Below are positions 1-64,000 of a DNA stretch of 64,000 nt, one piece after another. The DNA is taken from assembly GCA_032622095.1 (NCBI GenBank), contig CP136062.1:165500590-165564589 (forward strand). Direction: 5' to 3'. Source of the DNA: Siphonodentalium dalli. Lineage: Eukaryota; Mollusca; Scaphopoda; Gadilida; Siphonodentaliidae. Position 1 is the stretch's first letter. The number at the start of each line of letters is the position of its first letter. Below the pieces are notes generated by a model that was not told the DNA's origin, did not search any database, and saw only the letters and a list, made by a program, of their open reading frames with translations. Made by a program: the position numbers and the translations under genes.

Positions 1-345
1 GTGAGTGTAGTTTGACCAGGTGGTCGTCGCTGTCGTATTGGCGAGTCCGTGCGACGCCCGTGCAGCGCATGCGCAGACGAGATATCGGAAACGGGTGGAG
101 CTATCGACTTGAAATTTGGTATGTGAATGTATCTTGCCCCGGATACGAATTTTATCGGTCGCCGAGCCCGTACGACGCCAGATTCGCGCATGCGCAGACC
201 AGATCTCGGAAACGGGTGGAGCTATCGACTTGAAATTTGGTTTTTGAGTAGCCCGGTCCTTTACGGGATTACATTGAAAAACTAAAATTAATGGATCGAC
301 CAAAGCCATGGGACGAATGCCGCCAGTGGCGGGCTAACCTGCTAG
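1..345 (+). mobile_element. Helitron unit 0, 3' part (type C)
   Basis: The left end is cut by the window. It holds two copies of the roughly 122-bp GCGCATGCGCAG module and an end at CTAG 342-345. It is nearly identical to 12968-13314, the tail of unit 12, so the two units descend from one recent copy. Confidence 0.85.
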
Positions 346-1381
346 TCTATCTATACTATATATTTTGAGACTTCGTATATATATATGTGTGTGTGTACTT
401 CATAGAATCCAAAACGCGTGTACAGATTGAGATCAAATTTGGTATGTAAGTGTAAAATCCCACCGACACCGCCGTAATCGTGTTTTCGAGAAGCTCTGAG
501 CACCCTTTATCCACTCCCAGTCATCGAAATCAGCTCAAACGGCACGGCCGGGGTTAATAACGTCATTATATATATATATGAAGTCAGAGTCTCCAAAGTT
601 ATACCGGAACAAACACGTGTTTACGTCGTCTTGGGGGTCCACGATGGGAGTCTGACTTCAATGCAATGTTATCGCTCGAAACACGTGTTTACTTCGTGTT
701 GAGGTTCACGATGGGAGTCTGACAATTGTTATCGCTCGAAATAGTACATTAGGACGGGAACGGCTGGACAGATTGAGCTCAAACTTCCTATCTAAAGGTA
801 AAATATCACGTACGATGTCGTCCACGCGTTTTCCAGAAGCTCAGAGCACCCGTACTCCACTCCCAGTCATAAAAATCAGCTCAAACGGCACGGCGGGGGT
901 TAATAACGTCATTATATATATATATACGAAGTCAACGTTATTAGCATCTGCATTGAGTGCATTTCCTAGAACGCAACACGTGTTTTACGTCGTCTTGAGG
1001 TTCACGATGGGAGTCATTTCAATGCAATGTTATCGCTCGAAACACGTGTTTACTTCGTGTTGAGGTTCACGATGGGAGTCTGACATTTCAATGCAATGTT
1101 ATTGCTCGAAATATTATGCAGAAAGGCAGATCTCGGAAACGGGTGGAGCTATCGACCTGAAATTTGCTATGTGAATGTATCTTGCGCCGGGTACAAATTT
1201 TATCGGGTCGCCGAGTACGTGCGACGCCAGCTTCGCGCATGCGCAGACCAGATCTCGGAAACGGGTGGAGCTACCGGGTACAAATTTTTCTTATTGAAAC
1301 GCGTGGAGCTAAAAATTATAAAAAAAAATTAAAAAAATGTCATGTTTCGGACAAGCCGCCGGTGGCGGGCTAACCTGCTAG
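346..1381 (+). mobile_element. Helitron unit 1 (type A, 1036 bp)
   Basis: The 5' end is T(CTAT)2ACTATATATT. A (TG)n tract follows at about 400-415. The body has two related halves of about 350 bp (from 421 and from 771), each holding a GATTGAG-TCAAA motif, an AACGTCATTATATATATA tract and CACGTG palindromes (four in the unit). The tail has one and a half GCGCATGCGCAG modules, the hairpin and CTAG 1378-1381. It is nearly identical to unit 8. Confidence 0.88.
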
Positions 1382-2570
1382 TCTATCTATACTATATATT
1401 TTGAGACTTCGTATATATATATGTGTGTGTGTACTTCATAGAATCCAAAACGCGTGTACAGATTGAGATCAAATTTCGTATGTAAGTGTAAAATCCCACC
1501 GACACCGCCGTAATCGTGTTTTCGAGAAGCTCTGAGCACCCTTTATCCACTCCCAGTCATCGAAATCAGCTCAAACGGCACGGCCGGGGTTAATAACGTC
1601 ATTATATATATATATGAAGTCAGAGTCTCCAAAGTTATACCGGAACAAACACGTGTTTACGTCGTCTTGGGGGTCCACGATGGGAGTCTGACTTCAATGC
1701 AATGTTATCGCTCGAAACACGTGTTTACTTCGTGTTGAGGTTCACGATGGGAGTCTGACAATTGTTATCGCTCGAAATAGTACATTAGAACGGGAACGGC
1801 TGGACAGATTGAGCTCAAACTTCCTATCTAAAGGTAAAATATCACGTACGATGTCGTCCACGCGTTTTCCAGAAGCTCCGAGCACCCGTACTCCACTCCC
1901 AGTCATAAAAATCAGCTCAAACGGCACGGCCGGGGTTAATAACGTCATTATATATATATATACGAAGTCAACGTTATTAGCATCTGCATTGAGTGCATTT
2001 CCTAGAACGCAACACGTGTTTTACGTCGTCTTGAGGTTCACGATGGGAGTCATTTCAATGCAATGTTATCGCTCGAAACACGTGTTTACTTCGTGTTGAG
2101 GTTCACGATGGGAGTCTGACATTTCAATGCAATGTTATCGCTCGAAATATTATGCAGAAAGGCAGATCTCGGAAACGGGTGGAGCTATCGACCTGAAATT
2201 TGCTATGTGAATGTATCTTGCACCGGGTACAAATTTTATCGGGTCGCCGAGCCCATGCGACGCCCGTGCAGCGCATGCGCAGACGAGATCTCGGAAACGG
2301 GTGGAGCTATCGACTTGAAATTTGCTATGTGAATGTATCTTGGGCCGGGTACAAATTTGATCGGGTCGCCGAGCCCGTGCGACGCCAGCTTCACGCATGC
2401 GCAGACCAGATCTCGGAAACGGGTGGAGCTACCGGGTACAATTTTTTCTTATTGAAACGCGTGGAGCTAAAAATAAAAAATAAAATATAAACAAATGTCA
2501 CAATTAACTCATTGAAAAACAAAAAATGTCATGTTTCGGACAAGCCGCCGGTGGCGGGCTAACCTGCTAG
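1382..2570 (+). mobile_element. Helitron unit 2 (type B, 1189 bp)
   Basis: It has the same two-half body as type A but one more 122-bp GCGCATGCGCAG module in the tail and an extra CACAATTAACTCATTGAAAA stretch before the hairpin. It closely resembles the array-2 units at 39411, 40603, 41795 and 45432, so the two arrays share a source family. Confidence 0.88.
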
Positions 2571-2596
2571 TCTATACTATATATTTTGAGACTTCG

Positions 2597-2634
<38 letters not shown>

Positions 2635-4150
2635 ATAGAATCCAAAACGCGTATACAGATTGAGCTCAAACTTCCTATGTAAGTGTCAAATCCCACCGAC
2701 ACGACCGTGGTCGTGGTTTAGAAAAGCTCAGAGCACCCGTTCTCCAATCTCAAATCACCGCAAAGGCACGGCGTGGGTTAATCAAGTGATTATTTAATGA
2801 GCGTTTGTTTTTGACGCATCTCTATAAAGAGCGTCTGTTTGCCATTCAACGTTATTTGCATCTGCAGAGAGATATACGGAACATACATTAAATTTAAAAA
2901 AACATTTGTTTCTGACCAACCCTGCGAGCACGGATGGCGCGCTTTGTTTTTACAGTATATAGTTATATACCGAAATCATCCAAGATAATCACGAATATAG
3001 CATCAGATTTCTCCCCAGATATACCGTTATAAAGCTAATGGAATCTGCCAATCTACGGGAAATTCCAGGGAATGCCGATTGAGCTCAAACTTGCTACCCA
3101 CGGGAAGTGTCATATATATGAGTGTGTCCTTTATAGACTCGAACCGATTGAGCTCAAACTTGCTAAATAAGAAAATAGCCCCCAAGCCGTAAATATCAAC
3201 AACAACGATATTACTAAATACACGTTTTCGGCAATGTGAGAGTTTTCGGGGAGCCGTGATGCCAACAACAACGACCCGAAGCCCTGAATGCCAACAACAG
3301 ATTCAATGCAATGTTATCTATTATGCAGAGAGACGACATTACGACGGGTACGGCAGACTCAAAATATTATGCAGACAGATTTCCCGACGGGAAGCGTTTG
3401 TTTTAAATTCAATGCAATGTTATCGTAGAGAGATTTCACGAAACAAAGAATGCGTTGTCTGTCGTTCCTAGGAAGGGGGGATTTCTACGGGTAAATTTTT
3501 CCGCCAGAAACAAAAAAATTAATTAAAACAATTTACAATTTAATTAAAACAATATAAAATTAAAAAAAATTAACAATAAAAAAACAATTCAGAAACAAAA
3601 TATATTAAATTTAAAAAACATTAAATTCATATTCAAAAATAAAAAACAAAAATAAATAAAAACAAAATAATTACAAAAATGTCATGTTTCTGAAACAAAG
3701 CCATGGGACGAATGCCGCCAGAGGCGGGCTAACCTGCTTGATTAAAAGGGCAGAATTAACTCATTGAAAGACAAAAAGTCATGTTTCTGACAAAGCCATG
3801 AGACGAACCACGCCAATTTTATCGGGTCGCCGAGCCCGTGCGACGCCAGCTTCGCGCATGCGCAGACCAGATCTCGGAAACGGGTGGAGCTATCGACTTG
3901 AAATTTGGTTTTTGAATAGCTCGGACAACGTCGGGCTCAACAATTTTTCATCGGGTCAGTTCTTTCCGCCCGATGTACCTTCAATCTTTTAGGGACGGGT
4001 ACCATAATTAACTCGTTGAAAAACCAAATGTTATTTTGTCATGCCTGTACGGGGTTACCTTGAAAAACACAAATAAATAGATCGACCAAAGCTTAATGGA
4101 TCGACCAAAGCCATGGGACCAATCCCGCCAGTGGCGGGCTAATCTGCTAG
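2571..4150 (+). mobile_element. Helitron unit 3 (type C, double 3' end)
   Basis: Type C body: TG tract, TTTGACGCATCTCTATAAAG region, a pair of GATTGAGCTCAAACTT motifs at about 3080-3160, AACAACAACGATATT, then an A-rich tail from about 3500. The first 3' end (hairpin then CTTG at 3737-3740) is mutated from CTAG and is not followed by a new 5' end. The sequence continues 410 bp through a GCGCATGCGCAG module to a second hairpin and CTAG 4147-4150, where unit 4 starts. This reads as terminator bypass. The alternative is two elements fused by deletion. Confidence 0.75.
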
Positions 4151-5182
4151 TCTATACTATATATTTTGAGACTTCGTATATATATATGTGTGTGTGTACT
4201 TCATAGAATCCAAAACGCGTGTACAGATTGAGATCAAATTTGGTATGTAAGTGTAAAATCCCACCGACACCGCCGTAATCGTGTTTTCGAGAAGCTCTGA
4301 GCACCCTTTATCCACTCCCAGTCATCGAAATCAGCTCAAACGGCACGGCCGGGGTTAATAACGTCATTATATATATATATGAAGTCAGAGTCTCCAAAGT
4401 TATACCGGAACAAACACGTGTTTACGTCGTCTTGGGGGTCCACGATGGGAGTCTGACTTCAATGCAATGTTATCGCTCGAAACACGTGTTTACTTCGTGT
4501 TGAGGTTCACGATGGGAGTCTGACAATTGTTATCGCTCGAAATAGTACATTAGGACGGGAACGGCTGGACAGATTGAGCTCAAACTTCCTATCTAAAGGT
4601 AAAATACCACGTACGATGTCGTCCACGCGTTTTCCAGAAGCTCAGAGTACCCGTACTCCACTCCCAGTCATAAAAATCAGCTCAAACGGCACGGCGGGGG
4701 TTAATAACGTCATTATATATATATATACGAAGTCAACGTTATTAGCATCTGCATTGAGTGCATTTCCTAGAACGCAACACGTGTTTTACGTCGTCTTGAG
4801 GTTAACGATGGGAGTCATTTCAATGCAATGTTATCGCTCGAAACACGTGTTTACTTCGTGTTGAGGTTCACGATGGGAGTCTGACATTTCAATGCAATGT
4901 TATTGCTCGAAATATTATGCAGAAAGGCAGATCTCGGAAACGGGTGGAGCTATCGACCTGAAATTTGCTATGTGAATGTATCTTGCGCCGGGTACAAATT
5001 TTATCGGGTCGCCGAGTACGTGCGACGCCAGCTTCGCGCATGCGCAGACCAGATCTCGGAAACGGGTGGAGCTACCGGGTACAAATTTTTCTTATTGAAA
5101 CGCGTGGAGCTAAAAATTATAAAAAAAAATTAAAAAAATGTCATGTTTCGGACAAGCCGCCGGTGGCGGGCTAACCTGCTAG
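4151..5182 (+). mobile_element. Helitron unit 4 (type A, 1032 bp)
   Basis: The 5' end has n=1 of CTAT. Diagnostic variants (ACCACGTACG, CAGAGTACCC, GGTTAACGATGG) are shared with units 5 and 7 and set them apart from units 1, 8 and 10. Near-identity with the adjacent unit 5 points to recent tandem duplication. Confidence 0.88.
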
Positions 5183-6214
5183 TCTATACTATATATTTTG
5201 AGACTTCGTATATATATATGTGTGTGTGTACTTCATAGAATCCAAAACGCGTGTACAGATTGAGATCAAATTTGGTATGTAAGTGTAAAATCCCACCGAC
5301 ACCGCCGTAATCGTGTTTTCGAGAAGCTCTGAGCACCCTTTATCCACTCCCAGTCATCGAAATCAGCTCAAACGGCACGGCCGGGGTTAATAACGTCATT
5401 ATATATATATATGAAGTCAGAGTCTCCAAAGTTATACCGGAACAAACACGTGTTTACGTCGTCTTGGGGGTCCACGATGGGAGTCTGACTTCAATGCAAT
5501 GTTATCGCTCGAAACACGTGTTTACTTCGTGTTGAGGTTCACGATGGGAGTCTGACAATTGTTATCGCTCGAAATAGTACATTAGGACGGGAACGGCTGG
5601 ACAGATTGAGCTCAAACTTCCTATCTAAAGGTAAAATACCACGTACGATGTCGTCCACGCGTTTTCCAGAAGCTCAGAGTACCCGTACTCCACTCCCAGT
5701 CATAAAAATCAGCTCAAACGGCACGGCGGGGGTTAATAACGTCATTATATATATATATACGAAGTCAACGTTATTAGCATCTGCATTGAGTGCATTTCCT
5801 AGAACGCAACACGTGTTTTACGTCGTCTTGAGGTTAACGATGGGAGTCATTTCAATGCAATGTTATCGCTCGAAACACGTGTTTACTTCGTGTTGAGGTT
5901 CACGATGGGAGTCTGACATTTCAATGCAATGTTATTGCTCGAAATATTATGCAGAAAGGCAGATCTCGGAAACGGGTGGAGCTATCGACCTGAAATTTGC
6001 TATGTGAATGTATCTTGCGCCGGGTACAAATTTTATCGGGTCGCCGAGTACGTGCGACGCCAGCTTCGCGCATGCGCAGACCAGATCTCGGAAACGGGTG
6101 GAGCTACCGGGTACAAATTTTTCTTATTGAAACGCGTGGAGCTAAAAATTATAAAAAAAAATTAAAAAAATGTCATGTTTCGGACAAGCCGCCGGTGGCG
6201 GGCTAACCTGCTAG
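5183..6214 (+). mobile_element. Helitron unit 5 (type A, 1032 bp)
   Basis: By eye the same as unit 4 in length and in every diagnostic variant. Its end CTAG 6211-6214 is followed by a next unit that begins TACTATATATT, that is with no CTAT repeat and no terminal TC. Confidence 0.88.
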
Positions 6215-7350
6215 TACTATATATTTTGAGACTTCGTATATATATATGTGTGTACTTCATAGAATCCAAAACGACTGATCCGACCGAGCTCAAATTTCGT
6301 ATGTAAGTGTAAAATCCCACCGACACCGCCGTAGTCGCAGTTTAGAAAAGCTCAGAGCACCCGTTCTCCACTCCCATTCATCAAAATCAGCTCAAACGGT
6401 ACGGCCGGGGTTAATAACGTCATTATATATATATATGAAGTCAGAGTCTCCAGAGTTATACCGGAACAAACACGTGTTTACGTCGTCTTGGGGGTCCACG
6501 ATGGGAGTCTGACTTCAATGCAATGTTATCGCTCGAAACACGTGTTTACTTCGTGTTGAGGTTCACGATGGGAGTCTGACAATTGTTATCGCTCGAAATA
6601 GTACAACGGCTGGACAGATTGAGCTCAAACTTCCCATCTAGAGGTAAAATCGCACGTACGATGTCGTCCACGCGTTTTCCAGAAGCTCCGAGCACCCGTA
6701 CTCCACTCCCAGTCATTAAAATCAGCTCAAACGGCACGGCCGGGGTTAATAACGTCATTATATATATATATGAAGTCAGAGTCTCCAGAGTTATACGGGA
6801 ACAAACACGTGTTTACGTCGTCTTGGGGGTCCACGATGGGAGTCTGACTTCAATGCAATGTTATCGCTCGAAACACGTGTTTACTTCGTGTTGAGGTTCA
6901 CGATGGGAGTCTGACAATTGTTATCGCTCGAAATAGTACATTAGGACGGGTACGAAATGCATTTATCTCGATTAAAAAGGCAGATCTCGGAAACGGGTGG
7001 AGCTATCGACTTGAAAATTGCAATGTGAATGTATCTTGCGCCGGGTACAAATTTTATCGGGTCGGCGAGCCCATGCGACGCCCGTGCAGCGCATGCGCAG
7101 ACGAGATATCGGAAACGGGTGGAGCTATCGACTTGAAATTTGCTATGTGAATGTATCTTGGGCCGGGTACAAATTTGATCGGGTCGCCGAGCCCGTGCGA
7201 AGCCAGCTTCGCGCATGCGCAGACCAGATCTCGGAAACGGGTGGAGCTACCGGGTACAATTTTTTCTTATTGAAACGCGTGGAGCTAAAAATTAAAAAAA
7301 AATATAAACAATGTTTCGGACAAGCCGCCGGTGGCGGGCTACCCTGCTAG
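6215..7350 (+). mobile_element. Helitron unit 6 (type B variant, 1136 bp)
   Basis: It starts TACTATATATT. It carries private changes: a shortened (TG)n, GAATCCAAAACGACTGATCC near the 5' end, a GAAGTCAGAG repeat in its second half where other units have GAAGTCAACG, and a GATTAAAAAGG segment at about 6970. It is the most diverged unit of the A/B group and ends at CTAG 7347-7350. Confidence 0.85.
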
Positions 7351-8382
7351 TCTATACTATATATTTTGAGACTTCGTATATATATATGTGTGTGTGTACT
7401 TCATAGAATCCAAAACGCGTGTACAGATTGAGATCAAATTTGGTATGTAAGTGTAAAATCCCACCGACACCGCCGTAATCGTGTTTTCGAGAAGCTCTGA
7501 GCACCCTTTATCCACTCCCAGTCATCGAAATCAGCTCAAACGGCACGGCCGGGGTTAATAACGTCATTATATATATATATGAAGTCAGAGTCTCCAAAGT
7601 TATACCGGAACAAACACGTGTTTACGTCGTCTTGGGGGTCCACGATGGGAGTCTGACTTCAATGCAATGTTATCGCTCGAAACACGTGTTTACTTCGTGT
7701 TGAGGTTCACGATGGGAGTCTGACAATTGTTATCGCTCGAAATAGTACATTAGGACGGGAACGGCTGGACAGATTGAGCTCAAACTTCCTATCTAAAGGT
7801 AAAATACCACGTACGATGTCGTCCACGCGTTTTCCAGAAGCTCAGAGTACCCGTACTCCACTCCCAGTCATAAAAATCAGCTCAAACGGCACGGCGGGGG
7901 TTAATAACGTCATTATATATATATATACGAAGTCAACGTTATTAGCATCTGCATTGAGTGCATTTCCTAGAACGCAACACGTGTTTTACGTCGTCTTGAG
8001 GTTAACGATGGGAGTCATTTCAATGCAATGTTATCGCTCGAAACACGTGTTTACTTCGTGTTGAGGTTCACGATGGGAGTCTGACATTTCAATGCAATGT
8101 TATTGCTCGAAATATTATGCAGAAAGGCAGATCTCGGAAACGGGTGGAGCTATCGACCTGAAATTTGCTATGTGAATGTATCTTGCGCCGGGTACAAATT
8201 TTATCGGGTCGCCGAGTACGTGCGACGCCAGCTTCGCGCATGCGCAGACCAGATCTCGGAAACGGGTGGAGCTACCGGGTACAAATTTTTCTTATTGAAA
8301 CGCGTGGAGCTAAAAATTATAAAAAAAAATTAAAAAAATGTCATGTTTCGGACAAGCCGCCGGTGGCGGGCTAACCTGCTAG
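7351..8382 (+). mobile_element. Helitron unit 7 (type A, 1032 bp)
   Basis: It shares all the diagnostic variants of units 4 and 5 although unit 6 lies between. This suggests multi-unit duplication or gene conversion rather than simple one-by-one growth. Confidence 0.88.
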
Positions 8383-9418
8383 TCTATCTATACTATATAT
8401 TTTGAGACTTCGTATATATATATGTGTGTGTGTACTTCATAGAATCCAAAACGCGTGTACAGATTGAGATCAAATTTGGTATGTAAGTGTAAAATCCCAC
8501 CGACACCGCCGTAATCGTGTTTTCGAGAAGCTCTGAGCACCCTTTATCCACTCCCAGTCATCGAAATCAGCTCAAACGGCACGGCCGGGGTTAATAACGT
8601 CATTATATATATATATGAATTCAGAGTCTCCAAAGTTATACCGGAACAAACACGTGTTTACGTCGTCTTGGGGGTCCACGATGGGAGTCTGACTTCAATG
8701 CAATGTTATCGCTCGAAACACGTGTTTACTTCGTGTTGAGGTTCACGATGGGAGTCTGACAATTGTTATCGCTCGAAATAGTACATTAGGACGGGAACGG
8801 CTGGACAGATTGAGCTCAAACTTCCTATCTAAAGGTAAAATATCACGTACGATGTCGTCCACGCGTTTTCCAGAAGCTCAGAGCACCCGTACTCCACTCC
8901 CAGTCATAAAAATCAGCTCAAACGGCACGGCGGGGGTTAATAACGTCATTATATATATATATACGAAGTCAACGTTATTAGCATCTGCATTGAGTGCATT
9001 TCCTAGAACGCAACACGTGTTTTACGTCGTCTTGAGGTTCACGATGGGAGTCATTTCAATGCAATGTTATCGCTCGAAACACGTGTTTACTTCGTGTTGA
9101 GGTTCACGATGGGAGTCTGACATTTCAATGCAATGTTATTGCTCGAAATATTATGCAGAAAGGCAGATCTCGGAAACGGGTGGAGCTATCGACCTGAAAT
9201 TTGCTATGTGAATGTATCTTGCGCCGGGTACAAATTTTATCGGGTCGCCGAGTACGTGCGACGCCAGCTTCGCGCATGCGCAGACCAGATCTCGGAAACG
9301 GGTGGAGCTACCGGGTACAAATTTTTCTTATTGAAACGCGTGGAGCTAAAAATTATAAAAAAAAATTAAAAAAATGTCATGTTTCGGACAAGCCGCCGGT
9401 GGCGGGCTAACCTGCTAG
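8383..9418 (+). mobile_element. Helitron unit 8 (type A, 1036 bp)
   Basis: The 5' end has n=2 of CTAT, as in unit 1, and the body matches unit 1 except for a GAATTC/GAAGTC change near 8617. It ends at CTAG 9415-9418, followed by TACTATATATT. Confidence 0.88.
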
Positions 9419-10514
9419 TACTATATATTTTGAGACTTCGTATATATGTGTGTGTGTGTGTGTGTGTACTTCATAGAATCCAAAACGCGTGTAAAGATTG
9501 AGCTCAAACTTCCTATGTAAGTGTCAAATCACACCGACACGACCGTGGTCGTGGTTTAGAGAAGCTCAGAGCACCCGTTCTCCAATCTCAAATCACCACA
9601 AAGGCACGGCGGGGGTTAATCAAGTGATTATTTAATGAGCGTTTATTTTTGACGCATCTCTATAAAGAGCGTCTGTTTCCCATTCAACGTTATTCGCATC
9701 TGCAGAGTTATACGGGAACGCAAACGTTATCGCTCGAAATTTATTCCCTGCGAGCACGGATGGCGCGCTTTGTTTTTACAGTATATACCTTCGATATATA
9801 CCGAAATCATCCCAGATAATCACGAATATAGCATCAGATTTCTCCCCAGATATACCGTTATAAAGCTACTGGAATCTGCCAATCTACGGGAAATTCCAGG
9901 GAATGCCGATTGAGCTCAAACTTGCTACCTACGGGAAGTGTCATATATATGAGTGTGTCCTTTATAGACTCTAACCGATTGAGCTCAAACTTGCTAAATA
10001 AGAAATTAGCCCCCAAGCCGTAAATATCAACAACAACGATATTACTAAATACACGTTTTCGGCAATGTGAGAGTTTTCGGGGAGCCGTGATGCCAACAAG
10101 TAAATCTGTCTTCGGGTCGTTGTTGTTGCCAACAACAACGACCCGAAGACAGATTTCTCGACGGGAAGCGTTTGTTTTAAATTCAATGCAATGTTATCGT
10201 AGAGAGCTTTCACGAAACAAAGAATGCGTTGTCTGTCGTTCCTAGGAAGGGGGGATTTCTACGTGTAAATTTTTCCGCCAGAAACAAAAAAATTAATTAA
10301 AACAATTTACAATTTAATTAAAACAATTTAAAATTAAAAAAAATTAACAATAAAAAAACAATTCAGAAACAAAATATATTAAATTTAAAAAACATTAAAT
10401 TCATATTCAAAAATAAAAAACAAAAATAAATAAAAACAAAATAATTACAAAAATGTCATGTTTCTGAAACAAAGCCATGGGACGAATGCCGCCAGTGGCG
10501 GGCTAACCTGCTAG
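9419..10514 (+). mobile_element. Helitron unit 9 (type C, 1096 bp)
   Basis: Type C body with an A-rich tail (about 10283-10452). It carries a perfect 55-bp palindrome at 10102-10156 that is absent from the type C units at 2571 and 46620. It is nearly identical to unit 13 (13315-14414). Confidence 0.86.
10102..10156. repeat. Perfect 55-bp palindrome inside unit 9
   Basis: The 27-nt arm 10102-10128 is the exact reverse complement of 10130-10156, with a single C between them. Unit i (about 47285-47325) has only the right arm, so the left arm is a derived inverted duplication. The second copy is at 14002-14056. Confidence 0.9.
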
Positions 10515-11546
10515 TCTATACTATATATTTTGAGACTTCGTATATATATATGTGTGTGTGTACTTCATAGAATCCAAAACGCGTGTACAGATTGAGATCA
10601 AATTTTGTATGTAAGTGTAAAATCCCACCGACACCGCCGTAATCGTGTTTTCGAGAAGCTCTGAGCACCCTTTATCCACTCCCAGTCATCGAAATCAGCT
10701 CAAACGGCACGGCCGGGGTTAATAACGTCATTATATATATATATGAAGTCAGAGTCTCCAAAGTTATACCGGAACAAACACGTGTTTACGTCGTCTTGGG
10801 GGTCCACGATGGGAGTCTGACTTCAATGCAATGTTATCGCTCGAAACACGTGTTTACTTCGTGTTGAGGTTCACGATGGGAGTCTGACAATTGTTATCGC
10901 TCGAAATAGTACATTAGGACGGGAACGGCTGGACAGATTGAGCTCAAACTTCCTATCTAAAGGTAAAATACCACGTACGATGTCGTCCACGCGTTTTCCA
11001 GAAGCTCAGAGCACCCGTACTCCACTCCCAGTCATAAAAATCAGCTCAAACGGCACGGCCGGGGTTAATAACGTCATTATATATATATATACGAAGTCAA
11101 CGTTATTAGCATCGGCATTGAGTGCATTTCCTAGAACGCAACACGTGTTTTACGTCGTCTTGAGGTTCACGATGGGAGTCATTTCAATGCAATGTTATCG
11201 CTCGAAACACGTGTTTACTTCGTGTTGAGGTTCACGATGGGAGTCTGACATTTCAATGCAATGTTATCGCTCGAAATATTATGCAGAAAGGCAGATCTCG
11301 GAAACGGGTGGAGCTATCGACCTGAAATTTGCTATGTGAATGTATCTTGCGCCGGGTACAAATTTTATCGGGTCGCCGAGTACGTGCGACGCCAGCTTCG
11401 CGCATGCGCAGACCAGATCTCGGAAACGGGTGGAGCTACCGGGTACAAATTTTGCTTATTGAAACGCGTGGAGCTAAAAATTAAAAAAAAAAATTAAAAA
11501 AATGTCATGTTTCGGACAAGCCGCCGGTGGCGGGCTAACCTGCTAG
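10515..11546 (+). mobile_element. Helitron unit 10 (type A, 1032 bp)
   Basis: A mosaic of type A variants: ACCACGTACG as in unit 4, CAGAGCACCC as in unit 1, GGCACGGCCGGGG as in type B. This fits recombination among units. It ends at CTAG 11543-11546. Confidence 0.87.
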
Positions 11547-11990
11547 TACTATATATTTTGAGACTTCGTATATATATATGTGTGTGTATGTATGTAATTC
11601 ATAGACTCGAACCGATTGAGCTCTAACTTGCTAAATAAGAAAATAGCCCCCCAAGCCGTAAATATCAACAACAACGATATTACTAAATACACGTTTTCGG
11701 CAATGTGAGAGTTTTCGTATGCAGACAGATTTCCCGACGGGAAGCGTTTGTTTTAAATTCAATGCAATGTTATCGTAGAGAGATTTCACGAAACAAAGAA
11801 TGCGTTGTCTGTCGTTCCTAGGAAGGGGGGATTTCTACGGGTAATTTTTTCCGCCAGAAACAAAAAAATTAATTAAAACAATTTACAATTTAATTAAAAC
11901 AATTTAAAATTAAAAAAAATTAACAATAAAAAAACAATTCAGAAACAAAATATATTAAATTTAAAAAACATTAAATTCATATTCAAATAT
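11547..11990 (+). mobile_element. Helitron unit 11, truncated type C
   Basis: It starts TACTATATATT, has lost most of the type C 5' half, and keeps the GATTGAGCTC motif, the AACAACAACG region and the A-rich tail. It matches unit 14 up to ATGTCAT at 11984-11990, then switches abruptly to Penelope-like coding sequence. The hairpin and CTAG are missing. Confidence 0.8.
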
Positions 11991-12088
11991 GTCATCAATA
12001 CAGTTCACCACGGAGAAAGATCATGAACAGATACCATTTCTTGATGTCCTTGTATTGATAAAAGAACAAAAAAATCCAAACAGATATA
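11991..12088 (+). pseudogene. Penelope-like element ORF, upstream fragment
   Basis: The frame beginning at 11989 reads IQFTTEKDHEQIPFLDVLV, the conserved segment of the Penelope-like (PLE) reverse transcriptase that precedes the HP-box region; in PLEs it resembles IQFT-E---LPFLDV. Everything 5' of this is missing, and the fragment starts directly at a Helitron tail. At A12088 it is interrupted by a Helitron block, and the next residues of the protein continue at T16921 in the same codon. It is non-functional, as it is 5' truncated and interrupted. Confidence 0.8.
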
Positions 12089-13314
12089 TCTATCTATCTA
12101 TACTATATATTTTGAGACTTGGTATATGTGTGTGTGTGTGTGTGTGTGGGTACTTCATAGAATCCAAAACGCGTGTAAAGATTGAGCTCAAACTTCCTAT
12201 GTAAGTGTCAAATCACACCGACACGACCGTGGTCGCGGTTTAGAGAAGCTCAGAGCACCCGTTCTCCAATCTCAAATCATCGCAAAGGCACGGCGGGGGT
12301 TAATCAAGTGATTATTTAATGAGCGTTTGTTTTTGACGCATCTCTATAAAGAGCGTCTGTTTCCCATTCAACGTTATTCGCATCTGCAGAGTTATACGGG
12401 AACGCAAACGTTATCGCTCGAAATTTATTCCCTGCGAGCACGGATGGCGCGCTTTGTTTTTACAGTATATACCTTTGGTATATACCGAAATCATCCCAGA
12501 TAATCACGAATATAGCATCAGATTTCTCCTCAGATATACCGTTATAAAGCTACTGGAATCTGCCAATCTACGGGAAATTCCAGGGAATGCCGATTGAGCT
12601 CAAACTTGCTACCTACGGGAAGTGTCATATATATGAGTGTGTCCTTTATAGACTCTAACCGATTGAGCTCAAACTTGCTAAATAAGAAAATAGCCCCCAA
12701 GCCGTAAATATCAACAACAACGATATTGCTACCTACGGGGAGCAACGTTATTAGCATCTGCAGAATTATGCAGAGAGAAAGTGCTTTCCTATTTTTAGAA
12801 CGCAACACATGTTTACGTCGCGTTGGTGATTGAGGTTCACAACGGGGTTAATTGACTGTCCGCTCTTTGCGACGATGAGGTTCACGGCGGGGACTATTGA
12901 CCAACACTCACAATTTCGTCTTTTGCATCAGATACCAACACCTCGACCGATCGGGACGAAACTTGGTACGTGAGTGTAGTTGGACCAGGTGGTCGTCGCT
13001 GTCGTATTGGCGAGTCCGTGCGACGCCCGTGCAGCGCATGCGCAGACGAGATATCGGAAACGGGTGGAGCTATCGACTTGAAATTTGGTATGTGAATGTA
13101 TCTTGCCCCGGATACGAATTTTATCGGTCGCCGAGCCCGTACGACGCCAGATTCGCGCATGCGCAGACCAGATCTCGGAAACGGGTGGAGCTATCGACTT
13201 GAAATTTGGTTTTTGAGTAGCCCGGTCCTTTACGGGATTACATTGAAAAACTAAAATTAATGGATCGACCAAAGCCATGGGACGAATGCCGCCAGTGGCG
13301 GGCTAACCTGCTAG
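12089..13314 (+). mobile_element. Helitron unit 12 (type C, 1226 bp)
   Basis: The 5' end has n=3 of CTAT. From about 12728 the body departs from other type C units: it gains GGTTCACGGCGGGG, then a CGACCGATCGGGACGAAACTT motif at about 12943-12963, and ends in two GCGCATGCGCAG modules identical to unit 0. It ends at CTAG 13311-13314. Confidence 0.85.
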
Positions 13315-14414
13315 TCTATACTATATATTTTGAGACTTCGTATATATGTGTGTGTGTGTGTGTGTGTACTTCATAGAATCCAAAACGCGTGTAAAGATTG
13401 AGCTCAAACTTCCTATGTAAGTGTCAAATCACACCGACACGACCGTGGTCGTGGTTTAGAGAAGCTCAGAGCACCCGTTCTCCAATCTCAAATCACCACA
13501 AAGGCACGGCGGGGGTTAATCAAGTGATTATTTAATGAGCGTTTATTTTTGACGCATCTCTATAAAGAGCGTCTGTTTCCCATTCAACGTTATTCGCATC
13601 TGCAGAGTTATACGGGAACGCAAACGTTATCGCTCGAAATTTATTCCCTGCGAGCACGGATGGCGCGCTTTGTTTTTACAGTATATACCTTCGATATATA
13701 CCGAAATCATCCCAGATAATCACGAATATAGCATCAGATTTCTCCCCAGATATACCGTTATAAAGCTACTGGAATCTGCCAATCTACGGGAAATTCCAGG
13801 GAATGCCGATTGAGCTCAAACTTGCTACCTACGGGAAGTGTCATATATATGAGTGTGTCCTTTATAGACTCTAACCGATTGAGCTCAAACTTGCTAAATA
13901 AGAAATTAGCCCCCAAGCCGTAAATATCAACAACAACGATATTACTAAATACACGTTTTCGGCAATGTGAGAGTTTTCGGGGAGCCGTGATGCCAACAAG
14001 TAAATCTGTCTTCGGGTCGTTGTTGTTGCCAACAACAACGACCCGAAGACAGATTTCCCGACGGGAAGCGTTTGTTTTAAATTCAATGCAATGTTATCGT
14101 AGAGAGCTTTCACGAAACAAAGAATGCGTTGTCTGTCGTTCCTAGGAAGGGGGGATTTCTACGTGTAAATTTTTCCGCCAGAAACAAAAAAATTAATTAA
14201 AACAATTTACAATTTAATTAAAACAATTTAAAATTAAAAAAAATTAACAATAAAAAAACAATTCAGAAACAAAATATATTAAATTTAAAAAACATTAAAT
14301 TCATATTCAAAAATAAAAAACAAAAATAAATAAAAACAAAATAATTACAAAAATGTCATGTTTCTGAAACAAAGCCATGGGACGAATGCCGCCAGTGGCG
14401 GGCTAACCTGCTAG
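13315..14414 (+). mobile_element. Helitron unit 13 (type C, 1100 bp)
   Basis: Near-identical to unit 9, including the 55-bp palindrome (14002-14056) and the AAATTAGCCCCC variant. The main difference is CTCG against CCCG after the palindrome. It is followed by TACTATATATT. Confidence 0.87.
14002..14056. repeat. Perfect 55-bp palindrome inside unit 13
   Basis: Same arms and single-base centre as 10102-10156. Its survival intact in two copies suggests recent duplication. Confidence 0.9.
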
Positions 14415-15416
14415 TACTATATATTTTGAGACTTCGTATATATATATATGTGTGTGTATGTATGTACTTCATAGAATCGAAAACGGTTCGCTCGATTGAG
14501 TTCAAACTTCCCATCTAAATGTAAAATGCCACCGACACGACCGTGGTCGCGGTTTAGAGAAGCTCAGAGCACCCGTTCTCCAATCTCAAATCACCGGAAA
14601 GGCACGTCGTGGGTTAATCAAGTGATTATTTAATGAGCGTTTGTTTTTGACGCATCTCTATAAAGAGCGTCTGTTTGCCATTCAACGTTATTTGCATCTG
14701 CAGAGAGATATACGGAACATACATTAAATTTAAAAAACATTTGTTTCTGACCAACCCTGCGAGCACGGATGGCGCGCTTTGTTTTTACAGTATATAGTTA
14801 TATACCGAAATCATCCCAGATAATCACGAATATAGCATCAGATTTCTCCCCAGATATACCGTTATAAAGCTACTGGAATCTGCCAATCTACGGAAAATTC
14901 CAGGGAATGCCGATTGAGCTCAAACTTGCTACCCACGGGAAGTGTCATATATATGAGTGTGTCCTTTATAGACTCTAACCGATTGAGCTCTAACTTGCTA
15001 AATAAGAAAATAGCCCCCAAGCCGTAAATATCAACAACAACGATATTACTAAATACACGTTTTCGGCAATGTGAGAGTTTTCGTATGCAGACAGATTTCC
15101 CGACGGGAAGCGTTTGTTTTAAATTCAATGCAATGTTATCGTAGAGAGATTTCACGAAACAAAGAATGCGTTGTCTGTCGTTCCTAGGAAGGGGGGATTT
15201 CTACGGGTAAATTTTTCCGCCAGAAACAAAAAAATTAATTAAAACAATTTACAATTTAATTAAAACAATTTAAAATTAAAAAAAATTAACAATAAAAAAA
15301 CAATTCAGAAACAAAATATATTAAATTTAAAAAACATTAAATTCATATTCAAATATGTCATGTTTCTGAAACAAAGCCATGGGACGAATGCCGCCGGTGG
15401 CGGGCTAACCTGCTAG
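14415..15416 (+). mobile_element. Helitron unit 14 (type C, 1002 bp)
   Basis: It has a GGTTCGCTCGATTGAG variant of the 5' motif and a deletion joining GAGAGTTTTCG to TATGCAGACAG, shared with truncated unit 11. The tail is a shortened A-rich tract. It ends at CTAG 15413-15416. Confidence 0.86.
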
Positions 15417-16108
15417 TCTTCTCTTCTTCTATATATTTTGAGAACTCCTTGTATTCGAGAGATAGCCCACACCATCCGGACCTCAATGATATGATCGTGA
15501 ATGAGTATTGATATACCCCACTAAACTTTGAAAAACACCAGTAATGGTGTGTAGATCATTTACATATCTCTCCTATATATTTTAATACAATCTATCTAAT
15601 TTACATATCTCTCTTATATATTTATGTTTGTGTGTGTGTTGTACTTCATACAAATCTACGATTCTCGACCGATCCTGACGAAACTTGGTACGTGTGTGTA
15701 GTTTGACCAGGCGGTGGTCGTTTTCGCAATGGCGAGTCCGTGCGACGCCCGTGCAGCGCATGCGCAGACGAGATCTCGGAAACGGGTGGAGCTATCGACT
15801 TGAAATTTGCTATGTGAATGTATCTTGCGCCGGGTACAAATGTTATCGGGTCGCCGAGCCCGTGCGACGCCCGTGCAGCGCATGTGCAGACGAGATCTCG
15901 GAAACGGGTGGAGCTATCGACTTGAAATTTGGCATGTGAATGTATCTTGCGCCGGGTACAAATTTTCATGCGCAGACCAGATCTCGGAAACTGGTGGAGC
16001 TACCGGGTACAAATTTTCTTTTTGAAACGCGTGGTACTAAAAATTAATAAAATATATATAAAAATGTCATGTTTCGGACAAGCCGCCAATGGCGGGCTAA
16101 CCTGCTAG
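15417..16108 (+). mobile_element. Helitron unit 15 (type D, 692 bp)
   Basis: A different, shorter family: the 5' end is TCTTCTCTTCTTCTATATATTTT, then GAACTCCTTG, two near-repeats of TTTACATATCTCTC, a CGACCGATCCTGACGAAACTT motif, and two GCGCATGCGCAG modules 122 bp apart. The 3' hairpin and CTAG are the same as in the larger units. Confidence 0.86.
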
Positions 16109-16920
16109 TCTCTTCTTCTATATATTTTGAGAACTCCTTGTATTCGAGAGATAGCCCACACCCTCCGGACCTCAATGATATGATCGTGAATGAGTATTGA
16201 TATACCCCACTAAACTTTGACAAACACCAGTAATGGTGTGTAGATCATTTACATATCTCTCCTATATATTTTAATACAATCTATCTAATTTACATATCTC
16301 TCTTATATATTTATGTTTGTGTGTGTGTTGTACTTCATACAAATCTACGATTCTCGACCGATCCTGACGAAACTTGGTACGTGTGTGTAGTTTGACCAGG
16401 CGGTGGTCGTTGTCGTAATGGCGAGTCCGTGCGACGCCCGTGCAGCGCATGCGCAGACGAGATCTCGGAAACGGGTGGAGCTATCGACTTGAAATTTGCT
16501 ATGTGAATGTATCTTGCGCCGGGTACAAATTTTATCGGGTCGCCGAGCCCGTGCGACGCCCATGCAGCGCATGCGCAGACGAGATCTCGGAAACGGGTGG
16601 AGCTATCGACTTGAAATTTGCTATGTGAATGTATCTTGCGCCGGGTACAAATGTTATCGGGTCGCCGAGCCCGTGCGACGCCCGTGCAGCGCATGTGCAG
16701 ACGAGATCTCGGAAACGGGTGGAGCTATCGACTTGAAATTTGGCATGTGAATGTATCTTGCGCCGGGTACAAATTTTCATGCGCAGACCAGATCTCGGAA
16801 ACTGGTGGAGCTACCGGGTACAAATTTTTCTTTTTGAAACGCGTGGAACTAAAAATTAATAAAATATATATAAAAATGTCATGTTTCGGACAAGCCGCCG
16901 GTGGCGGGCTAACCTGCTAG
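16109..16920 (+). mobile_element. Helitron unit 16 (type D, 812 bp)
   Basis: As unit 15, but with one more 122-bp module: modules begin at 16448, 16570 and 16692. The two adjacent copies thus differ mainly in module number. CTAG 16917-16920 is followed by resumed PLE coding sequence. Confidence 0.88.
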
Positions 16921-17819
16921 TATACTATAAAATAACTGATACACACCAATATCTGGATTTTCGGTCCTGCCACCCATCTCACACAAAACGAAATATACCT
17001 TATTGTTTAGCGAGACGAGTGTCAGCCATAATCAGTGAACCAACATTACGAGATAAAAGATTGGAAGAACTCTACGTATTCTTGAAACAACAACATTATC
17101 CAGAACAATTAATAATGAATGGCATAGATAGAGCGCGGAACACCACATTAGAAGAATTTCGCGCCGAAAATTTAAAACAAAATAACAAAAAATCTATACC
17201 ATTTGTAACCACACACAATCCTCGCCACAACAACATCTCGCGATGTGCAAAGGACCTTTTTCCTATCCTAGAAAAGAGTGACAAAATGCGATCGCTGGTG
17301 AATAAGGACGAAATTATAGATAGTAAGCGCCAACCAAGTAACTTAAAACGAATCCTGACAAAGGCACGCTTCACCACAGAAAACAAAACTGAATACCAAG
17401 TAAAACGCTGTGGTGACAAACGATGTAAAGCATGCCGTCACGTGTTTCCGGGGAAAAAATTACCATTAAAAAACAAAATGGAAATATTCCCAAATACTGA
17501 CTTGGACTGTAAATAAAACAATCTGATATACTACATAACTTGCGATGGATGCGGCGAAGGATACGTAGGCCAAACCGGAAACACTGTACGTGAAAGGGTG
17601 ACCATCCATCGGCAACAAATAAATCATAAGGAATATCGACAGATACCACAAAGTGGGCATTTGGAAGAATGCAACAATGGCAAATTCAGGATATTCCCAT
17701 TCTACAAAATGGAAACAGACAATATTATGGCTAGACTAGCACAAGAAGATCTCTTTAAACAACGTTTCCGGTCGAAACTAAACGCCGGAAGTGACGTGTA
17801 CAACCCACAACGGAAGTGA
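16921..17819 (+). pseudogene. Penelope-like element ORF, C-terminal half (RT end plus GIY-YIG)
   Basis: The open frame starts with KITDTHQYLDFRSCHPSH, the conserved PLE segment at the end of the reverse transcriptase, followed by IPYCLARRV. A Cys/His linker follows (CGDKRCKACRH, about 17409-17441). Then comes a GIY-YIG-type endonuclease region, with IYYITCDGCGEGYVGQTGN at about 17526-17582 and RERV-IHR after it. One in-frame TAA at 17514-17516 separates linker and endonuclease; the frame then continues to TGA at 17817-17819. Reverse transcriptase plus GIY-YIG is diagnostic of endonuclease-bearing Penelope elements (established family knowledge). The copy is dead: 5' truncated, split by Helitrons, internal stop. 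Confidence 0.88.
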
Positions 17820-17961
17820 CGTCATAATAACTCGTTGTTAATCAATGTCTATTGAAAAATGCAAGAAGTATGAAAGGCCTATAGACTAAACAATCTGTTC
17901 AGACCATGGATTATTCATTTCTACTATATATATCTGTGCATATAGTTCTCAAAACTTTATA

Positions 17962-18027
<66 letters not shown>

Positions 18028-18500
18028 ATCACTGTATATAGTAGCCCACCGGTACCTCAACGCAGTGTACTCTGCTGGGGTGATCGAATTGTATAGAATA
18101 AAATAGTTTCAAATTGGCGCACATAAATTCATTTTTATACATTTGTTATATATAATTTATATGCAGCGACTATCACGGGGAAAACGTTGCCGTTAAACAG
18201 TGTTTCTCCGCGAATATTCGTCCCGAACTGAGGTATATTTGTTTACAACAGTGCGTACATGTAGATCAAACAGTGCGTAGATCAAACGTTGTGTCTTCTG
18301 AAATTTTAACATCGGCGTGGCTGGAATGTAATCTGAACTGTGAAGAGGCGTGACTAGCCGACTGATTGATCATCAACCACCCGTACTGCAGAGATGCATA
18401 GGACCAACGAGGACCATGATAAAATTAAACATCCATTGAATTCATATATACATAATAATGGATAGCGCATGCTGGGGAATATTACGATAGCGCAAACATT
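17820..18500. other. Non-coding stretch between PLE and LINE
   Basis: Probably the 3' UTR of the PLE at first, then an (AT)n microsatellite and unassigned sequence. The ATTGTATAGAATAAAATAG at about 18088-18106 could be a retroelement 3' signal. The missing 3' end of Helitron unit 11 does not reappear here. Confidence 0.5.
17964..18024. repeat. (AT)n microsatellite
   Basis: About 30 uninterrupted AT dinucleotides. Confidence 0.95.
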
Positions 18501-21500
18501 GTGGAGGATCTATTCCTCGAAATCTCACTCCGCCCGAGCAAAATTCCTATTCCGAATGAAATCCGAAGTGAAATTTATGACCACTTTAATGATGAAGAAT
18601 ATGTCATCCTTATGGGTGACTTTAATGCTAGAACTGCTCTGTTGAAGGATTTTATCGTTTCTAAAGATACAGTAGGATTTGGAATTGAGACTCTTGATAG
18701 CACTCATTTATTGACTGAAAATGGTATATCACTATGGAGGCATTCGCAAGATAACAAAGTTAATAATTATGGTCGGAAATTTATTGATATGTGTGCGGGA
18801 TCTGATATGTATATCTGCAATGGAAAAATTGGGGCTGACAGAGGGAGAGGGCACTTGACGTGTAAGGATAGTAGCGTAGTTGATTACTGTGTATCCTCGC
18901 CTTTATGTATGCCTTTGATACATGATTTTTCTGTTCTTGATTTTTGTGATCTTTACTCAGACGTACATAATCCCCTCTCATTCTCTCTTGAAACAAAGTG
19001 TGTAATAAATACAGAACCACAAGGTAACAATGATTCTTTTGTACAAAGTAAAGGTTTTTGGCGAGAAGATAAGAAACAAGAGTTTTTATTCAACTTGAAC
19101 ATGGATAGTATCAAAGCACTTGAACTAAATTCAGAGTACATATTGAATGGTAATCTTGAGTTTACGCAAGAAGTGGCTAGTAAATTATCAAAATCACTCG
19201 GAAACATATTTATTGAATCTGCTGATAAAAGCTTTGGACTTCCAAAAAAAAGGTGCAATAATGACTATGTTAACAAACCGTGGTTCAATAAATGTTGCCA
19301 ATCTGCTAGGAAGAATGTTAGTATCGCTCGTCGATCTTATAACCGTAATAAATTCCCAGAAAACAGGGAGAATATGAGACGTCTGAGTAAAGAGTACAAA
19401 CAGGTTTTAAATAAAGCCATCCACTCATATGAAGCAAATCTTGGTCAGAAGCTAAAGTCATTGCGCTCATCGCCAAAGGAATATTGGAAAATTCTTAAGG
19501 CTGGTGCTCCTAAAGAAAAACCACAAGTACTGTTGTCAGATATGTATGAGTTCATGAAAAGCTCTAATAATATATCAAACCATACTAAAGTTTTGAATGA
19601 ATTTGATACCACTGATTGTAATGATTTTCTAAATGTACAATTTAGTACAGAAGAAATACTAAAGGCTATTAGCTCTTTGAAATCTGGTAAAGCCTGTGGT
19701 TATGATGATATTAATAACTCCTATATTAAGAGCACTGCTCGCATTTTGGTGAAGTTCTACTGTAACCTATTTAATTTGATCTTGAACACTGGTGTTATTC
19801 CAGAAAGCTGGTTAATTGGAATAGTATGTCCTATTTACAAGAAAAAAGGAGACCAAAAATTACCTGAAAACTATCGGCCAATAACTCTTATGAGTTGTTT
19901 GGGTAAACTGTTCACCAAAATTATTAATAGCCGTATACTCATGTTTACTGAAGAGAATCATCTTATATCAGCATGCCAAGCTGGTTTTCATAGGGGCTAC
20001 TCTACATGTGACAATATGTTTGTGTTAGAGTGCCTGATTGAAATCTTGAAGAAAAAAGGAAAGCGACTATATTGTGCCTTTATAGATTTCAAGCAGGCAT
20101 TCGACACAGTTTGGAGGGCAGGTCTATGGCAAAAATTATTTAATAGTGGAGTGGATGGCAAAATATTGAGAGTTATCATGAACCTCTATAAGGGTTTTAA
20201 ATCAATTATAAGGATTGGGGGAGAATATTCTGACTTTTATACTTCTACTGTTGGTTTGCAACAGGGCGATAATCTTTCACCGATAATCTTTCACCGATAA
20301 TGTTTGCTATTTATCTGAATGATCTGGAAGAGTACCTGTTCTCGAGTGGCGTAAACGGACTCTCAACTGTCACTAATAACATTGAAATGGATTTAGCCAT
20401 CTTCATCAAACTTAATATCTTACTTTATGCAAATGATACAATCATTTTAGCTGAATCTTCAGATGAACTACAGTTAGCATTGAACGCATTCTCTGATTAT
20501 TGTTCTCTTTGGGAGCTAAAGATTAATGTAGAGAAAAGCAAAACGATAATCTTTGGAAGAGGAAGACGTTGTAAAAAAGTATTTATTGTCAATGGCAGAA
20601 TAATTGAAACTATTGATGAATTCAAATACCTTGGTGTTTTATTCTCGAGGACAGGTACATTCTTCAAAGCGAAAAACCAGCTGATATCCCAAGGAAATGA
20701 GGCCATGTTTTCTGCTATTCGTCTTTGTAGACAGAATAGGTTAACTCTCGATTGTCAGTTTGATCTTTTTGATAAGGTAATTCTCCCCATAATTACATAT
20801 GGATGCGAGGTGTGGGGCCACACTAATACAAATATGATTGATCAATTACATATGAAATTATTGAAATTCATATTAAAACTGAGGAATAACGCTTGTGATG
20901 CCATGATATATGGCGAGACAGGCAGATTCCCTATTTCTATATTTATAAAACTCCAGATGATTAAATATTGGGCTAAAATTGTTACTGGACCTGATAGAAA
21001 GCTGTCTCATATATTATTTGAATACATGCATGTGCGTCATAATATGCACATGCAAACATACCCGTGGCTACAAGGAATTCAAGATATATTGAATTCATGT
21101 GGCTTATCCCATATTTGGTATAACTACCAGAATGTATCTGTGGATAGTTTAGCAAAGCAATGAAAGCATGTTAGGCAATGCTTAGAAGATCAATATAAAC
21201 AAACCTGGATGTCTAATTTACGAAACTCACCCAAAGCTGACACGTATAGGGTTTATAAAGAGACAATTGGTATGGAAAAGTATCTCCTTATCTTAGACTA
21301 TGCAAATTCTATATCTATGCTGAGATTCAGAATCTCAAATCATAAGCTTCCCATTGAAACTGGCCGCTGGTCGAGAACTCCGAAGAATGAACGTTTATGC
21401 ACTTTGTGTGATTTAGGTGAAATTGGTGATGAATGTCACTATATTTGTAGATGCCGTGTCTTGTCAGATAAGAGGCTACAATATTTGGACAAAGAATTTA

Positions 21501-21613
21501 GCAACAGACCCAGTGTTTTTAAGTTTAGAGAACTAATGATGCGAACCGATGTTAAGTCCATGAATTCTCTCAGTAGGTTTTTTAGGGTGATCGATCGGTT
21601 ATTCAGTCATTGA
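18501..21613 (+). pseudogene. LINE endonuclease-reverse transcriptase pseudogene
   Basis: Frame 1 (18501-20300) has ILMGDFNAR (endonuclease), DYCVSS and LYSDVHNPLSF (SDH-like end of the endonuclease), ENYRPITLMSCLGKLFTKII (RT), AFIDFKQAFDTVW (motif A) and GLQQGDNLSP (motif B). The frame then breaks at a 14-bp tandem duplication (20267-20294) and resumes at 20300 with MFAIYLNDLE. Motif C reads LLYANDTIIL, so the catalytic YADD has become YAND. A TGA at 21161-21163 interrupts the same frame, which continues through 21209-21613 to a CTLCDLGEIGDECHYICRC zinc-knuckle-like motif. Upstream ATG 18501 is only where the open frame begins, not a likely native start. Non-functional by at least three independent lesions. 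Confidence 0.9.
20267..20294. repeat. 14-bp tandem duplication causing the RT frameshift
   Basis: CGATAATCTTTCAC occurs at 20267-20280 and again at 20281-20294. Removing one copy joins frame 18501 to frame 20300 right after motif B. Confidence 0.93.
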
Positions 21614-21735
21614 CAATTTGTCCTAGCTGGGTGGCCGATCCGCCGCCCTGAGAGATTTGCTGGGGGAGTCCATGGATGTCCTGTGGGACCAATTGATACC
21701 CAACCAATGAAATAAAGATATACATAAGTGTGTAT

Positions 21736-22508
21736 CACTAAAGTTGCCTTATTTCATAATTCATACTATTAAAGTATCGGTGGCCCACACTAACGGACAG
21801 TAACAATTAGTAATCTATTTTAAGGCATATTTATTGATTTATTAGTTTCCTAATTTAATATTAAAAAAAGAAAAAGAAAAAAAGAAGCTATTATTATCCT
21901 AATCGAAATCAGGTTACTATCGACGTTTACTAATAATACGTAAATCCACACGTGCTGTAGTATTTCTGACTGTTGACAAACAAACACGTAAATATTCTAT
22001 TTATCAACAAATGTGTAAAATCACACGTGTTGTAGTATTTCTGGTTCTATTGATAAACAAAACGTAAATTTTTATTCGCCTAGTTCAGGGCACCCGATAT
22101 CGTAAAGCCATTTTGATTGGTAACCTGTGTACCTTATTTGAATAAGATGCCACGACGGTACATTCTGGGACTGATTAATTACAGTCTGTATATGGATTAT
22201 ATCGACTTCAGAAGACAACATTGACATACTTTTAAATTATTATAGTCTTTCTCTGTAATAACGAACCGTACGTTCTGAAATGTTGGAATGGGCTACCGAT
22301 ACAACCACATATTTTATGCTACATGAACATTATATATACACTTACCGGTATAATTACAGTTAGTTATACTCAATTGTGTCGAATTTATCTATTTACTACG
22401 TAATTATCTATATACAACCTACATACCCATGTCTTACAGGGACGCCGGTAATTTAATTTATTTTTGTAATTCTTTTTCACCATTTGTACCACGATTGTGG
22501 TTTATGTG
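21736..22508. other. Intergenic, no gene seen
   Basis: AT-rich. Holds a purine tract (21864-21889) and two diverged copies of a roughly 75-bp repeat with CACACGTG-TGTAGTATTTCTG (about 21948-22060). No coding signal. Confidence 0.6.
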
Positions 22509-22535
22509 AATAAACAATTTGAATTTGAATTGAGC
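22509..22535 (+). repeat. Probable retroelement 3' tail
   Basis: AATAAA at 22509-22514 followed by a short AATTTG iteration, a tail style known from some non-LTR elements. No coding part was found upstream, so it may be a severely truncated copy. Confidence 0.45.
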
Positions 22536-23274
22536 GGTAGAAGATTCGATTCCGCGAACGTTTTGCTCGATTTCCCACGACCATGTTTACTAATTGGCGC
22601 ATATCGAGAGAGTAACTCATGGGATGACACATTCAAATGATATGAATTGTTTCTAAGGCATTTTACTCTTCACTTACTTATTCTTTAGTCCCATGTATAT
22701 AGCACGCTGAACCAAATTACAAGGGTTTGCTCACTCTAATCCACACACACATAAGAAAACTATTGTGTGCAAATGTGAATTTCGAAGCGAAAGAGATGTT
22801 TTCTAGAACAAATTGCTTATGTGTATCCGCAAACAACCAATCGTTACTTTAAAAATACAGTTGATCAAAATACGCGATTTTAGCCTGACATAATACCTTC
22901 AAAGTAACACTATCATATACGTTCCGATTCTGTTTTCAGAGTGTTCCAATGCACGACACGCACATTATTAGCGTTCCGATTCCTGACATGGATAAATGTT
23001 TACCGTAATCCAGTTAATTGCTCCATTTTGCTGGCTCCACGGCCGTTCTACACGGCGGTAAATTGTCCTATCACGATTGACTAAGTACAACGAATTAGTA
23101 TATTATACTAAAGTCTACAACAGATCTACAACGTCACTGGTGTTGATTTTGATGCGATGTTTTAAAAAAATTATTTTTCCTATAATATCTTGAGGTACTT
23201 TAAATATTAAAAAGACCAAACATGCATGTACGTGTATATGGGAAGCCAAATTGACATTTAATAAATAATTGAGC
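22536..23274. other. Intergenic, no gene seen
   Basis: Unique-looking AT-rich sequence. A GATTCGATTCC match near 22543 resembles a tRNA B box, but no A box or cloverleaf accompanies it. Confidence 0.6.
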
Positions 23275-23730
23275 TTAAAGGTACTCAATCCGATTCGATG
23301 GTCCCCATATCATCATATTCCAACAACAACGTTTTTTTTAAATGCAGCTCCAGTTATCAAGATCGATTATTTGCCCAAAAATAATGCTAACCACAGTCAA
23401 CTATAGTACAAAATTGCCCAAAACCTGTTATTTATCAACATTTTGCTCAACGAAATATTGCCGGTTTGTCAATTATCTGACACAAAAAGACACTTGATTT
23501 TAGAGAGTTATCCATCTTCATCCGCAATTTGGTCCGAGACCGTCTTCTCGTCGACCTTTTACTTGGCCACTTAAAATTATCGGTGGTGAAAAATAATAGA
23601 TTTCAAAAATCGATATCTGATAACTCTGAACTTTGATGGATGGGTTCCTCGATTCTATTCAAATATTTTTGAACACCGAAGCCAAGGAAATAGTAATTTG
23701 CGAGCGTTAATTCTGATTATGCAAGGGAAG
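23275..23730 (+). mobile_element. MITE family M1, copy 1
   Basis: About 450 bp, homologous along its length to 31113-31575 and 31569-31948. Shared landmarks are GATGGTCCCCATATCATCA, GATCGATTA-TTGCCCAAAA, TGCTAACCACAGTCAACTAT and ATCAACATTTTG-TCAACG. The left end is TTAAAGGTACTCAATCCGATT; the right end is degenerate (TTCTGATTATGCA). Confidence 0.75.
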
Positions 23731-23735
23731 ATCTA

Positions 23736-23946
23736 ATTGCGCTTAAGCACAATAAAGAAATATCTAATTGCGCTTAGGCGCAATAATGAATATTTGATTT
23801 GATTGCATAAGCGCAAAAAGGTGTCTGTAATTGCACTTAAGCGCAATAAGGAATATTCTTATTGCGCTTATGTGCAATAAGAGCTAATTGTGCTTAAGTG
23901 CAATTAAAAATCTTCCTTATTGCGTTGAAGGCAACTTGAAGCGCAA
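23736..23946. repeat. Array of 18-bp palindromes
   Basis: Seven near-copies of the palindrome ATTGCGCTTAAGCGCAAT, at 23736-23753, 23767-23784, 23802-23816 (partial), 23830-23847, 23861-23878, 23887-23904 and 23919-23946 (expanded centre), spaced about 30 bp. The intervening DNA is AT-rich and not conserved. It follows the right end of MITE copy 1 and is absent from copies 2 and 3. Confidence 0.85.
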
Positions 23947-23949
23947 TTA

Positions 23950-25431
23950 ACCACATTACATAAACTCCATGTAATTCAAATGGTGTAGTCCATAGTACAT
24001 TGGGTGGAGTTTATTGGTGATCTGGTGACTGTCCACGCGAACTTATAACTATATCATGTATTTGTGAGTTTTGTTGGAAATCTGAACCCGTAACCGTAAC
24101 AACAAATAGAGAAAAACAAAAATGAATATATAAAGAACACAACTTCTAGAGACGTAGTGCCATATTCGTAATAATAATTTGATGTCGCTCAAAATGCGAT
24201 AGGTCTATAATCATCCACGAGACGTAACGGAATATTAATTCCTATATATAGTGCCATCACTACTGTGGTTCGTGTTATACCAGCCAATCGTAAGCACAAA
24301 CATTTTAACATATACATGTATCAGAACGTGAATAAAAAGGTTCACGCTAAATAACAGTCTGTGTAGACATACATTCAGAGTCAAACTGACAGCTACCACT
24401 ATTAAATATCTGATTACTGAGACTGGGGAAATAGGTTTTCAAAAAAAATGGCGGAACCCTGAACACATCTTGAATATCGTGAAATAGATGGATGAAAAGA
24501 GAAAGATTTCAATTCTTTGTGAAAAATATCTACAAATGTACTTACATGGGCGTTTATAATTTTCACTTTGTGTCCATATGTGTAAGGGCTAAATGGGGGT
24601 GCGTTTGACTTTACGATATTTCTTTTTAAAAAAGATTTGTATTTCTATTTATAAATGGTTGTCCTTAATGGTTAATGGCTGTCCCTATTCACCACATAGT
24701 ATGGGCGAATATTGACAACCATTAACTTAAGCATGGTGCCTCTATAGCATCATTCATTTGGGGATAATACGGATAATTACTATAGGTTTTAAGGAATGAA
24801 GTTGAATAATGGGACACGAGTATATTAGGTTCACAAAACAAATTGATCCGGCTCCCTGAATGCATCTTTAACACCATACACGAATTGACGCACGCATCCA
24901 ACAAATGACTGTACTATATATAAGCCATACACTTAAAAAAAAAATTTAATAAACAAAAACAATCGATCTAACTTACCGCGTCAGCACTTTATATTCTAAA
25001 CAGAAGCTATAATGGTTACACCATTAGTGTGGCTTGACATGACAATGTTCCATTCTGGATGCATCCAACTGGTGGTGGGTATAGCGTGTAAGTATGTACT
25101 CGGTGATTTCCTTATTTACGAATAATTGCTACGTCTTTCTTTCCACTTTGATCACCATATTTGACATCGAGAGGGATTCAATGTGGATAAATCCACACAC
25201 ATACAGCAATTAAATGTGAAATGAACTAAATCTGAATACACCAGATTAATATTAATAAGGACCCATGGTAATGTATCCGTCCAATCTATGTGATATAACA
25301 ATCCGTTAAATTGTACAGGCGCTGATTTGTTTAGTAATATCACGACTTAATAAGATGTTTGTAAATGAAACTTCAAGATTCACTAAAGCATAGGTCTCCA
25401 CAACATTGCATCACTATAGTGTCCTGTTTCC
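23950..25431. other. Intergenic, no gene seen
   Basis: AT-rich. An imperfect inverted repeat (ATGGTTGTC / GACAACCAT) spans about 24656-24726. No long ORF resembles a known protein. Confidence 0.6.
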
Positions 25432-25965
25432 GCCACATACTTTTTTCGTTTTATTCGTTTAGTTTTTTCACCTGCTTCGGTTCCTTCGCGGCGAAGCAAG
25501 CGAAATAATCTCATTCCTTCAGTTATTTCGCTTGCTTCATTTGTTTTTTGTTTTTGCTTCATTCGGTTCCTTCGTGTGACATTTTTTTTTCTTTCGCTTC
25601 CATAGGTTCCTTCGCTTTCTTCGCGAAGTATCCGAAGCAAACGAAGGAACAGCCGAACCGAACAACAACAACAACAACAACAACAACCAAGACAAACGTT
25701 TTTCTTGGTCCTTGGTTGTTGTTGTGTCTTGGCGGTTCCTTCGTTTGCTTCGGATACTTCGCGAAGCATGCGAAGGAACCACCGAAAGCGAAACAAAAAC
25801 AAAAGAAGCCAGCGAAATAACAATGATGTTTTTTCACTTTCGCCACAGGGGGGGGGGGGGGGGTGGTTCTGGAAAAAATTGCACATATAGGGCCAAAAAA
25901 GTTTTTCGACCCCGATGGACCCACCACCCCATTTGTGCAAAAAAAAAAAAAAATCCTCCAAAATT
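25432..25965 (+). mobile_element. TTCG-rich foldback element, copy 1
   Basis: It starts CCACATACTTTTTTCG and is filled with CCTTCG / CGAAGG words in both orientations, for example CTTCGCGAAG at 25619-25628 and 25757-25766, so the strands fold back. It contains (CAA)n at 25660-25687 and a run of 16 G at 25848-25863, then a GGGCC-AAAAAA tail. An inverted copy lies at 27956-28160. The long ORFs on both strands here are low-complexity artefacts. Confidence 0.65.
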
Positions 25966-26365
25966 TTGGGGACCCATCCCCCTTCTCATGTTTTTATCAA
26001 AATTTCAGAGTTTTTTTAGCCGTTCTTCAATAACTGTCTTAACTGCCTTACTAATTGGTAAACACAGATCAGAAAAACGAAAAATAAACTGTATTTCCTG
26101 GTGTACTCAGTATCTAACAACAATAATAAAGCATTGTGTAGGTACACTATTTGTCACAAATCGCCCTAGACCCCATTATAGCCTTAATAAATCGAGTGTG
26201 TTGTGTCTGACAGAGAACACTGGCCAGTGTAAATAGCGGTAAACAGGTCAGGGGTTCCACAATTATTTGTGCATGACCAAAGAACTCTTTAGTCTTAGCC
26301 AACGGGTGGGGTGCGGGAGGGGAATTGTTTTTGGTTAGGTATACACATACATGTAGATATATGGT
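25966..26365. other. Intergenic, no gene seen
   Basis: No coding or repeat signal beyond short homopolymers. Confidence 0.55.
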
Positions 26366-26373
26366 TATTATAG

Positions 26374-26973
26374 TAGTGTTCGGTATTCGACGGATTTCGG
26401 TATTCGAATATTCGGTTCGAATAACGAGCGAATATTCCAATAGTATTCGAATATTTAGATTAATTATAAAATTATATAGATAACATATTTTGGAAACAAT
26501 TTATTATTTAATGAAATAGCATATATATACATGCACATGTGACATGCTATACACACAAAAAAGAGAGAAAAAAGTCTTTTGGCTTAATAGCAAGAGTTTA
26601 TCTGTTTATGAAGTTCAAGTAGTCAATGTCCCATGCATGGTTCCACAAGTTGGTCGTAGTGCCACAATAACTGAGAACATGATCTGGATTCAGCTTGTAG
26701 GTTGCCTTTTTAGTTTTGGCATCCAACGTGAAATGAGTCCATCTATCTGATTTCTTCGAATCACATCAGAACGTTAGAGTTACGTCATATTAATTCGTTT
26801 ATGGTCAGTGGAAAATAGACTATACTTTTAACAGACCCTCAGACTAATAACAAAACAGGAAACAATTAGCCGGAGATTATTCTCGAATATTCGAATAGTC
26901 AAATAATTATTCGAATATTTATTTTTACGAGCGAATATTCGAACATTTGAATATTCGGACCGACCGAACACTA
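26374..26973. mobile_element. hAT-like MITE, 600 bp
   Basis: Terminal inverted repeats begin TAGTGTTCGGT and both ends continue into ATTCGAATATTCG-rich palindromic DNA (26381-26455 and 26883-26960). The flanks are an 8-bp target duplication with one mismatch: TATTATAG (26366-26373) and TATTATAC (26974-26981). An 8-bp duplication and YAGTG-type ends are typical of hAT elements. The interior has no transposase. Confidence 0.82.
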
Positions 26974-26981
26974 TATTATAC

Positions 26982-27265
26982 TGCCCGATATTAGTCGGCG
27001 GGTATATAGTTGACGTCTCGAGCCGTCCGTCCGTACAAACATTTTGCATTATAACTCAAGAGTCGGTTGTCATATTTTGATGCCCTATGGCATGGTGACG
27101 GACCAGAAATGGGTTGTGACCATCAATGCCTACCAGAGTTATGGGCCCTGTTCGACTTTATGAAATTCAGTCCGTACAAAGTTTTTGCAATATAAGTAAA
27201 GTGCACGTGTCGGTTGTCGAATTTTGATGTGGTTTGGTATGGTGATAGACCAGAATGAAGAATTG
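26982..27265 (+). repeat. Diverged tandem pair of about 130 bp
   Basis: GTCCGTACAAA--TTTTGCA-TATAA followed by GTCGGTTGTC-ATTTTGATG and CATGGTGA-(A/G)GACCAGAA occurs twice, from about 27025 and 27169. Probably part of a dispersed element whose ends I cannot define. Confidence 0.6.
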
Positions 27266-27955
27266 AATGCCATTTCTCAATGCATCTGAATGCATCACAT
27301 TATTTCAGTTCATCTATTTGTAAGTGATGACAGTATACAATTAGTATTTTAGTTTAGTCTTGTTGAGCAGTAAAGCTCCAAGATAAAGTTCGGAAATTCA
27401 ATGAGAATTGCGTCACCTTCAGTTGGGATTGTCTGAGCAGTAAACAGTAACGGTCATTCATCATAACCAATTCAGTTTTATTTGGATAATTGTTGCAAAT
27501 TAACATTACTTGCAATCATTCAATACGAAAAATAACCAGAATGAATGAATTTGATTACATGCCAGAACAAGACAGTATTTCAGACATTAGAAATTTATGA
27601 GATAACCTTTTCAATTTCATGTTATGCAACAATCAGGTTAATGATATCTAGTCATCATTGAGTATTCACCATGTAGTATCCAATTTATGATACAGTTTTT
27701 GTTTCGTTTTATGACTTTTATTCAGGTATACAACAGGGTATAATATTAATTTTGTTACTAAATATTTCTTCCGTTGATCATAAGTTTCCTGAACGCTATT
27801 ACGGTGGTCCACTGTGAAGTGGTCCGGGATCCTGCGAAATCCAGAATGTTGCTAAATCTGAGGCTAAAGAGTCACTTTAGCTGCCTATATAGCCCTATAC
27901 CAACAGGCATGACATTACATGGTCAGTACTTGTAAATTGTTTGAAAAAAACCCAT
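27266..27955. other. Intergenic, no gene seen
   Basis: AT-rich with many TTCA/ATTCA words and no open frame of note. Confidence 0.55.
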
Positions 27956-28160
27956 TTTGGAAAAAAATTACAACCACAATTTGTTCGGCCTCTGGACCAC
28001 CAACCCACCCGGCCCTATATACGGATTTTTTTTTTGCCGACCCCCCCCTGTTCGCCGTTTGATTTTTTCGCTTACTTCATTTGATTTTTTCGCATCCTTC
28101 CGTTTCTTCGTAGCGAAGGAACCAAAATAATTGAGACGGAGGAAGCGAAAAAAGTATGTG
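27956..28160 (-). mobile_element. TTCG-rich foldback element, copy 2 (inverted)
   Basis: The reverse complement starts CCACATACTTTTTTCG, as in copy 1, then has the GGTTCCTTCG words, a run of G and the GGCAAAAAA...TATATAGGGCC tail. It is shorter than copy 1 by internal deletion. Confidence 0.65.
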
Positions 28161-28352
28161 GTGGAAGTAGGACACCATACATCGCAGATCCGCACGAATC
28201 GTGGTATACCCTAGAATGAAATCGTTTTATGCCACGAATGGAACATAATGCAGTGATGATATTGCGGTTAACAGCAATAGTCACACACTGCTGAGATAAC
28301 AAAATGTCCATTCTCGTCGCATATGGTATATTACCACAGGCTGAATTCCGAT

Positions 28353-31098
28353 TATCTGAGATCTCTAAACAGTCGAATGGATATCCAATCTGTGATCTCC
28401 AAACCGTTGAATGTATTCAATTTGTGATCTCCAAACCGTTAAATGGATTCAATCTGTGATCTCCAAACCGTTGAATGGATATCCGAGCTGTGATCTCCAA
28501 ACCGTTGAATAGATATCCAATCTGTGATCTCCAAACCGTTGAATGGATATTCGATCTCTGATCTCCAAACCGTTGAATGTATATCCAATCTCTGATCTCC
28601 AAACCGTTGAATGGATATCCAATCAGTGATCTCCAAACCGTTGAATGGATATCCAATCTGTGATCTCCAAACCGTTGAATGGATTCAATATGTGATCTCC
28701 AAACCGTTGAATGGATTCAATCTGTGATCTCCAAACCGTTGAATGATTCAATCTGTGATCTCCAAACCGTTGAATGGATATCCTATATGTGATCTCCAAA
28801 CCGTTAAATGGATATCCAATTTGTGATCTCCAAACCGTTGAATGGATATCCGATCTGTGTTATCCAAACCGTTGAATGGATATCAGATATGTGATCTCCA
28901 AACCGTTGAATGGATATCCAATCTGTGATCTCAAGACCGTTGAATGGATTCAATCTGTGATCTCCAAATCGTTGAATGGATTCAATCTGTGATATCCAGA
29001 CCGTTAAATGGATATCAGATCTGTGATCTCCAAACCGTTGAATGGATATCCGATCTGTGATCTCCAAACCGTTGAATGGATATCCAATCTGTGATCTCAA
29101 GACCGTTGAATGGATTCAATCTGTGATATCCAGACCGTTAAATGGATATCAGATCTGTGATCTCCAAACCGTTGAATAGATATCCAATCTGTGATCTCCA
29201 AACCGTTGAATGGATATCCAATCTGTGACCTCAAGACCGTTGAATGGATTCAATCTGTGATCTCCAAACCGTTAAATGGATTCAATCTGTGATCTCCAAA
29301 CGGTTACATGGATATCCGATCTCTGATCTCCAAACCGTTGAATGGATATCCGATCTGTGATCTCCAAACCGTTGAATGGATTCAATCTGTGATCTCCAAA
29401 CCGTTGAATGGATTCAATCTGTGATCTCCAAACCGTTGAATGGATTCAATCTGTGATCTCCAAACCGTTGAATGGATATCCGACCTGTGATCTCCAAACC
29501 GTTGAATGGATTCAATTTGTGATCTCCAAACAGTTGAATGGATATCCGACCTGTGATCTCCAAACCGTTGAATAGATATGCAATCTGTGATCTCCAAACC
29601 GTTGAATGGATATCCGATCTGTGTTATCCAAACCGTTGAATGGATATCCGATCTGTGTTATCCAAACCGTTGAATGGATATCAGATATGTGATCTCCAAA
29701 CCGTTGAATGGATATCCAATCTGTGATCTCAAGACCGTTGAATGGATTCAATCTGTGATCTCCAAATCGTTGAATGGATTCAATCTGTGAATTCCAGACC
29801 GTTAAATGGATATCAGATCTGTGATATCCAAACCGTTGAATGGATATCCGATCTGTGATCTCCAAACCGTTGAATGGATATCCAATCTGTGATCTCAAGA
29901 CCGTTGAATGGATTCAATCTGTGATATCCAGACCGTTAAATGGATATCAGATCTGTGATCTCCAAACCGTTGAATAGATATCCAATCTGTGATCTCCAAA
30001 CCGTTGAATGGATATCCAATCTGTGATCTCAAGACCGTTGAATGGATTCAATCTGTGATCTCCAAACCGTTAAATGGATTCAATCTGTGATCTCCAAACG
30101 GTTACATGGATATCCGATCTCTGATCTCCAAACCGTTGAATGGATATTCGATCTGTGATCTCCAAACCGTTGAATGGATTCAATCTGTGATCTCCAAACC
30201 GTTGAATGGATTCAATCTGTGATCTCCAAACCGTTGAATGGATTCAATCTGTGATCTCCAAACCGTTGAATGGATTCAATATGTGATCTCCAAACCGTTG
30301 AATGGATATCCGATCTGTGATATCCAAACCGTTGAATGGATATCCGATCTGTGATATCCAAACCGTTGAATAGATATCCAATCTGTGATATCCAAACAGT
30401 TGAATGGATATCCGATCTGTGATCTCCAAACCGTTGAATAGCTATCAAATCTGTGATCTCCAAGCCGTTGAATAGATATCCAATATGTGATCTCCAAACC
30501 GTTGAATAGATATCCAATCTGTGATCTCCAAACCATTGAATGGATATCCGATCTGTGATCTCCAAACCGTTGAATAGCTATCAAATCTGTGATCTCCAAG
30601 CCGTTGAATAGATATCCTATATGTGATCTCCAAACCGTTGAATAGATATCCAATCTGTGATCTCCAAACCATTGAATGGATATCCGATCTGTGATATCCA
30701 AACCGTTGAATAGATATCCAATCTGTGATCTCCAAACAGTTGAATGGATATCCGACCTGTGATCTCCAAACCGTTGAATAGATATGCAATCTGTGATATC
30801 CAAACAGTTGAATGGATATCCGACCTGTGATCTCCAAACCGTTGAATAGATATGCAATCTGTGATATCCAAACAGTTGAATGGATATCCGATATGTGATC
30901 TCCAAACCGTTGAATAGCTATCAAATCTGTGATCTCCAAGCCGTTGAATAGATATCCAATATGTGATCTCCAAACCGTTGAATGGATATTCGATCTGTGA
31001 TCTCCAAACTGTTGAATAGATATCCAATATGTGATCTCCAAAACCGTTGAATGGATATCCAATATGTGATCTCCAAAACCGTTGAATGGATATCCGAC
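28353..31098. repeat. 32/34-bp minisatellite with higher-order structure
   Basis: About 80 tandem units of GTGATCTCCAAACCGTTGAA plus a variable end: TGGATATCCAATCT gives 34 bp, TGGATTCAATCT gives 32 bp. Variant strings recur as blocks: the series containing GTGTTATCC, TCAAGACCG and CAAATCGTTG near 28850-29010 returns near 29620-29810, and TAGCTATCAAATCT recurs near 30438, 30573 and 30913. Units lack stop codons in all minus-strand frames, which yields spurious ORFs up to 209 codons. Confidence 0.95.
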
Positions 31099-31112
31099 CG
31101 GAGCGTTGATTG

Positions 31113-31575
31113 TTGTAAGATCCAGATATATTGACCTCCGATGCGATGGTCGCCATGTAATCAGATTCCAACGGCAACATTTTTTGAAATGCCGCTTCAG
31201 TTATCAGAATCGATTAATTGCCCAAAATGCTAACCACAGTCAACTATAATATAAAATTGACCAAAACGTGTTGTGTATCAACATTTTGTTCAACGATATA
31301 TGGCCTGATTTTCAAATATTTTAACGCCCAAAGCCACTTGGTTTTAGAGTTATCCATTTTCATCTGCTATTTGGTCCGAGACAGTCGGTTTCACGACTTT
31401 TTACCAGGCCATAAACAATTACACATCTCGAGAGATAACACATTTCAAAAATCGATATCTGATTACTCTGATCTTTGATGGGTGGGTTCCTCGACTCAAA
31501 TTAAATATTGTTGTACCCCCGAAGCCATAGAAATAGTAATTTGGGAGCGTTATTTCGGATTATGCATCTTTAAAG
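31113..31575 (+). mobile_element. MITE family M1, copy 2
   Basis: Homologous to 23275-23730. The left end directly adjoins the last minisatellite unit; the right end GGATTATGCATCTTTAAAGG runs into copy 3. Confidence 0.75.
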
Positions 31576-31948
31576 GTATACAATCGATGGTTTCGATGGT
31601 TTCGATGGTCCCCATATCATCAGTTTACAACAAAACATTTCTTGAACTGCCGCTTCCATTATCAGAATCGATTAATTGACAAAAAATAATGCTAACCACT
31701 GTCAACTATAGTATAACATTGCCCAGCAAGTGTTATATATCAACATTTTGTTCAACGCAATTTGGTATCGAAAGTATGTCGGTCGCCAAATATTCCAGGT
31801 GGTGAAAAATAACAGATTTCAAAAATCGATATCTGTCAACTCTGAGCTTTGATGGGTGGGTTCATCGACTCGAATACACAATTTTTTTACTAACGAAGCC
31901 AAAGAAATAGAAATTTAGGGGCGTTAAATCGGATTGTGTATCTTTAAC
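31569..31948 (+). mobile_element. MITE family M1, copy 3
   Basis: It shares the TCTTTAAAGGTAT boundary with copy 2, has a short GATGGTTTC triplication near its left end, and ends AATCGGATTGTGTATCTTTAA, the inverse of the copy-1 left end. This gives an approximate 20-bp terminal inverted repeat for the family. Confidence 0.75.
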
Positions 31949-32364
31949 AATTTCCTGACATATAATACAATTGCAAAAGGATTCATATGAATTAGTGGGC
32001 AATGTTTAGATAATAGGTTCAACAAATGGCGGCGCTTTTATATGAGCAATTACTAAGGAAACTATATACTCGTCAATGAGTATTCAGTATATACAGAAAG
32101 GGTTAAATTGATTTTATAATTGAGGAATGTCTTATGCAATACCATTCTAAATGCCCAATTTTATTAGACACATAACTTTAGGCATCAACCTGAATATAGG
32201 AACAAGCAGCATTGCTAGCCCATTTAGTCTGAAAACTTTTTTTTTACATAAATGCTCCAAAATCTAAACAGCTGACAATATTTGAATATCGTAAGAAAGG
32301 CGTACACTTATTCGTAAATAAGGAATTTCTTGAGTACAGGCTTACACACTGGGATAAAGTCGAT
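31949..32364. other. Upstream region of the PAN/WSC gene
   Basis: No repeat recognised. The proximal part (from about 32300) should hold the promoter of the gene at 32472. Confidence 0.45.
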
Positions 32365-32372
32365 TATAAATA
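32365..32372 (+). promoter_or_regulatory. TATA box of the PAN/WSC gene
   Basis: TATAAATA, 100 bp before the ATG at 32472, predicting transcription from about 32395 and a 5' leader near 75 nt. No INR consensus could be fixed with confidence. Confidence 0.5.
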
Positions 32373-32471
32373 TCGGAGTTGTGTACGGGCATCTCTGCGA
32401 GCTAATATAAGAACACTGGAAACCACTGGGAGAGTTAACACAAGCCAGGCGTTTGACGCAGACTATACGCC

Positions 32472-32784
32472 ATGCCGAGTCGTCATGCCAAACACTTTCG
32501 CATTATAATTCTGTCACTGTGTCTTGTTGTGAAGTTTGTTGTTCTAAAAGGTGTGGTAATTTCGTTTCGGTACCAGGAATTTCCAACTCCATTCAGTTCG
32601 TCTATCTCCGGCAAGTGCCCTACTCACATAACCGTGAAAGCGAAAACCGAAATCTGGTGTGCAGCGAAATGCTCACGAGATGTAAACTGCAAACGTTACT
32701 ATTTCAACCCAAGAGAGAATGAATGTCACATATCTCAATGGGAGTTATACACTGACATCTCTGGAGTACGTGTATTACACAAAG
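32472..32784 (+). CDS. Secreted PAN/apple-like protein, first exon
   Basis: ATG with G at -3. Residues 10-30 are hydrophobic (IIILSLCLVVKFVVL), a signal peptide or signal anchor, so the product should enter the secretory pathway. Residues 49-86 carry five cysteines (49, 63, 67, 73, 85) in a CAAKC-x5-C-x11-C pattern like PAN/apple modules, which bind proteins or carbohydrates. The open frame runs on to 32903, but AAG|GTCTGT at 32784/32785 is a usable donor. Its phase (1) matches the acceptor at 34793/34794, whose exon continues as a WSC-like domain in frame. I read this as a multi-exon gene, incomplete at the 3' side. Exact function unknown; an alternative is a single-exon 143-residue protein. 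Confidence 0.6.
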
Positions 32785-34122
32785 GTCTGTACATAAACTA
32801 TCTTAATATACGGCCTTCAATAAAATATTACTTTAAGGGGGAGACGCACGATATTTTCAACAAAGAATTTCTTTGGATATATCTGGCAAAATATTTTGCG
32901 TAGTTTCTCATATCATCATCTGCATTGTATATATAATCTGATAAATTATGAAGAGACAACAAAAACAATGGATTTTAATAGATTGGAGAGGTTGAAAATT
33001 TCGGTACCAAAAACTGTTAAAATAATGAATAATTTCACACAAAAATCCAAACTCCAAATAGCTCATTGTCTTGGCTCTATGAGATGAGGCTTCATTTATA
33101 TCATAATGTTGAGATAGATTTTTAATTCCATTATATAGCATCATACCCCCAAAAATTATAATGAAGAATAAAACAGTAACAAATAGTCCAGCCCAATGAA
33201 AACAAATGTTGATATAAAGTGTTTTCCACTCAAGCAGGGATCAATCAACTGAAATTAGGCCACAGTGTTAAGAAATATGGTGGACAGCTTTGACTTGGCT
33301 ATGAACCCATGACCGTCAACTCATTTCAGCACAATTTTTCCTTGATCAAAATGCATAACATGAAAATCTCAAATAGAAAATTATTTATGGGTAGTTGCCT
33401 TTCTTAATGAAAATAATCATAAAATTTCACAAATCAAGAATAATTAAGTCTCCTCGCATGGTCTTGAGATATTATTTCATGGATATATGAACGGCACTTT
33501 TGAAAACAATATATTTTACAGAAGTCCTTGGTACCTGAAAACAGTGAAATTTTAAGTATTGTTCACGTCGTAACTGTAGAGTGAATGAAGTTATAATATC
33601 CAATGGGTTAATATTTCTTAAATATAGTTTTACAATAATCGCTTGTAACCAAATTTTACAAAGAAATTCTTGACAGATTTTGAGAAAATACATTTAGAAA
33701 TACCAGGAAATTTTGGTAAAATGTTCATCTGACCAATACTATGCTTACGAGACTCGCCCTGATTGGTTAGTATAGCCTGGACTGAAGTTCGTTCCCATGT
33801 ACGTTGTGCTGATAACAAGTGAGGTATGGTTGACTTTCAGTTAGACGAGACTAGCCTTTTAGTTCAAAATTATATTATGCAGAGATAAAAAATCAATCTG
33901 CGTATCATACACTATTATAAGAAATTTTGACGAAATCAGAGTTGAATTACAAGATATTTTATTTGTGAACAGGAAGATGGCGACATGTGGTTCGGTTTGG
34001 GTGGGGATGCCTGACAAAACACAGTTTTCACAGATAGACATTAATATGTGTACCGTCACTACTATAATAAATTTCGAGGAAATCATATACTAGTAGTTGA
34101 ATTACATGTTTTATTTTATTAA

Positions 34123-34496
34123 GCCTTTACCCAACAGAACGTCCCTGTGCCAATGCATTCTCTTATATATGCGAGTCGACCATAGGTCGCCTCGCATATA
34201 TAAGAGAATGCATTGGCTTAACACATATTAAAAATGATAAAATTGTCAAAGAATGTATACAAATATTATAAAAATTGTTAAAAAATGTAAGAATTTTTTT
34301 TTAAATTGTTAAAGAATGTCATATATATGCGAGTCGACCATATTGGCACAGGGCATAACTGTAACCATCACAATGTGGTCAATGAACCGGTTCCAATGAT
34401 ATCCATATCTGTATGGTGTTATTGAGACAGACCGAAGTTATTTTAGGCTGTTGAAGCTTTATTTGGGCGTTTTTGGCCGTTTTGTTGGGTAAAGGG
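34123..34496. mobile_element. TTAA-flanked MITE (piggyBac-like), 374 bp
   Basis: Target duplication TTAA at 34119-34122 and 34497-34500. The 19-bp terminal inverted repeats match at 17 positions: GCCTTTACCCAACAGAACG on the left and CCCTTTACCCAACAAAACG read inward from the right. TTAA and CCC-type ends are piggyBac hallmarks. The interior holds a 69-nt hairpin and, at about 34321-34355, a partial inverted copy of the hairpin arm ending in TTGGCACAGGG. Confidence 0.85.
34149..34217. repeat. 69-nt near-perfect hairpin (copy 1)
   Basis: 27-nt arms 34149-34175 and 34191-34217 are exact reverse complements. After one mismatch the stem continues (CGACC / GGTCG) around an ATA loop. The whole hairpin recurs unchanged at 54062-54130. 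Confidence 0.93.
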
Positions 34497-34793
34497 TTAA
34501 TCAGGACGGTGGCGATATGAATGTTGTGTTTGTTCTAACATTTGGAAAGCTTGGGATAGTACCATGCAGTTGGGAAATTGTAACCCATGCACAATGGATG
34601 GTGCAAATAGAATTTCCTTGGCATTAGACATATCGATCTTGTTCAAGGGCAAAACATTTGGAGGTTTAAAGCCGGACACCCCAAACCGAACCAAGTGCCT
34701 GTTCGTGAATATGATTATAAATGAAATTGGGACGTCACAGATCACTTATCTAGCCCGTTCTCCCGATTAACTGAATTTGTTTTCCCAACGCAG

Positions 34794-34931
34794 AGTCAAC
34801 TGATGGTAGGATGGGGAAGTATGTTGGGTGTTTCGAAGATTCATGGCTAGGACCGAGGGATATCTGCGGACTCTACAACATGGACACGGCCATGACACAA
34901 GAGCTGTGCTTGTCAACATGTCTGTTGAACA
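34794..34931 (+). CDS. WSC-like domain exon of the PAN/WSC gene
   Basis: Exactly 46 codons in phase 1-1, bounded by CGCAG|AG and ACA|GTGAGT. The product has GKYVGCFEDSWLGPRDICG then MTQELCLSTC, matching the first half of a WSC domain (Y-GC--D---R-L, then M--E-C---C), a Cys-rich carbohydrate-binding module of secreted and cell-wall proteins. The second half of WSC (usually -Y-GVQ---CYCG) is expected in the next exon, which I could not find before 36800. The exact phase match with 32784 is the main support for a real gene. Confidence 0.62.
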
Positions 34932-36833
34932 GTGAGTATAAACTGTGTGTTATAAACATAGTCAAATATCACACACCATCAGAGTAACCAATACTTGCAC
35001 CCGTTTCAAGGATGTGGTATTTCGCCAACAATATGGTGCCACACCCAGCAGTTGCAAACTAAAACATGGGGGATGAACGGAACACAGTTTTGGAACCAAG
35101 TATAACAGGCAGTGGGGTCATGAAAAAATTCAGGATACATGGTCCAGTGGCTGGGTATGTGTCCCCTTTTCAGATTTGTCCAATGACATGTAAGGTTGTT
35201 TCCAAATCCATGTTTTAAGATAAATTATGACTACTACAATTATTTGAAATGTCCAGGCTTATAAACTGGACGACAGTAGAGCATTAATTAACAGACGTGG
35301 GTTCCTAGTTTCAATATTTACCCAAAATGTGTTCTTTAATAACACAACATAATCGAGTGGGTTCCATTTTTTACGACTGAAAAAAAAGAAGCAATTCCAA
35401 CATTTCTCAGAGGTTTTTCTTGTTGTTTTTGACCTTCAATTATCCATACGATGCCAATATCAGCTTAATGAATTCTTCTGGTGCTTTAAAAGCGATAGCC
35501 TGTCCTAACGCCGACAGACAAAAAACAAAGCAACGTAGATCTGCATTAGTTTTTTCTCTAGTTTTAAAATGCTAGACCTTCAAATATAGATTGAAAATTA
35601 CAGGTAATTATGAGAAATTAATTGTGGTTCTGCAATTAGATAAACACCTAATTTTGGAGGTACATACTAGCATGTGCAACTACAGTTTTTCAACGGTTGC
35701 AAGGTTCACTTCAATGCAACAAAGCAACCCTATGTCTTCCGAGAAAACATTTGGTGTTACTTGTGTCATCAGCAGTTGCAAATACGCATCGACACCCCCT
35801 CTCCATGTCAACTTGAATTCATAACAGCAGGTTGAAAAGCATTACACCGGAGATGGACTGTGGCTGTATATTCAGTATAAATTGGCACGAGAGAACACAA
35901 ACGTTAATAGCCCCCAACATAAACATTTGCTGAAATGCGTTTCTCCCGAGGAAAGTGATGTGGTGTCAATAATTAGCTCTCCCATCGTCTTCTTTCCATC
36001 AATCGAATGCGACCATGGAGCTCATCAAGTAATATAGATCCATAAACACGTTACTTATTAATTGTGTACGCATATGGCAAGTGCTTTCTCTATCACGAAA
36101 AAGTATAGATGAACTAAGCGATATGTAACTAAACACATTTGATAGCTTCAGCGTACATGTGTACATTTAAACCACATTACCCCTATAAAACAGAAACAAA
36201 ATATCAACTTCAATGATACTTATAAAAGATTGTTTATAATCTGAATCGGTGCACAGTTATAAAAAAAATGACTAGTTCCCATCTACATATCAATTTGAGC
36301 AATCAACCCGGTACATGGATGGGTTTGGTTGAGCGGAAAGTTCTTATTTGATTGAAGAAAATTAAGCGTATCACTGTCAATTTGATTGGGGAGGAGTTGC
36401 TCTCCAGATAGGCTTGAAGGTACATATTAGTCATCCAATCCGTTGAAATAATTTTGAAGATTCATAATAGTCATTTCCATATCACACATATACATGTAAG
36501 AGTCCCTATGTATTCAAATCGTTCTACATGTATATCCTTGTTTTAGAATATACTCCTTATCGCCACCAATAGCTCGGATACAATATATACAATTTAGTCC
36601 ATTTCCAGCAACTTCGGAAACAGCAAATCTGTTATATAGTGCATGGTGTCGATTTGAGCTTGAGTCATTTTTCAGCACACTGACACACATATCTAGATTT
36701 CAACACAGTCCCAAAAATATATTCAGGCTAGAATTATGTACTAGACCCACATTCGGTCACTATACTTCAATTAAAGTGGTTTATTTAGGACCGAAAATAA
36801 CGCCCTGACAATACTCTCTTAAGCCCCTGTCAC
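34932..36833 (+). other. Downstream region, presumed intron 2 or beyond
   Basis: Starts with a strong GTGAGT donor. No WSC second half, no cysteine-rich exon and no clear polyadenylation site recognised. Candidate acceptors near 35685 and 35776 lead into frames without domain similarity. Confidence 0.4.
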
Positions 36834-37140
36834 ACTCAGGCCGGCGCTCTCATTGCGCTGCAAAAGTATCAAAGCGCCCACCTAAACGCACTAAGGTCTC
36901 CAAGAACCGATTGGTGACGCAGTGGACACTGGCTACAACGGCCGAGGATCTTCATGGTCGCCCATAGGTGCCAGAGCGCCGCGCTTGCTTTATGCATGCA
37001 CAAAGCAAGCGCAGAGGCTCGGCGTTCTGACCAGGACGTAGTACTGTCGCCGTGACAGCGCAAATCAAAGCGCCAATCGAGCGACGTGAGAGTCATGTGT
37101 ACGTAGCAAGAGCGCATATTAGCTTCTCGTGGTCGCAGCA
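36834..37140 (+). mobile_element. GC-rich CTGTCACACTC element, copy 1
   Basis: It starts CCCCTGTCACACTCAGGCCG, then has a run of AGCGCC, GACGCAGTGGACACTGGCTA and GCGTTCTGACCAG words that recur inverted at 48485-48980. A near-perfect 32-bp palindrome GCGCTTGCTTT...AAAGCAAGCGC sits at 36981-37012. Well above the local GC content, with no ORF of substance. Confidence 0.65.
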
Positions 37141-37584
37141 AGAAATTAATCTTGTCTTTTGCGACTACAGTAAGCTTAATCAAATTAACCCTACGTGCCT
37201 TTCCCGTCCTTAATACGCTCAATGAGGCTCTGTCCAAAACGTATTGCGCTCTTTCTGCGCTGTCATGGGGTGTTATGGACTGGTTCCCGCTCATAGAACG
37301 TCCACATTGTGCTGCCACTGCGACTCCGGCGCTCGCTTTACGCACAAGCGTTATACGTGGCGTTCTTCCGGCGTTTACAGCAGGTTTACACTACGATCCC
37401 ACTTTGAAATGCGGTCTGCTCATACCACTGTCACACTCCGCTGCGATCAAGCTGGCATTTGCTTTGAATTGAAAAAGTATCAAAATACGAGTAAAGCACA
37501 GTGGAAGCGCGGAAAATGGTCAGAAATTTTCAATCTGTTAAAACAAGAGAACCAATGTCAGAAATGGTTACGCGCTCAAGATAA
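37141..37584 (+). mobile_element. GC-rich CTGTCACACTC element remnants
   Basis: A second terminus, ACTGTCACACTCCGCTGCGA, starts at about 37428 in the same orientation, so two degenerate copies appear adjacent or nested. 37200-37390 has further GCGCT words but no clear right end. Array 2 begins at 37585 after A37584. Confidence 0.45.
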
Positions 37585-37609
37585 TCTATCTATTATATAT
37601 TTTGAAAGA

Positions 37610-37642
<33 letters not shown>

Positions 37643-38327
37643 CTGTCTGTGTGTGTGTGTGTAATCGATGAACTCGAAAACGACCGACCCGATTTCGATG
37701 AAACTTGGTATGTGGGGGTATTTTCGGGTCAGGAGTAACATAGGCCTATTGATTTTCAGATCCGATGTCAACTTTTCACGTGCCGAGGTCAAATCTGTTT
37801 TTACGCCGTTTTGCGCTAATATATTTCAGTTCGGTGCTCACAAATCGATTCGATATAGCGCGAATAATAAATTGCCAGTCATATAATTTGCACGGTTAGA
37901 ATCTGTGGCGCTTCATCTTTCCAATGATGTATCACACGCCTGTGTACGTTTAAAGTTTCTACCTTAATTATCGGGAAGAACGCAGGACCATGCTTCGCTC
38001 ATCGAAAATCATTGCGTAAATATATTACGCCATCAACATATCGTGACGTGATCGCGTTAACTCTTAACCGGCCGATGTCGCGTTAACTCATCACCGGCCG
38101 AGGTATCCACAAATGACATTGGGCTATATATCTCGGAAACGGGTGGAGCTATCGACTTGAAATTTGGTATGTGAATGTATCTTGCCCCGGATACAAATTT
38201 TATCGGGTCGCCGAGCCCGTGCGACGCCAGCTTCGCGCATGCGCAGACCAGATCTCGAAAACGGGTGGAGCAATCTACTTGAAATTTGGTTTTTGAATAG
38301 CCCGGACGAAGTCGGGTCACCTTCTAG
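37585..38327 (+). mobile_element. Helitron unit a (type E, 743 bp)
   Basis: 5' end TCTATCTATTATATATTTTG, then a GT microsatellite (37613-37640) and CCCGATTTCGATGAAACTTGG. Its 3' part is a GCGCATGCGCAG module like the other families. The terminus differs: hairpin CCCGGACGAAGTCGGG then TCACCTTCTAG (CTAG 38324-38327). It shares this 3' end with 54368-55375. Confidence 0.85.
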
Positions 38328-38353
38328 TCTATACTATATATTTTGAGACTTCG

Positions 38354-38391
<38 letters not shown>

Positions 38392-39410
38392 ATAGAATCC
38401 AAAACGCGTGTACATATTGTTCTCAAACTTCCTATGTAAGTGTCAAATCACACCGACACGACCGTGGTCGCGGTTTAGAGAAGCTCAGAGCACCCGTTCT
38501 CCAATCTCAAATCACCGCAAAGGCACGGCGTGGGTTAATCAAGTGATTATTTAATGAGCGTTTGTTTTTGACGCATCTCTATAAAGAGCGTCTGTTTCCC
38601 ATTCAACGTTATTAGCATCTGCATAGTTATACGGGAACGCAAACGTTATCGCTCGAAATTTATTCCCTGCGAGCACGGATGGCGCGCTTTGTTTTTACAG
38701 TATATACCTTTGGTATATACCGAAATCATCCCAGATAATCACGAATATAGCATCAGATTTCTCCCCAGATATACCGTTATAAAGCTACTGGAATCTGCCA
38801 ATCTACTATTAATATGTGTGTATATATGTGGGTACTTCATAGAATCGAAAACGCGTGTATGAACGGGCATCCCCACGGCAAAGTCGGCAAATATATATGA
38901 GTGTGTCCTTTATAGACTCGAACCGATTGAGCTCAAACTTGCTAAATATTTACTGGGAAATTCCAGGGAATGCCGATTGAGCTCAAACTTGCTACCTACG
39001 GGAGGTGTCATATATATGTGTGTGTCCTTTGTAGACTCGAACCGATTGAGCTCAAACTTGCTAAATACGGGAAGTGTCATGGACGGGTTCATTGAAAAAC
39101 AAAACAAAAATCGGGTAAAATTGAAAAACAAAATTAAAAAGGCACAATTAACTCCTTGAAAAACCAAAAAAAATCGGGTAAAATTGAAAAACAAAAAATT
39201 AAATTAAAAAATTGAAAAAGCACAATTAACTCATTGAAAAACAAAATAATTAACTCATTGAAAAACAAAAAATTAAATTAAAATTGTCATGTTTCTGACT
39301 ATTGCCGAAATTTGCTGCAAATGCAGCACAAGTGTCTCGGAACCTGTTGCAATTGCTTTTTCGAACAAAGCCATGGGACGAATGCCGCCAGTGGCGGGCT
39401 AACCTGCTAG
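38328..39410 (+). mobile_element. Helitron unit b (type C, 1083 bp)
   Basis: Type C body with a local rearrangement at 38805-39060, where the GATTGAGCTCAAACTTGCTA motif occurs three times and a second GTACTTCATAGAATCG 5'-like segment is embedded at 38832-38847. Tail has repeated ATTGAAAAACAAAA. Confidence 0.83.
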
Positions 39411-40602
39411 TCTATCTATCTATACTATATATTTTGAGACTTCGTATATATGTGTGTGTGTGTGTACTTCATAGAATCCAAAACGCGTGTACAGATTGAG
39501 ATCAAATTTCGTATGTAAGTGTAAAATCCCACCGACACCGCCATAATCGTGTTTTCGAGAAGCTCTGAGCACCCTTTATCCACTCCCAGTCATCGAAATC
39601 AGCTCAAACGGCACGGCCGGGGTTAATAACGTCATTATATATATATATGAAGTCAGAGTCTCCAAAGTTATACCGGAACAAACACGTGTTTACGTCGTCT
39701 TGGGGGTCCACGATGGGAGTCTGACTTCAATGCAATGTTATCGCTCGAAACACGTGTTTACTTCGTGTTGAGGTTCACGATGGGAGTCTGACAATTGTTA
39801 TCGCTCGAAATAGTACATTAGGACGGGAACGGCTGGACAGATTGAGCTCAAACTTCCTATCTAAAGGTAAAATATCACGTACGATGTCGTCCACGCGTTT
39901 TCCAGAAGCTCCGAGCACCCGTACTCCACTCCCAGTCATAAAAATCAGCTCAAACGGCACGGCCGGGGTTAATAACGTCATTATATATATATATACGAAG
40001 TCAACGTTATTAGCATCTGCATTGAGTGCATTTCCTAGAACGCAACACGTGTTTTACGTCGTCTTGAGGTTCACGATGGGAGTCATTTCAATGCAATGTT
40101 ATCGCTCGAAACACGTGTTTACTTCGTGTTGAGGTTCACGATGGGAGTCTGACATTTCAATGCAATGTTATCGCTCGAAATATTATGCAGAAAGGCAGAT
40201 CTCGGAAACGGGTGGAGCTATCGACCTGAAATTTGCTATGTGAATGTATCTTGCACCGGGTACAAATTTTATCGGGTCGCCGAGCCCATGCGACGCCCGT
40301 GCAGCGCATGCGCAGACGAGATCTCGGAAACGGGTGGAGCTATCGACTTGAAATTTGCTATGTGAATGTATCTTGGGCCGGGTACAAATTTGATCGGGTC
40401 GCCGAGCCCGTGCGATGCCAGCTTCGCGCATGCGCAGACCAGATCTCGGAAACGGGTGGAGCTACCGGGTACAATTTTTTCTTATTGAAACGCGTGGAGC
40501 TAAAAATTAAAAAAAAATATAAACAAATGTCACAATTAACTCATTGAAAAACAAAAAATGTCATGTTTCGGACAAGCCGCCGGTGGCGGGCTACCCTGCT
40601 AG
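39411..40602 (+). mobile_element. Helitron unit c (type B, 1192 bp)
   Basis: 5' end with n=3 of CTAT. Body as unit 2. It lacks the 5-bp insertion seen in units d and e. CTAG 40599-40602. Confidence 0.88.
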
Positions 40603-41794
40603 TCTTCTATACTATATATTTTGAGACTTCGTATATATGTGTGTGTGTGTGTACTTCATAGAATCCAAAACGCGTGTACAGATTGAGATCAAATTTCGTA
40701 TGTAAGTGTAAAATCCCACCGACACCGCCATAATCGTGTTTTCGAGAAGCTCTGAGCACCCTTTATCCACTCCCAGTCATCGAAATCAGCTCAAACGGCA
40801 CGGCCGGGGTTAATAACGTCATTATATATATATATGAAGTCAGAGTCTCCAAAGTTATACCGGAACAAACACGTGTTTACGTCGTCTTGGGGGTCCACGA
40901 TGGGAGTCTGACTTCAATGCAATGTTATCGCTCGAAACACGTGTTTACTTCGTGTTGAGGTTCACGATGGGAGTCTGACAATTGTTATCGCTCGAAATAG
41001 TACATTAGGACGGGAACGGCTGGACAGATTGAGCTCAAACTTCCTATCTAAAGGTAAAATATCACGTACGATGTCGTCCACGCGTTTTCCAGAAGCTCCG
41101 AGCACCCGTACTCCACTCCCAGTCATAAAAATCAGCTCAAACGGCACGGCCGGGGTTAATAACGTCATTATATATATATATACGAAGTCAACGTTATTAG
41201 CATCTGCATTGAGTGCATTTCCTAGAACGCAACACGTGTTTTACGTCGTCTTGAGGTTCACGATGGGAGTCATTTCAATGCAATGTTATCGCTCGAAACA
41301 CGTGTTTACTTCGTGTTGAGGTTCACGATGGGAGTCTGACATTTCAATGCAATGTTATCGCTCGAAATATTATGCAGAAAGGCAGATCTCGGAAACGGGT
41401 GGAGCTATCGACCTGAAATTTGCTATGTGAATGTATCTTGCACCGGGTACAAATTTTATCGGGTCGCCGAGCCCATGCGACGCCCGTGCAGCGCATGCGC
41501 AGAGCAGACGAGATCTCGGAAACGGGTGGAGCTATCGACTTGAAATTTGCTATGTGAATGTATCTTGGGCCGGGTACAAATTTGATCGGGTCGCCGAGCC
41601 CGTGCGATGCCAGCTTCGCGCATGCGCAGACCAGATCTCGGAAACGGGTGGAGCTACCGGGTACAATTTTTTCTTATTGAAACGCGTGGAGCTAAAAATT
41701 AAAAAAAAATATAAACAAATGTCACAATTAACTCATTGAAAAACAAAAAATGTCATGTTTCGGACAAGCCGCCGGTGGCGGGCTACCCTGCTAG
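40603..41794 (+). mobile_element. Helitron unit d (type B, 1192 bp)
   Basis: 5' end TCTTCTATACTATATATT. It has a 5-bp duplication making GCGCAGAGCAGACGAG at 41497-41512, shared only with unit e, which marks d and e as sister copies. Confidence 0.88.
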
Positions 41795-42983
41795 TCTATA
41801 CTATATATTTTGAGACTTCGTATATATGTGTGTGTGTGTGTACTTCATAGAATCCAAAACGCGTGTACAGATTGAGATCAAATTTCGTATGTAAGTGTAA
41901 AATCCCACCGACACCGCCATAATCGTGTTTTCGAGAAGCTCTGAGCACCCTTTATCCACTCCCAGTCATCGAAATCAGCTCAAACGGCACGGCCGGGGTT
42001 AATAACGTCATTATATATATATATGAAGTCAGAGTCTCCAAAGTTATACCGGAACAAACACGTGTTTACGTCGTCTTGGGGGTCCACGATGGGAGTCTGA
42101 CTTCAATGCAATGTTATCGCTCGAAACACGTGTTTACTTCGTGTTGAGGTTCACGATGGGAGTCTGACAATTGTTATCGCTCGAAATAGTACATTAGGAC
42201 GGGAACGGCTGGACAGATTGAGCTCAAACTTCCTATCTAAAGGTAAAATATCACGTACGATGTCGTCCACGCGTTTTCCAGAAGCTCCGAGCACCCGTAC
42301 TCCACTCCCAGTCATAAAAATCAGCTCAAACGGCACGGCCGGGGTTAATAACGTCATTATATATATATATACGAAGTCAACGTTATTAGCATCTGCATTG
42401 AGTGCATTTCCTAGAACGCAACACGTGTTTTACGTCGTCTTGAGGTTCACGATGGGAGTCATTTCAATGCAATGTTATCGCTCGAAACACGTGTTTACTT
42501 CGTGTTGAGGTTCACGATGGGAGTCTGACATTTCAATGCAATGTTATCGCTCGAAATATTATGCAGAAAGGCAGATCTCGGAAACGGGTGGAGCTATCGA
42601 CCTGAAATTTGCTATGTGAATGTATCTTGCACCGGGTACAAATTTTATCGGGTCGCCGAGCCCATGCGACGCCCGTGCAGCGCATGCGCAGAGCAGACGA
42701 GATCTCGGAAACGGGTGGAGCTATCGACTTGAAATTTGCTATGTGAATGTATCTTGGGCCGGGTACAAATTTGATCGGGTCGCCGAGCCCGTGCGATGCC
42801 AGCTTCGCGCATGCGCAGACCAGATCTCGGAAACGGGTGGAGCTACCGGGTACAATTTTTTCTTATTGAAACGCGTGGAGCTAAAAATTAAAAAAAAATA
42901 TAAACAAATGTCACAATTAACTCATTGAAAAACAAAAAATGTCATGTTTCGGACAAGCCGCCGGTGGCGGGCTACCCTGCTAG
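41795..42983 (+). mobile_element. Helitron unit e (type B, 1189 bp)
   Basis: Same as unit d apart from the 5' CTAT/CTT repeat, including the 5-bp duplication. CTAG 42980-42983 is followed by TACTATATATT. Confidence 0.88.
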
Positions 42984-45431
42984 TACTATATATTTTGAGA
43001 CTTCGTATATATGTGTGTATATATGTGTGTGTGTACTTCATAGAATCCAAAACGCGTGTACAGATTGAGATCAAATTTCGTATGTAAGTGTAAAATCCCA
43101 CCGACACCGTCGTAGTCGGGTTTACGAGAAGCCCTGAGCACCCTTTATCCACTCCCAGTCATCGAAATCAGCTCAAACGGCACGGCCGGTGTTAATAACG
43201 TCATTATATATATATATGAAGTCAGAGTCTCCAAAGTTATACCGGAACAAACACGTGTTTACGTCGTCTTGGGGGTCCACGATGGGAGTCTGACTTCAAT
43301 GCAATGTTATCGCTCGAAACACGTGTTTACTTCGTGTTGAGGTTCACGATGGGAGTCTGACAATTGTTATCGCTCGAAATAGTACATTAGGACGGGAACG
43401 GCTGGACAGATTGAGCTCAAACTTCCTATCTAAAGGTAAAATACCACGTACGATGTCGTCCACGCGTTTTCCAGAAGCTCCGAGCACCCGTACTCCACTC
43501 CCAGTCATAAAAATCAGCTCAAACGGCACGGTCGGGGTTAATAACGTCATTATATATATATACTAGCAGGTTAGCCCGCCACCGGCGGCTTGTCCGAAAC
43601 ATGACATTTTTTAAATATTTGTTTTTAATTTTTAGCTCCACGCGTTTCAATAAGAAAAATTTGTACCCGGTAGCTCCACCCGTTTCCGAGATCTGGTCTG
43701 CGCATGCGCGAAGCTGGCGTCGCACGGACTCGGCGACCCGATAAAATTTGTACCCGGCGCAAGATACATTCACATAGCAAATTTCAAGTCGATAGCTCCA
43801 CCCGTTTCCGAGATCTCGTCTGCGCATGCGCTGCACGGGCGTCGCATGGACTCGGCGACCCGATAAAATTTGTACCCGGTGCAAGATACATTCACATAGC
43901 AAATTTCAAGTCGATAGCTCCACCCATTTCCGAGATCTCGTCTGCGCATGCGCTGCACGGGCGTCGCATGGACTCGGCGACCCGATAAAATTTGTACCCG
44001 GTGCAAGATACATTCACATAGCAAATTTCAGGTCGATAGCTCCACCCGTTTCCGAGATCTGCCTTTCTGCATAATATTTCGAGCGATAACATTGCATTGA
44101 AATGTCAGACTCCCATCGTGAACCTCAACACGAAGTAAACACGTGTTTCGAGCGATAACATTGCATTGAAATGACTCCCATCGTGAACCTCAAGACGACG
44201 TAAAACACGTGTTGCGTTCTAGGAAATGCACTCAATGCAGATGCTAATAACGTTGACTTCGTATATATATATATATAATGACGTTATTAACCCCGACCGT
44301 GCCGTTTGAGCTGATTTTTATGACTGGGAGTGGAGTACGGGTGCTCGGAGCTTCTGGAAAACGCGTGGACGACATCGTACGTGGTATTTTACCTTTAGAT
44401 AGGAAGTTTGAGCTCAATCTGTCCAGCCGTTCCCGTCCTAATGTACTATTTCGAGCGATAACAATTGTCAGACTCCCATCGTGAACCTCAACACGAAGTA
44501 AACACGTGTTTCGAGCGATAACATTGCATTGAAGTCAGACTCCCATCGTGGACCCCCAAGACGACGTAAACACGTGTTTGTTCCGGTATAACTTTGGAGA
44601 CTCTGACTTCATATATATATATAATGACGTTATTAACCCCGGCCGTGCCGTTTGAGCTGATTTCGATGACTGGGAGTGGATAAAGGGTGCTCAGGGCTTC
44701 TCGTAAACCCGACTACGGCGGTGTCGGTGGGATTTTACACTTACATACGAAATTTGATCTCAATCTGTACACGCGTTTTGGATTCTATGAAGTACACACA
44801 CACATATATACACACATATATACGAAGTCTCAAAATATATAGTATAGATAGATACGAAGTCAACGTTATTAGCATCTGCATTGAGGGCATTTCCTAGAAC
44901 GCAACACGTGTTTTACGTCGTCTTGAGGTTCACGATGGGAGTCATTTCAATGCAATGTTATCGCTCGAAACACGTGTTTACTTCGTGTTGAGGTTCACGA
45001 TGGGAGTCTGACATTTCAATGCAATGTTATCGCTCGAAATATTATGCAGAAAGGCAGATCTCGGAAACGGGTGGAGCTATCGACCTGAAATTTGTTATGT
45101 GAATGTATCTTGCACCGGGTACAAATTTTATCGGGTCGCCGAGTCCATGCGACGCCCGTGCAGCGCATGCGCAGACGAGATCTCGGAAACGGGTGGAGCT
45201 ATCGACTTGAAATTTGCTATGTGAATGTATCTTGCGCCGGGTACAAATTTTATCGGGTCGCCGAGTCCGTGTGACGCCAGCTTCGCGCATGCGCAGACCA
45301 GATCTCGGAAACGGGTGGAGCTACCGGGTACAAATTTTTCTTATTGAAACGCGTGGAGCTAAAAATTAAAAACAAATATTAAAAAAATGTCATGTTTCGG
45401 ACAAGCCGCCGGTGGCGGGCTAACCTGCTAG
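42984..45431 (+). mobile_element. Helitron unit f, split by an antisense Helitron
   Basis: Its two parts, 42984-43562 and 44853-45431, join at the TATATA|TACGAAGTC tract to a normal 1158-bp unit. The split lies between A and T. The 5' part shares GTCGGGTTTACGAGAAGCCC with the inserted copy. Confidence 0.88.
43563..44852 (-). mobile_element. Antisense Helitron inserted in unit f (1290 bp)
   Basis: On the minus strand it is complete: TCTATCTATACTATATATT at 44852 down to the hairpin and CTAG at 43566-43563. It is flanked by A43562 and T44853. It is nearly identical to its host but has one more 122-bp GCGCATGCGCAG module (three in 43685-44060). Host and insert therefore form inverted repeats: 42984-43562 with 44274-44852, and 43563-44273 with 44853-45431. 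Confidence 0.9.
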
Positions 45432-46619
45432 TCTATACTATATATTTTGAGACTTCGTATATATGTGTGTATGTGTGTGTGTACTTCATAGAATCCAAAA
45501 CGCGTGTACAGATTGAGATCAAATTTCGTATGTAAGTGTAAAATCCCACCGACACCGTCGTAATCGTGTTTTCGAGAAGCTCTGTGCACCCTTTATCCAC
45601 TCCCAGTCATCGAAATCAGCTCAAACGGTACGGCCGGGGTTAATAACGTCATTATATATATATATGAAGTCAGAGTCTCCAAAGTTATACCGGAACAAAC
45701 ACGTGTTTACGTCGTCTTGGGGGTCCACGATGGGAGTCTGACTTCAATGCAATGTTATCGCTCGAAACACGTGTTTACTTCGTGTTGAGGTTCACGATGG
45801 GAGTCTGACAATTGTTATCGCTCGAAATAGTACATTAGGACGGGAACGGCTGGACAGATTGAGCTCAAACTTCCTATCTAAAGGTAAAATACCACGTACG
45901 ATGTCGTCCACGCGTTTTCCAGAAGCTCCGAGCACCCGTACTCCACTCCCAGTCATAAAAATCAGCTCAAACGGCACGGCCGGGGTTAATAACGTCATTA
46001 TATATATATATACGAAGTCAACGTTATTAGCATCTGCATTGAGTGCATTTCCTAGAACGCAACACGTGTTTTACGTCGTCTTGAGGTTCACGATGGGAGT
46101 CATTTCAATGCAATGTTATCGCTCGAAACACGTGTTTACTTCGTGTTGAGGTTCACGATGGGAGTCTGACATTTCAATGCAATGTTATCGCTCGAAATAT
46201 TATGCAGAAAGGCAGATCTCGGAAACGGGTGGAGCTATCGACCTGAAATTTGCTATGTGAATGTATCTTGCACCGGGTACAAATTTTATCGGGTCGCCGA
46301 GCCCATGCGACGCCCGTGCAGCGCATGCGCAGACGAGATCTCGGAAACGGGTGGAGCTATCGACTTGAAATTTGCTATGTGAATGTATCTTGGGCCGGGT
46401 ACAAATTTGATCGGGTCGCCGAGCCCGTGCGACGCCAGCTTCGCGCATGCGCAGACCAGATCTCGGAAACGGGTGGAGCTACCGGGTACAATTTTTTCTT
46501 ATTGAAACGCGTGGAGCTAAAAATAAAAAAAAAATATAAACAAATGTCACAATTAACTCATTGAAAAACAAAAAATGTCATGTTTCGGACAAGCCGCCGG
46601 TGGCGGGCTACCCTGCTAG
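45432..46619 (+). mobile_element. Helitron unit h (type B, 1188 bp)
   Basis: Type B with ACCACGTACG, and a GTGCACCC change in the first half. CTAG 46616-46619, then TACTATATATT. Confidence 0.87.
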
Positions 46620-47682
46620 TACTATATATTTTGAGACTTCGTATATATGTGTGTGTGTGTGTGTGTGTGTACTTCATAGAATCCAAAACGCGTGTACAGA
46701 TTGAGATCAAATTTCGTATGTAAGTGTAAAATCTCACCGACACCGCCGTAGTCGCGGTTTAGAGAAGCTCAGAGCACCCGTTCTCCAATCTCAAATCACC
46801 GCAAAGGCACGGCGGGGGTTAATCAAGTCATTATTTAATGAGCGTTTGTTTTTGACGCATCTCTATAAAGAGCGTCTGTTTCCCATTCAACGTTATTCGC
46901 ATCTGCAGAGTTATACGGGAACGCAAACGTTATCGCTCGAAATGTATTCCCTGCGAGCACGGATGGCGCGCTCTGTTTTTACAGTATATACCTTCGGTAT
47001 ATACCGAAATCATCCCAGATAATCACGAATATAGCATCAGATTTCTCCCCAGATATATCGTTATAAAGCTACTGGAATCTGCCAATCTACGGGAAATTCC
47101 AGGGAATGCCGATTGAGCTCAAACTTGCTACCTACGGGAAGTGTCATATATATGAGTGTGTCCTTTATAGACTCTAACCGATTGAGCTCAAACTTGCTAA
47201 ATAAGAAAATAGCCCCCAAGCCGTAAATATCAACAACAACGATATTACTAAATACACGTTTTCGGCAATGTGAGAGTTTTCGGGGAGCCGTGATGCCAAC
47301 AACAACGACCCGAAGACAGATTTCCCGACGGGAAGCGTTTGTTTTAAATTCAATGCAATGTTATCGTAGAGAGATTTCGCGAAACAAAGAATGCGTTGTC
47401 TGTCGTTCCTAGGAAGGGGGGATTTCTACGGGTAAATTTTTCCGCCAGAAACAAAAAAATTAAATAAAACAATTTACAATTTAATTAAAACAATTTAAAA
47501 TTAAAAACAATTAACAATAAAAAAACAATTCAGAAACAAAATATATTAAATTTAAAAAACATTAAATTCATATTAAAAAAAAACAATAAATAAATAAATA
47601 AAAAAAACATAATTACAAAAATGTCATGTTTCTGAAACAAAGCCATGGGACGAATGCCGCCAGTGGCGGGCTAACCTGCTAG
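46620..47682 (+). mobile_element. Helitron unit i (type C, 1063 bp)
   Basis: A chimera: type A/B-like 5' end up to about 46735 (GTGTAAAATCTCACCGACAC), then type C body. It carries the ancestral, non-palindromic version of the AACAACAACGACCCGAAGAC segment (about 47298-47317). CTAG 47679-47682. Confidence 0.86.
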
Positions 47683-48163
47683 TACTATATATTTTGAGAC
47701 TTCCGTATATATATATATATATGTACTTTATAGAATCGAAAACGGCTGGCACGATTGAGTTCAAACTTCCCATCTAAGGGTAAAAACCCACGAACACCGT
47801 TCCCAAGAACGCGGATCGGGTAAGTTTTTCCGCCCTAGGTGAGCTCAAACTTCGTATATAAGTGTAAAAACACACGGGGATCGTCGACGTCGCATTGTGT
47901 GAAACATTCTTATGTCTGTCGTTCCTAGGAACGAGGGAATTTTTCATCGGGTCAGTCTTAACCTTCAAACGGGTACCGTACCCACAAATTATATATTGTG
48001 ACCCCGACATGACCTTGACCTTGAAAATGATCAATTCAAGGTCAAATCGGGTAAAATATTGAAAAACCCAATATTAACTCATTGAAAAACACAAACAAAA
48101 CATAAAACATTGTCATGTTTCATGTTTCTGACCAAGCACGCCAGTGGCGGGCTAACCTACTAG
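47683..48163 (+). mobile_element. Helitron unit j (type F, 481 bp)
   Basis: The shortest unit. It starts TACTATATATT, holds two GAGTTCAAACTT-like motifs and TGACCTTGACCTT at 48010-48022, and ends in hairpin and CTAG 48160-48163 followed by host T. Confidence 0.83.
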
Positions 48164-48484
48164 TATATTATAAACCCAAGAATGTAATTGTAGAATATAA
48201 AATATATTGGTTTTGCGAATGACCAACTCAGAATTCATGTTAAATAACAATAACAACCAGCACATAATTAACGAACCGGTGGTCGACTCGACCGTCTCCG
48301 ACCACAACCCCCAGTGGGCTGCAGAAATTTCTTTCATTTGTAATACACATATAGTTTACCACAAACCAAAAAAATCAACATTAATCAACGAAATTTAATT
48401 TCCCCAACTACAAGCACCCTTTACGGGACTCGGCCTCCAGCTCGCAGTTTCACTTTTAAATATTCCCATTCTATAAATAAAACT
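48164..48484. other. Intergenic, no gene seen
   Basis: Possible 3' continuation of the array-2 target. ATTATAAACCC at its start might pair with the left flank; no coding signal. Confidence 0.5.
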
Positions 48485-49318
48485 AATAAAACACCCATTG
48501 ATAATGTCAGCCCGCACGCGAAACGAGAAACTCCCCACCAGTCATACATGCGGCGCGCGTGACAAGCTATGCCTCTGTCCCGCTTATCACGTTTTCATCG
48601 CGCTTTTTTTACGACCCATTGCGTTCCTGCTTTGTCAAGTCTCACGCTCTCACACGCTCTCATTGCGTTTCCTCCACGTCATAAACACTCTTAATGCGTT
48701 CAAGTCGTTGTCATTGTGTTGTTAGTACGCTTTGCGCTGTCGTGACGACGGTACTACGCCTGGTCAGAACGCCGAACCTCTGCGCTTGTTTTGTGCATGC
48801 ACAAAACAAGCGCGGCGCTCTGGCGCTCTGGGCGATCGCGGGGACCCTCTCCCGTCCTAGCCAGTGTCCACTGCGTCACCAATACGTTCTTGGACACCTT
48901 ACTGCGCTTTGCTTGGCGCTTTGATTATTTTTCAGCGCAATGCAAGCGCCGGCCTGATCGCAGCGGAGTGTGACAGTAGTTTAATCGGACAGCTAATCTA
49001 TTGCGGAGTGTTGGGTATTTTCCCCACAATCTAAAAACTGACTATGACCGGAGAACGCAGGAGGCGCTATCTATACTCTCCGCGCCCGCGCAGAGAACGT
49101 TTTGCGAACTTATTGAGAACGTACTAGCATCACAATGACAGCGACTTGAACGCACTAAGAGCGTGAGACTTGACAAAGTAGGAACGCAATAGGAGCATAC
49201 TTTGTTTTAAAAGTTTGACAATTTTCGACAGTTTTCGGCGCTCCTCCTGCGTGTTACTCATATGTTGGTACTTTTGCAGCGCAGTGAGAGCGCCGGTCTG
49301 AGTGTGACAGGGGTTTTA
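48485..49318 (-). mobile_element. GC-rich CTGTCACACTC element, copy 2
   Basis: Two right-end termini in inverse orientation: GCGGAGTGTGACAGTAG at 48963-48979 and GAGTGTGACAGGGGTT at 49299-49314. The segments CAATGACAGCGACTTGAACG (49133-49152) and its inverse near 48696-48714 show internal inverted duplication. A perfect 32-bp palindrome lies at 48782-48813. Family assignment is open; no transposase and no clear target duplication. Confidence 0.6.
48782..48813. repeat. Perfect 32-bp palindrome
   Basis: GCGCTTGTTTTGTGCA followed by its exact reverse complement. The homologous site at 36981-37012 has one mismatched pair. Confidence 0.92.
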
Positions 49319-49394
49319 CTATCAGTTACTATATGTATGTACATATACAAAGTTAATGTAATACTCTCCGGAAAAAAAAACACCGTACAGCAAT

Positions 49395-49750
49395 AGGGAT
49401 ATATATAGTCACACCTGTGTACCTATTCAACGCATTCCTGATCACACAGTCAATCATTGTATACCTATTCACCCCACCATTGGTCATCGGCCACTGGCTG
49501 TATACATGTTCACCAAACCCATGGCAAAATAGCCACGCAAGTTATACATATACTCCCAATCATGACCATAGAATCACACCAGTTAAACATATGCACCTCA
49601 CTAAATGGCGATATAGCCACTCACTTTATACACATACCTCTCCATAACCATGCAGCCACACTTGTGTATACCAGTACACCTTACACGTGGCCATACAGCT
49701 ACGCAGGCACACCAGGGGCCTATACTATAGAATACAATTTTTGTAATATC
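49395..49750 (-). mobile_element. Element with diverged about 45-bp repeats, copy 1
   Basis: Repeating theme ATAGCCACTC, TGTATACATATTCACC, CATGACCAT, in about seven degenerate copies. The right end GGGGCCTATACTATAGAATAC is the reverse complement of the left end of the copy at 53680. Short ORFs rich in HIHTPH-like residues are repeat artefacts. Confidence 0.6.
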
Positions 49751-51263
49751 AGCGTTAATTTGTGATTTACTAATTTTGTAATACATATTTTGTGTTATAT
49801 AGTATTCGACTGTATTTCTATCAGTGTATTTCTTTCATTGTAGATTGAAACTCAACATATGCCCAAAACTCTTTATATGCAAAATACATTGACATGTAAT
49901 GACTTATATGATCTTTTTGGCGAACCATCTATATACCGGGATTCACTTGACCGGAAAATCTTTGCATTTGGTGGAGAAAAAGGGGGACTGAGAGTTTCAT
50001 CTGTTCATGTTTTCATAGTACTCGAACGCTACAGCTTTGTAATATGTAAAAATTCGCAATACGGAATGATAAAGTACTGGCTAAGTGGGTTCTATAGTAC
50101 AGCAATAATACCATTTTTGTGAAAATTCATTATTAGATTACAAATGCACAGGCTACATTATTTATTTTTCACGACGATTATCCGTGCGGAAAATGGTGAG
50201 TGCGATTAGCTGGGTACATGTTCTTTGTAATGCGATCACGGAATCTCAATTGTTAACCCATTGAGATGGTTTACGCTCAATGGATTTGAAAGGAGATAGC
50301 CATGTCAGCGACCTAGATTTTTAATTATGAATGGAATTAAAGAGTTACAGTTGTCGGGCTTGGGCTCAAAACGTATATATATAAACGATCTTTGTGCGAA
50401 GGTACACGGATACGCGGTGAATCGGGGTGGTGGCATGTCGTGTTGAAACAGTTACTGATTATTTCAGGCTAAGTTGCGTTAATAATCAGTGGACCCCAAA
50501 TATTTACCATGACATTATGTAACATATTTGAACCGCATGGCATTTGTGTGCCCAAGAAGTTTGCGTTCACCTTGTGATCTGAACAATATAATTTGGCCCA
50601 TAGTGCCGCACAGAATGTTCCATGAGTGAATTTTTAGAAAAAATCGGGGTCCCCCGATCCTTAACTTACCAATGTATTAGTGCGTGTTGGTTATAACCAA
50701 ATGTCATATGTTTACCTAAATTCAGCCGCTTAGTTGGGTATAAATGGAAGGTACTGAGAATTAGGTATAGTTTAAGTAGATGGTGCTATATATATGTTTT
50801 AAAATCGAGGTTGGGTGTCCCCGGAGACCCTGGACGTGGGAGTGTTGGTCCACATTGGAATTTCCAAATGAACACCCATTCTTTACACAGGTCGAAAACA
50901 CCAAGTCCGAGAACAGCCATCGCACCCCCATCATGGGTTGAATTTTTCCAGCTGCACGTTACCTCAAACTTTTCAACTATTAAGGTCTAGATGTTCCCAC
51001 TAATATTTCAGCCAGACAAAGCTAGCTAGACAAATTAGGTTCCATCCTTGGTAATATTGCTATATAAAGTTGATGTGGCCATTTGAACGGCAACCGATGT
51101 GTGTGTTTGCCGACCTTTTTCGACAAACCGTTAATAAACATGTAACATAAAACATCTGAAAATGGTAAGTATTCCACACGATACTGAAAAAAATACTTTT
51201 CATCGTGCGCAATTGTGGTCAAAATAACCCAAGTGGCGGAAACTAGTCACACATAATGTACCT
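49751..51263. other. Intergenic, one unplaced ORF
   Basis: An ORF of 87 codons (49859-50122) begins MPKTLYMQNTLTCNDLYDLF. It has no recognisable domain and no splice or promoter support, so I do not call it a gene. Nothing else supported. Confidence 0.4.
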
Positions 51264-51425
51264 TTAGTCTGGTCGTTGAAGCATTGGACCTAGAACAAAT
51301 TGTTTACAAGCTGTTTTTGGTGTCATATTGTCGGGAAGAATGTAGGGAACAACATATCCAAAATCCGCTAAAATCCGCTTTGGGGAAAATTCTCTATTGA
51401 AGATGGCGTCCATAATGTATGTTGT
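51264..51425 (+). repeat. Dispersed repeat R2, copy 1
   Basis: GTCTGGTCGTTGA, CCTAGAACAAATTGTTTACA, AGCTGTTTT-GGTGTCAT, CCAAAATCCGC-AAAATCCGC and ATGGCGTCCA appear here and, inverted, at 53285-53452. About 75-80 percent alike by eye. Confidence 0.7.
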
Positions 51426-53284
51426 TATCGGAAAATACTGAATTCTGCGGCAGGTGCTCCAATTAATGCCAAATTCGTAATAAATTGAAATATACACAAA
51501 CATTGCTTAGTCGTAAACCATATATGTAGAATATTTTTCCTAAAATGGCCACCAAAATGGACAAAATCGAATGAAATTTACATTTAGTGCAAAATTGAAT
51601 AGCTAGTCCTATACGAGTGAACAAACGCTCGAATATTGCGAGGAAGAATGACTACATGTATAAGAGAAACTTGTTATTAGAGATGTACGAATTCTTTCTG
51701 ATGTATCTCACGAGAGAGCAAGCGAAATCAGGGTCTTGTGGAACGGTTAAATCTGGACTTTTGGGCGTCCAGAAACGGACAAATGACGCAGTTTTATCTG
51801 TACCGCTAATCTTGAATCGTGTGATATATGTGTAATTAAACAGCTAAACGGGATTTAGTAGGGATGTATTGACTATGCGGCCTTTCTCTAGAAGCAGAAA
51901 TATATGTATTCAGAGCAGTCTCACGAATGAGACCGATCACCATTTATTTTGATATCTACGGTATAAAACCTTAAAAAATTAATTGCTATAAAACGGTATG
52001 AATTATGTTCATATTGTACTGGGGAGAATGCGTAGATCCTATTGTACGTGTCTCAAAATAGTAGTCATAGTTGCCTCAGATCAAGTGATAAAACACGAAT
52101 ATTTCGCTTTTATCACAAGAATGCGTGATGGTGTACCATGAACTAAATTTATTAAATCACAAATGAGTACCATAGACTGTCTTCAATAAATTCAAAACTT
52201 GACCAAAATTGCCTACATAATCTGTGACAGAGACTGTGTTTATACCTGGAAATTATATTTGGTTGAATTCACCAAGGCCACATCTACGCGAAACTTACTA
52301 CGTTGTCTTCAACCGCATCACCGCGTTTACCGATTTTCCATAATGTTACACATGTCTGTTGCACACAGAACCACACCTAAACATATTGGGTGAATGTTCA
52401 ACGTTGGAATAACATCTTAAACGATGATCACCTGATATTTAGCACGATTACGTGGGTGGTAATGGTAATATATTTTCAAACAAAAATATACTGAAAACTA
52501 ATAGTGTGCATTGCGCTGTAGCTTATTCTAGTTGTAAAGTGGCCACTGAAGTAACTTTAACAAAATTGTCTACTAAGAAACCGGGTTGGTAGCAGAATGA
52601 AAATTAGTCTTACATACAATGTACTATGTACAGTCTCTTTGACCTGGTGAGATTCGGTGCTAATCCACTGAAGATAGGAGTGTTTATTTACAGTATAATA
52701 ACCATTGCGACATACGTGTATCGTTTATTATCACCGGGAGTATTGACAATTCCGGAAATATAACTAGTATTTATACCTCTAGAGTATGCACTTAAATTTC
52801 GGCGTTGCATTCAATATTTAATCACCATGCCGAATGAAACTACCATGCACTGTGAGGCGAAACATTAGTTCGTGTGTTGCATGCAGGAGCTATTTTTGTT
52901 TTGCCCAACAGTTGGATGTTGGATAAGCAGAACACCCAAACGTTAAAGACGTAAATCATTGGGGGTTGACTTGCTGTGCAGTGACCGGTGATCCTTCAGA
53001 TTGATCTGTGTTAATGATGTGTGTACCTTTAAAGATATTTAACAACCGACTTGTATATTGCCAATACGTATTTCACTCTTATGTGGTTACCCAATATGTT
53101 GCTTTCTACGTGGTATGGTTTGGAGTTGCGGCCATTTTGACAGCCATTTCATGGCCACGATTGTATAATTTTCTGTCCGTGTCACTCTACTCGCTCCCGC
53201 ATTCTAATTTAACACAAACTGATATTACGGCATAATTCTGATGCCACTATATATCGTATAATGACTTATATCGAGAACTGATGT
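51426..53284. other. Intergenic between inverted R2 copies, no gene seen
   Basis: About 1.9 kb of AT-rich sequence with only short, unrecognised ORFs. Confidence 0.5.
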
Positions 53285-53452
53285 AGTATAGACAACCACG
53301 TTGGACGCCATCGTGGATAACAAAGTTTCCCCAACGCGGATTTTTGCGGATTTTGGATATGACACCGAATGACACCGAAAACAGCTTGTAAACAATTTGT
53401 TCTAGGTTCACTTCAAAATCGAGTCTCAACGACCAGACTTTCATCAACTAAA
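53285..53452 (-). repeat. Dispersed repeat R2, copy 2 (inverted)
   Basis: Reverse complement of the landmarks of 51264-51425, ending GTCTGGTCGTTGA read from the minus strand at about 53443. Confidence 0.7.
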
Positions 53453-53679
53453 TCACTCACCAACTGACACAAATAGGCATTGCCATATCATTCGCATATA
53501 TCATTAGAGTAATTTCCCTTGACAACATCACAAATGTTTTGATGTGCGTTCAACGAACGGTGGTCGATAGTACTCGATTTGCCGTCTTTTTGTGATTTAC
53601 AAGAAATCGCGTTCGCTGTTAGATTACAGTGGTCCATAGTACTCGACACCTTATGTACGGCTCAAATAAGCCTGCTATT

Positions 53680-53990
53680 ACAAAAAATGTATTCTATAGT
53701 ATAGGCCCCTGGTTATGGGGTATAATCGTAGACCTGACCCATAACCATATACAAGTAGTCACTCCCTATATACCTATTCACCACGTACATTATCATAGAG
53801 TCACTCCTTGTATACCTGTTCACCTCACCATTGGCCATATAGTCACTCCCTGAAAACATATTCACCTCACTATTGGCCATAGAGTCACTCACTGTATACA
53901 TATTTGTCATGTCAATAGTCTTATGGCCACTCGATATATACATATACATCCACACATGACAATCCACACGCTTGTCAATAACCATTCAGC
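53680..53990 (+). mobile_element. Element with about 45-bp repeats, copy 2
   Basis: Left end GTATTCTATAGTATAGGCCCC (about 53688-53708), then repeats of AGTCACTCCCTGTATACATA and TTCACCTCACCATTGGCCAT. The start A|TCTATAGTATAG is compatible with a Helitron 5' end, but no CTRR end was found. Confidence 0.6.
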
Positions 53991-54061
53991 ATACATCGAG
54001 AACACATATGTGACCCGCCATATCAAATCCAGTCGGAAGTCGGGATGTTTTTTTACCCTGT

Positions 54062-54130
54062 GCCAATGCATTCTCTTATATATGCGAGTCGACCATAGGT
54101 CGCCTCGCATATATAAGAGAATGCATTGGC
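54062..54130. repeat. 69-nt near-perfect hairpin (copy 2)
   Basis: Identical to 34149-34217, preceded by the same CCCTGT and followed by an AT-rich stretch with TTCTTTAACAATTTTATAATT, related to the inverse of the MITE interior at 34240-34320. The outer TTAA ends are not evident, so this is a partial copy. Confidence 0.9.
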
Positions 54131-54367
54131 CTAACAATTTTTGTACAATTTTAATAATTTTTTCTTGTATTCTTTAACAATTTTATAATTTCACCCATAC
54201 AGAGCCCCAGGCAAACATGAGCAGACGACACTCTTCTATATGCTTCTATATACGTGTGGGGCTCCCTGCAGGGTAATGGATGTTTTTTTTTCTCCATTTC
54301 TGCTATTGAGTCTTATTTTGATGTGTTTTGAACAGAAACAGGTCATACATAGTTAATAGCAATGCTA
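54131..54367. other. MITE remnant and unassigned sequence
   Basis: AT-rich hairpin-MITE interior, then GAGCCCCAGGCAAAC...GTGGGGCTCCCTGC (a short inverted repeat at 54202-54272). No gene. Confidence 0.45.
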
Positions 54368-55375
54368 TCTTCTATTATATATTTTGGAAGATCTGTGTGT
54401 GTGTGTGTTCGCGATGGACTCGAACACGGCTAGACAGATTTCGACCAAACTTTGTACGGACACGTAATTCGACCCGGGAACGAACATGGGCCCGTTCATT
54501 TGTCCGTGCGGCGTCACCTTGACCTTCAAAACTCATATCTCGGGATCCGCAGTGCTATCACGCCGGATTTAGCACTGCGATGCAGGGAGGATAACTCTAT
54601 ATTCATACGTCGACGAACGTAAGCGTTTTGCAGGCAATTACGCATCGTGTATTTTTCCCAAAATTATAACATTTACAATATATATTGTCAATTTGCAGGC
54701 TATTAAAAATCGTGCATCTATCCCAAAATATATCATTTATTACAATTTCTGATATATAAATTTTGTTACAGCTAATATTCTTAGGTCTATTGTCGATAGA
54801 TTTATTTTTTGTATATTCACACCACGCATAGGCTCAAGCTGTTTGCATTTACCCCGCGGGTCTGGATTCTCATCAAAGAATCCATTTAGCTGAAATGATA
54901 CTTCGTTGTTGCGAAATGGAATCTACCGGTTACCCCAAACCGTCAATGCCAACAACATCGACATTGTTCAACTTTGACGGCGAGAAAATAATTAGTTAAA
55001 ATTTACTACACAATGCTAATTTATCTTTACGTTGAAGCTTGATAATTAACGAGCGTGTGTATATGAGGCGCGTTTATATACTTTAGTGGAAATCAAATCG
55101 GGTAAAACTGGCGGATTTTTACGGACGAAATTTGATACATAGGGTATATCGGTATCCGCTGGGCCGATTTCCCGGTATCCGCTGGGCCAATTTCCACCAT
55201 TTTTGGGGTGTTGGTGTTGGTAAACTGCCAGACGGATTTTGACGAAATTTGATACTTAGTGGTAATTGTTTCCAGGGAGTGTTTTGGACGGGTCAAATCG
55301 TGACCCCACCTGACCTTGACCTTCAAAATGGTCAATTCAATGTCAAAGCCCGGACGAAGTCGGGTCACCTTCTAG
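54368..55375 (+). mobile_element. Single Helitron (type E, 1008 bp)
   Basis: 5' TCTTCTATTATATATTTTGG after A54367, (GT)n, then GGACTCGAACACGGCTAGAC and a CAGATTTCGACCAAACTTTG motif. 3' hairpin CCCGGACGAAGTCGGG and CTAG 55372-55375 before T55376. Two GACGAAATTTGATAC motifs at about 55114 and 55238. Shares its terminus with unit a. Confidence 0.87.
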
Positions 55376-56229
55376 TTCTATATATAGAGGTTATCAGAAG
55401 TTGGATTAGTTGCACAATGGCCAACAATAACCCAAATTCAAATTGATAGAACAAGAAACTATTGGAAAAATAAAATTTAATCAGGATTCCATCTACTGAT
55501 ACAACAAAATAAGAATAACTATGCAGAACTCAGCTGAAAATAAGCAATAAAATGAAAGCGCACTTGACCATATGTGACATAGAAATAAAGATATAATAAA
55601 TAATGGAATAAAATAGACTTTTGACAATTAAAACATAAAATCTTAACATATAAATTGAAGGCCAGCCGGGCCAGCTTGAACAATTTCAAATTGTTTTCCA
55701 AGTTAATGTTAATCACAGTGATAAAGATTTTATCGTCACTGATATCGTGAGCAAAGAAGAAGTGATATTGGGCTATCCATCCATATGTTATTCCCAATTA
55801 TTACGAAGCCTATTACTTCAGGCAGTGGCTACCAGCATATCATGGTTATGTTTGGTATTAGTTTCTTCAAACTGTGATGAACTGGGAAGAACTGGGATGA
55901 ACAGTTGTGGCTACCAGCATATCATGGTTATGTTTGGTATTAGTTTCTTCAAACTGTGATGAACTGGGAAGAACTGGGATGAACAGTTGTATTTCCACAT
56001 GTTTTGATAAAGAGTTTGGTTTAAGCAATATATGATTATATCACTTAGCAAATATCAAAATATCAAATAATCTGAAATGTGTTGTACCATGTAGTCTGTA
56101 GAATACTCAAATGTGATTATGTGACTAGATCATGTGACTATATATTATGAAAATGAATGTTAATAAAAACTTTGGCACTCTGCCTATCCCTAGAAATGTG
56201 ATTATGTTGACACATTTCTTGATTAATGA
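55376..56229. other. Intergenic with an 82-bp tandem duplication
   Basis: Positions 55825-55906 are repeated exactly at 55907-55988 (GTGGCTACCAGCATATC...). Otherwise AT-rich and non-coding. Confidence 0.75.
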
Positions 56230-56253
56230 CACTTCTATATCTATATTTGCGAA

Positions 56254-56254
<1 letters not shown>

Positions 56255-56296
<42 letters not shown>
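56255..56296. repeat. (CTGT)n microsatellite
   Basis: About ten uninterrupted copies near the element's 5' end. A shorter, interrupted version is at 57637-57662. Confidence 0.93.
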
Positions 56297-58380
56297 GTTC
56301 TATAGAAATTCACAGGGGACCATCTAGATGATGCCAAAGGGGTCTACTAGGAGTAGCTTTTTACGAGAAAGATAATGGTCGGGATTAGAATTTTCTAAAG
56401 TGACGCCGTTGTTGTCAGGGGCAGAAAAGGGGGAGGGGCAGAAAAAAAATTTGTCGCCGATTGCCACCAAACTTAAATATAATCATCCCCATAATATGAG
56501 GAATCTAATGGCGTGGTTTAAATATGGCAAAAGTCGCGCCGTTCGCGTCAGGGGTGCCCGGAAGGGGGGGGGGGGGGGGGGCAGATTTTTGTTTCTGTCG
56601 CCGATTGCCACGAAGCTTACATAATCATCTCCATGATATGAAGAATCCAACGGTGTGGTTTAAATATGTCAAAAGTGGCGTCGTTTGAGTCAGGGATGAA
56701 CGGAAGGGGAGAGGGGTACCAAAATTGATGAAACTAATTTTAGCGGCGATTTCCACCAAATTTATATATATTCTTCATGATACAAGGAATCTAATTGTGC
56801 GATTTAACAACGCCAAATTGTTGTTTTTGGATGAGAGATTGGGAGGGGGTGGGCACTAAATTTTATAATAAGTCGCCGATTGCCACCACACGTATACAAA
56901 ATGATCCCCATGGTATGAGGAGTCTAATGGTGTGGCTTTTATCTGTCAAATGTGGCCTCATTCGAGTCATGGTTGCATTGAAAGGGACAGGGGCACCAAA
57001 ATTGATGCAAAATGTTTTTAGCGCCAATTTCCACAAAATTGATACACGTTCTTATCCATGATACGAGGAATCTAATCATGATTTAAAGACGCCATAGTGG
57101 TGCTGTTTGGGTGAGAGATGGAGAGGGGAGGGATTGGCACCAAATTTGATAAAAAAAATTGTTTAGTCGCCGATTATCACCAAACTTATAAACAATCATC
57201 TCCATGATATCAGGAGTGTAATCCGTAATCGTGTGGATTAAGGATGTCACAAGTGGGGCCATTCGAGTCAGTGGTGTATAGAGATGAGAGGGACACAACA
57301 AATTATATCTATATGTTTAGTGCCGATTTCCACCAGATTGATACATATTCTTCTTCGTGATACGAGGAATCTTATCGTGTGGTTTGGATACACCAAATTG
57401 GTGCCCTATGGGTGAGAGCTATGGGGACCTTAAATTTGATACGAATTTGTATACTCGCCAATTTTCACCAATTTCATATATATGCATCTCTAATCTCTAA
57501 TGAGTCTTAGTGTGTGCAGCTTGAGTCCGAAATAGGGGCGGGATGGTCACCAAAACTGATACAAAATATTTTTAGTACCAATTACCATCAAATTCAGACA
57601 CGTTCTTCTCAAATGATACAATAAATAAAATCGTGCTGTCTGTCTGTCTTTTTGTCTGTCTGTGTGCGTTCTATATATAACTTCATCGAGATGGCACCAA
57701 GGCGTTCTAAGAGGGGTAACTTTTTACAATGAAGATAATGGTGCGGGTTAAAATTTTCTAAAATGACGCTGTTGATGGGAGGGGAAATTAAAAAAATATG
57801 TTGAAATATTTTTGTCGCTGATTTCCACCAAACGAATACATAATCACCTTCGCAATATGGCGTTGTTCGAGTCAGCGTTGCATCAACAATTGATTTAATA
57901 AACCAAATTCCACCAAATTCATACACGTTTTTCTCTAATGATATACCATGAATTAAATCACATTTGATGTCGTTTGCGTCACGGATGGCGAGCGGATATG
58001 CACTATCATTGATAAGATTGCTATTCGCCGATATCCACATATAAGTTGTATACAGTCACCAGGCCATCTCCATATCATTTTAAGTAGTTGGGCGTTCATA
58101 TTTCACAATCCCGACATATGGTGACCCACATAAGTCACTTGAACAATTATATCTTGTTAACAGTCATATTTATATGGGAATGGCAATCAAGGCATTCACA
58201 CAATGAGCTAGCAAAAAGAGATAACTAGAAGAAGCATTAAACGTATATTTATCATTCTATTGAAGAGATACATATATATTCGTGCAAACTGAGAGACCTC
58301 GAACCGTCAGATGATTGCATATATATAATAACAAAATTTAGTCTGTTCCATTCAATACAGTTTCCACAAAAAGTTACAAT

Positions 58381-58590
58381 TTGTCAAGAGATATGGAAGG
58401 CCTGTTCAAAAATAGTGGTCACAGTGTGCAGTCAAATATAGTTTCTTCTGATATACAAGAAAATGCAGTTAGTAGCACACGAATTTTCAGGATCCTACCA
58501 ATACTGACATCTGACAAGGGTTTTAGAACAGACTCATCGACTGACATAAACAACTCAAAATCTCGCTCTGTGCCTGGCACATGTAGCTGA
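58381..58590 (+). other. Unplaced ORF in the 3' part of the Helitron-like element
   Basis: 69 codons from the ATG at 58381, or slightly longer upstream. The sequence is Ser/Asp/Thr-rich, not repetitive and unlike the G-rich repeats around it. No domain recognised. It could be a captured exon fragment or chance. Confidence 0.25.
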
Positions 58591-59087
58591 TATATCTGCG
58601 CAGCAACATTTCGTTTAAACTAAGAATATTTAGCCAATATATAGCACCATGAACAGAGGAGCACCTGGAAATTTCTTTGAAACATCTGTATCTTCATGGA
58701 GATATGATAGCCAGGTGTTCTCGAGATCTTAGTCCAACCCACTAGATTGATTGATACATCTCAATATGTAAAACCCAATTATCATCTTTTATCGAACTAA
58801 TGTGTTTATGATGTTCATGTATCATATTATAACGTCTAATGTATACGCAGTTGTAAATAAATAAATATTTCATTATTGGTGGAACGGATTAATCGCGATA
58901 AACAGAATGACAATTGACAAGGTGAGCCACTACTTATATTCCATGACTGTAATAATCATGTGTTGTGATGCTATTTGAATATACAATTTATGAGAAAATG
59001 TATAACACTTTAAGCAAGAGCATTCTCTATTCCCAACAAATATCCACAGCATACATTAACCTGGGCAACGCCGGGTAACCCTGCTAG

Positions 59088-59394
59088 TATATGATAAATT
59101 CAAATAGTATCGTTATCTTCATTATGCACTGTTCTATTAAAATCTCGTGCAATAAACTATGATAATGCAGGATAATCAGGGATAATCAGCTATATGGTTG
59201 GTCAATTGATAATTTTCTCAAATTTAGGGGGTGGGTGTCAAAAACTGACCGGAAAAACATTCCTGAAACGGAAAAAAAGGGTGGGTGTCCAAAATTGCCT
59301 GGAAAAAAAGGCCGGCAATGGAAGAAATTGGTTGGGTGGGTCCCCCGAGGCCGGAAAAAATAAAAATGATCATACGTGCCTGGAATATTTTATC
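59088..59394. other. Intergenic, no gene seen
   Basis: Contains repeated GGTGGGTGTC-AAAA-TG-C-GGAAAAA (59229-59256 and 59281-59309) just before the next tandem-repeat element. Confidence 0.5.
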
Positions 59395-59800
59395 CATTCA
59401 CCCCACCCATGATCATACAGACAACACATGTATATATACATATACACCTACCTGTGACAATACAGCCACACAAGGTACACCTGTGCATCCAACCCATGAC
59501 CATACAGTCACAACTCTCGTTATTTACATAAACAACAACAGTGCCCATTGGGCCACATTGTGTACACATGTACTGGATAGTCATAACCATACAACCATAC
59601 AGTCACTCCCTGTATACCTATTCACTGAACACATGACCATACACTCACTCCTTGCATGCATATACATATCACCATGACCAACCCTTTCATGACCATATTG
59701 CTAAGCATGTACACCTATTTACACCATTCACGACCATACAATAACTCCCTTTATACATATTCACCTCACCTATGACCACACGGTAACTCCCTGGTTGCCA
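59395..59800 (+). mobile_element. Element with about 45-bp repeats, copy 3
   Basis: About eight degenerate copies of CATGACCATACAGTCACTCC and TATACATATTCACC. Ends not defined. Confidence 0.6.
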
Positions 59801-61435
59801 TCTTTGCCTTCACCCTGTATCATGTTGATCAATTTTTATCCTAATAGTCCAGAATGGCCACATATTATGATTAATTTCAGTTCCATTTCAAAGTTCTGCC
59901 CATTTATTAAAAAATTATAGCCTGTACCCAGAGAGGTTCTCGAAAAAAAAACCAGATAAGGCAACTTTAAAATTAATTTGTTATGGCCCATAAGGAAACG
60001 AGACAACCAGAATAGAGCATTTAGTTATCAGTTAATTAGCTAACATGTAAAATAACCAAGTGAGTCACAATTTGCTACATTTTCGGAAACACAGAGAATA
60101 ATGTTCGAGATATATGTAAAAAAAACGGTTTCCATTTTGAAAGCCTTATACATGTATGGTCCACATTCGAGAAAAGTGAATTAAGCTATGTGGGTAAAGT
60201 TCCAGCAGAAGTTCGAGAATCAGCAAAAGGTAGTTGATCTTTCAGTACTTCCACCGTGTGAGGAATCTTTAATTCTACACTCAAAATGAGCCAATATGAT
60301 AGCAAAACAGTGGAGACTTGCAACCGTTGCCAAATCAACCGCTCCCAGTGTAGCACTTCATGGATGGACGCCGAATAGGCCGACTGAGTTGTTTAAACCA
60401 TTCTTCCCGTAAGATGCTGCATAGAAATTCTATTGACTAATACCATCACATTTGAGATGACATAATCCGTGGGCAGAACTAGTGCAATTTATTATATGAA
60501 TTCTGTCAACTAGTACGAATGTCCTTTCGAGTTTAGTATAGCATAAAATTGAAAGCAGTGAGAACCCTCTCTTGGGGAGGGTTAAGTTTTACTTTATTTC
60601 TTAATTCTGGTCTGGTACATGATTATAGCATTTCATGTCTGATATTGGGGAAGAATTTGTGCTTATGGTGGGGCATGTTGTGCAGCTGTATCCATAAAAC
60701 TGACACAGTCATGGAAATTTTTCACCAATTTATCCCCAAAAAATCCAATATTTGAACAAATAGACTCTACCATAACATAAACCTCATCAGATACATGCTA
60801 ATTCCATGATATATGATAATACTCTGAATTGGTTAACAAAACGGAATGAAAACGGGCTATGACTTGACAGGTATTTTCAGATAGAAAATCAGTTTTAGGG
60901 GGAGGGTTAAGTTTTTGGAAATATCTCGGCTTGTTGGATATCATTGCTTGTGATGTTAAAATTAATAAATCATGTATATAATGCTGAAACTTTTGATGCA
61001 CCAATGAGAGCTTTATACCAATTTTTTTTTTTTTTTTAGGAAATCTTCTGGAAAACTTTTTTGAAAAAGCACTTTAATTTATGCCTTTTTTGGGCATTTT
61101 CGTGAAATTTTCACAAAAATTGTTGGATAATATAACTTTTTTGCACATCATAAATGTTAAGCAACCCAGATAGAATAAATATCTGATATTCAAGTATTAT
61201 ATATATTTTATTCAACATTTGTCTTATTTTATTGGTTTTCCTGATTATACTGAAATTTGAAGGTAAAAAACACCAAAATGGTCAAAAATTTGTTTTCCAC
61301 CTGCTCCGCCTTGGATCCCTCAGTGTTGTTTTGAAACCCATATGGGGCAAGGATAACTGGAGATAGCGTTAAAATTGCCACCGTTTCGTGTGACACCACC
61401 CTCATTACTCTATTACTGGAAATTATAATTTTGCT
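59801..61435. other. Mostly unassigned, inner part of an element ending at 61470
   Basis: GGGGAGGGTTAAGTTTT occurs at about 60576 and 60900 and suggests internal repetition. No protein-coding signal. Confidence 0.4.
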
Positions 61436-61470
61436 ACACTTACCCGTGCAACGCCGGGTATAACCGCTAG
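61436..61470 (+). mobile_element. Helitron 3' terminus
   Basis: Stem ACCCG-TGCAACGC-CGGGT, then ATAACCGCTAG with CTAG 61467-61470 and T61471. Same architecture as the end at 59087. The matching 5' end was not located and may lie anywhere in 59088-61400. Confidence 0.65.
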
Positions 61471-61606
61471 TAGTTCCATATAAATCAAGTTCATTGTAAA
61501 CAATGTGTATGTGGTTCATGAGTTCACACGGGATTCTTGCATTTAGACATGATCCTGGGTTTGAGATGTCGATGTCGATAAATAATCAAAAAACTATATA
61601 AATATA

Positions 61607-61743
61607 AGAAATAAATGTAGTGGGTATGTGTTATTGGGGGATCTGGCGCTGTTGTCGTTGGGGGCACATTTAGAGAGAACAACATCGCAGTTCACAGCGC
61701 CGTATCACACAATGACACACCCACCCACTATATTCATTTCTTA
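61607..61743. repeat. Foldback sequence of about 137 bp
   Basis: GAAATAAATGTAGTGGGTAT with TGTGTTATTG and GGCGCTG on the left pairs with CAGCGCC, CACACAATGACACA and CCACTATATTCATTTC on the right. Arms are about 45-50 nt with scattered mismatches. Confidence 0.75.
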
Positions 61744-62131
61744 AATGCATTTTTCTCCGGAGAACTGCATTGAAATCCGCATTCAAAATTGTTCACTTGT
61801 TCCCTCTTAAGACCCAGGCACACAGCGCACCGATCATATGTACTTCTCAAGAACCGTGGTCGTGGCGAATATGAATATCACAAGATTGCTAGCTTGTACT
61901 TCATAATTTTATGTTATGTTGTAACACGACTTATTCAAACCAGATACAATTAGGATTCTAATCCAGCGTTTAATCGCCTGACTAACAATGAAAGTAACTC
62001 GATTGCACGCGAACTATCCTATTTTCGATGTAAACTTCCGGTCTCGTTCGCATACGAGATACCATGCTTACAGTCTAATATTCTTTTCGACGATGAGGCG
62101 TTAACATCGCTTTCGACTTCGCTCCGCAATT
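61744..62131. other. Possible 5' region of the DIRS-like element
   Basis: No ORF. It precedes the gag-like frame and could be its leader or terminal repeat, but no partner repeat lies in the window. Confidence 0.35.
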
Positions 62132-62874
62132 ATGACTGAAGCTGACATAGTCATGGTGCGTAATTCACCACATGACTCAGAATTAGACGGAAGTAAAAAG
62201 CAGACTCCAAAGAAACGGGTTTCCAAAACCGAGTTACTGGAGCAACAACTGACACATGATATGGCAGCTATTAATAACCAACTGGACATGTTCACATCTT
62301 CCGGTATCTTGGACACTCTGAAAAATGTCATTTGTTAACCCTTTGGCGAGTAGAACGACGTATATGTCGTCTATCGGTTGAGTAGTAGAACGACATATAT
62401 GTCGTTTCAGGAAGTGTTATTTTATGTAGACATAACTTCAATAAATCATATGATTTATAAATGATTTGTATAGGACTTATTTTGATTAATATAATGTCCC
62501 GAATGTATAAGTGCAAATGATTATGATGACACACGTTAACAAAAAATGCACATGAATTAAAACGAAATATTGGACACTTTTGACCCGAACTTGTTAATAA
62601 TTATTGCTATGACGTTAAATTTACTCATGACATCATGTATATGACGTTATAGATACTCTCCAAAGGGTTAAGAACAACAACATGATACTGGCACTACTAG
62701 TGTTCACGTGCCTAACTCACCCGGGGAAGACCTGGGGTATGGGGAGGATGACATGAGCATACATTCTCGATGACAGATTTCTGATTCTGAAGATTTGTCA
62801 TTATCTCCAGGTTCTGAGGCTAGCAGCATCAGTGATTGTGGTGATGCCTCATACTCGATTGCGAATGAGACCTA
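62132..62874 (+). pseudogene. DIRS-like retrotransposon, gag-like region (broken)
   Basis: Open frame 62132-62338 (starts MTEADIVMVRNSPHDSELDG, basic then helical) is interrupted by a 329-bp MITE. It appears to resume at about 62694-62874 with an acidic, Ser-rich stretch (ISDSEDLSLSPGSEASSISD) carrying one stop. Assignment as gag rests on its position before a DIRS-type RNase H and on composition, not on a conserved motif. Confidence 0.5.
62339..62667. mobile_element. TTAA-flanked MITE inserted in the DIRS-like gag region
   Basis: TTAA at 62335-62338 and 62668-62671. Inverted ends CCCTTTGGCGAGTA and CCCTTTGGAGAGTA (13 of 14). The left part repeats GTAGAACGAC(G/A)TATATGTCG twice (about 62351-62407), itself palindromic around TATA. 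A different family from the 34123 MITE. Confidence 0.85.
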
Positions 62875-62939
62875 ATTAAATGTATCTGCTATAGAATTGG
62901 TCTCCTTGTCGAGTGGCATTGGGTCATGCAATAATCTTT

Positions 62940-64000
62940 TCACATCACATCAAACCCACGTTATAGTGGTGGGCTCACGATCACAATGTCATGAGATGAG
63001 TGCCGTTAACGCTTCGTGCGCCAGGGTGGAAATAGTGACCGATGCGTCCCAAACGTGGGACTGGGGTGGTTATATTGGGAATAAAATAGTTTAGGGTTGT
63101 TGGTCCTTGATAGTAAAATGACAACACATCAATTTATTAGAAATGAACGCAGTATTCAGGACTTTACTGTATTTTATTCCCCAAGTAAAAAAAGAAGTCA
63201 TTATGATACGTTCCGACAACACTTCCGAGGTCCAATATATCAACAAGCAAGGGGGCTCGGTCTGTCGAATTGTGCTGGCTGGCGTTACAACTCTGGGATG
63301 TATCCCTGGCTCATAATTGCCTTCTACAAGCAGCTCATGTGAAAGGAACTCAGAATGTAATTGCGAACTATATGAGTCGCCATCTTGTATCTCCTCACGA
63401 GTGGGAGTTAGATCGTCAGGTAGCACACAAAATATTTCAAATGTGGGGACACCCCAATCTCGATCTCTGTGCTCAATAGGGAACAAAAAGCACAAAGTTT
63501 TTGTTTATGGAAACCAGATCCGCAATCATGGGTGGTGGCTTCACTTTCGATCAATTGGACCAATCTTTTTCGCATATGCATTCACACAGCTACCATTGAT
63601 TCTCTGAATATTCAATCACATTCGGGAGACAGATTATACCATACATGTAATCCGGTTTGTGCCATTAAGGCCCCGGCGGTATTGGTATGTTCAAATTCTT
63701 CAGTTGATGATAGCACCAGCGTATCAACGTCCGGACATGCCACATCTATTGTATCAGGGTCAGAACTGTCTCCTGGTGCCGAATGTCTCAGATACGGTGT
63801 TTCCAACAGAATTTCAAAACTTACCTGTTGCCTCATGGCGTCCTGGCACGCAACAAGATTAAAATTGGAAATTTCGACGATACAGTCGCCGGATTAACCA
63901 ACAACAGAATGATCATGTTGAAGCAACTTTAATCGATTGTTCTACATTTTTGACTCAACTGTATGCACAGGGTTTTCAATATTTCACAATTGCAGGGTAT
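62940..64000 (+). pseudogene. DIRS-like RNase H and downstream region, decayed
   Basis: Spread over several frames. EIVTDASQTWDWGGYIG (first catalytic Asp) is followed by HINLLEMNAVFRTLL (Glu), then IRSDNTSEVQYINKQGG (second Asp), LQLWDVSLAHN, AAHVKGTQNVIANYMSR, LVSPHEWELDRQVAHKIFQM, WGHPNLDLCA and, in another frame, RRYWYVQILQLM and LLYQGQNCLLVPNVSDTVF. This order is that of the RNase H and connector of DIRS-order (tyrosine recombinase) retrotransposons. The reverse transcriptase expected before TDAS is absent, only about 65 bp separating it from the gag-like part. The recombinase, if any, lies beyond the window. Confidence 0.75.

What the first reader, a model, noticed from the sequence alone, without database searches (positions are those of the whole stretch)
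12089..16920. Five-unit Helitron block at one A|T site inside a Penelope ORF, frame resumes exactly
The codon broken after A12088 is completed by T16921-A16922, and the PLE protein continues through conserved residues. The empty site can therefore be inferred from the sequence itself. The block holds three type C and two type D units, so either a mixed concatemer integrated as a single piece or later Helitrons inserted precisely at the terminus of earlier ones.
Basis: partly seen in the sequence, partly recalled or inferred. Interest (0 to 1): 0.87.

Follow-up and report, generated by a model that had tools for sequence, protein, structure and literature searches.

The report
Rolling-circle transposons stacked tip to tail
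Five mobile DNA elements sit head to tail at one precise spot inside a dead retroelement gene, and a small repeat at their joints suggests that such stacks grow one element at a time, each newcomer landing on the front tip of an older one.

Summary
In detail: five Helitron units (12089-16920) sit at one A|T inside a Penelope-like (PLE) ORF, and the joined frame runs on with no gap at the junction against 14 relatives.

Just left of the window the same PLE junction recurs: a tandem duplication holds the first three units (b, g, h) twice, about 0.3% apart. The left copy has 8 more units between b and g and 1 between g and h. The 8 sit exactly at the A|T in g's 5' leader: right copy CTAG-TCTATAC-g, left copy CTAG-TCTA-[8 units]-TAC-g.

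The leader (TCTA)nTAC acts as a ledger: insertion into it leaves n=0 downstream and spare TCTA upstream. In 13 arrays n falls 5' to 3' in 10, is flat in 3 and rises in none (permutation p=2.5e-5; outside the window 5e-5; two control traits show none). n=0 occurs in 18 of 46 internal leaders, 0 of 9 independent host-flanked ends.

Best reading: 5'-ward serial stacking plus local duplication of units. A G|T insertion and a ledger deficit do not fit.

The parts
12089..16920 (+). the five-unit Helitron block, at A12088|T16921
   Evidence: unit ends; joined PLE frame
12089..13314 (+). unit B1 (type b; C-type front, D-like rear), leader n=3 (TCTATCTATCTATAC)
   Evidence: 4 substitutions and a 2-base gap from the left copy, over 1321 aligned bases that include 97 bases of PLE
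13315..14414 (+). unit B2 (type g), leader n=1
   Evidence: differs from A09 only by the 5' TCTA and one substitution
14415..15416 (+). unit B3 (type h), leader n=0 (TAC)
15417..16108 (+). unit B4 (type D), leader TCTTCTCTTCTTC
   Evidence: 7 substitutions, a 122-base repeat unit and a 5' TCT apart from B5
16109..16920 (+). unit B5 (type D), leader TCTCTTCTTC
11992..12088 (+). 5' part of the PLE ORF in the right copy of the duplication; TCAT at 11992-11995 is the breakpoint microhomology
16921..17819 (+). 3' part of the PLE ORF (with a TAA stop at 17514-17516) and its GIY-YIG-like end
1..345 (+). A00, rear of unit b in the left copy; the unit begins upstream at about L180:9022 with leader n=3, directly after the same PLE sequence
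350..9418 (+). the 8-unit growth (A01-A08) inserted at TCTA|TAC of unit g in the left copy; 346-349 is the spare TCTA
   Evidence: junctions, compared with 13311-13321
9419..10514 (+). A09, unit g in the left copy, leader n=0
10515..11546 (+). A10, unit added between g and h at CTAG|TAC (G|T)
11547..11995 (+). A11t, unit h in the left copy, cut off at the duplication breakpoint and with an internal deletion of about 500 bases
37585..48163 (+). second array (C1-C9) at one A|T, leaders n = 2,1,3,(TCT+1),1,0,1,0,0
43563..44852 (-). Cm, single inverted unit (n=2) at an A|T in the TA tract of unit C6

Best explanation
The block is a stack of non-autonomous canonical Helitrons. The 5' tip of each unit, (TCTA)n-TACTATATATTTTGAG, resembles the family's own target (A followed by TATA-rich DNA), so a new copy can insert at an A|T in or just before the tip of a resident copy. 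The newcomer lies upstream, its CTAG end abutting the rest of the old leader, which gives a seamless head-to-tail joint. TCTA repeats upstream of the cut stay upstream, so old units end with n=0 and the spare repeats gather towards the array's 5' edge: stacks grow 5'-ward. Shown: the frame-restoring A|T site, the duplicate with and without the 8 extra units at TCTA|TAC, and the TCTA gradient. Inferred: that the 8 units entered one after another, that the block's own five units did so, and the part played by the transposase. Local duplication of units also adds copies.
For: Empty PLE site and frame. The prediction that PLE sequence and the same b junction lie just left of the window was noted before the DNA was fetched and met. 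Right b|g joint CTAG-TCTATAC, left CTAG-TCTA-[A01..A08]-TAC; A09 and B2 differ only by that TCTA and one substitution. Leaders differ on 10 of 14 nearest-neighbour links between units under 2% apart, against 15 internal indels in 14,753 aligned bases; on 13 of those links the leader differs in 9 and the longer TA/TG tract in 2. n falls 5' to 3' in 10 of 13 arrays, flat in 3, rising in 0, p=2.5e-5; outside the window 7 of 10 falling, 3 flat, p=5e-5; without first units p=1.2e-4. Controls: tract length p=0.46, unit length p=0.12. n=0 in 18 of 46 internal leaders and 0 of 9 independent host-flanked ends, Fisher p=0.023. Targets outside arrays GATATA|TATACT, GATAA|TATATT, CGTA|TATATA.
Against: A10 sits between g and h at CTAG|TAC, a G|T joint. 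The closed array Q is one TCTA short and array R has three too many if every source has n=1; solitary units have n=1 or 2, so the books need not balance exactly. The open arrays L201 and L157-159 are also one short over what was seen. Counting C-type leaders only, L197 rises (1 then 2). A01 and A08, one substitution apart, both have n=2, so some n may be inherited. Runs of identical units (A04=A05=A07; C3, C4 and C5 without a substitution; Q3=Q4=Q6) and an identical p-q dimer (Q4-Q5, Q6-Q7) point to duplication or concatemers. C4 and B4 carry an unexplained 5' TCT. Arrays A and B share b, g and h by duplication and are not independent.
Confidence: 0.72

Rival explanations
1. Rolling-circle concatemer: a circle or read-through replication made a multi-unit piece that integrated once at A12088|T16921.
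For: Perfect CTAG-TC joints occur in transposition circles of Helraiser (passages of PMC4778049); identical neighbours A04=A05, C4/C5 (differing only by a 5' TCT) and the repeated p-q dimer in array Q.
Against: The five units are of different subtypes (7 substitutions between B4 and B5, more between others). All joints of one circle should share one leader, yet C3, C4 and C5, without a substitution between them, have three different leaders, and n falls 5' to 3'.
Confidence: 0.12
2. Composite transfer: an array already built elsewhere moved as one element by bypassing the inner CTAG ends, carrying its ledger with it.
For: End bypass is shown for Helraiser (passages of PMC4778049); A03 has a damaged inner terminator (CTTG at 3737-3740) followed by a second terminator at 4150. 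Nothing seen here rules this out for the first arrival of b-g-h-D-D.
Against: No second copy of the joints b|g, g|h or h|D outside the duplication was met in the window or fetched loci, a small part of the genome. It does not explain the 8-unit growth at TCTA|TAC in one duplicate unless those 8 also moved as one.
Confidence: 0.2
3. Unequal crossing-over and slippage: units are multiplied by recombination, and leader differences are ordinary microsatellite slippage.
For: Identical units and dimers inside arrays.
Against: The leader differs on 9 of 13 close links, the longer TA/TG tract on 2 of 13; near-identical units A09/B2 and A05/A07 have different neighbours; slippage predicts no gradient. 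Removing 8 units from the left copy by crossing-over at the shared ends would leave n=0 or n=2 at b|g, not the n=1 seen.
Confidence: 0.1
4. The left and right copies are two haplotypes wrongly joined in the assembly, not a tandem duplication.
For: About 0.3% divergence would suit alleles.
Against: The joint is inside h and the PLE, with only 4 bases (TCAT) in common, as in end-joining. Either way both versions of the b|g joint exist, so the inference about growth stands.
Confidence: 0.15

Closest known systems
Two adjacent head-to-tail maize Helitrons, r1 region (PMC2267711; passages seen)
   Same: CTAG of one abuts TC of the next (G/T joint); the two are different elements; [quoted passage not shown]
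   Different: One pair, with the order of insertion left unclear. Here many-unit arrays carry an internal TCTA record of direction, and a duplicated locus shows the state before and after.
Myotis Helibat tandem junctions (Pritham and Feschotte 2007; paper not held; described in PMC2267711)
   Same: Perfect head-to-tail Helitron joints.
   Different: Read there as rolling-circle tandems because no host A lies between the units; here an A|T inside the resident's own leader explains the missing A.
Centromeric Helitron arrays of plants (Xiong et al. 2016; known only through PMC12628747 and PMC5148889)
   Same: Long tandem Helitron arrays.
   Different: Those are mostly truncated copies with many 5' ends and a single 3' end; here most units are complete with both ends and of mixed subtypes.
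Double insertion by target preference, Drosophila (McGurk and Barbash 2018; known only through PMC12628747)
   Same: Tandem dimers of an element made by insertion preference.
   Different: Described there for elements that make target-site duplications; Helitrons make none, and here the element's own 5' tip resembles the target.
Metarhizium three-copy Helitron tandem (PMC5148889, passages)
   Same: The authors weigh repeated insertion into the 5' end against rolling-circle replication.
   Different: One case of Helitron2 type, left undecided.

Membership tests
Canonical Helitron (Helitron1 type) | 5' end TC | tested here: met
   12 of 12 host-flanked C-type ends begin TC; units starting TAC occur only after another unit's CTAG among the leaders classified there (one TCTAC leader, L195, set aside)
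Canonical Helitron (Helitron1 type) | 3' end CTRR | tested here: met
   CTAG at all five units of the block; GGCGGGCTAACCTGCTAGT has 10,794 exact copies in the genome, reversed control 0
Canonical Helitron (Helitron1 type) | hairpin near the 3' end | tested here: inconclusive
   palindrome CCGCC-nnn-GGCGG in the 4 block ends folded (unit B4 not folded), but the energy is no better than shuffles, z -0.06 to -0.71
Canonical Helitron (Helitron1 type) | insertion between A and T without target duplication | tested here: met
   PLE site restores the frame; array C and Cm sites. 11 of 12 host-flanked ends follow A (exception L167); 3' flank is T at 5 of 6 sites (exception L183)
Canonical Helitron (Helitron1 type) | Rep/helicase protein coded by the element or an autonomous partner | not tested
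   the block has no long ORF of its own; no search for a partner was answered
Penelope-like element (host of the block) | reverse transcriptase with GIY-YIG endonuclease | tested here: met
   relatives carry PF00078, PF01541 and PF26215 in various combinations; the upstream DNA reads ...RYLDDCFF... (read by eye). The 217-aa piece alone gave no Pfam match
Rolling-circle Helitron concatemer | units of one array alike, with one shared joint | tested here: not met
   mixed subtypes and differing leaders in the block; met only locally in runs such as A04=A05

The most novel reading that the evidence does not exclude
The 5' tip of this Helitron family is an evolved landing pad: by copying its own A|TATA target it steers new copies onto the front of old ones, so arrays grow 5'-ward and record the order of arrival in TCTA counts, a self-made route from transposon to satellite-like array.
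Probability: 0.35. Interest if true: 0.8.

Novelty: new variant of a known kind. Interest (0 to 1): 0.6.

Why it matters
How head-to-tail Helitron arrays arise (rolling-circle concatemers or repeated insertion) has been argued since 2007-2008. Here a duplicated locus gives a before-and-after picture, and the TCTA leader gives each joint a countable record, so the question can be tested in one genome that holds more than ten thousand exact copies of the 3' end.

Tried and rejected
Relatives of the Helitron in viral and prokaryote collections: the 19-base 3' end and the 21-base 5' end gave no match; two looser junction patterns gave only chance matches (capped, and 49): none of the 149 loci held matched any unit by BLAST. 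Idea that the PLE was 5'-truncated by inserting into unit A11: dropped when the rest of A11 was not found downstream in the window and the PLE proved to continue left of the window. Strict ledger conservation (sum of n equal to the number of units): holds for some arrays, fails for others, so only the gradient is claimed. The ballot test inside the window alone was weak (permutation fractions 0.5, 0.25, 0.25). My first array list left out L197, L188 and L176-177 and the last C1-type unit of L157-159; one search puts them in with one rule, and its figures are used. Host organism: protein search with the LINE ORF failed. Genome-wide counts of joints with n=0,1,2 and a DNA search for PLE copies: not completed.

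Full report
Observation. Five units, each ending in CTAG, run from 12089 to 16920. Joining A12088 to T16921 restores one PLE frame, which aligns with 14 related proteins without a gap at the junction. The relatives found, several of them named bivalve proteins, are at most 54% identical over most of the length, so the host is probably a mollusc or something near; the species was not identified.

Anatomy. C-type units begin (TCTA)n-TAC-TATATATTTTGAGACTT and end CCGCC-nnn-GGCGG-GCTAACCTG-CTAG. Three insertions into non-tip DNA in the window read GATATA|TATACT (PLE), GATAA|TATATT (array C) and CGTA|TATATA (Cm, inverted, inside unit C6). The tip TCTA|TACTATATAT resembles them.

A before-and-after pair. 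Units b, g, h of the block (B1, B2, B3) have their closest matches in the array to the left, in the same order: A00 rear (1 difference in 345 bases), A09 (1 substitution and the 5' TCTA) and A11t (3 substitutions in the aligned part, plus a large deletion). From this I predicted that PLE sequence and the same junction would lie just left of the window. The fetched DNA shows it: PLE, then b with n=3, at the same A|T; PLE plus b match over 1321 aligned bases with 4 substitutions. So a stretch PLE-b-g-h was duplicated in tandem, joined at TCAT. The total is 8 substitutions in about 2,840 bases (my sum). The left copy has 9 units that the right lacks. Eight (A01-A08) lie between b and g: the right joint is CTAG-TCTATAC, the left joints are CTAG-TCTA-TCTATAC (A01) and CTAG-TAC (A09), as expected if the insertion went into TCTA|TAC. 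The ninth (A10) lies between g and h at CTAG|TAC, a G|T joint that this model does not predict. Loss from the right copy instead of gain in the left is not excluded, but crossing-over at shared ends would leave n=0 or 2, not 1 (inference).

The ledger. Leaders vary far more than the rest of close units: 10 of 14 nearest-neighbour links differ in the leader, against 15 internal indels in 14,753 aligned bases; the longer TA/TG tract differs on 2 of 13 links, the leader on 9 of the same 13. Along arrays n falls from 5' to 3'. Counting every array with at least two C or C1-type leaders that I saw (3 in or at the window, 10 elsewhere), 10 fall, 3 are flat and none rises; permutation p=2.5e-5, the least possible with 40,000 shuffles; elsewhere alone 7 fall and 3 are flat, p=5e-5; without the first unit of each array p=1.2e-4. 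With C-type leaders alone 9 of 10 fall and one (L197: 1, 2) rises; p=2.5e-5, elsewhere 4.5e-4. TA/TG tract length and unit length, tested on four arrays, show no significant gradient (p=0.46, 0.12). Of 63 C-type leaders collected, 46 follow CTAG (n=0: 18, 1: 21, 2: 6, 3: 1), 12 are host-flanked (n=1: 5, 2: 4, 3: 2, 5: 1; 9 independent) and 5 were set aside as irregular. The loci come from the first places listed on contig 1 and from the window, not from a random sample. C4 was counted as n=1; as n=2 the result is the same.

What does not fit. Array Q (closed) is one TCTA short and array R has three too many, so sources with n of 2 or more, or other changes, are needed; solitary units with n=2 exist (L165, Cm). 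Runs of identical units (A04=A05=A07; C3, C4, C5 without a substitution) and an identical p-q dimer repeated in array Q show that whole units or pairs are also duplicated, by recombination or rolling-circle copying. C4 and B4 have an unexplained extra TCT at the 5' end.

Literature. From passages only: consecutive insertion was argued for one maize pair and rolling-circle tandems for Myotis (PMC2267711); circles with perfect joints for Helraiser (PMC4778049); tandem Helitron arrays in plants and bats (PMC5876387); repeated 5' insertion as one of two options for a fungal trio (PMC5148889); dimers by insertion preference and plant concatemers (PMC12628747). I found no leader-count ledger in print in the searches that were answered, which cover open-licence papers only and did not name such a ledger directly.

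Verdict. A confirmed and well-placed observation; the array type is known; the before-and-after pair and the ledger make it a new variant that can decide between models. Marking it 'new variant of a known kind' rests on the ledger and the tip-as-target, not on the block alone.

Noticed in passing
2571-4150 (CTTG at 3737-3740): Unit A03 has a damaged inner terminator (CTTG for CTAG, hairpin loop changed) and goes on about 400 bases to a second, intact terminator: it looks like a fossil of end bypass.
   Followed up: partly
43563-44852 and L201 (minus strand 2492-3228): Two different Helitron types have inserted, inverted, in the TA tract of a unit at apparently the same place: a recurrent target inside the unit.
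   Followed up: partly
L180, about 1308-1152 bases upstream of the window: A 157-base piece of the PLE 3' end lies inverted upstream of the sense PLE (98% identical), as in twin-primed retroelement insertions.
   Followed up: partly
L200+L189: An array in which an identical two-unit dimer (p-q, members 17 substitutions apart) occurs twice in tandem.
   Followed up: partly
L167: A unit flanked on both sides by the same stretch ATTATATAAACGCTCATTGTAG, like a long target duplication, unusual for a Helitron.
   Followed up: no
28354-31095: A 34-base tandem repeat, about 82 copies.
   Followed up: no
18459-21613: A LINE-like reverse transcriptase ORF (RVT_1) broken near a 14-base repeat at 20267-20305.
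   Followed up: partly
40603-41794 and 15417-16108: Units C4 and B4 begin with an extra TCT that their near-identical or close neighbours lack; no explanation.
   Followed up: no
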